32,281 bases of DNA from Clostridia bacterium. Lineage in GTDB: Bacteria; Bacillota; Clostridia; Oscillospirales; Acutalibacteraceae. Below, piece after piece: positions 1 through 32,281 of the stretch (the stretch's first letter is position 1; every line of letters starts with the position of its first letter). The notes under the pieces were generated by a model, which saw nothing but the letters and a program-made list of their open reading frames with translations, was not told the DNA's origin and did no database searches. A program made the translations under genes and the position numbers. The stretch is from NCBI GenBank assembly GCA_017403265.1, contig JAFQOJ010000053.1:1-32281 (forward strand), written 5' to 3'.

Positions 1-134
1 GAAGGCAAATAAAAAGCCCCTTTAGGGGCAGCCGGTGAAAGTGTTGCGGTTGGCAAACTTTTCGACGAGCCTATAGGCTCAGCCGGTCTTATGCCCTAAG
101 GGGGGCAGTGCATACTACCGGCACGGCCGGTAGT
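1..134. repeat. Multi-hairpin intergenic structure downstream of the left operon
   Basis: Four hairpins sit in 134 bases: GCCCC/GGGGC (16-20 with 25-29), GAGCC/GGCTC (67-71 with 76-80), TGCCC/GGGCA (92-96 with 103-107) and a 9-bp stem ACTACCGGC/GCCGGTAGT (114-122 with 126-134). The first two are each followed on the plus strand by the same heptamer AGCCGGT (30-36 and 81-87), giving a 51-nt period. The structure lies just past the stop of the minus-strand gene ending at 163. It could be a 3'-UTR structure, a dispersed intergenic repeat or a small RNA. I do not recognise the family. Confidence 0.5.
6..29 (-). terminator. Intrinsic terminator of the FAD-oxidoreductase operon
   Basis: Read on the minus strand, a GCCCC-TAAA-GGGGC stem-loop is followed immediately by TTTTTATTT. 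It is the last hairpin in the cluster downstream of the gene ending at 163 and is a plausible rho-independent stop for the operon that starts near 6451. The stem is short (5 bp) but entirely GC. Confidence 0.6.
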
Positions 135-162
135 TATGATTGAGGTAATATTTAAATTTCTA

Positions 163-1962
163 TTAGAATAAATCACAAGAGAATAGGTTTACCTGTTCTG
201 CACCCCAGGTTTTTAAGAATTTTACGGTGAGTGAGGTAAGCCTTTTGTTAATGGGAATTTTTACCAAAGAATAATAGTTATTGTCTGTTTTATAGATTAG
301 TTCACCGTCGGCATAAACTTCAAATTCTCGAACTATGGTTTTGGCTACCTTCATTGGAACAAAATCACGTCCTGTGTGAAGCTTTTGCGCGAATACCTGC
401 ATCTTCCAGTTAGGTGAAACCGATTTGCGTAAATAATCAAGGTCGAATTGGATTCTAAGCTCATTTACATTGGTTGCATCCTGATACTCAAATTGTATGC
501 TGTCTTGCAATTCAAGTGTGATACGGTTTTCTTGCACCAAATTTCTTGGGCGTTCAATACCGTTAAAAAGAATTTCCTGTTGTTCTTTTGGAAGATTTAC
601 CTTTGCCAGTGTTGTAATGGTTGGGATTTTTCTTACAACGCCCGGTAAAAATACGCCGTCGTTTAAAAGGGTTTGCTGTAATTTTTCTACGCCGTTTTTT
701 TCAAGACTGGTAGATTGTGTATTTTCATTAACACAGAGCGCGGCGGCGGTACCGACTGCCTGTCCTAAAAGGGCGCAGGTTGCCATTACTCTTGTAGAAC
801 TGATTGCCGCATGAGTAGCGCTTATATTTCTGCCCGCAAAGAAAAGGTTTTTAATATTGGCAGAATAAAGACTTCTATACGGAATGCCATAGGGGGAAGG
901 GGGTAAACGCATTATAGAAAGGTCGGTTTCTTTATTTTTTGCAAGGAAGCCCTTGGGATTATGGTCATCTAACGGCCAACCGCCATAGGCAACTACATCT
1001 TCAAAATTGCCACCATCTAAAATATCATTTTCGGTTAAAACATATTCACCTACATAACGAACCGATTCTCTTTTGCCAGGTAAGAAACCTATCCATTCGA
1101 GTTCCCAATTTTCAGAGTTATGGTCACCGTAATTTTTTATATGGTCCCATATACCGAAAGCAACCTTCATAAGCTCGTCACGTGTTTCTTCGGTATTTAA
1201 AATTGCGGGGCCCTCACCGCCAAGCTCCATCCACCAAAGGTTTGTGCCGCTTGTTTCTATAGTATGTTCGCGGAAGCCACTATGTTCTGTTTCAAGATAT
1301 GGAATAATAGCAAATTCTTCATCGGTTTTATAAACGTTTGCCCATTCGGGTGGGGTGAATTTTACAGGGTGGTCGGTTTCGCGCGCCTGTAAAAGAAGAC
1401 TCATACCCATTGTTTTATGGTCGGCAACTTTTGGACCTATTGTTTCGTTATATTCGTCATTAGCTTCGCGACCAATTCGGTGCTTTGCATTTGTAAGGGG
1501 TGCTAAAATACTGTCACCTGAGCAGTCTGCAAAATATTTTGCAGATACCTTATGCCAGGTGTATGTAGTCAGCTGCCAAGCGGTAACATTTTTGATTGTA
1601 TTGCCGTCACGCTCGGCATCCAGGCACGAAGCATTTAAAAGCAGAGTTATATTTTTATTTTCTTTTACTTTACCGAAAAGAACACTGTCCCAAAGGGTAG
1701 GGGCAAGGGTAGGGTTGCGGTAGATATTTTCTTCTTCAAACTCAGCAAGAATACCTGTTTCGCGGTTGTATTTTCCCTTTGCACCACGAACCCACATTCT
1801 TATTTCAGAAGAACAGTTGCCGCCAAGCATAGGGCGGTCCTGTATTAAAACTACCTTAATACCGTTTCTTGCCGCCGAAAGTGCCGCAATTGTTCCTGCA
1901 AGACCTCCGCCTACAATACATAAATCACAGGTGTATTCAATTGTTTTAAATGGTTTGCTCAT
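163..1962 (-). CDS. FAD-dependent oxidoreductase (FAD_oxidored family), 599 aa
   Basis: A flavoprotein of the family Pfam calls FAD_oxidored. The N-terminal Rossmann fold carries the dinucleotide motif VGGGLAG at residues 17-23, followed by a GGNCSSE segment near residue 48. A second conserved FAD-contact block, LFFAGRNISATHA, lies in the C-terminal half near residue 370 and is followed by the RVMATCALLGQAVGTAAAL helix. The last ~120 residues form an extra, probably beta-rich domain absent from its 448-aa neighbour. There is no signal peptide, so it is probably cytosolic. The start has a good GGAGG site 7 bases upstream. It is the last gene of a five-gene operon, 32 bp after a paralogue. The substrate is unknown; the sugar-isomerase and esterase neighbours suggest oxidation of a sugar-derived alcohol or ring, which is inference. 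Confidence 0.85.
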   Translation of the reverse strand: MSKPFKTIEYTCDLCIVGGGLAGTIAALSAARNGIKVVLIQDRPMLGGNCSSEIRMWVRGAKGKYNRETGILAEFEEENIYRNPTLAPTLWDSVLFGKVKENKNITLLLNASCLDAERDGNTIKNVTAWQLTTYTWHKVSAKYFADCSGDSILAPLTNAKHRIGREANDEYNETIGPKVADHKTMGMSLLLQARETDHPVKFTPPEWANVYKTDEEFAIIPYLETEHSGFREHTIETSGTNLWWMELGGEGPAILNTEETRDELMKVAFGIWDHIKNYGDHNSENWELEWIGFLPGKRESVRYVGEYVLTENDILDGGNFEDVVAYGGWPLDDHNPKGFLAKNKETDLSIMRLPPSPYGIPYRSLYSANIKNLFFAGRNISATHAAISSTRVMATCALLGQAVGTAAALCVNENTQSTSLEKNGVEKLQQTLLNDGVFLPGVVRKIPTITTLAKVNLPKEQQEILFNGIERPRNLVQENRITLELQDSIQFEYQDATNVNELRIQFDLDYLRKSVSPNWKMQVFAQKLHTGRDFVPMKVAKTIVREFEVYADGELIYKTDNNYYSLVKIPINKRLTSLTVKFLKTWGAEQVNLFSCDLF

Positions 1963-1994
1963 TTTAATTCCTCCAATTATATGTTTTTGGTTTC

Positions 1995-3341
1995 TTATCC
2001 AAAATACACCTTATTTTCTTTTAAAAGGTAAGTGAGCTCTTTTATATTTATATTTCTTACGGTGCAGTTATTTTTTATAGAAAGCGCCGCAGCCGTTCCT
2101 GCCGCTTGCCCCATAGCCATACAAGGCGGCATTACTCTAACAGCTCCCGCAGCGGTAGAATCGGCGCTTAAGCATCTGCCCGCAATAAGCAAGTTATCAA
2201 CCTTTACAGGAACTAAGCTTCTATAAGGCACACCGTAATATTTACCGTTTATAGGTACATATTCGTTGCTCTTAGGACCAAATCTACCGTGAACATCAAC
2301 CGAGTTTGCCGCAATAAAAACACTGTCTTCGGGGACTTTAGCATTTAAAAGGTCATCTGCAGTTAAACGGTATTCACCTTTTATATGGCGGCTTTCTCTG
2401 ATACCAATATGTGAAGCGGTAGCCTTTATGCGAGCGTCTTGACATCCCGGAACATATTTACGGAAAAATTTAGTAATTTCATCAACCTGGCGTCTGCCTT
2501 CAATTTCGGCTTTTGTAAGACTTTTATTGTCAGTACTATCAATATTCATAATTCGTGAAGTATTAACGCACCATTCGTCCTTTTTAGGCATACGGAAAAT
2601 ACCTATACTTACTCTGTCAAGTGACCAGTCGCCATTTTCGCGCGCTTCGGTAACACGCCAATGAAGTGAACGGTAATTTACTCCGTCTTTACGGTAGAAA
2701 TTATTAATATTTGCCTGTATATCGGCTTCTAAAGCATCTGAATCAACATTACTTATATGATAAAACATAGTTGCGGGCTGAATAAGACCTAATTCTTCAT
2801 TACCCATTTCAAACGGCACACCGCTTCTGTAAGCAACATCACCGTCGCCTGTGCAGTCGATTATAACATTACCTTCGATACTCTCTATTCCCGATTTTGA
2901 AGCAACCTTTATTCCAATGATTTTGTTTTCCTCTAAAACAGGTTCTAAAAATGCGGTGTGGTATAGTACTTCAACCCCTGCTTCACAAAGCATTTCATCA
3001 AGTACGAGTTTTAAGCCTTCCGATTCAAACGGGGTTACGTGGTCGTGACCGATTTTTATCCACGAAGTAAACGCCGTTCCGCCCATAACATCTTTTGGAT
3101 GTATAGCAAAGCCTTTTTCAACCAATCTGTCAACAATTTCTTCAAAAAGGCCTCTTATAATCATCTCTTCGCCTGTCGAATCGTAGCAGGTCATAAAAGG
3201 ACCCACAAGCCCTGCGGTTGCCATGCCGCCGCAAAAGCCGTTTTGTTCCACAAGCAAGGTTTTAACGCCTTGTCTTGCGGCTGATACCGCCGCGCAAATT
3301 CCTGCAGGACCGCCGCCTACAACTATAACATCATATTTCAT
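1995..3341 (-). CDS. FAD-dependent oxidoreductase (FAD_oxidored family), 448 aa
   Basis: Compact paralogue of the downstream 599-aa flavoprotein. The N-terminus begins directly with the FAD-binding strand and the GGGPAG motif (residues 9-14), followed by a CGGMATAG segment near residue 40. The C-terminal LLIAGRCLSADSTAAGAVRVM block matches the equivalent region of the partner. There is no membrane segment. An in-frame ATG lies two codons upstream (3347), but the AAGGA site is then only 3 bases away; for the ATG at 3341 the spacing is 9, so I chose 3341. It sits 28 bp after the SGNH hydrolase gene in the same operon. Two different FAD_oxidored proteins in tandem suggest either consecutive oxidations or a heteromeric enzyme. 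The substrate is not deducible from sequence. Confidence 0.85.
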   Translation of the reverse strand: MKYDVIVVGGGPAGICAAVSAARQGVKTLLVEQNGFCGGMATAGLVGPFMTCYDSTGEEMIIRGLFEEIVDRLVEKGFAIHPKDVMGGTAFTSWIKIGHDHVTPFESEGLKLVLDEMLCEAGVEVLYHTAFLEPVLEENKIIGIKVASKSGIESIEGNVIIDCTGDGDVAYRSGVPFEMGNEELGLIQPATMFYHISNVDSDALEADIQANINNFYRKDGVNYRSLHWRVTEARENGDWSLDRVSIGIFRMPKKDEWCVNTSRIMNIDSTDNKSLTKAEIEGRRQVDEITKFFRKYVPGCQDARIKATASHIGIRESRHIKGEYRLTADDLLNAKVPEDSVFIAANSVDVHGRFGPKSNEYVPINGKYYGVPYRSLVPVKVDNLLIAGRCLSADSTAAGAVRVMPPCMAMGQAAGTAAALSIKNNCTVRNINIKELTYLLKENKVYFG

Positions 3342-3369
3342 AATCATAATTCCTTAAACAACTTCGAGT

Positions 3370-4341
3370 TTATAGTAAGCTTAATATTTTTTTATATAGA
3401 TTAGAAGAATATGTCAGCATTCCTAAATCATTAGGATGAACACCATCTTTTGAAAAAAGCAAATCCGTGTGCGGTAAACAGTCTGTACCGGTTATAACCT
3501 TAATATTAGAATATTTAACGCACTCATTTGAAATTGCATTTACCACTTCATCCAGTGTTCCAAGCGGAACGATCTTATCGTAATCTCTTCGCCATATAGG
3601 CGTAATAACAAATATTTTGGAAGTTGTATAATTCATTGCAATGTTTTTAATAAAGGTTCGCATATTATATGAAAATTCTTCCTGAGAGGATTTAACCCAA
3701 TCATTTGTTCCATAAGCCACGGTAACTATATCGGGCATAAAAGCTTTATTCTCAAGCAAATCGGGTCTGAATATATCTCCGCCTATTGCCTTGTTATGAA
3801 CAAAAGCATCCAATTTTATAGATAGCTGGTTTATGTATGAATATGAAGGAAATCGTGCGTCATATCCTTGAGTTATAGAATCTCCGTACGATACAATTTT
3901 CATTTTATACTCATACGGCTTCAAAACAGTTGCATCTTCTAAAACAAAATTTTTAATCTGCATACTGTATAAATTAGGTAAAAAGATTGTTATACGCTTT
4001 TTACCTTCCGGGAGTTTTTTCCTATAGGAATCAGTAAATTCAACTTCTACATCTAAATGGGTAATAGCATCGGTGAAAATTCCGTTTATATAAATATCAA
4101 AAATAGCAAAGTTGCGCGAGGAGGCCCTAATCATTTTATAATCAAAGGATATACTACTTGCGTCGGTATAAAAATCAAAACGAATACCTGCGGTAGCATA
4201 GGTCTTGTTTGTAAAACCTTCAGAGCTTGAATATGCCAACTTCTCTTTTTCTGAAAATCTAAAAAAACTAATATAATCGCCCTGTGAGGTTTTTTCAGAT
4301 CCAAATACAATATTTTTAATATCATCGAAAGAAAGTTTCAT
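3370..4341 (-). CDS. SGNH/GDSL-family esterase with N-terminal beta domain, 323 aa
   Basis: SGNH hydrolase, a serine esterase or deacylase family that often removes acetyl groups from carbohydrates. The four signature blocks are visible: SYGDSITQG with nucleophile Ser155, a glycine block (AIGGD), AYGTNDW with the oxyanion-hole Asn, and DGVHPND with Asp299 and His302. The first ~130 residues look like a beta-sandwich, as in two-domain carbohydrate esterases. No signal peptide is seen, so an intracellular acylated sugar is the likelier substrate. A GTG codon lies three codons upstream, but AGGTG (4348-4352) is correctly spaced for the ATG at 4341 and overlaps the upstream stop codon, indicating translational coupling. 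It is in the operon with sugar isomerase and flavoprotein genes. Confidence 0.85.
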   Translation of the reverse strand: MKLSFDDIKNIVFGSEKTSQGDYISFFRFSEKEKLAYSSSEGFTNKTYATAGIRFDFYTDASSISFDYKMIRASSRNFAIFDIYINGIFTDAITHLDVEVEFTDSYRKKLPEGKKRITIFLPNLYSMQIKNFVLEDATVLKPYEYKMKIVSYGDSITQGYDARFPSYSYINQLSIKLDAFVHNKAIGGDIFRPDLLENKAFMPDIVTVAYGTNDWVKSSQEEFSYNMRTFIKNIAMNYTTSKIFVITPIWRRDYDKIVPLGTLDEVVNAISNECVKYSNIKVITGTDCLPHTDLLFSKDGVHPNDLGMLTYSSNLYKKILSLL

Positions 4342-4350
4342 AAGTATCAC

Positions 4351-5136
4351 CTATTCAAAATAATTTCGCAATTTTTTGGCTGATTCAGCCGCTTTTATTA
4401 AATATTCGTCTATGGAAATTTCATTGTACAAATCGCTGGTTTTGGTCATAACTTCAAGCATAAGATTTCCTTCAAAGCCGGAAGCTTTTATATGGTCTGC
4501 AAATTTATTAAAGTCCATGTTTCCGTCAAAGGGCAACAAATGACTATCCTGATTATATACGCCAAAATTATCGTGAATATGGGTGCAAAACAATCGGTTT
4601 CCGAATAATGTCATATACTCTCTACCCTTTGTAAAGCAATTTTCGTGGCCACAGTCCCAACAAAAACCTACATTATCGTCAGGTGTGAAATTTTCAAGCA
4701 CCCATGCAAGATTTGATAATTTGCGCTGATTTTCAAAAGCAAGTTTAATGTTTTTTTGCTTTGCATAATCAATAAGTTTTGTGAATCTTTTTCTGCCAAT
4801 ATCAGTTACCGGAGGTGGATTTTCACCTGATGATAGATGTATTACGGCCATACCCGCACCAACCATATTACAACTATTGACACACTCCAATAATTCATCA
4901 AGAATTATATCACCCGAATCGTCATCATACCAAATATTATTAATGTTTTTAAATGGTGCGTGTAAATTTTCATATTCTATACCGTTTACTGCACAAGCGT
5001 TTGCAATTTTTTCAAGACGGCTTTTATCATATGCAAAACTATGAATAGCTGAAAATCCTAACTCTGCTATTCTTTTTACATATTGGTCATCATCCATACC
5101 ACGGTATGAATCAATATTTATACCTATTTTTCTCAT
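4351..5136 (-). CDS. Sugar phosphate isomerase/epimerase-like TIM-barrel protein, 261 aa
   Basis: Member of the xylose-isomerase-like TIM-barrel superfamily (AP_endonuc_2 fold), which includes sugar isomerases, epimerases and inosose dehydratases. Likely metal-site segments appear in order: AVIHLSSGE, LAFENQ (Glu), FCWDCGHEN (Asp and His), CTHIHDN (His) and LMLEVM (Glu). The length of ~260 aa is usual. An ATG at 5145 is in frame, but the only purine-rich site, GAAAG, abuts it; the site is better spaced for the ATG at 5136, which also starts at the first barrel strand (MRKIGINID). It begins 14 bp after the dehydrogenase stop at 5150 and ends against the esterase start. The exact substrate is unknown. 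Confidence 0.82.
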   Translation of the reverse strand: MRKIGINIDSYRGMDDDQYVKRIAELGFSAIHSFAYDKSRLEKIANACAVNGIEYENLHAPFKNINNIWYDDDSGDIILDELLECVNSCNMVGAGMAVIHLSSGENPPPVTDIGRKRFTKLIDYAKQKNIKLAFENQRKLSNLAWVLENFTPDDNVGFCWDCGHENCFTKGREYMTLFGNRLFCTHIHDNFGVYNQDSHLLPFDGNMDFNKFADHIKASGFEGNLMLEVMTKTSDLYNEISIDEYLIKAAESAKKLRNYFE

Positions 5137-5149
5137 TTGAAACATTCTT

Positions 5150-6451
5150 TCATATTATATCATCAATTATTCCTAAATCCCAACAAAGCCGCGGTAAAAC
5201 ATATTTATCTCTAATATCCTTTGCAGCTTTAAAGGTTAGGGGTAAAATATCGCTGGATATACCTAATTCGCCCATTGTTTTTGGAAGACCTACCTTATCA
5301 AAAAGGGCTGTAGCGTCGTTCACTGATGGTAATTCTTCATTTATAATATTTTGTATTTTGTCCCACTTATCAATTATAATTTCCAAGCGCTTTTTGTGGC
5401 TTTCTAAATTGTATTTTTGCTCTTTTGCTTCAAGCGCTATCATACTTTGGGCACCCTTGCCGAGAAAGCCGCTTAAAGTTTCGCTCCAAGCGGAAAAATC
5501 AAATTTTTCTACATACTCTAATGCCTTTTGTTTATCGGGTGTAATATTTTTGATTTTTTCATAGAGTTTAACCGCTGTCAAAGTGCCTACTGCACACTGT
5601 ATTCCGTGGAATTCCACAGGTGTGCCAAACTCTACTGAGCGCATATCCCATATATGAGATAGGTAATGCTCTATGCCTGAAGCGGGACGGGAAAGACCTG
5701 CAAATTTCATAGCCGCGCCGCAGATGATTAGTCCTTCAAAAACTGCTTTTACAGAGTTTTCGTCTTTTTTTAAAAGCCCTTCTGCGTTATCCACACATTT
5801 TTTAAGTGAACTTCTTACAAGGCTTGCAATATCTTCGCAGTAGTATTCGCCGTTTACTAAGTGAGAAATACGCCATTCACAAATTGAAATATATTTTGCA
5901 AGCATATCTCCAAGACCTGAAATCATCATTTTTATAGGAGCGTTACAAAGAATATCAATATCGCCCACAATAACATCAGCGCACTTGCTGTTAAGCGAAA
6001 TTTTAAGTCCTTCCATAGTCATTGAAGATGTTGCAGATGCATAACCGTCCATAGAGGGAGCGGTACCCACAATTATGTATTTTTTGCCCGATACATTGGC
6101 GACTATTTTACTGATATCGTTAATAACACCCGAGCCTACACCTATAACCACATCACACTTAGGGTTAAAATTCATAAGTGCTAATCCTACATTTGCTTCA
6201 TCAGGCTCAACTACATCATTGGAAAAAATATATTTATCGGTTTTAATTCCGCTCTTTTTCAATATTTCTGCCACGCTTTTACCTGCGGCAGAATATGTAT
6301 TTTTATCCGCAATTATGAAAGCACGGTTTGCCTTTAACTCTTCAAGTATTAAGGGTAGCTTTTTAATAGCGCCCTTTTCGGTTATTACCTTTGAAGTGAA
6401 AATATGCTCTTTACCGCATAAACAGTTTTTTTGACTTATCTTTTCAAACAT
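5150..6451 (-). CDS. sn-glycerol-1-phosphate dehydrogenase-like (AraM/EgsA-type) enzyme, 433 aa
   Basis: Belongs to the iron-containing alcohol dehydrogenase/dehydroquinate-synthase-like superfamily, closest in motifs to AraM and EgsA, which reduce dihydroxyacetone phosphate with NAD(P)H. The nucleotide loop GVGSGVIND is at 104-112, the family block GTAPSMDGYASATS at 129-142, and probable metal ligands are Asp182 (GLGDML), His262 (GIEHYL) and His282 (EFHGIQ). The length fits the family (~400-430). An N-terminal CLCGKEH segment is seen in AraM-like proteins. It is the first gene of the operon, behind a promoter facing away from a DeoR regulator. The catabolic neighbours argue against a lipid role and for reduction or oxidation of a phosphorylated sugar-like intermediate; that part is inference. 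Confidence 0.82.
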   Translation of the reverse strand: MFEKISQKNCLCGKEHIFTSKVITEKGAIKKLPLILEELKANRAFIIADKNTYSAAGKSVAEILKKSGIKTDKYIFSNDVVEPDEANVGLALMNFNPKCDVVIGVGSGVINDISKIVANVSGKKYIIVGTAPSMDGYASATSSMTMEGLKISLNSKCADVIVGDIDILCNAPIKMMISGLGDMLAKYISICEWRISHLVNGEYYCEDIASLVRSSLKKCVDNAEGLLKKDENSVKAVFEGLIICGAAMKFAGLSRPASGIEHYLSHIWDMRSVEFGTPVEFHGIQCAVGTLTAVKLYEKIKNITPDKQKALEYVEKFDFSAWSETLSGFLGKGAQSMIALEAKEQKYNLESHKKRLEIIIDKWDKIQNIINEELPSVNDATALFDKVGLPKTMGELGISSDILPLTFKAAKDIRDKYVLPRLCWDLGIIDDII

Positions 6452-6483
6452 ATAAACGCATACTCCTAGATTTATATAGGTAT

Positions 6484-6512
6484 ATGATAACTTATTATAT
6501 ATTTATAGTCAA
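6484..6512 (-). promoter_or_regulatory. Promoter of the left (AraM-FAD) operon
   Basis: On the minus strand, -35 TTGACT (6507-6512) and -10 TATCAT (6484-6489) are separated by exactly 17 nt; each box matches 5 of 6 consensus bases. The transcript would start near 6477, about 25 nt before the first start codon at 6451, which has AGGAG 11 nt upstream. It lies back to back with the regulator's promoter. Confidence 0.65.
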
Positions 6513-6527
6513 TCAATAATGAAGTTA

Positions 6528-6557
6528 TTGACAAATTGGTCATAAATTGATTATAAT
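6528..6557 (+). promoter_or_regulatory. Promoter of the DeoR-type regulator gene
   Basis: A perfect -35 TTGACA (6528-6533) and a perfect -10 TATAAT (6552-6557) are separated by 18 nt. It drives the regulator starting at 6600. The -35 boxes of this and the divergent promoter form a symmetric GTCAAT...ATTGAC arrangement (6508-6532). Confidence 0.7.
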
Positions 6558-6578
6558 TATGATTATAATGATTATATT
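6549..6578 (+). promoter_or_regulatory. Candidate operator: three GATTATAAT repeats
   Basis: Three direct copies of a 9-mer: GATTATAAT at 6549 and 6561, and GATTATATT at 6570. The first copy covers the -10 box of the regulator's promoter and the others lie around its predicted start. The placement would suit autoregulation by the DeoR protein. AT-rich sequence makes chance repetition possible. Confidence 0.4.
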
Positions 6579-6599
6579 TTGACTATTAAGAGGTGTAGT

Positions 6600-7292
6600 A
6601 TGGCTGTATATAACCGCGAAAACCAATATATCAATCTTTTGGCGCAAAAACCGTATTCTGTAAAGGAATTATCTGAAAAATTATTTATAAGCGAGCCGAC
6701 AGTAAGGCGAGATTTAATATTTTTACAGAAAAAAGAACTGGTGAGCTGTAAAAGGGGTATTGTAACCCTTAAAACAAACTCACCAGACCAACGCATCCCC
6801 TTATTTATACGGCACCTAGAGCAAAATGAAGCCAAACAGGTAATTGCAAGAAAAGCATTATCACACATTAAAAACGGATATGTGATAATGCTTGATGCTT
6901 CTACAACTGCTTTTCATTTACTTCCTTATCTTACTAATTTTAAAAATATATTGGTAATAACAAATGGCGCAAAAACCGCATTAGAATCTGCATCGATGGG
7001 AATCAGAACTATCTGCACTGGTGGGGAAATGACGCTTGAATCCTTTTCATATATAGGACCTGATGCCGAATCGGTTTTAAATAAATACAATGCCGATATT
7101 GCGTTTTTCTCCTGTAGGGGAATTGCCAATAAAATTGCTACAGATAATTCTATTATGGAAAATAATCTTAGAAGAATTATGATAAAAAATTCAAAATACA
7201 AATTCTTATTGTGTGATAAAAGTAAATTTGATAACACCTATCTGAATACGCTATGTAATATAGATGATCTAGACGGTTTGATAACCGATTAA
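6600..7292 (+). CDS. DeoR-family transcriptional regulator, 230 aa
   Basis: Typical DeoR/GlpR architecture and length. The N-terminal winged helix-turn-helix (about residues 18-45) contains VKELSEKLFISEPTVRRDL, whose TVRRDL recognition helix is the family hallmark. The C-terminal sugar-phosphate sensor (DeoRC) starts around residue 70, with segments LDASTTAFHL, VITNGAKTAL, CTGGEM and CDKSKFD. The start is the ATG at 6600, preceded by AGAGG at 6-nt spacing; a longer TTG-initiated reading frame from 6579 has no ribosome site. It is divergent from the five-gene catabolic operon, so it most likely represses that operon until a phosphorylated sugar intermediate binds. The effector is unknown. The gene overlaps the convergent PHP gene by 4 bp at the stop codons. 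Confidence 0.9.
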   Translation: MAVYNRENQYINLLAQKPYSVKELSEKLFISEPTVRRDLIFLQKKELVSCKRGIVTLKTNSPDQRIPLFIRHLEQNEAKQVIARKALSHIKNGYVIMLDASTTAFHLLPYLTNFKNILVITNGAKTALESASMGIRTICTGGEMTLESFSYIGPDAESVLNKYNADIAFFSCRGIANKIATDNSIMENNLRRIMIKNSKYKFLLCDKSKFDNTYLNTLCNIDDLDGLITD

Positions 7293-8110
7293 ATACTTAT
7301 TTTATTAAGCTTTCGGTTTTTAAAATAGCATATATCTTTGAAACCGATTTCCTTTAAAACCTTTATTGCGGCTTCAAAATTAGCCGATGCATTTTGAGCT
7401 ATATGTGCATCAGAGCCCAGCGTTATCAACCTGCCGCCCATTTTATAATATTTTTTTAATATTTCTTTGTTTGGTATAAAATCATTTAATACGATGTATG
7501 ATGTATTTACTTCAAGCGCAATATTTTTTTCGATTATCAATTTTAAAATATTTAAAATCCTGTCTTTAAATATGCTAATATCAATATTTAGTCCGTATTT
7601 TCCTATAATATATCTAAGCGGACAGGTGAGATGCGCTAAAATATCAAAATTCATATATTCAAGCATTGTAATCATATCGTTAAAATAGCAATCTAAAAAT
7701 TCGTGAAGTCTTTCTTTACTTACTTTTGAAAAATCTAATTTTGCATAGGGATCCTCCAAACCCTTACATTTTACACAATGAACTGAACCGATTATAACAT
7801 CATAGGGTAATAAACCGTGTATTTTTTCACAAGCCTTCGGATACCAAAAGCCCTCGCTGATTTCTACGCCAGATAATATAATACATTTATCGCCATATTT
7901 TTTATTTAATGCCTTGACATTGTCATAGGCATTTTTTATTGGTGTGTATATATCAAAATCATTGGAGTAAAAAACATCACAGTGGTCTGTAACAGCGAAA
8001 ATTTTAGTCCCTTTCTCGATTTGAGAAAGGCACATATCTTCTATTGTACAAACCGAATCGTGTGAATACTCGGAATGAGTATGCATATCTGCAATTAAAG
8101 CATTATCCAT
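7289..8110 (-). CDS. PHP-domain phosphoesterase (histidinol-phosphatase-like), 273 aa
   Basis: PHP-superfamily metal-dependent phosphoesterase. The metal ligands are visible: DMHTHSEYSHD (His10, His12, His17), VTDHCD (Asp42-His43), a GVEISEG glutamate, GSVHC, ILAHLTCP and the C-terminal GSDAH. The overall order and length resemble HisK-type histidinol phosphatases, but no his genes are nearby, so it may act on another small phosphate. The start is the ATG at 8110, with AAAGG about 10 nt upstream; a longer frame to 8128 would start at TTG. It follows the ZIP transporter by 38 bp with no visible terminator, so co-transcription is likely. Its stop codon overlaps that of the regulator on the other strand, leaving no room for a terminator between them. 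Confidence 0.85.
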   Translation of the reverse strand: MDNALIADMHTHSEYSHDSVCTIEDMCLSQIEKGTKIFAVTDHCDVFYSNDFDIYTPIKNAYDNVKALNKKYGDKCIILSGVEISEGFWYPKACEKIHGLLPYDVIIGSVHCVKCKGLEDPYAKLDFSKVSKERLHEFLDCYFNDMITMLEYMNFDILAHLTCPLRYIIGKYGLNIDISIFKDRILNILKLIIEKNIALEVNTSYIVLNDFIPNKEILKKYYKMGGRLITLGSDAHIAQNASANFEAAIKVLKEIGFKDICYFKNRKLNKISI

Positions 8111-8148
8111 AATATATTTACCTTTCAAAATAGGGTTTTAAGTTTTGG

Positions 8149-8901
8149 TTATCCCAAAAGTACATCAGTTATAAGCATTACGCAAAAACCTATAAGCAGG
8201 GAATAGGTGGCAGCGCGCTCACTTCCGTGGGCATGGGTTTCGGGAATCATTTCGTCGCTTATAATATAAAGCATTGTTCCGCCTGCAAAAGCTAAACCAA
8301 ACGGTAAAATTACGGCAGAAATATTGATTGCGAAAAAGCCTATTAAGGTGCCGAAAACTTCGATTAGTCCTGTAAATAAGGCATAAATAAAGGTTTTAGA
8401 AGGCTTTATACCTGCGGCAAGCATAGGGCCTATTATAACTATGCCTTCGGGAATATTTTGAAGCGCAATACCGCCTGCAATCATTAAAGCCTGTGCCGTA
8501 TCACCCGAGCCGAAGCCTGAGCCTGCGGCAATACCTTCGGGGAAGTTATGTATTGCAATAGCAATAACAAATAAGAGTACACGGTTTGTTTTTGCGATGT
8601 TGTGCTCTTCGGTGTTGGCATCTACAAATTTGTGTAGGTGAGGTACCGCCTTGTCAATAATATTTAGGAAAAAAGCACCCGCAAACAGACCTATAATGCA
8701 TTTTATAATACCGTATTTACCGCCGTATTCAATAGAGGGTAAAATAAGACCCAAAATTGCGGCGGCAAGCATTATACCTGCGGCAAAGGATAAAATTATA
8801 TCTGAAAATTTGTGGGATATTTTTTTAAAACAAAAGCCTATCAGCGCACCGATAACTGTAGCACCGCCTACTCCTAAGGCTGTAAGTAAAACCATTTGCA
8901 T
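8149..8901 (-). CDS. ZIP-family divalent metal transporter, 250 aa
   Basis: Inner-membrane permease of the ZIP family (GufA/ZupT-like) that moves zinc, iron or manganese into the cytoplasm. About eight hydrophobic segments are present. The two metal-site helices are clear: AIHNFPEGIAAG near residue 118 and ALQNIPEGIVI near residue 146, with the His/Asn/Glu pattern of the bacterial GufA branch. A short hydrophilic loop with His residues (HLHKFVDANTEEH, about 88-100) precedes them. Start at 8901 with GGAGG 8 nt upstream. It heads a probable two-gene unit with the PHP enzyme, which itself needs metals, though that link may be coincidental. The metal specificity cannot be read from sequence. Confidence 0.9.
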   Translation of the reverse strand: MQMVLLTALGVGGATVIGALIGFCFKKISHKFSDIILSFAAGIMLAAAILGLILPSIEYGGKYGIIKCIIGLFAGAFFLNIIDKAVPHLHKFVDANTEEHNIAKTNRVLLFVIAIAIHNFPEGIAAGSGFGSGDTAQALMIAGGIALQNIPEGIVIIGPMLAAGIKPSKTFIYALFTGLIEVFGTLIGFFAINISAVILPFGLAFAGGTMLYIISDEMIPETHAHGSERAATYSLLIGFCVMLITDVLLG

Positions 8902-8923
8902 AGTAATAACCTCCGTTAAATAT

Positions 8924-8932
8924 ATAATATCA
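8924..8932 (-). promoter_or_regulatory. Possible extended -10 promoter of the ZIP gene
   Basis: On the minus strand, TGATATTAT fits an extended -10 element (TG-N-TATTAT), about 22 bp upstream of the start codon, with no good -35. This is a weak call. Confidence 0.3.
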
Positions 8933-8980
8933 CAATTTTTCCTGATTTTCCATAGTAACGCGAAAAATTAATAAATTTAG

Positions 8981-8989
8981 TGGTATACT
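8981..8989 (+). promoter_or_regulatory. Extended -10 promoter of the Ntn-hydrolase gene
   Basis: TGGTATACT fits an extended -10 (TG-N-TATACT). A recognisable -35 is missing, as is usual for extended -10 promoters. The coding start is at 9022. Confidence 0.45.
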
Positions 8990-9021
8990 AATTGCATAAT
9001 GTTGTGAAGGATGAAATAAAT

Positions 9022-9996
9022 ATGTGCACAGCACTTAGGTTTACGGCTTATAATAACTATTTCGGCAGAAATCTTGACCTTGATATTAGCTACGCTGAGG
9101 AGGTTTGTGTAATGCCGCGTCATTTTCCGCTGATTTTTAGAAAAATGGGGGAGATGACTAAGCATTACGGAATGGTTGGTATGGCCACTGTGGTAGACGG
9201 TGTTCCGCTTTTTTATGATGGTGTTAATGAATGCGGACTTGCTATGGCGGGGCTTGCATTCCCCGAAAATGCACATTATTCTAAGGTAGTGAATGGCAAA
9301 AATAATATTGCTTCGTTTGAGTTTATACCTTGGATTTTGGGACAAGCAAAAACAGTAGACGAGGCGGAAGCTTTACTTTCGAGAATAAATCTTGTAAACA
9401 TAACTTTTAATGAAAAGCTGCCCACAACACCTTTACATTGGATGATTGCCGACCGCAACCGTTCAATTGTAGTAGAGTTTACGAAGGACGGTATGCATGT
9501 ATACCAAAATAAAACGGGAGTGCTTACAAACAATCCGCCGTTTCCTTATCATCTTAAAAATTTAGAAAACTACCGCCATTTACGAAATGATGATAAAAAT
9601 GTAGAACGCAGTAAAATCACCGAATATTCCGATTATAGTAAAGGTTTAGGTGCGCTGGGGTTACCAGGGGACGTTTCTTCAATGTCGCGCTTTGTGCGTA
9701 TGGCTTTTTTAAGTGAAAATTCTGTAAAACCTAACGATGAAAGTTCGTCTGTAGGGCAGTTTTTTCATCTGCTTTCGTCGGTTGAAGCTGTTAAAGGGGC
9801 GTGCAAAACCGAAACGGGCGCATTTGATATAACGGCTTACAGCTCTTGTATGAATATAGATAAAGGTCTTTATTATTACACTACCTACTCTAACCGCCGT
9901 ATAAGCTGTGTTAATATGCACGCCATCGATTTACAAAGCGACAAAATAAGCCGTTTTCCGCTTATTTTAGATGAAAGCATTAAGCTTCAAAATTAA
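9022..9996 (+). CDS. Linear amide C-N hydrolase (bile salt hydrolase/penicillin V acylase family), 324 aa
   Basis: Choloylglycine-hydrolase family Ntn hydrolase. Translation from the ATG at 9022 gives Met-Cys-Thr; removal of Met exposes Cys2, the catalytic nucleophile. Other active-site residues of the family are present: Arg16 and Asp19 (FGRNLD), Asn170/Asn171 in VLTNNP, and Arg223 in SMSRFVR. The length matches bile salt hydrolases (~315-330 aa). A reading frame from 8992 would bury the nucleophile ten residues inside, so it is rejected; GAAGGA lies ~10 nt before 9022. No signal peptide, so cytosolic. It could deconjugate glycine- or taurine-bile acids or cleave acyl-homoserine lactones or penicillin V; motif reading alone does not decide. 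It stands alone, convergent with the lipoprotein gene. Confidence 0.88.
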   Translation: MCTALRFTAYNNYFGRNLDLDISYAEEVCVMPRHFPLIFRKMGEMTKHYGMVGMATVVDGVPLFYDGVNECGLAMAGLAFPENAHYSKVVNGKNNIASFEFIPWILGQAKTVDEAEALLSRINLVNITFNEKLPTTPLHWMIADRNRSIVVEFTKDGMHVYQNKTGVLTNNPPFPYHLKNLENYRHLRNDDKNVERSKITEYSDYSKGLGALGLPGDVSSMSRFVRMAFLSENSVKPNDESSSVGQFFHLLSSVEAVKGACKTETGAFDITAYSSCMNIDKGLYYYTTYSNRRISCVNMHAIDLQSDKISRFPLILDESIKLQN

Positions 9997-10002
9997 AAAT
10001 TT

Positions 10003-10031
10003 GCAGCAAACTATCCAAGATAATTTGCTGC
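10003..10031. terminator. Bidirectional hairpin between convergent genes
   Basis: GCAGCAAA (10003-10010) pairs with TTTGCTGC (10024-10031), extended inward by TATC/GATA across one mismatch and a CAA loop. On the minus strand it is followed by AAATTTTTAATTTT, so it works better for the lipoprotein operon; the plus-strand tail is T-poor. Confidence 0.55.
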
Positions 10032-10076
10032 TGATTGATATTATGTAGCTAATTTTTAATATATAGCTTTGCAATA

Positions 10077-10943
10077 TTATTTTAACGCATCTGCAACTTG
10101 GCTTATACCGCCAAGGCAGGCTTTTGCAAAATCTTCACTGTATTCGGGTTGCCATTCTTTGCCGTGACCTACTACAGAAAGCTTTACTGTTTTTTCTATG
10201 GGCTTTTTCTTGCCTTCCTTCAAGGCGTCTTTGAAGGCTTTATCTATTTTTTTGGCAATCTCTTGTGGAGTTAGGTCAGGACTGTTTGTCGCAATTTCTG
10301 AAGATGCCTTTACATAATTTCGGTATACCTTTTTGAAGTTTAAAGCCGTAATTTTAACCGTTACGGTAGCTTTGGTAGCATCTGTACGCTTGGCAGAAAC
10401 AATTTTATAATCAAGCTCTGAAAAAATGTTTTTAATTTTTTCTATTGTTGCATTATCGAAGCCTAAGGATTCTTGTGGTGGGCGCTCGCCAGTAAGACTG
10501 TTTTGCGCAGTTTCAAAATCTCCTTCTTTAATTGCATCAAGCAAAGCGCTGACCGCTTTTTTGGCGTAGCTGATTTGTGAAGTGTTTGAAGTTGTATCAG
10601 TGGTTGACTCATTCTTAGAGGTTGCCGATTCTGTAGAAGCTACAACATCACTGCTTACACCTGCAATGTCTGAATTATAATCAGAAAAATCAGGTCGGCT
10701 ATGATATTCTTCAATATGTTCTTCGGAAGATGAGTAAGTAGAAGATGCTTCTGAAGTTGTTGTATTTTGGGAATTTGAAGAACCCGAGTTATTTGTAATC
10801 AGTGAAGTCTCAATGCTATCGGTAGCAAGGGAGCTTTCTTCATTTTCGGAAGAAACAGGTTGTTCACTTTTACAACCAGCCATAAGAGCAATCACAGATA
10901 TTATAAGTGCAAATGTAAGAAAAATCTTTAATGCTTTTATCAT
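10077..10943 (-). CDS. Ser/Thr-rich lipoprotein with C-terminal globular domain, 288 aa
   Basis: Probable membrane-anchored lipoprotein. Residues 1-24 form a signal peptide (Lys3/Lys6, a hydrophobic core, lipobox MAGC with Cys24 as the lipidated residue). Residues ~25-125 are a low-complexity linker rich in Ser, Thr, Glu and Asn, typical of a tether through the cell wall. The rest is a folded domain (AKKAVSALLDAIKEGDFETA onward) of the type seen in Clostridial lipoproteins with DUF4878- or DUF5105-like, NTF2-like folds; the exact family is not certain. It is the last gene of the surface-polymer operon, 18 bp after the LicD gene, whose stop region carries its ribosome site. The role is unknown; a cell-envelope function is inferred from the operon. 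Confidence 0.75.
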   Translation of the reverse strand: MIKALKIFLTFALIISVIALMAGCKSEQPVSSENEESSLATDSIETSLITNNSGSSNSQNTTTSEASSTYSSSEEHIEEYHSRPDFSDYNSDIAGVSSDVVASTESATSKNESTTDTTSNTSQISYAKKAVSALLDAIKEGDFETAQNSLTGERPPQESLGFDNATIEKIKNIFSELDYKIVSAKRTDATKATVTVKITALNFKKVYRNYVKASSEIATNSPDLTPQEIAKKIDKAFKDALKEGKKKPIEKTVKLSVVGHGKEWQPEYSEDFAKACLGGISQVADALK

Positions 10944-10961
10944 TGTTTTTTTAACCTTTTA

Positions 10962-12503
10962 TTAATCAATAACATCTTCACGCAAATTAAAAGCGTGTTT
11001 TCTCATTTTAGTTACCTTTACGGGCGGAATAGTATCATAATTTCTGCCGTAAACGGTTTTTAATATGTAATCATATTCGCAGGGAACAGGCATTTTATAG
11101 CCTTCAAAATCCATATATACAGGTTCACCGAAAAATCCGCTTGGGAATACTTCTTTATAATACGGATAATAACTGCACAGGTTTACTAAGTATTTTCTGT
11201 TTCCGTTATAAAACTTTTTCATATTTTTTATAGCAAGCTTTTCAATAGAGCGGTTGCTTATAAAAGGTAATAGTAATTTTAATACTCTTCGTGTAAGTTT
11301 CTTTTTGGTTACAGGTGAATAGCCTGTTTTCATAAATAGCATTTTTCTGCAAATTTTTTGAATCGTACTGATAAAATGAACTTTTCGTCCTGCAGGTCTG
11401 TTCCAATATTCAAGTGGAAAAATATCAACATAAGGACCGTTGCATTTTGAAAGCTTTGTTACCTTGTGCTGTATATAGGGTGTTTGGCGTACTAATTGCA
11501 TTTTAGCGCCCAAAACCCAATGCTTTGGGTTATTTTCGAGCGAGTCAAAATTAAGCTCGGGCGGTATTTCTCCGTTTTTGGCAAGCTCTACAAGCTTATC
11601 ATAATCATCGCGCGGCATTGCAATATCAATATCATCATCCCACGGAATAAAGCCGTTGTGTCTTACTGCGCCTAAAAGTGTACCCTCGGTAAGATAGAAA
11701 CGCAAATTGTGCTTTTCTAAAAACTCTTTGGTTAAAACCAATGTCTCAAGAGTGTATTTTTGAAGACCTTTAACAAAGCTTGCACGTTCTCGTTTTGCAA
11801 TGTAGGAGGGGTTATCAACAAAGCTTTGTGGGTCAAAATCAGCATATTGTCGGTTTAGTTCTTCTAGTTTAGATTCCAAGCCGCGTGCTTCATAATAGTT
11901 ATACAAATCTGCCAACTTAACTTTTTTGAAGATGCGGTATACTGCATACTGTATGGTATCATAATCTAAATCGGTTGTTTTTTCGCCTAAAGCAGTAATT
12001 AACTGCTGACACTTGGTGTCTCCTATAAACTCAGGTACCTTAAAATCTAACAACTCGTTTATAAAATCCAACTGTTTTGGAATATCACTATACGAAGTGC
12101 AACCGAGTGTGGCACACAATAGGTCAAGGCGGGGGATGAAGTCGTTTTCTTCTTCTATATTTTCAGTAAAAAATCTAACATAAGCACTGCATAAAAATGA
12201 TACCGCTAAGACTGAGCTTTCGGTTTCATCAAGACTTAAATAATCGCTTAAGGTTTGCTTGAAATCTTGAGCGAGTGAAAGAGAATTTTTAGCTAAACCA
12301 GATGTTTTTTCTGTAACACCGTCAAGTATTTTCTCTGCTTTTTCTTCATTTCTTAAATAAGGCATTAAATTTCTTGATATCAATTTATACAAAGAAACTG
12401 CACCTATGCTACTATCGCTATCAATACTATTGCTTGAAATGATATCAACGCAGTCGGCCACCGCTTTAGAACATATTAATTTTTTGTCAGCCAACTTTAA
12501 CAT
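10962..12503 (-). CDS. LicD-family phosphotransferase with long N-terminal helical region, 513 aa
   Basis: The C-terminal half is a LicD domain, a nucleotidyltransferase-fold protein that transfers phosphocholine or similar phospho-groups to cell-surface glycans. The hallmark segment at about residues 275-305 reads TEGTLLGAVRHNGFIPWDDD followed by IDIAMPRDDY, containing the acidic metal-binding residues. The N-terminal ~230 residues are mainly helical, match nothing I recognise, and make the protein nearly twice the size of a plain LicD (~270 aa). No membrane segment. Start at 12503 has AGGGGAAG 9 nt upstream. It is fourth in the operon, with another LicD domain in the first gene. No licA, licB or licC lies in the window, so the transferred group need not be choline. 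Confidence 0.85.
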   Translation of the reverse strand: MLKLADKKLICSKAVADCVDIISSNSIDSDSSIGAVSLYKLISRNLMPYLRNEEKAEKILDGVTEKTSGLAKNSLSLAQDFKQTLSDYLSLDETESSVLAVSFLCSAYVRFFTENIEEENDFIPRLDLLCATLGCTSYSDIPKQLDFINELLDFKVPEFIGDTKCQQLITALGEKTTDLDYDTIQYAVYRIFKKVKLADLYNYYEARGLESKLEELNRQYADFDPQSFVDNPSYIAKRERASFVKGLQKYTLETLVLTKEFLEKHNLRFYLTEGTLLGAVRHNGFIPWDDDIDIAMPRDDYDKLVELAKNGEIPPELNFDSLENNPKHWVLGAKMQLVRQTPYIQHKVTKLSKCNGPYVDIFPLEYWNRPAGRKVHFISTIQKICRKMLFMKTGYSPVTKKKLTRRVLKLLLPFISNRSIEKLAIKNMKKFYNGNRKYLVNLCSYYPYYKEVFPSGFFGEPVYMDFEGYKMPVPCEYDYILKTVYGRNYDTIPPVKVTKMRKHAFNLREDVID

Positions 12504-12540
12504 ACTTTTTTACTTCCCCTTTAAAAATAGCAAGCTTTTG

Positions 12541-14808
12541 TTATTTTTTCTTTTTCTTTTTATTATATCTACTGTTATATTTTTTCAAAACCGTTACGGT
12601 GTCAAGCTCTTCCGATGCGAAGTCTTTAAAAATTTCTTCTCTTTCGGCAGTGTATTTTATGGGCCAAGAATGGTTATTATTATAAATATCGCTTATAGGA
12701 ACTTCTATAAGGCAAAGGTTTTCTTTTACTTCTTCTAAGAATTTCATACCCTTTGCAGTTGCAATTTTAAGTGCTGATACACCTGTTTTATCTGCCTTTA
12801 GTTTTTTATTAATTTTATTATATCCCCAAAAATCGCCCATTGTTATATCGGCAATCTTATTGTCGCCTGTAAATTCACATCTAAAGCAAGAACGCTTTGC
12901 AAGATATGCACTGACAAAGCAGTGATAGTAGATGTTTTGGCGTCTTGAGGCGGATTCTTCCTTGCCGTTTTCATATTTTAAGGTTGTGGCAACCTTGTTC
13001 CAGCCTTTAGATTTATCTCTGAATGTGATTGATGCAACAGGAGAATTTTTCTTTGCTTCTCTTTCCGAAAGGTAAGACTTTAATATCTTAGGTGATGATG
13101 AGCATGCGCAAATAATTTCAGCCAAAATAAGATTATCATACTCTTTGCCCAAATAGTTTTTAAGACCTGCAATTTTACAGGGAGCACCTGTGAATAAAAC
13201 GGGTTTTCCGGTTTTAAGGGCTTTTTCGGTTTTTTTGTAAATGTTGTTATGCTTTGCTTCAACATATTTAGAACCGCGGAAAGCCTTGGCTTCATTCCAG
13301 GTTTTAACTATATTGTACACCGCAACATTATTTTTGTTGTAATTAACGCCAACGATATATCCACCCTTAGATATAATGTTTTTAGCAAAAATCGGGAACA
13401 TACCGCCTGATGCCGAGTTTTCTGAATCAAAAACATCCTTAGTATAGGCCATATAGCCTACTGATTTAAAGCCTTCCTCACGCTTTTTAGTGTTATAAGG
13501 GCAAACGCGGTTACACTTACCGCAGTTTATACAAAGCTCTTTATTTATAACGGGCTGATAAAATCCTTCACTGTCCGCTTTTAAGGTAATCGCTTCGGTA
13601 GGGCAGGCATCCTTACAGGCGCAGCAGCCATAGCAGGTAAATTTATCACCGCTTGTGAAATAATCGCTTACGCGTTCACTTTTTTTACCGTTTAAAACAG
13701 TGTCGATAAATTCAGCGGACGCAGGACGCATATCTTCCATTTTTTTGTGAATATCATCAAAATCTATTGGAATATCTTTAAAATCGGGAAGATTGTCATT
13801 AGGGTCTACAAAATGCCCAGAAAGGTCGAGCTTTGAAAAAAGATTTTCCAAACGGTCATTGTTTCGGTCTCTTTTAAGCGTGATAAAATTCTTTTTAAAT
13901 AGCAAAGAAAATACAGAAAGGTGAAACGACTGTGTAATCACATATTCCGCATGCGCAATAGCATTAAGAGTTTCAATGGGACCTGCACTTCTTGTTTTGG
14001 CAAGTTCATTTTTAAACTTTGCGGTTTGAAGGTTATGAACTATTGGAAGACCTGTTCTTTTAGAAAGCTCTTTTGCTGCATTAACAAGATCTTCTGCTTT
14101 TGCTGAATAATGGTGAACATGTACATAAATATATTTTTTGTCACCGTAAGGGCTTTTTTTATAAATAAAGCTTTTAAAATACTCGCGGTTGGGCAGGAAG
14201 GTAGGGTCGCACACAACCGAGATTTCTTTATCGGTCAAGGTAGAAAAAAGTTCCTTGGCTTTTTCTTCTCTAACCGAAATATAGTCAAGTTTTTTGAAAT
14301 ATTCTGAGAAAACTGGAATCTCACGTTCGGGAACTTCGGGATTGCCGATGCTAGCCCCATAGGAAGCGATAATGGTGTTTTTGTCTACAAAATCGCCGAA
14401 AAACGCAGGGTCAAGACCCTTGGTTATGGTGCTATTCCAAATTTGGTCACTACCTACGAATACAACATCAAATTTAAGCTTTGCATTTCTGAGTTGTTTA
14501 ACCGTAGTGTAGGTTTCGGTTAAATTAAATTGCGCTTTAAAAAACTTTTCAAAACGGTATCTGCGAAGTGGCATATACGGTTTTTTGCGGGCTTCCTTAA
14601 ACCATTTTCCAAAGTATTTTCTTTTAGATTTTGCAGTACTTCCGGGTAAAAGGTGTCCCGGACGGTAGGATTTTTCTATATTGTTGTTTCTGTAATTTAT
14701 AATCTGTACAGTATGGCCTAAAGACTCCAGGTACTTTTTAAGTCCTAAAGCCTGCATAACTGTACCAAAATTATGAGCATTATTAACCGAAATAATGCCA
14801 ATCTTCAT
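12541..14808 (-). CDS. Polysaccharide pyruvyltransferase fused to 4Fe-4S/FrhB-like module, 755 aa
   Basis: Two enzymes in one chain. Residues 1 to ~365 form a polysaccharide pyruvyltransferase domain (CsaB/WcaK-like) starting MKIGIISVNNAHNFGTVMQALG, with FVGSDQIWN and the late AEYVITQSFHLSVFSLLF segment. Two ferredoxin clusters follow: CYGCCACKDACP (near 389-400) and CINCGKCNRVCP (near 424-435), each CxxCxxCxxxCP. Residues ~445-755 match the coenzyme F420 hydrogenase/dehydrogenase beta-subunit (FrhB) family, with SASGGMFP, TGAPCKIAGLKNY and ITMGDFWG. In glycan loci these FrhB-like proteins usually sit beside pyruvyltransferases as separate genes. The chain ends in a lysine run (KKKKKK). Start at 14808 has AGGAG 7 nt upstream; it lies 12 bp after the acyltransferase. 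Cytosolic. The redox role is unproven. Confidence 0.88.
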   Translation of the reverse strand: MKIGIISVNNAHNFGTVMQALGLKKYLESLGHTVQIINYRNNNIEKSYRPGHLLPGSTAKSKRKYFGKWFKEARKKPYMPLRRYRFEKFFKAQFNLTETYTTVKQLRNAKLKFDVVFVGSDQIWNSTITKGLDPAFFGDFVDKNTIIASYGASIGNPEVPEREIPVFSEYFKKLDYISVREEKAKELFSTLTDKEISVVCDPTFLPNREYFKSFIYKKSPYGDKKYIYVHVHHYSAKAEDLVNAAKELSKRTGLPIVHNLQTAKFKNELAKTRSAGPIETLNAIAHAEYVITQSFHLSVFSLLFKKNFITLKRDRNNDRLENLFSKLDLSGHFVDPNDNLPDFKDIPIDFDDIHKKMEDMRPASAEFIDTVLNGKKSERVSDYFTSGDKFTCYGCCACKDACPTEAITLKADSEGFYQPVINKELCINCGKCNRVCPYNTKKREEGFKSVGYMAYTKDVFDSENSASGGMFPIFAKNIISKGGYIVGVNYNKNNVAVYNIVKTWNEAKAFRGSKYVEAKHNNIYKKTEKALKTGKPVLFTGAPCKIAGLKNYLGKEYDNLILAEIICACSSSPKILKSYLSEREAKKNSPVASITFRDKSKGWNKVATTLKYENGKEESASRRQNIYYHCFVSAYLAKRSCFRCEFTGDNKIADITMGDFWGYNKINKKLKADKTGVSALKIATAKGMKFLEEVKENLCLIEVPISDIYNNNHSWPIKYTAEREEIFKDFASEELDTVTVLKKYNSRYNKKKKKK

Positions 14809-14820
14809 AATATTACTCCT

Positions 14821-15891
14821 CTATAAAAGCTTTTTGATAATCGGTATTTTAGAAACTATAAATGCCCAAAGGTAGCAAACTATTACGCCTATAGCAAATA
14901 TTGCAAAAAGTAGACCTGCCGATTCTAAATCGGTGAGACTTGCCAAAATCTTGCGCGGAAAATAAATTTGTACAGAGCGTAAGTAAAGCATATGTACCAA
15001 ATATGCCGAAAATGAGAGTATTCCCAAAGCGGAAATAAAGTTTGCCCATCCGTCGCGTACGGTTTTTTGCTCATAATGAAGCTTTGCAAGTATCATAACC
15101 GCAACCGACAAAAATATTACAAAGGGCCATGTTATATCAAGATAGGTTTGGTTGATTTTTTCTTGTGAAAAATAATAGGTCATAACAGTCATTGCGCCCA
15201 AGGATATAAAAATCGTTGCCCACATTGATAATTTAAGAGGTAATGTGCGTTTTAAATCGGTACCGTAATTGTGGATAAAATAGCCAATCAAGGTGTAATT
15301 AAGGTAAACACCCGCTTTACCGTATGAATAGTATCCAATTTTCATATCAAAACACATTTCTAAAATGTTGTTTAACAAGGGCATAAATGAATTGATAATA
15401 AAGAAAACGGAAATTAGGGTTAATAACTGCTTTTTAGTGAGGCTTTGCACCAATTTGCGTAAAAAAGGAAAGATGAAATACAAAGGAATAAGGGCATAGA
15501 TATACCAAAAATGGCCCGAAATACTTGGGCGTAAAAGCTTACGTAAAAATATGCCGATACCTAAAGCGTATTCCTTTTTTACAAAAACATAAAACAGGTA
15601 ATATATAACCGAATAAACCAAAAAAGGAATAGCAATTTTTGAAAGACGTCGCTTTATAAATGAACCGTAGGATTCTTCTTTTGTTGAGGAAAGTATTGTA
15701 GCGCCGCTTATCATAAAAAAGGTAGGAACAGCAAACTGTGTTAATGCTTTCAAGAAAACAAGATTTGTCCAAAAAACTGTTTTTACCTCGAATGCGTTTA
15801 TATAATACATAACCACATGGGTGAGAATTACCATTATTGAGCATATAACACGCAAAGCATCAATGTAGGTGTAGCGAGAGGTTTTACTCAT
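14821..15891 (-). CDS. Membrane acyltransferase (acyltransferase family 3), 356 aa
   Basis: Integral membrane O-acyltransferase of the Acyl_transf_3 (OafA/WecH-like) family, which puts acetyl or succinyl groups on surface sugars. The start SRYTYIDALRVICSIMVILTHV carries the conserved Asp, Arg and His of the first helix; about ten hydrophobic segments follow. FFMISGATIL, HFWYIYALIPLYFIFPFLRK and the late FSAYLVHMLYL are also family-like. Length is normal. Start at 15891 has AGGAG 7 nt upstream. It is the second gene of the operon, 14 bp after the glycosyltransferase-LicD gene, so it probably decorates the same polymer. The acyl group and acceptor are unknown. Confidence 0.88.
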   Translation of the reverse strand: MSKTSRYTYIDALRVICSIMVILTHVVMYYINAFEVKTVFWTNLVFLKALTQFAVPTFFMISGATILSSTKEESYGSFIKRRLSKIAIPFLVYSVIYYLFYVFVKKEYALGIGIFLRKLLRPSISGHFWYIYALIPLYFIFPFLRKLVQSLTKKQLLTLISVFFIINSFMPLLNNILEMCFDMKIGYYSYGKAGVYLNYTLIGYFIHNYGTDLKRTLPLKLSMWATIFISLGAMTVMTYYFSQEKINQTYLDITWPFVIFLSVAVMILAKLHYEQKTVRDGWANFISALGILSFSAYLVHMLYLRSVQIYFPRKILASLTDLESAGLLFAIFAIGVIVCYLWAFIVSKIPIIKKLL

Positions 15892-15905
15892 TTGTTTCTC
15901 CTAAA

Positions 15906-17828
15906 TTATTTTTTTACAATATATTGGTGAGGACAAACGCGGTTTTCTTTGGGTGGGGGAGTCATAAAATCCCCGTAGATACAGGTTAAAATCTCCGCAG
16001 ATTTACAAGGAACTGTAACAGTTATATCTTCAAACGGAACTTCCTTTGCAGGCTCAAAGTAATCCTTTGGAAAGATTTCTTTTGAAATATTATAAGCGCT
16101 TGCAAAGTTTGTATAATAGGATACACCTTTGTTGCGGTCAGCGGTGTAAAGCGAAGTGATTTTCTTTTGCAAGGACTTATAGCTTGAGAAAAATGCGGCC
16201 GTGCGGTATAGCTTACGCTTTTTGGGATTTTTAATATAATAAGCCTTAGTAAGCAAAATGTTACGGTATTTTCTGATAGTGCCGGCTCTCTTTAAAAGGT
16301 CAATACTCAAAGGGCCTGTTTCGTCAAGCGGGAAAATATCAATTCCGGGACCTTTAACCTCGTTCATAGATTTAAGACCCTGACGGATAAGTGAACTAAA
16401 GCGGCATTTACCCGTAAATATAACTTTAGCGAAGGTAAGATAATACTTTTTATAGGTGCTTTGGTGGTAAAGACGGCAATTGTTGTGAACTTCTTTGCCC
16501 CAAAGCTTTAGGAATTTTTCATAATCGTCACGCGGCATTGCAATATCCATATCGTCATCCCACGGAATAAATCCTTTATGGCGAATTGCACCTAAAAGCG
16601 AGCCTTCTGACAAATAGTACCTGATATTATTTTTGTTACAGAAATCTACAACAACCTTTAAAATATCAAGGGTGAAAAGCTGTAATTCGCGCAACTCATT
16701 GGGGGCGAGCTCTTTAGCGGCATTTTTATCAGCCTTACTGATAGTAGGAATACCGAAAATGCGTTTTTTGAATTTCTCGGGCAGCTTTTTAATTGTGTTT
16801 ATAAAGTTTTCGAATTTTCTTTGAATGTAAAGCTTTACATAATACCTCTTTAATGCTGTGCGCGAATCGCGAAGCCTATTATATTCCGAAACAGGATATG
16901 TTGCAAGCTTTGCAGAGCGGCGTGTAAGATAATAGGGGTTGTCCTGCCAATTTGGAAAATTCTTTTCAATATATTGGAACGCAGTGTCAACATATTTAAG
17001 CTTTAGCTTAAGACCGCCCTTTTTGGTGAAAGCGGTAAATCTTGCGTGAATATGCATTAAGCAAATAGATTCAATTTCAGTTTTAAGCATATCATATTTG
17101 CCGATTTTTTTGTAATGCGCAATTATAGAATCACAGGATTTAAAAATATCAAAAATTTTGTTGTTCATAGCGCTGGTTATAGCACCGCTGCGACCTGTAA
17201 CATAGAAGTATAAAGGCTCGTTTACAAGCTCAATTTTATTAGCAGATGATAAAATATTGTAAACCACAGCCGAATCTTCATAATATTGGCCTACAGGGAA
17301 TTTATAACCGCTTATAACTTCGCGTTTATAAAGCTTATTCCAAGCATAAGAGCGCGAATGTGCCAAAATTTCAGGCGATTCATATATGCTTTTACCAAAG
17401 GTATAAGCTTTTTCTATTTTTTTAATACTGCCGTTTTTAACGGCGTTATCTTTGTTAAGCTTAACCGCTTTATGAGAACAAACCACTATATCTGCATCGG
17501 TATCAATAGCGCGTTCATACATTTTTTCAAACATAAGCTCGCTTACAAAGTCATCACTGTCAACAAAGGCGATAAATTCGCCGGTTGCTTTTTCCATACC
17601 GAAGTTTCGCGCATCAGAAAGGCCGCCGTTTTTCTTTACAAACGCTTTAATTTTTTGGGGATATTCTGAAGCGTAACTATCGATTATTTCCTGACTGTTA
17701 TCCAAAGAACCGTCATTAACCACAATAATTTCACAGTCGTCTAATGTTTGGTTAACTAATGAATCTAAACATTTTGGTAAATACTTTTCTACATTATAAA
17801 CAGGCACAATTACTGAAACTTTAGGCAT
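15906..17828 (-). CDS. Glycosyltransferase family 2 - LicD fusion, 640 aa
   Basis: Bifunctional glycan enzyme. Residues 1-~240 are a GT-A family 2 glycosyltransferase: VSVIVPVYNVEKYLPKCLDS, nucleotide-binding NDG (38-40), RNFG and the DSDD metal motif (90-93). A middle region (~240-375) is helical. The C-terminal part (~375-640) is a LicD domain with EGSLLGAIRHKGFIPWDDDM and DIAMPRDDY around residues 408-440. The two LicD domains in this operon share this core but differ in their N-terminal partners. No membrane segment. AAGGAG lies 8 nt before the ATG at 17828, and a consensus promoter lies 72-100 nt upstream, so this is the first gene of the operon. A fusion implies that sugar addition and phospho-modification occur on the same substrate. 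Confidence 0.9.
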   Translation of the reverse strand: MPKVSVIVPVYNVEKYLPKCLDSLVNQTLDDCEIIVVNDGSLDNSQEIIDSYASEYPQKIKAFVKKNGGLSDARNFGMEKATGEFIAFVDSDDFVSELMFEKMYERAIDTDADIVVCSHKAVKLNKDNAVKNGSIKKIEKAYTFGKSIYESPEILAHSRSYAWNKLYKREVISGYKFPVGQYYEDSAVVYNILSSANKIELVNEPLYFYVTGRSGAITSAMNNKIFDIFKSCDSIIAHYKKIGKYDMLKTEIESICLMHIHARFTAFTKKGGLKLKLKYVDTAFQYIEKNFPNWQDNPYYLTRRSAKLATYPVSEYNRLRDSRTALKRYYVKLYIQRKFENFINTIKKLPEKFKKRIFGIPTISKADKNAAKELAPNELRELQLFTLDILKVVVDFCNKNNIRYYLSEGSLLGAIRHKGFIPWDDDMDIAMPRDDYEKFLKLWGKEVHNNCRLYHQSTYKKYYLTFAKVIFTGKCRFSSLIRQGLKSMNEVKGPGIDIFPLDETGPLSIDLLKRAGTIRKYRNILLTKAYYIKNPKKRKLYRTAAFFSSYKSLQKKITSLYTADRNKGVSYYTNFASAYNISKEIFPKDYFEPAKEVPFEDITVTVPCKSAEILTCIYGDFMTPPPKENRVCPHQYIVKK

Positions 17829-17899
17829 ATTATTTCTCCTTTTAATATCAAAAAAAGATAAAATAAATACACATTTGCGAGCATTATTTTACAGAATAT

Positions 17900-17928
17900 A
17901 TTTTACATCCAAACCACCTAAATGTCAA
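17900..17928 (-). promoter_or_regulatory. Promoter of the surface-polymer operon
   Basis: Minus-strand -35 TTGACA (17923-17928), 17-nt spacer, -10 TAAAAT (17900-17905). This leaves a ~65-nt leader before the start at 17828. The five genes down to 10077 have gaps of 12-37 bp and no internal terminator, so one transcript is likely. Confidence 0.75.
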
Positions 17929-17986
17929 GAATTATACAAGGGAGATAGCTTTTTTCTGTTAAAAGAATAAAATTTAGTAGCTATAT

Positions 17987-18015
17987 TTGACTTTTCTGTG
18001 TAAAAGATATATACT
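17987..18015 (+). promoter_or_regulatory. Promoter of the CHR transporter pair
   Basis: -35 TTGACT (17987-17992), 17-nt spacer and -10 TATACT (18010-18015), each 5 of 6 to consensus. Transcription should begin near 18022, 26 nt before the ATG at 18048. It diverges from the surface-polymer promoter. Confidence 0.75.
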
Positions 18016-18047
18016 ATTGTAGAAAATTTTTGAAAAAGAGGTATTTT

Positions 18048-18608
18048 ATGAGAAAAAAACTAAAAATTTGTTTGTCACTTTTTTGGGTTTTCTTCCGTAT
18101 AGGTGCATTTACCTTTGGTGGCGGGTATGCCATGATACCGCTTATAAGCGAGGAAACGGTTAATAAACGCAGGTGGATAAGCGAGAGCGATATACTTGAT
18201 ATTATCGCTATTGCCGAGTCTACACCAGGTCCTGTTGCTATAAATTCTGCCACCTTTGTAGGTTACCGTGTGGCAGGCTTTTTCGGTGCCTTTTTTTCAA
18301 CCTTAGGTGTTGTACTGCCTTCGTTTATAATAATTTTAGTAATATCTTACGTTCTTGAAGAATTTAAAAGCTTAAAGGCTGTACAGTATGCTTTTACAGG
18401 TATACGCGCGGGTGTTCTGGCCCTTATTGTTAAGGCGCTTTACAAAATGTATAAGGCTTGTCCTAAGGGTGTGTTTTATTATATAATTATGGGCTTGGCG
18501 CTTATAGCGGTCGCTTTTTTCAAGATAGAAGTAATATGGTGTATAATAGCTTGCGCCGTCTTCGGTCTTATTTATTCGCTTACGCTGAAGGGTAAGGTGG
18601 AAAAATGA
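18048..18608 (+). CDS. Chromate-type (CHR family) transporter subunit, 186 aa
   Basis: Short-chain member of the chromate ion transporter (CHR/ChrA) superfamily. It is half the size of classical ~400-aa ChrA, which has two such domains. The signature FRIGAFTFGGGYAMIPLI is near the N-terminus, with ESTPGPVAIN just before the second hydrophobic segment; five or six membrane spans follow. Short-chain proteins work as pairs with inverted topology, and the next gene is the partner. Start: ATG at 18048 with AAGAGG 6 nt upstream; a TTG six codons earlier has no site. Whether it exports chromate or another anion such as sulfate is not decided by sequence; anaerobic gut bacteria often carry these genes without known chromate exposure. 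Confidence 0.88.
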   Translation: MRKKLKICLSLFWVFFRIGAFTFGGGYAMIPLISEETVNKRRWISESDILDIIAIAESTPGPVAINSATFVGYRVAGFFGAFFSTLGVVLPSFIIILVISYVLEEFKSLKAVQYAFTGIRAGVLALIVKALYKMYKACPKGVFYYIIMGLALIAVAFFKIEVIWCIIACAVFGLIYSLTLKGKVEK

Positions 18609-19186
18609 TATTTTTGAAGCTTTTTTTAACCTTTTTTAAAATAGGCGCATTTACTTTTGGCGGCGGGTATGCCATGCTTCCTTTTATTAAGGAGGAGGTT
18701 TTGGCGAACAACTGGATGTCGCTTGAAGAGATTATAGATTTTATAGCGGTAAGCGAATCTACACCCGGACCGTTTGCTATAAATATGGCAACCGCTATCG
18801 GTAACAATCAGGGTATGACTTTTGGCGCTTTTGGGGGTATTTTTGGTGCTTTTTGTGCAACGCTCGGTGTGGTTTTACCGTCGTTTATAATTATTTTAAT
18901 TGTTGCTAAGATTTATGATAAATTTAAAAACAGTACGGTTGTGTCGGGCTGTATGACAGGCTTAAAGCCTGCGGTTATAGGCTTTATCGGCTCGGCGGTT
19001 ATATCCATTGCCGAAACGGTATTTGTGCCTAATGGTTTTAGCACCACCATTTTCACAAGCGCGACTTTTTATGTTTCAGCGGCAATTTTCATAGGCGCGT
19101 TAATAGCAACCTTTAAAAAGGTACACCCAATTATTATAATATGCATTTGCGCAGTTATAGGAATAATTTCAGGATATTTGCTTTAA
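18605..19186 (+). CDS. Chromate-type (CHR family) transporter subunit, 193 aa
   Basis: Partner of the preceding short-chain CHR protein and clearly homologous to it. The same FKIGAFTFGGGYAMLPFI signature occurs near residues 9-26, then SESTPGPFAINMA, GTLG-like VLPSFIIILIV and five or six hydrophobic spans. The ATG overlaps the upstream TGA (ATGA, 4 bp), and AAGGTGG lies just before it, so the two subunits are translationally coupled and probably made 1:1. Its stop codon is one base away from the start of an inverted-repeat-bounded segment, within which the hairpin at 19232-19263 serves as its terminator. Confidence 0.88.
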   Translation: MIFLKLFLTFFKIGAFTFGGGYAMLPFIKEEVLANNWMSLEEIIDFIAVSESTPGPFAINMATAIGNNQGMTFGAFGGIFGAFCATLGVVLPSFIIILIVAKIYDKFKNSTVVSGCMTGLKPAVIGFIGSAVISIAETVFVPNGFSTTIFTSATFYVSAAIFIGALIATFKKVHPIIIICICAVIGIISGYLL

Positions 19187-19187
19187 T

Positions 19188-19230
19188 AAAAAAGAAACGA
19201 AGAATACGAGTCGTACACTTAAGGACAGTA
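19188..19230 (+). repeat. Outer inverted repeat, left copy
   Basis: Begins one base after the stop of the second CHR gene. It matches the reverse complement of 19856-19899 with about six differences over 43 bases, plus a one-base length difference in the A-run. Confidence 0.7.
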
Positions 19231-19231
19231 A

Positions 19232-19263
19232 AAAAGCTGTGTAGAAATTTCTACACAGCTTTT
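19232..19263. terminator. 32-bp perfect palindrome, terminator of the CHR operon
   Basis: Every base from 19232 to 19263 is in a perfect palindrome. The stem is AAAAGCTGTGTAG with its complement CTACACAGCTTTT, around an AAATTT centre; AATTTTG follows. It works as a rho-independent terminator on the plus strand and, by symmetry, could serve the small minus-strand gene as well. Confidence 0.75.
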
Positions 19264-19280
19264 AATTTTGTCTTACACCA

Positions 19281-19319
19281 TAACAAGCAGGGAAAATGTA
19301 TATCATTTTCCACTTGTTA
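19281..19319. repeat. Long hairpin inside the inverted-repeat segment
   Basis: TAACAAG (19281-19287) pairs with CTTGTTA (19313-19319), and GGAAAATG (19291-19298) pairs with CATTTTCC (19304-19311), with a small internal loop and a TATAT apical loop. It lies downstream of the small membrane-protein gene on that gene's strand. Confidence 0.6.
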
Positions 19320-19362
19320 GGAGAGCCTAAAACCCCTTTCTAAACAAATATCATATATTCGT

Positions 19363-19377
19363 TAAATAAGAATTTAT
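19363..19377 (+). repeat. Inner 15-bp inverted repeat, left copy
   Basis: TAAATAAGAATTTAT, exact reverse complement of 19741-19755. It touches the stop codon (19377-19379) of the small minus-strand gene. Confidence 0.65.
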
Positions 19378-19721
19378 TAGACTGACGCGCCTCCAAATAC
19401 AACAGCACAAAACATTGCTAATATTATGAGAATTTTGATGCTTCCTGCAGCTAAATTAATAATAGACAACACCAAGGTAGTCTTTCGTAGTTTTATCATT
19501 CTTTTCGCCTTGATAATTCCTGTAATACCAACAGGTATACCTACAAGCAAGATAATAACACTTCCCAAAATGCCGATAGTCTCCAGCAACTTAAACAAGG
19601 AATTAGAATTCAGAATGTTTGTAGGAGTATTAGACCAGCAAACAACAAAAGGTAGAATCAAGAATAGTGCAAGTTCTAACCCAAAAATAATCTTGTCGAA
19701 TACCATATTGTTTTCTTTCAT
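19377..19721 (-). CDS. Small three-span membrane protein of unknown function, 114 aa
   Basis: I do not recognise a family. Three hydrophobic segments are predicted: about residues 10-28 (GLELALFLILPFVVC), 44-68 (IGILGSVIILLVGIPVGITG) and 80-108 (LSIINLAAGSIKILIILAMF), with a basic loop AKRMIKLRK between the second and third. The start at 19721 has AGAGG 7 nt upstream and an extended -10 promoter behind it, so it looks like a real expressed gene. It is the only gene in the inverted-repeat segment, and the exact 15-bp inner repeats lie immediately outside its two ends. A small cargo or immunity-type membrane protein is possible but nothing in the sequence proves it. Confidence 0.65.
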   Translation of the reverse strand: MKENNMVFDKIIFGLELALFLILPFVVCWSNTPTNILNSNSLFKLLETIGILGSVIILLVGIPVGITGIIKAKRMIKLRKTTLVLSIINLAAGSIKILIILAMFCAVVFGGASV

Positions 19722-19740
19722 ATACTATCCTCTCTGTTAG

Positions 19741-19755
19741 ATAAATTCTTATTTA
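19741..19755 (-). repeat. Inner 15-bp inverted repeat, right copy
   Basis: Exact reverse complement of 19363-19377. This copy lies in the 5' leader of the small gene and is itself a hairpin, GATAAAT-TCTT-ATTTATC (19740-19757). Confidence 0.65.
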
Positions 19756-19767
19756 TCGGTTAGTTGT

Positions 19768-19776
19768 ATTATAACA
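19768..19776 (-). promoter_or_regulatory. Extended -10 promoter of the small membrane-protein gene
   Basis: Minus-strand TGTTATAAT has a consensus TATAAT with the TG extension. No clear -35 is seen at the right spacing. The leader to the start codon is about 40 nt and includes the inner repeat. Confidence 0.5.
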
Positions 19777-19807
19777 TAACTTGACCAACAAAAAAAGAGA
19801 ATATTAA

Positions 19808-19843
19808 AAAACACCCGCAGTTTTAAAAAACTACGGGTGTTTT
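19808..19843. terminator. Hairpin terminator, mainly for the DUF711 operon
   Basis: AAAACACCCG (19808-19817) pairs with CGGGTGTTTT (19834-19843), then AGTTTT with AAAACT inside a single C/A mismatch. On the minus strand it ends in a T-run, so it would stop transcripts coming from the gene that ends at 19903. Confidence 0.7.
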
Positions 19844-19855
19844 CCTATCTTGTCG

Positions 19856-19899
19856 TACTATCCTTTAGAATACGGCTCCTATTCTTCGTTTCTTTTTTT
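19856..19899 (-). repeat. Outer inverted repeat, right copy
   Basis: Reverse complement of the left copy at 19188-19230 with about 86% identity. It begins three bases past the stop of the DUF711 gene on that gene's strand. Confidence 0.7.
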
Positions 19900-19902
19900 A
19901 TG

Positions 19903-21261
19903 TTAATTTTTAAGGCTTTGTAGTGGGGCGGGTATTCTGCCTGCGCGGTCAATAAACTTTTTAGGGCTTTTTGTAAGATTTACATCCATAATAGGTCCCG
20001 AGCCTAAAAGTCCGCCGAAGTCAAGCTCTTCACCTTTTGCTTTGCCAATTGCGGGAATAACTCTAACAGCGGTGGTTTTGGAGTTCACCATACCTATAGC
20101 TGCTTCGTCGGCAATAATGGCAGAAATTACTTCTGCAGGGGTTTCACCAGGAATTGCTATCATATCAAGACCTACCGAGCAAACTGCCGTCATAGCCTCT
20201 AACTTTTCAAGACGCAAATCACCCGAGCGTGCAGCGGCAATCATACCCGCATCCTCTGTTACGGGGATAAATGCGCCCGAAAGACCGCCTACATAGGAAG
20301 AAGCCATCACGCCACCCTTTTTAACTGCGTCGTTAAGCATGGCCAAGGCGGCGGTAGTACCGTGGGTACCGCAGGTTTCAAGTCCCATTTCTTCTAAGAT
20401 ATGTGCAACCGAGTCACCAACCGCAGGGGTGGGGGCTAGGGATAAATCAACTATACCGAACGGGACGCCTAAACGCTTGGAGGCTTCACTGCCTACAAGC
20501 TGACCCATACGGGTGATTTTAAATGCCGTACGCTTTATAATTTCGGCAAGCTCGCCTAAAGTTCCGTTAGGGCATTTTTTAAGTGCCGCCTGTACAACAC
20601 CCGGGCCCGAAACGCCTACATGTATTACGCAGTCAGGCTCGCCTACGCCGTGAAAAGCGCCAGCCATAAAGGGATTATCTTCAACCGCATTACAAAACAC
20701 CACAAGCTTTGCACAGCCTATACATTCACGGTCTTTTGTAATTTCGGCAGTTTCGCGTACAATTTCACCCATAAGCTTTACGGCATCCATATTAATACCC
20801 GCTTTTGTAGAGCCGATATTTACCGATGAGCAAACATTAGTAGTTTCGCTCAAAGCTTTGGGAATAGAGCGAATAAGCGCCTCATCACCAGCTGAAAAGC
20901 CCTTATGTACCAAAGCGGAATAACCGCCTATAAAGTTTACGCCTGTGGCATCTGCCGCGCGTTGTAAGGTTTTAGCGTACATTACAGGGTCTCCGCCAGA
21001 GGACGCCAAAACCATAGAAATAGGCGTTACCGAAATACGCTTATTTATAATTGGAATACCAAACTCACGCTCAATATCTTCACCAACTTTTACCAGATTA
21101 CCTGCAAGGCGGATAATTTTATTATAGATTTTTTCGCAAGCCTTTTCGGGATCGCTGTCACAGCAATCGAGTAGTGAAATACCCATAGTTATGGTGCGTA
21201 TGTCAAGATTTTCTTCGGAAATCATATTTATGGTTTCCATTATATCGTTAAGGTTAATCAT
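19903..21261 (-). CDS. DUF711 / UPF0210 family protein (PFL family), 452 aa
   Basis: Conserved protein of the UPF0210 (DUF711) family, normally ~450 aa as here. Recognisable segments include [84 protein letters not shown] and [20 protein letters not shown]. Some databases label the family 'PFL family', but it lacks both the radical-glycine motif RVSGY and the paired catalytic cysteines of pyruvate formate-lyase, so that label should not be read as PFL activity. Cytosolic. It follows the ACT-domain gene by 9 bp; this pair is widely conserved in Bacillota, with the ACT protein probably sensing an amino acid or other small ligand. The reaction is not established. Confidence 0.9.
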
Positions 21262-21270
21262 TTTTTACTC

Positions 21271-21540
21271 CTAAATTCTGTGCATAGAATTAAAAACATC
21301 TTCGTGCATTACGCGGATGTCTATTCCGCGTTTTTCGCCAAGAGCTTTCATTTTGCCCGAATAATCAGCAAATGAGCAGTTAATATCCTTTATTTCGGTA
21401 AGCATAACCATTACAAACATATCCTGCAAAACCGATTGTGTAATATCTACAATATTTGCATTACATTCGTTACAAACGGCGCTTACATCAGCAATAATGC
21501 CAACAGCGTCCTTACCTATAACAGATACGACAGTTTTCAT
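21271..21540 (-). CDS. ACT-domain protein (UPF0237 family), 89 aa
   Basis: A single ACT domain, the small ligand-binding module of amino-acid regulated proteins. KTVVSVIGKDAVGIIADVSA starts the first strand and helix, followed by NIVDITQSVLQDMFVMVMLTEI. A single-domain length of 89 aa is typical of UPF0237 proteins, which pair with DUF711 proteins. Start at 21540 with AAGGAG about 8 nt upstream. First gene of the two-gene operon, behind a good promoter. Its ligand is unknown; a regulatory partner role for the next gene is inferred from conserved adjacency. Confidence 0.9.
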   Translation of the reverse strand: MKTVVSVIGKDAVGIIADVSAVCNECNANIVDITQSVLQDMFVMVMLTEIKDINCSFADYSGKMKALGEKRGIDIRVMHEDVFNSMHRI

Positions 21541-21570
21541 AAAAATTCTCCTTAAAATTAAGCTAAAACA

Positions 21571-21599
21571 ATTCTATCATAAATAGTCCTAAATATCAA
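21571..21599 (-). promoter_or_regulatory. Promoter of the ACT-DUF711 operon
   Basis: Minus-strand -35 TTGATA (21594-21599), 17-nt spacer, -10 TAGAAT (21571-21576). The leader is about 25 nt. Confidence 0.7.
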
Positions 21600-21683
21600 T
21601 TACCAATTTATTGCCTAAAAATGCTGTTTTTTTGGTCAAAATGATTAAAAACAAAAAAAGTTAGATATTTTTATAACAATATA

Positions 21684-21712
21684 TTGACAAAATACCGATA
21701 ATGATATACAAT
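21684..21712 (+). promoter_or_regulatory. Promoter of the riboswitch-pflBA transcript
   Basis: A consensus -35 TTGACA (21684-21689), 17-nt spacer and -10 TACAAT (21707-21712). The expected start is near 21719, three bases before the riboswitch P1 stem begins. Confidence 0.8.
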
Positions 21713-21721
21713 ATCTTGTGC

Positions 21722-21794
21722 AACGATATATAACTGACGGATAATATGGGTGACCATAGGGGAGTATGTCGTTTTTGTGCCGACCGTCTGGGCG
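21722..21794 (+). ncRNA. ZTP riboswitch (pfl motif) aptamer
   Basis: The features of the ZTP/ZMP aptamer appear in order. P1 pairs AACGATATA (21722-21730) with TATGTCGTT (21765-21773), with one G-U. Next comes ACTGACGG (21733-21740), then P2 TATGG/CCATA closed by a GTGA tetraloop (21745-21758), then GGGGAG (21759-21764). After the linker, the second subdomain carries CCGTCTGGGC (21784-21793). GACGG (21736-21740) pairs with CCGTC (21784-21788) as the pseudoknot. ZTP riboswitches sense AICAR nucleotides, which build up when 10-formyl-tetrahydrofolate is short. Here the aptamer precedes pflB, whose product formate feeds that pool. The assignment is by eye against the known motif, not by covariance search. 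Confidence 0.88.
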
Positions 21795-21836
21795 ATTCAG
21801 TTTGATTTAAGTTAATTGAGCTGGGTTGCTTTTTTT
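21792..21836 (+). terminator. Riboswitch-controlled intrinsic terminator
   Basis: GCGATTCAG (21792-21800) pairs with CTGGGTTGC (21821-21829) with three G-U pairs; pairing continues inward through TTTGATT/AATTGAG, and seven T residues follow (21830-21836). The 5' arm shares its first two bases with the aptamer's conserved CTGGGC. Ligand binding should compete with terminator formation, so the predicted output is transcription on at high ZTP/ZMP. Confidence 0.78.
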
Positions 21837-21875
21837 GACCTATAATTTCAGAATATTAAAATTAAGGAGAACCAT

Positions 21876-24107
21876 ATGAAACACGATAATTGGAACGGTT
21901 TTAAAAACGGTGTTTGGCAGGATGAGATAAATGTTAGAGATTTTATTCAGCAAAACTACACCGAATATAAGGGTGATGATTCCTTTTTAGCCGAGGCTAC
22001 ACCCCGCACTAAAGATCTTATGAAAAAGCTTAACGCTCTATTTATGGTAGAGCGTCAGTTCGGCGGTGTATTGGATATTGATACTGCTACTGTTTCTTCG
22101 CTCACTTCATTTGAGCCGGGTTATTTAGATAAAGAAAACGAGATTATAGTAGGTCTTCAAACCAACCGCCCCTTAAAGCGCGGTATTAACCCCTTTGGTG
22201 GTATTCGTATGGCAAGACAGGCCTGCAACGCTTACGGCTATAAATTAAGTGAAAAGATTGAAAATGAATTTCAGTATAGAACAACCCATAACGAAGGTGT
22301 TTTCAGAAGCTATACCAATGAAATGAGATTGGCTCGTAGAAGCCATGTTATTACAGGACTACCCGATGCTTACGGAAGAGGTCGTATTATAGGCGACTAC
22401 CGCCGTGTAGCGCTTTACGGTATCAACCGCCTTATAGAAGAAAAGCAAAAGGATAAGGAAAAGCTGGGTGAGGGTAACTTCAGCGATGAAGAAATCCGCC
22501 TTGCTGAAGAGCTTTTTAAACAGATTTCTTTCTTAGGTTATATGAAAGATATGGCTGAGATGTACGGCTACGATATAAGCGGACCCGCCAAGGATACACG
22601 CGAGGCTGTACAGTGGACCTATTTTGCATACCTTGCCGCTATTAAGGAGCAAAACGGCGCAGCAATGAGTATGGGTAGAGTAAGCACCTTCTTTGATATT
22701 TATATTGAGCGCGATATCAAAAACGGTACTTTAACTGAAGAAGGCGCACAGGAAATTATTGATGATTTCGTAATGAAGCTTCGTATGGCGCGTCACCTCC
22801 GCACACCAGAATATAACGAGCTTTTTGGCGGTGACCCAATGTGGATTACCGAAGCGGTAGGCGGTATGGGTGAGGATGGAAGAACCTTAGTTACAAAGTC
22901 AAGCTTCCGTATTCTTAATACCCTTTATACACTAGGCTCTTCACCTGAACCTAACCTTACTGTTTTATGGTCGAATGCGCTGCCGCGCGGCTTTAAAAAG
23001 TTTTGCACCAAGGTTTCTATTGATACTGATTCTATTCAATATGAAAATGATGACCTTATGCGCCCGATTTACGGCGACGATTATGCAATCGCTTGTTGTG
23101 TTTCGGCTATGCGTGTAGGTAAGCAGATGCAGTTCTTCGGCGCCCGTTGTAATTTGCCTAAATTATTGCTTATTGCTTTAAACGGCGGATATGATACTAC
23201 AAGTGATATTCATATTGGTCCGCAAAAATCGGTAATAGATGGCGATGTGCTTGATTACGATAAGGTAATGGAGCGTGTGGATGAATATTTAGCTTGGCTT
23301 GCAAAGCTCTATGTTAATACAATGAACATTATCCACCGCACCCACGATAAATATGCTTATGAAAAATCCCAAATGGCTTTGCACGATACCAAGGTTGAGC
23401 GTCTTATGGCGTTTGGTGTAGCGGGTCTTTCGGTTATAACCGACTCGTTAAGCGCTATTAAATACGCAAATGTTAAGCCTATAAAGGATTCACGTGGATA
23501 TATTATAGATTTCGAAACCGTGGGTGAATTCCCAACCTTTGGTAACGATGATGACCGAGTTGACTCAATCGCACAGGAAATAGCACACAAAACTATTGTA
23601 GAGCTTCGTAAAACACCTACCTACCGGGATGCTATTCATACCCTTTCGGTGCTTACTATTACATCCAATGTTATGTACGGTAAGAATACAGGTGCTACAC
23701 CTGACGGCAGAAAAGCAGGCGATGCATTCGCACCAGGTGCCAACCCCATGCATAACCGCGAAAAGAATGGAGCCTTGGCATCGCTTAACTCGGTTGCTAA
23801 AATCAGCTATGACGACTGCCGTGACGGTATTTCTAATACCTTCTCTATCACTCCCGAAACCTTGGGCAAGGAAAAGGGCGAGCAGATTAACAATCTGGTA
23901 GCTATTTTAGACGGATATTTTGCAAAAAATGCTCACCATATCAATGTAAATGTGCTCAACCGTGAAACCTTGATTGAAGCATATAATGACCCTGAAGCTT
24001 ACCCCAACCTTACAATTCGTGTTTCTGGTTATGCAGTAAACTTCCATAAGTTGTCAAAGGAACAGCAAAAGGAAGTTATAAGCCGTACCTTCCATGAGGT
24101 TATGTAA
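21876..24107 (+). CDS. pflB: Pyruvate formate-lyase (formate C-acetyltransferase), 743 aa
   Basis: Glycyl-radical enzyme that converts pyruvate and CoA to acetyl-CoA and formate in the anaerobic cytosol. The adjacent catalytic cysteines Cys407-Cys408 lie in [12 protein letters not shown], and the radical glycine is Gly718 in [11 protein letters not shown], 25 residues from the end. [21 protein letters not shown] is also characteristic of true PFL rather than the diol-dehydratase-like relatives. Length is close to the usual ~740-760 aa. The start at 21876 has AAGGAGA five bases upstream. Its mRNA leader is a ZTP riboswitch plus terminator, tying expression to one-carbon demand. pflA follows with a one-base overlap. 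Confidence 0.97.
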
Positions 24108-24826
24108 TGGGTAGAATCAGTTCGTTACTATCTTTAGGTACACTTGACGGACCGGGTATACGCTATGTTGTGTTTATGCAGGGTTGTCCTTTGCGGTGTG
24201 CTTGCTGTCATAACCCAGAAACCCACGATATAAACGGTGGGCAAGAGTATACCGCAGACGAGATAGTCGAAAAGGTTGTAAAGTATAAAGAATACTTTGG
24301 TGAAGACGGCGGCATAACCCTTTCAGGAGGTGAGCCACTGCTTCAAGCCGAGTTTGCTACCGAAATTTTTAAAAAGGCAAAGGAGAACGGGATAAACACC
24401 TGCCTTGATACAAGCGGTTGTATTTTAAATGAGAGCGTTAAAGAATTGCTCAAGTATACCGATTACTGTATGCTAGATATTAAGTATTCAACCGATGAGC
24501 TTTATCAAAAATATGTAGGCTGCGGTATCGATACTCCGCTTGAATTTTTAAGGTATTTACACCAAAACAAAATACCTACCCGTATAAGACAGGTTATAGT
24601 GCCTACTATCAACGATACAAAAGCTGATACAGATGCTTTATATGAGCTTATAAAAGACTTTGAAATTGATAAGGTAGAGCTTTTGCCCTTTAAGAAAATA
24701 TGTCAGACTAAATATGACAGTATGGGCATAGAGTTCCCATTTGGGAGTATTCCCTCGGCAAATGCAAAATCCACAAAAATCTTACAGGATAATATAAACA
24801 GTAAACTTAAAGAAAAAATCCTTTAG
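24107..24826 (+). CDS. pflA: Pyruvate formate-lyase activating enzyme, 239 aa
   Basis: Radical SAM enzyme that abstracts a hydrogen from Gly718 of PflB. The iron-sulfur motif CxxxCxxC is Cys27, Cys31 and Cys34 in GCPLRCACCHNPE, and the SAM-contact segment GGITLSGGEPLLQ follows near residue 65. It lacks the extra ferredoxin insert found in activases of other glycyl-radical enzymes, in keeping with a PFL-specific activase; length is typical (~240-250). The start ATG shares its A with the pflB stop TAA, and GAGG in the last pflB codons serves as ribosome site, so the two are translationally coupled. Its final codons lie inside the terminator hairpin. Confidence 0.96.
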   Translation: MGRISSLLSLGTLDGPGIRYVVFMQGCPLRCACCHNPETHDINGGQEYTADEIVEKVVKYKEYFGEDGGITLSGGEPLLQAEFATEIFKKAKENGINTCLDTSGCILNESVKELLKYTDYCMLDIKYSTDELYQKYVGCGIDTPLEFLRYLHQNKIPTRIRQVIVPTINDTKADTDALYELIKDFEIDKVELLPFKKICQTKYDSMGIEFPFGSIPSANAKSTKILQDNINSKLKEKIL

Positions 24827-24849
24827 AGTTATACTCTAAAGGATTTTTT
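24813..24849. terminator. Bidirectional terminator between pflA and lplA
   Basis: A 17-bp perfect stem: 24813-24829 pairs with 24833-24849 around a TAT loop. A-runs on one side and T-runs on the other make it an intrinsic terminator on both strands. The 5' arm includes the last codons and stop of pflA (24824-24826). Confidence 0.9.
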
Positions 24850-24870
24850 GTAGTGTTTGTATAAGTTAAG

Positions 24871-25851
24871 TCAGTCTGTTAAGGCATTGCGAAGGATACT
24901 TAAAGTATCGTCACAAATAGTGGTATCAAGGACATTTTTTATGTGGCTTTCAATGGTAGGAAGATTAAATTCCACACCAAGTAAAGCGGCTTCAATTTTT
25001 TCTGAGAGTGAAAAATCCATAGAGTCGGTAAAAACCTTAATTTGCGTAATTTTACCGCCCGAAAGGTTAAGATTGATTTCTAAGTCCCCCCACGAAAAAC
25101 GCTTATAGGTACTAAGCGAAAAGGGGGGAGTTTTGCCGTAAATATAATCCCAACTACTAAAAAGCAGGGCGCGGTCTTTGATTTGTTGATTTATATCACA
25201 GTCTACCACATCGGACGGCAAGTTTAAAACAAACTCGGCTGCTTTTATTAAATAATTTGACATAATGTCTGGTGTTAAATCAGGGTTAAGCTGATTTAGA
25301 TTAACAACCCTTGCTTCAACCGATTTTACACCCTTGGCGTTTAGCTTTTGCTGTTTTGGGGTTAAATATCGTTTAATTTTTTCGCTTTCGGTTGAAATTA
25401 GCAGGGTGCCGTGGTGGTATGCCTTGCCTTTTGCGTGATAAAAAGCATTGCCCGAAAATTTTTTACCAAGGGCCAGTATATCGTTGCGCCCCGAAATTTC
25501 TACAGGAATATTTGCGAATTCGCACGCTTTTTTAATGATTTGCAAATTTGTATTGAGGTTATAATTTTCTTCGCTGCAAATAAAGGTAAAGTTAAGGTTG
25601 CCTTTGTCGTGAAAAACTGCGCCCCCGCCCGAGAGTCTTCGCGCAACAAAACCACCCTCGGCTTCCAGTAAACTGCAGTTGCACTCTGCCCAAGGATTTT
25701 GATTACTGCCTATAACTATCGTATTGTCGTTTTGCCAAAGAAATAGCCTAAAAACATTATTTTCTACGGTATCAAGCAAATATTTTTCACAGGATAAATT
25801 TTCATAAGGGTTTAAAGAATTGCTTTTGTAAATCTCTAAATGCGAAACCAT
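24871..25851 (-). CDS. lplA: Lipoate-protein ligase A, 326 aa
   Basis: Activates free lipoate with ATP and attaches it to the lysine of lipoyl domains. The lipoate/ATP-binding block RRLSGGGAVFHDKGNLNFTF is near residues 70-90, and the catalytic-lysine segment NDILALGKKFSGNAFYH near 123-139. The C-terminal accessory domain (WDYIYGKTPPF onward) is present, so this is a complete, self-sufficient ligase of usual length (~330). Start at 25851 with AAGGTG five bases upstream. It is divergent from the E2-E3-E1 operon, whose E2 has a lipoyl domain; salvage of external lipoate is therefore the probable route. No lipA or lipB is in the window. Confidence 0.95.
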   Translation of the reverse strand: MVSHLEIYKSNSLNPYENLSCEKYLLDTVENNVFRLFLWQNDNTIVIGSNQNPWAECNCSLLEAEGGFVARRLSGGGAVFHDKGNLNFTFICSEENYNLNTNLQIIKKACEFANIPVEISGRNDILALGKKFSGNAFYHAKGKAYHHGTLLISTESEKIKRYLTPKQQKLNAKGVKSVEARVVNLNQLNPDLTPDIMSNYLIKAAEFVLNLPSDVVDCDINQQIKDRALLFSSWDYIYGKTPPFSLSTYKRFSWGDLEINLNLSGGKITQIKVFTDSMDFSLSEKIEAALLGVEFNLPTIESHIKNVLDTTICDDTLSILRNALTD

Positions 25852-25868
25852 AAAATCACCTTTTAACT

Positions 25869-25897
25869 ATTGTAAAACAAATTGTTATAAATGTCAA
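25869..25897 (-). promoter_or_regulatory. Promoter of lplA
   Basis: Minus-strand -35 TTGACA (25892-25897), 17-nt spacer, -10 TACAAT (25869-25874). It leaves a very short leader of about 11 nt before the ATG at 25851. Back to back with the E2 promoter. Confidence 0.8.
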
Positions 25898-25915
25898 TTT
25901 TTTATCAATTTTGTG

Positions 25916-25944
25916 TTGACGCTAGGATTTTGATATGCTAGAAT
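25916..25944 (+). promoter_or_regulatory. Promoter of the 2-oxo-acid dehydrogenase operon
   Basis: -35 TTGACG (25916-25921), 17-nt spacer, -10 TAGAAT (25939-25944). The leader is about 140 nt, unusually long for this window. Confidence 0.7.
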
Positions 25945-25950
25945 ATACAG

Positions 25951-26072
25951 TGTATGAGTCTATGTTGTGGTTGCTTATTGTTGAAGTCATTTTTTAATGT
26001 ATTTTTGACTGTAAAAAGCAAGCATTACAAAGGCAAATTAAGCAATCTGACAGGCAAGTGTAGAACTGCCTA
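25951..26072 (+). promoter_or_regulatory. Structured leader of the E2-E3-E1 operon
   Basis: A single segment, GGTTGCTTA (25969-25977), can pair with TAAGCAATC (26039-26047) over 9 bp, or through TTGCTT with AAGCAA at 26016-26021. A small hairpin, AGGC/GCCT with AGT/ACT (26052-26071), ends six bases before the ribosome site. It matches no riboswitch class I recognise. A regulatory role is a guess. Confidence 0.35.
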
Positions 26073-26090
26073 GTATAAGGAGGGTTTATT

Positions 26091-27326
26091 TTGGCAAATG
26101 CAGTAATTATGCCAAAAGCCGGAATAACAGTTGAAAGCTGTATTATCGGCACTTGGGAAAAGAAGGTTGGAGACGAAGTAAATGTAGAAGATGTACTCTT
26201 TACTTACGAAACCGACAAGGCAAGCTTTGAATGTGAATCAACTGCGCAAGGAACATTGCTTGAAATATTTTTCGAAGACGGCGATGAGGTTCCTTGTCTT
26301 GTAAATGTATGTGCTATAGGTACAAAGGGTGAGGACTGTTCCGCTCTTCGTCCTGATGCTGCTAATGACACAGTAGAGGAAGCACCGCAAGAAAAGCCTG
26401 AAGCACCCGTAGTAAATATTGCTGAAACCACAGCGGTACAGGGTAGTGCAACTGCAATTTCTCCAAGGGCTAAAAAATTAGCTGAGCGTGCAGGGATTGA
26501 TGCTTCATTGGCTACACCTACAGGTCCTAACGGCAGAATAATTGAAAGAGATGTTAGGGAGATAATGAATAACGCTACCGCAAAGGCTGTTGTTCAAGAT
26601 GCTGTTCCTGCAAAGGCGGTAGAAGTAGCAGAAGAATATGAAGACATTAAGTTTAGCGGTATACGCCGTGCTATTAGTGAATCAATGCATAAATCCTTGT
26701 CTACAATAGCACAGCTTACCCACAACACAAGCTTTGATGCTTCGGCAATTCTTGCATACAGAAAGCAGCTTAAGGCTATAGGCGGCGATTATGCAGGTAT
26801 AACTTTGGGCGACATTGTACTTTACGCGGTATCACGCACACTTCTTAATCACCCTGACCTTAATGCAAATATGCTTGATAATAACACCATTAGAAGATTT
26901 AAACATGTAAATCTTGGCGTTGCTGTTGATACACCGCGTGGCCTTATGGTGCCTACAATTTTCCACGCTGATGAGATGAGCTTGCTCGAAATTTCTAAGG
27001 CTACAAAAGAGCTTGCGGCACAGTGCAGGGAGGGTAATATAAGCCCCGATAAGCTATCGGGCGGCACATTTACCGTTTCAAATCTTGGTAGTTTAGGTGT
27101 TGAATCCTTTACACCTGTTATAAATCCTCCGCAAACAGGCATTTTAGGTGTTTGCAATATAGTTGATAAAGTGCGTAAGGGTGCAGACGGTGAAATTGAG
27201 CTTTATTCCGCAATGGGACTTAGCCTTACATACGACCATCGCGCAGTAGATGGCAGTCCTGCCGCTCGCTTCCAGAAAGAGCTTGGCGAAAATCTTGAAA
27301 ATTTCACCGTGCTGCTGGCTTTATAG
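26091..27326 (+). CDS. 2-oxo-acid dehydrogenase E2 (dihydrolipoamide acyltransferase), 411 aa
   Basis: Core subunit of a lipoyl-dependent 2-oxo-acid dehydrogenase complex. Domains: one lipoyl domain (1-~78) with the lipoylated Lys43 in ETDKASFE; an Ala/Glu-rich linker; the peripheral-subunit binding domain (SPRAKKLAERAG to RDVREIM, ~118-156); a second linker; and the acyltransferase domain (~185-411) with catalytic His383 and Asp387 in YDHRAVDGS. Start is a TTG at 26091: AAGGAGGG lies six bases before it, and the next ATG in any frame (26098) runs into a stop at once. It leads the operon, 11 bp before lpdA. The acyl group (acetyl versus branched-chain or acetoin-derived) cannot be assigned from motifs. 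Confidence 0.93.
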   Translation: MANAVIMPKAGITVESCIIGTWEKKVGDEVNVEDVLFTYETDKASFECESTAQGTLLEIFFEDGDEVPCLVNVCAIGTKGEDCSALRPDAANDTVEEAPQEKPEAPVVNIAETTAVQGSATAISPRAKKLAERAGIDASLATPTGPNGRIIERDVREIMNNATAKAVVQDAVPAKAVEVAEEYEDIKFSGIRRAISESMHKSLSTIAQLTHNTSFDASAILAYRKQLKAIGGDYAGITLGDIVLYAVSRTLLNHPDLNANMLDNNTIRRFKHVNLGVAVDTPRGLMVPTIFHADEMSLLEISKATKELAAQCREGNISPDKLSGGTFTVSNLGSLGVESFTPVINPPQTGILGVCNIVDKVRKGADGEIELYSAMGLSLTYDHRAVDGSPAARFQKELGENLENFTVLLAL

Positions 27327-27337
27327 GGGGGTAAACA

Positions 27338-28705
27338 ATGGAAATTTTTGATGTGTTAGTAATAGGCGGCGGTCCAGGTGGATATCTTTGCGCCGAAAGA
27401 GCCGCACAAAATGGTATGAAGGCTGCAGTTTTTGAAAAGAAAAGTCTTGGCGGTACCTGTCTTAATGAAGGTTGCATACCTACTAAAACTCTTTTAAACT
27501 CTTCAAAAATGTACCGCCACGCAAAAGAAAGTGAAGCTTTCGGTGTTACGGCGGAAAATGTAAAGTACGACCACGCTAAAGTTATAGAGCGTAAGAACGC
27601 TGTGGTAAAAACCCTTGTTGCAGGTGTTGGCGCTACAATGAAGGCCAACAAGGTTACAGTTGTAAGCGAAAATGCAGTAATTAAAGGCAAAACCCAGAAC
27701 GGCTTCGCGGTTGAAGCCGCAGGTGTCGAGTACATCGGTAAAAGGCTTGTAATCGCTACAGGTTCGGAAACGGTGGTACCGCCCGTACCGGGACTTAAAG
27801 AGGGGTTACAAAGCGGCTTTGTTGTTACCAACCGTGAAGCTTTGGATGAAAAAACTTTACCGAATAGTCTTGTGGTTATCGGTGGCGGAGTAATAGGTCT
27901 TGAAATGGCATATTATTTTGCAAGCGTAGGTACAAAGGTTACCGTTATTGAAATGATGCCTAAAATCGCAGGCGCTACTGACGCGGAAATTTGTAAGGTT
28001 CTAATGGACTCGTTTACAAAACGCGGTATGGAATTCAAGCTTTCTTCAAAGGTGCTAGAAGTTAAAGAAAGCAGTGTAATTTATGAAGAAAACGGCGAGA
28101 AAAAGGAAATTGCCTGTGATAAGGTATTGCTTTCTGCCGGCAGAAAGCCCTCAACCGCTAATGTAGGCATTGAAACCTTACAGCTCCAAATGGATAGAGC
28201 TGCAATAAAAACCGACAGACATCTTTGTACAAATGTTTCAGGTGTTTATGCAATAGGCGACTGTAACGGAAAGCTTATGCTCGCTCACACCGCTTACCGT
28301 GAGGCAGAGGTTGCAGTAAATCATATGCTAGGTAAAAATGACGAAGTGCGTTACGATGTAATTCCGTCAGTTATTTATACCGACCCCGAGGTTGCAAGCG
28401 TAGGGTTAAGTCAGGAAGCGGCAGAAGAAAAGGGACTGAAGGTAAAGGAAGTAAAATTACCAATGTCCTATGCGGGCCGTTATCTTGCCGAAACAAACGG
28501 TGGAAAAGGCTTTATCAAGCTTGTAGTTGACACCGATAGAAACCGTTTGGTAGGTTGTCATATGGTGGGCTCATATGCTTCGGAAATTATAATGACCGCT
28601 ACTATGATGGTTGATACCGAGCTTACACCAAGCCGTTTACAAAAATTGGTGTTCCCACATCCCACAGTTGCAGAAATAATCCGAGAAGCTATCTTTCATA
28701 TTTAA
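27338..28705 (+). CDS. lpdA: Dihydrolipoyl dehydrogenase (E3), 455 aa
   Basis: Flavoprotein that reoxidises the dihydrolipoyl arm of E2 and reduces NAD+. The FAD motif GGGPGGYLCAE starts near residue 9; the redox disulfide is Cys41-Cys46 in GGTCLNEGCIPTK. The NAD-binding motif GGGVIGLEMA lies near residue 186, a second FAD contact YAIGDCNGKLMLAH near 305, and the C-terminal interface residues HPTVAEIIREA are intact. There is no extra lipoyl domain at the N-terminus. Start at 27338 (ATG) is preceded by GGGGGG. It sits between E2 and E1, which is a less common order than E1-E2-E3. Confidence 0.95.
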   Translation: MEIFDVLVIGGGPGGYLCAERAAQNGMKAAVFEKKSLGGTCLNEGCIPTKTLLNSSKMYRHAKESEAFGVTAENVKYDHAKVIERKNAVVKTLVAGVGATMKANKVTVVSENAVIKGKTQNGFAVEAAGVEYIGKRLVIATGSETVVPPVPGLKEGLQSGFVVTNREALDEKTLPNSLVVIGGGVIGLEMAYYFASVGTKVTVIEMMPKIAGATDAEICKVLMDSFTKRGMEFKLSSKVLEVKESSVIYEENGEKKEIACDKVLLSAGRKPSTANVGIETLQLQMDRAAIKTDRHLCTNVSGVYAIGDCNGKLMLAHTAYREAEVAVNHMLGKNDEVRYDVIPSVIYTDPEVASVGLSQEAAEEKGLKVKEVKLPMSYAGRYLAETNGGKGFIKLVVDTDRNRLVGCHMVGSYASEIIMTATMMVDTELTPSRLQKLVFPHPTVAEIIREAIFHI

Positions 28706-28717
28706 GGAGGAATAATT

Positions 28718-31192
28718 ATGCCTAAGAATTTATTTGTAGACCCTAACGAAGTCCGTCAAGCAGGTAAGGTTGTTTTTAACGACATTCCTGTAAACCAGTA
28801 CAACAAAACCATTAAAGAAGAATTAAAGTCGGGAAAATATACTAAAGAAGACCTTATTCGTATTTTCCGTGATATGACCGTTTTGCGTGAGTTTGAGACC
28901 ATGCTTAACCTTATTAAAACACAAGGCTCTTATAACGGTATTGACCATACATACCCAGGCCCTGCTCACCTTTCTACAGGTCAGGAAGCCGCTTGTGTAG
29001 GACAGGCGTATCTTTTGGATGAAAATGACTTTGCGTTCGGTTCACACCGTAGCCACTCTGAAATTCTTGCAAAAGCGCTCTCTACAATACAGAAGATGAG
29101 CGATGAGCAGTTGATGGAGGTTATGGAAAACTTCTTAGAGGGTAAGTGCTTGCGCGCAACCGAGAAGTTGGGCGAGTGTAAGGATGTAAAGGAATTAGCA
29201 ATCCGCTTTATTCTTTACGGTACGCTTTCCGAAATTTTTGCCCGTGAAACCGGTTTCCATATGGGTATGGGCGGTTCTATGCATGCATTTTTCTTACCCT
29301 TTGGTATCTATCCCAACAACGCAATCGTTGGCGGCTCGGGTACAATCTCTACAGGTGCGGCTCTTTATAAAAAAATTAACGATAAAAAAGGTATTGTTGT
29401 TTGCAATGTGGGTGACGCTGCTATGGCACGCGGTCCTGTTTGGGAAGCGCTTAACTTCTCAGCTATGGACCAGTATAAGACCCTTTGGGAATCCCATAAC
29501 GACGGAATGCCAATTCTTTATAATATCTTTAATAACTCTTACGGTATGGGTGACCAAACTCGCGGCGAAACAATGGGACAAGACAGAATGTCTCGAATTG
29601 CTTCGGGTGTAAGCCCAACACAATTCCATGCTGAAACTGTTGACGGCTTTAATCCCTTGGCAGTCATTGAAGCTATGGAGCGTAAGCTAGAGCTTTTGCG
29701 TAACGGTCAGGGCCCTGTAATGCTTGAAACTATTACTTATCGTTTCTCAGGTCACTCTGTTTCTGACCAAAATGCGTATCGCACTAAGGAGGAAATAGAC
29801 ACTTGGAAGGAATGTGACCCGCTAGTAACCTACCCTGCAAAGCTTGTTGAAGCGGGTGTGCTTACTGAAGATGAAGTTAACGCTATTCTAAAAGAAACTT
29901 CTGACCGTATGACTATGATATGCAAGGCAGCAGCAGACCCCGAAATCAGTCCCTATTGTGATTTCAATAAGGACCCCGCTGTAGTAGAACGTCTTATGTT
30001 CTCTAACGAAAAGGTTGAAAAGTTTGATAATCGTGAGCCTGAATATCTTGTTCCTAAGGAAGAAGCAGAAGCTTATAAGAAGATTAAGAGCAAGGTTCGA
30101 AACAGTGTAGATGAAAACGGTAAACCTGTTTCTAAGATGAAGATGTTTAACCTTCGCGATGCTTTGTCTGAAGTTATTTACGACCGTTTCTACGAAGACC
30201 CAACACTTATAGCATATGGTGAAGACTGTCGTGACTGGGGTGGCGCTTTTGCGGTTTATCGCGGTATGATGGATGCATTACCGCACAGCCGTATTTTCAA
30301 CTCTCCTTTGGCAGAGGGTGCTATTGTTGGTACCGCAGTTGGTTATGCGCTTTCGGGCGGACGTGCTTTGGTTGAACTTATGTATGCCGACTTTATCGGT
30401 TGCGCAGGCGATGAAATCTTTAACCAGATGTCTAAATGGCAGGCAATGTCGGCTGGTATTCTTAAAATGCCTGTGGTACTTCGTGTATCGGTTGGTTCTA
30501 AATACGGCGCTCAACATTCACAAGACTGGACCGCACTTTGTGCACATATCCCCGGTCTTAAGGTTTGCTTCCCTGCAACACCTTGGGAGGCTAAGGGTCT
30601 TATGGAATCAGCGTTAAAGGGAACAGACCCTGTTGTATTTTTTGAAAGTCAAAGAATTTATGATGTAGGCGAACAGTTCCACGAAGGAGGCGTACCCGAA
30701 GAGCGTTATGAAATTGAATTCGGCGATGTTAATAAGGTGCGCGACGGTAAGGATGTAACAATTATTACCATAGGTGCCGCTCTTTACAGAGCAATGGATG
30801 CCGCAAAACAATTAAGCGAAAAATATGGTATGGAAGCTGATGTTATCAACCTACATTCTTTGGTTCCGCTTGATTATGAAAAGATAGTTGAGTCTGTTCG
30901 CAAAACAGGCAGAGTTGTTCTTGTGTCTGACGCATGTGCTCGCGGTTCTTTCTTAAACGATGTTGCTAAGAATATTACCGAGCTTTGCTTTGATGACCTT
31001 GATGCACCACCTGTTGTAATAGGTGCTCGCAACTGGATAACACCTCCGTTTGAATTTGATGAATTCTTCTTCCCGCAGGCTAGCTGGATTCTTGATGCAA
31101 TCAATGAGAAGATAGTTCCGTTACCGAACTATGTTGTACAAAACGGTTGCACCGAAACAGAAGCTTTACGCCGTGCAAAGCAGGGTGTATAA
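28718..31192 (+). CDS. 2-oxo-acid dehydrogenase E1, fused alpha-beta, 824 aa
   Basis: Thiamine-diphosphate decarboxylase of the complex, with both subunits in one chain. The alpha half (~1-440) carries GPAHLSTGQEAACVG, the HRSHSE segment and the cofactor motif from Gly232-Asp233 to Asn272-Asn273, where the spacing is longer than in most E1-alpha proteins. A lysine-rich linker follows (~440-472). The beta half (~473-824) starts FNLRDALSEVIYDRF and includes AYGEDC, PLAEGAIVGTAVGYAL, HSQDW and SLVPLDYEKIVESV. Start at 28718 with AAGGAGG upstream, 12 bp after lpdA. Fusion ensures equal amounts of alpha and beta. Pyruvate is the natural guess given pflB nearby, but acetoin or branched-chain 2-oxo acids are not excluded. 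Confidence 0.92.
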   Translation: MPKNLFVDPNEVRQAGKVVFNDIPVNQYNKTIKEELKSGKYTKEDLIRIFRDMTVLREFETMLNLIKTQGSYNGIDHTYPGPAHLSTGQEAACVGQAYLLDENDFAFGSHRSHSEILAKALSTIQKMSDEQLMEVMENFLEGKCLRATEKLGECKDVKELAIRFILYGTLSEIFARETGFHMGMGGSMHAFFLPFGIYPNNAIVGGSGTISTGAALYKKINDKKGIVVCNVGDAAMARGPVWEALNFSAMDQYKTLWESHNDGMPILYNIFNNSYGMGDQTRGETMGQDRMSRIASGVSPTQFHAETVDGFNPLAVIEAMERKLELLRNGQGPVMLETITYRFSGHSVSDQNAYRTKEEIDTWKECDPLVTYPAKLVEAGVLTEDEVNAILKETSDRMTMICKAAADPEISPYCDFNKDPAVVERLMFSNEKVEKFDNREPEYLVPKEEAEAYKKIKSKVRNSVDENGKPVSKMKMFNLRDALSEVIYDRFYEDPTLIAYGEDCRDWGGAFAVYRGMMDALPHSRIFNSPLAEGAIVGTAVGYALSGGRALVELMYADFIGCAGDEIFNQMSKWQAMSAGILKMPVVLRVSVGSKYGAQHSQDWTALCAHIPGLKVCFPATPWEAKGLMESALKGTDPVVFFESQRIYDVGEQFHEGGVPEERYEIEFGDVNKVRDGKDVTIITIGAALYRAMDAAKQLSEKYGMEADVINLHSLVPLDYEKIVESVRKTGRVVLVSDACARGSFLNDVAKNITELCFDDLDAPPVVIGARNWITPPFEFDEFFFPQASWILDAINEKIVPLPNYVVQNGCTETEALRRAKQGV

Positions 31193-31252
31193 CAGGTTTT
31201 AGATTGTAAATAAAACACATAATATTTGATTTAAATTAGCGGAGTTGTTACT

Positions 31253-31927
31253 ATGGAATATATATTGGATACAGCGGATATTGAAGCGATAAGATACTGT
31301 AATGAATTTTATCCGTTGGCAGGGGTTACTACTAACCCGTCCATAATCGCAAAGGAAAAAACAAACTTTTGGGAATTGGTTAGCGAAATAAGAAGTATTA
31401 TCGGTCCCGATAAAATATTTTTTGCTCAAACAGTTCAAAAAACTGCCGAAAAAATTGTAGAAGAAGCAGTTCTTCTTAACGAAAAATCGCGCGGCGAGTT
31501 TTGTGTTAAAATCCCGATTAGTGAAGAAGGCATAAAGGCTACTATGATGCTTAAAAAGTTAGGCATAAGAGTGCTTGTTACGGCTATTTTTACACCTGCG
31601 CAGGCACTTCTTGCCGCAAAAGCGGGCGCTGACTATGTTGCTCCTTATGTAAACCGTTTGGATAACATTATTGGTGACGGCTGTAATGTTGTGGCAGAGA
31701 TTGTTGCTCAGTTTAAGCTTCACAATTTGTCTTGCAAGGTTTTGGCGGCAAGCTTCCAAACTGCCGAGCAGGTGCACAAATGTGCTGCGGTAGGTTGCCA
31801 ATGTATAACTGTTTCTGCCGATATTTTAAAAGCGGTAATAGCATATCCTATGACCGATGCTGCTATTGAAGGCTTTGATAGGGATTGGCAAAATGTTTAC
31901 GGCGACAAAACCATTCTTGATTTTTAA
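31253..31927 (+). CDS. fsa: Transaldolase-like fructose-6-phosphate aldolase (TalC/MipB type), 224 aa
   Basis: Small class I aldolase of the transaldolase family. MEYILDTADIEAIRYCNE and GVTTNPSIIAKE are typical of the short (~215-225 aa) TalC/FSA subfamily; the Schiff-base lysine is Lys86 in FCVKIPIS, followed by VTAIFTPAQALLAAKAGADYVAPYVNR and VLAASFQT. It could act as fructose-6-phosphate aldolase (dihydroxyacetone plus glyceraldehyde-3-phosphate) or as a transaldolase; these are hard to separate by eye. It lies 60 bp after the E1 gene with a modest GGAG site; no convincing promoter is visible in the gap, so it is probably the operon's last gene, before a strong terminator. Confidence 0.9.
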   Translation: MEYILDTADIEAIRYCNEFYPLAGVTTNPSIIAKEKTNFWELVSEIRSIIGPDKIFFAQTVQKTAEKIVEEAVLLNEKSRGEFCVKIPISEEGIKATMMLKKLGIRVLVTAIFTPAQALLAAKAGADYVAPYVNRLDNIIGDGCNVVAEIVAQFKLHNLSCKVLAASFQTAEQVHKCAAVGCQCITVSADILKAVIAYPMTDAAIEGFDRDWQNVYGDKTILDF

Positions 31928-31947
31928 ATCTATAAAAAACGGGAAAC

Positions 31948-31978
31948 AAAAAACGGCTCAATTCAGAGCCGTTTTTTT
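31948..31978 (+). terminator. Intrinsic terminator after the fsa gene
   Basis: ACGGCTC pairs with GAGCCGT around an AATTCA loop, with an A-run before and seven T residues after. A classical rho-independent terminator that ends the E2-to-fsa transcript; the flanking A/T runs also let it act from the other strand. Confidence 0.9.
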
Positions 31979-32281
31979 GTATAACGAAAACCACGCGATA
32001 GTCGCGTGGTTCTATAGAGGTTAACCGGTGAACAATTTTGCATAGTGAGAATTTTGTGATTTAAAAAACATAAAATTTTTATATTGTCGCTTCGCGTGGG
32101 CACGCCCTTTCTTGTGTAGGCGAAAAGAAAGGGCGGAAAGATTCGCCTAAAGGGGGAATTTCGATTCCCCCTTAGGTGACGAAAATTAAATTTTATTAAC
32201 ACGCCGCCAAAGAGTGAAAACTACGTTTTCAATTTGTCGGCAAGTTTCGTGTGTTTTATAGTATCTTCGCTGTCACCGTAA
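31979..32281. repeat. Gene-free hairpin cluster at the right edge
   Basis: No supported gene is seen. Three strong stems occur: AACCACGCGA/TCGCGTGGTT (31989-31998 with 32002-32011, TAG loop); CGCCCTTTCTT/AAGAAAGGGCG (32103-32113 with 32125-32135); and a 16-bp stem with one bulged A and a TTCG tetraloop (32143-32179). The AT-rich stretch 32030-32090 between them holds nothing I recognise. This looks like a dispersed intergenic repeat or a structured RNA of unknown family. A 79-codon open frame on the minus strand (31963-32202) only runs through these stems. The last 100 bases contain no assignable feature. Confidence 0.5.

Follow-up and report, generated by a model that had tools for sequence, protein, structure and literature searches.

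In Weinberg et al. 2010, the discovery paper of the pfl RNA motif, pfl is one of the five genes that most often accompany the motif, and the logic leading from formate through formyl-THF to purines is already set out there (PMC2864571). The identity of the ligand was settled after the motif had been discovered, by Kim et al. 2015 (as told in PMC7266159), and the fold takes its name from its frequent association with the pyruvate formate-lyase (PFL) gene (PMC7337938). An ON-switch mechanism has been published for the ZTP class (PMC7337938; PMC10085676), the second of these sources being a study of the pfl ZTP riboswitch of Clostridium beijerinckii that also mentions others regulating pflA. Deletion of pfl in C. 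thermocellum lowers the growth rate 2.9-fold on defined medium and 2 mM formate restores the mutant to 80% of the parent growth rate, a rescue for which formyl-THF supply has been proposed as the reason (PMC4536278). Association, mechanism and physiological link are already in print. None of the 10 papers listed by a literature search on ZTP riboswitch regulons of gut Clostridia uses the term ZTP riboswitch, and a search on PFL and anaplerotic formate yielded papers that were for the most part unrelated.

The locus described here lies in a stretch of 32,281 nucleotides of DNA from a Clostridia bacterium, analysed as a whole and referred to below as the window. Its relevant features are as follows:

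21684..21712, plus strand: sigma-70-type promoter, TTGACA-17-TACAAT, 11 of 12 consensus matches
21720..21800, plus strand: ZTP/ZMP riboswitch aptamer (RF01750, pfl motif), 59.8 bits against a gathering score of 39
21722-21731 with 21764-21773, plus strand: aptamer stem P1, part of the RF01750 match
21736-21740 (GACGG) with 21784-21788 (CCGTC), plus strand: aptamer pseudoknot
21745-21749 with 21754-21758, plus strand: aptamer stem P2, closed by the GTGA loop at 21750-21753
21759-21764, plus strand: GGGGAG of the aptamer
21778-21781 with 21791-21794, plus strand: aptamer stem P3
21790..21837, plus strand: predicted intrinsic terminator, a stem at 21790-21831 (17-18 pairs) and a U-tract, the 5' arm containing the P3 3' arm (21791-21794)
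21864..21870, plus strand: ribosome binding site AAGGAGA, read from the sequence
21876..24107, plus strand: pflB, formate C-acetyltransferase, 743 aa (TIGR01255, 1167.6 bits, cut-off 994.2)
24107..24826, plus strand: pflA, PFL-activating radical SAM enzyme, 239 aa (TIGR02493, 247.2 bits, cut-off 231.75)
24813..24849, plus strand: hairpin between pflA and lplA, terminator-like on both strands

We read this leader, with a probability of roughly 0.93, as an ordinary ZTP/ZMP riboswitch that would act as a transcriptional ON switch of the pflBA operon. The aptamer, the overlap of the terminator with it, the gene order and the conservation of the arrangement are direct observations, and we infer ligand binding, the direction of the response and the physiology.

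RF01750 (ZMP-ZTP, pfl RNA motif) is the only Rfam family that exceeds its own gathering score anywhere in the window, and its match (E 1.7e-07) spans the full model from 1 to 86. The first-pass annotation of this DNA had marked out 21722-21875, which is nearly all of the aptamer plus the leader as far as the start codon of pflB (21876), and had suggested a covariance-model search with this family; the search returned the match listed above, and the landmarks named at that stage, P1, the GTGA-capped P2, GGGGAG and the GACGG/CCGTC pseudoknot, are all found within it. For the structure itself we used an alignment (A1) and a model (R1) comprising 48 of the 61 aptamers classified in the family survey below, with the window included as a row and the remaining 13, most of which have long linkers or insertions, left out. 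Across this alignment 92.3% of the cells of the structure pair, compared with 80.0% for shuffles and 39-47% with the partners slid, and both-sided changes occur in 15 of the structure's 24 pairs against a shuffle mean of 10.7. The pseudoknot pairs are formed in 100% of cells, and the outermost P3 pair is weak, being unpaired in 22 of the 48 aptamers. A chance match was considered and rejected on the Rfam score above gathering and on this pairing test. By sequence and pairing the element is a riboswitch of the ZTP class, for which ligand binding and switching are predicted.

A fold of this kind might be retained by a variant that binds another ligand or has lost ligand binding, and at least one relative looks decayed: at about 4850-4965 of locus L107, upstream of pflB, the P3 motif GCCGACCGTCTGG (from 4917) and the hairpin following it are kept and the conserved 5' half is altered, R1 gives no match there at E 0.01, and the aptamer has seemingly decayed. 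The window's own aptamer, however, scores 59.8 bits over the full RF01750 model. In our own reading of the 48-row alignment that includes it, 14 columns reach 90% conservation or more yet are not invariant, and it carries the common base in 12 of these; the two deviating columns are partners in P2, where an A-U pair replaces G-C. A variant aptamer is on these grounds extremely unlikely in the window.

The promoter that had been claimed just upstream of the ZTP riboswitch is present, ends 7 bases before the aptamer match and would place the transcription start near 21719. A scan of the region gave 5 promoter-like sites against a shuffle mean of 2.5 (sd 1.8), and because this count is unremarkable the promoter taken alone is weak evidence. 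The first-pass annotation did not mention a terminator. The hairpin at 21790-21831 with its U-tract is the only terminator-like site in 21541-21880 (shuffle mean 0.2), and 21790-21837 folded alone reaches -18.9 kcal/mol against a shuffle mean of -6.3 (z -7.1, with 0 of 200 shuffles as good). Through the P3 3' arm at 21791-21794 the expression platform overlaps the 3' region of the aptamer, as in the transcriptional ON type, and keeping the first five bases out of the hairpin raises its energy from -18.9 to -10.7 kcal/mol and leaves the stem end farther from the U-tract. In folds of the growing transcript, made with programs that model neither pseudoknots nor kinetics and co-transcriptional folding, P3 is present from transcript end 21794 to 21827, where three pairs remain, and is gone at 21830, where its arm has been taken by the terminator; the fold of the full leader favours the terminator, as expected without ligand. 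Predicted promoter, aptamer, overlapping terminator and pflBA together have the anatomy of a transcriptional ON switch.

The pflB start lies 75 bases beyond the end of the aptamer match, a 5' UTR position, and this interval holds a further promoter-like site just after the terminator (21835-21862, 10 of 12), which could in principle bypass the switch. The leader might then be mainly a constitutive attenuator, with most pflBA expression coming from another promoter or another level of control, redox for example. Transcripts from that site would, however, begin on the ribosome binding site or beside it, the 11 of 12 promoter ends 7 bases before the aptamer match, and relatives show the element in front of pflB again. 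We consider a constitutive attenuator very unlikely and retain the ligand-responsive ON switch as the reading of this leader.

The genes claimed downstream, pflB and pflA, both score above equivalog cut-offs. The pflB product has a Cys-Cys pair at 407-408 and the motif RVSGYAV (Gly718), which we take to be a PFL feature and the glycyl-radical motif of the C-terminal loop, respectively, and the pflA product has a CxxxCxxC motif, presumably the radical SAM cluster motif of the activase. Among the neighbours, lplA and lpd score above their cut-offs, and genes resembling the E2 and E1 components of a 2-oxoacid dehydrogenase complex score below theirs. An 824-aa protein at 28718-31192, behind the E2-like gene and lpd, matches both the pyruvate dehydrogenase E1 alpha and the E1 beta models, each below cut-off, and is apparently a fused E1. 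Elsewhere in the window, the minus strand between 10962 and 17828 carries surface-polysaccharide-like genes, which include two LicD proteins (one fused to a glycosyltransferase), a polysaccharide pyruvyl transferase joined to an F420-hydrogenase beta-like domain, and an acyltransferase, and a choloylglycine-hydrolase family protein (CBAH) at 8992-9996 on the plus strand would fit a gut bacterium.

In the mechanism we propose, the RNA would begin a short way upstream of the aptamer. A shortage of 10-formyl-THF would make ZMP (AICAR), an intermediate of purine synthesis, accumulate together with its triphosphate ZTP; their binding to the aptamer would lock P3 and the pseudoknot, and the terminator could not close; more PFL would then mean more formate, which Fhs would join to THF, giving 10-formyl-THF for purine synthesis. 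With the ligand absent, the downstream strand would take the P3 3' arm, the terminator would form and transcription would halt. That PFL supplies formate for 10-formyl-THF had been proposed at first pass, and it is a sensible logic, the same as that in the discovery paper (PMC2864571). In favour of the ON-switch reading, the genome has fhs, AICAR formyltransferase and folD, with fhs and glyA in its other ZTP-headed cluster; against it, the predicted terminator takes the P3 3' arm only, and the arrangement is not universal among close relatives (G066, L097, L106 and L107).

The related claim, that a central fermentation enzyme is tuned by one-carbon status, is sensible in its formate and one-carbon part and is weakened in its fermentation part, as the genome has a full-length pyruvate:ferredoxin oxidoreductase in addition to lplA, lpd and the E1- and E2-like genes. 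Given these genes, acetyl-CoA formation need not depend on PFL, and the enzyme may therefore be mainly a producer of formate for biosynthesis in this genome.

The genome to which the window belongs (1.70 Mb in 74 contigs, 87% complete, 4% contamination) has two RF01750 matches, the other being:

14934-15012 of locus L035 (contig C8), minus strand: second ZTP riboswitch (RF01750)

Behind it stand 12 genes on the same strand, overlapping or at most 42 bases apart, in the order purE, purC, purF, purM, purN, PurO-type IMP cyclohydrolase, GDSL hydrolase, AICAR formyltransferase, glyA, purD, purL and fhs. NCBIfam cut-offs are passed by purE, purM, purN, AICAR formyltransferase (PRK07106), purD and purL; purC (122 of 190 bits) and purF (173 of 350) fall below theirs, so these two names are best matches only, and IMP cyclohydrolase, GDSL hydrolase and glyA are named from Pfam. 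Within 103-15012 of this locus the last purine steps fall to two proteins, a PurO-type IMP cyclohydrolase standing on its own and an AICAR formyltransferase of one domain, and the GDSL hydrolase sits between the two. The fhs gene extends almost to the end of the contig, beyond which the cluster may continue, and folD is found elsewhere in the genome. Counted on both strands, terminator-like sites in the cluster number 10 against a shuffle mean of 14.3; the scan missed the second switch's own hairpin, which appears in the hairpin listing, and its silence inside the cluster is weak evidence. Promoter-like sites number 49 against a shuffle mean of 38.7 (sd 7.7), several of them on the coding strand within purL. 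Whether fhs is also controlled had been raised as a question, and the answer is probably yes: in a tight same-strand cluster headed by a ZTP riboswitch, control of fhs as the last gene seen is probable, with internal promoters possible. The second riboswitch would probably govern the purE-to-fhs cluster in the same way as the first governs pflBA.

A survey of the genes behind the motif, likewise suggested at first pass, places these two switches among their relatives. In a sample of 120 genomes of the same taxonomic family, RF01750 was found in 51 (the window's own included), 50 of them over cut-off, with 64 matches in all, two of which are below cut-off. We classified 61 of the 64, namely the window, its genome's C8 match and 59 others; G018:C26, G080:C14 and G076:C58 were left out, and in G018 a pflB profile match lies about 73 bases from the riboswitch by coordinates. 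As first gene we took the first frame without overlap that has 100 aa or more and begins no further than 900 bases away, naming it by cluster from scanned members. It is purE behind 30 switches, pflB behind 21, pflA behind 3, guaB, IMP cyclohydrolase and fhs behind 2 each and an ECF transporter component behind 1, which puts purE or pflB first in 51 of 61 cases. At L063 the first gene is 372 bases off, and the rule may have skipped a shorter one. The three pflA-first cases have a pflB match directly behind, cut by the contig end in G042. Ten genomes of the family sample, the present one included, have one switch before pflB and one before purE. The view of pfl control as unusual is rejected by these counts and by the discovery paper (PMC2864571), and the contrast first drawn here between pyruvate formate-lyase and purine or folate genes is not borne out, as pfl is a common and indeed the eponymous target (PMC2864571; PMC7337938). 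The pairing of switch and pflB in the window is ordinary, since the switch family originally took its name from it.

The pairing is nevertheless unevenly distributed. PFL scores over cut-off in 66 of the family genomes, 24 of which have a switch before pflB or pflA-pflB (by coordinates, G018 counted); in the other 42 no such switch match was found at the family survey's stricter filters. Among the listed sample rows only one further genome, G066 (99% complete), belongs to the same genus; it keeps a purE switch (L062), but no PFL in it exceeds the family cut-off, so presence of the pfl branch varies within the genus. Among named pflB loci we used the best 80 of 587 confirmed stretches, which are the closest relatives rather than a sample. 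R1 matches the coding strand upstream of pflB at 50 of these best 80 loci, within 150 bases of the pflB match at 49 of them and at 684 in L131, and the R1 search gave no match at the other 30. Two of the matchless loci have little sequence upstream of pflB (29 bases in L134, 151 in L174), and three, L097, L106 and L107, are close relatives with pflB proteins 78-83% identical. The nearest named relatives among the best 80 are Clostridia and Oscillospiraceae MAGs, many of them from ruminant gut by title, with a top identity of 84%, and a bacterium of this kind is the probable source of the window. Also among these 80, the pflB proteins of L143, L150, L134 and L137 are 65-69% identical to that of the window and come from records labelled Akkermansia, Spirochaetales and Lentisphaerae/Lentisphaeria, which would be either mis-binned contigs or gene transfer; L143 and L150 also have a ZTP element. 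Two tandem aptamers at L118 were considered and rejected, as on reading the sequence the two model hits look like one long-linker aptamer.

Most of the hairpin predicted for the window lies beyond the aptamer, from which it captures the P3 3' arm alone. By our own count, 50 of the 61 family riboswitches have a hairpin with a U-tract in which the 5' arm begins within the conserved CCGTCTGGGC motif, at or after the T before GGGC in 46 and within CCGTC, the pseudoknot strand, in 4. A relaxed hairpin rule finds 58 of 61, with 15 counted as reaching the pseudoknot strand, a figure that is an upper bound because the rule counts the window too, via three extra pairs past the U-tract.

A wider reading, which we offer tentatively and rate as less likely than not, is the following. 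In this Clostridia family PFL would be chiefly a biosynthetic source of formate and not a fermentation enzyme. Through the two ZTP riboswitches over pflBA and purE-to-fhs, a single alarmone would control most of the steps that lead from pyruvate by way of formate to the formyl groups of purines, and a terminator that clamps the P3 3' arm only, sparing the pseudoknot strand, may tune the response in a way unlike the C. beijerinckii model. Small additions made here are the other switch, over purE-to-fhs, the survey of the family and the shallow geometry of the terminator, none of which changes the picture, and with the pfl link eponymous they open no new question about the ZTP class. What they provide is a tidy worked case: within a single genome, two ZTP switches stand over the supply of formate, its activation and the synthesis of purines. 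Two-switch genomes of this kind lend themselves to tests of ZTP as a one-carbon alarmone in Clostridia.

Compared with the RF01750 pfl motif as described at its discovery (PMC2864571), the window is alike in its aptamer, the overlap of terminator and 3' region, the pfl gene downstream and the metabolic logic; we found no difference of weight, and the window is a further genomic instance of that motif. The ZMP riboswitch of Thermosinus carboxydivorans, from another organism than the window's, is likewise transcriptional ON, and in it P3 nucleotides and downstream RNA make up the terminator when ZMP is absent, as predicted for the window (PMC7337938). The switch of C. beijerinckii is also a pfl-named ZTP aptamer in which the ligand guards P3 from displacement by the terminator strand, but there the invading strand proceeds from P3 on through the pseudoknot (PMC10085676), whereas the window's terminator takes the P3 3' arm alone.
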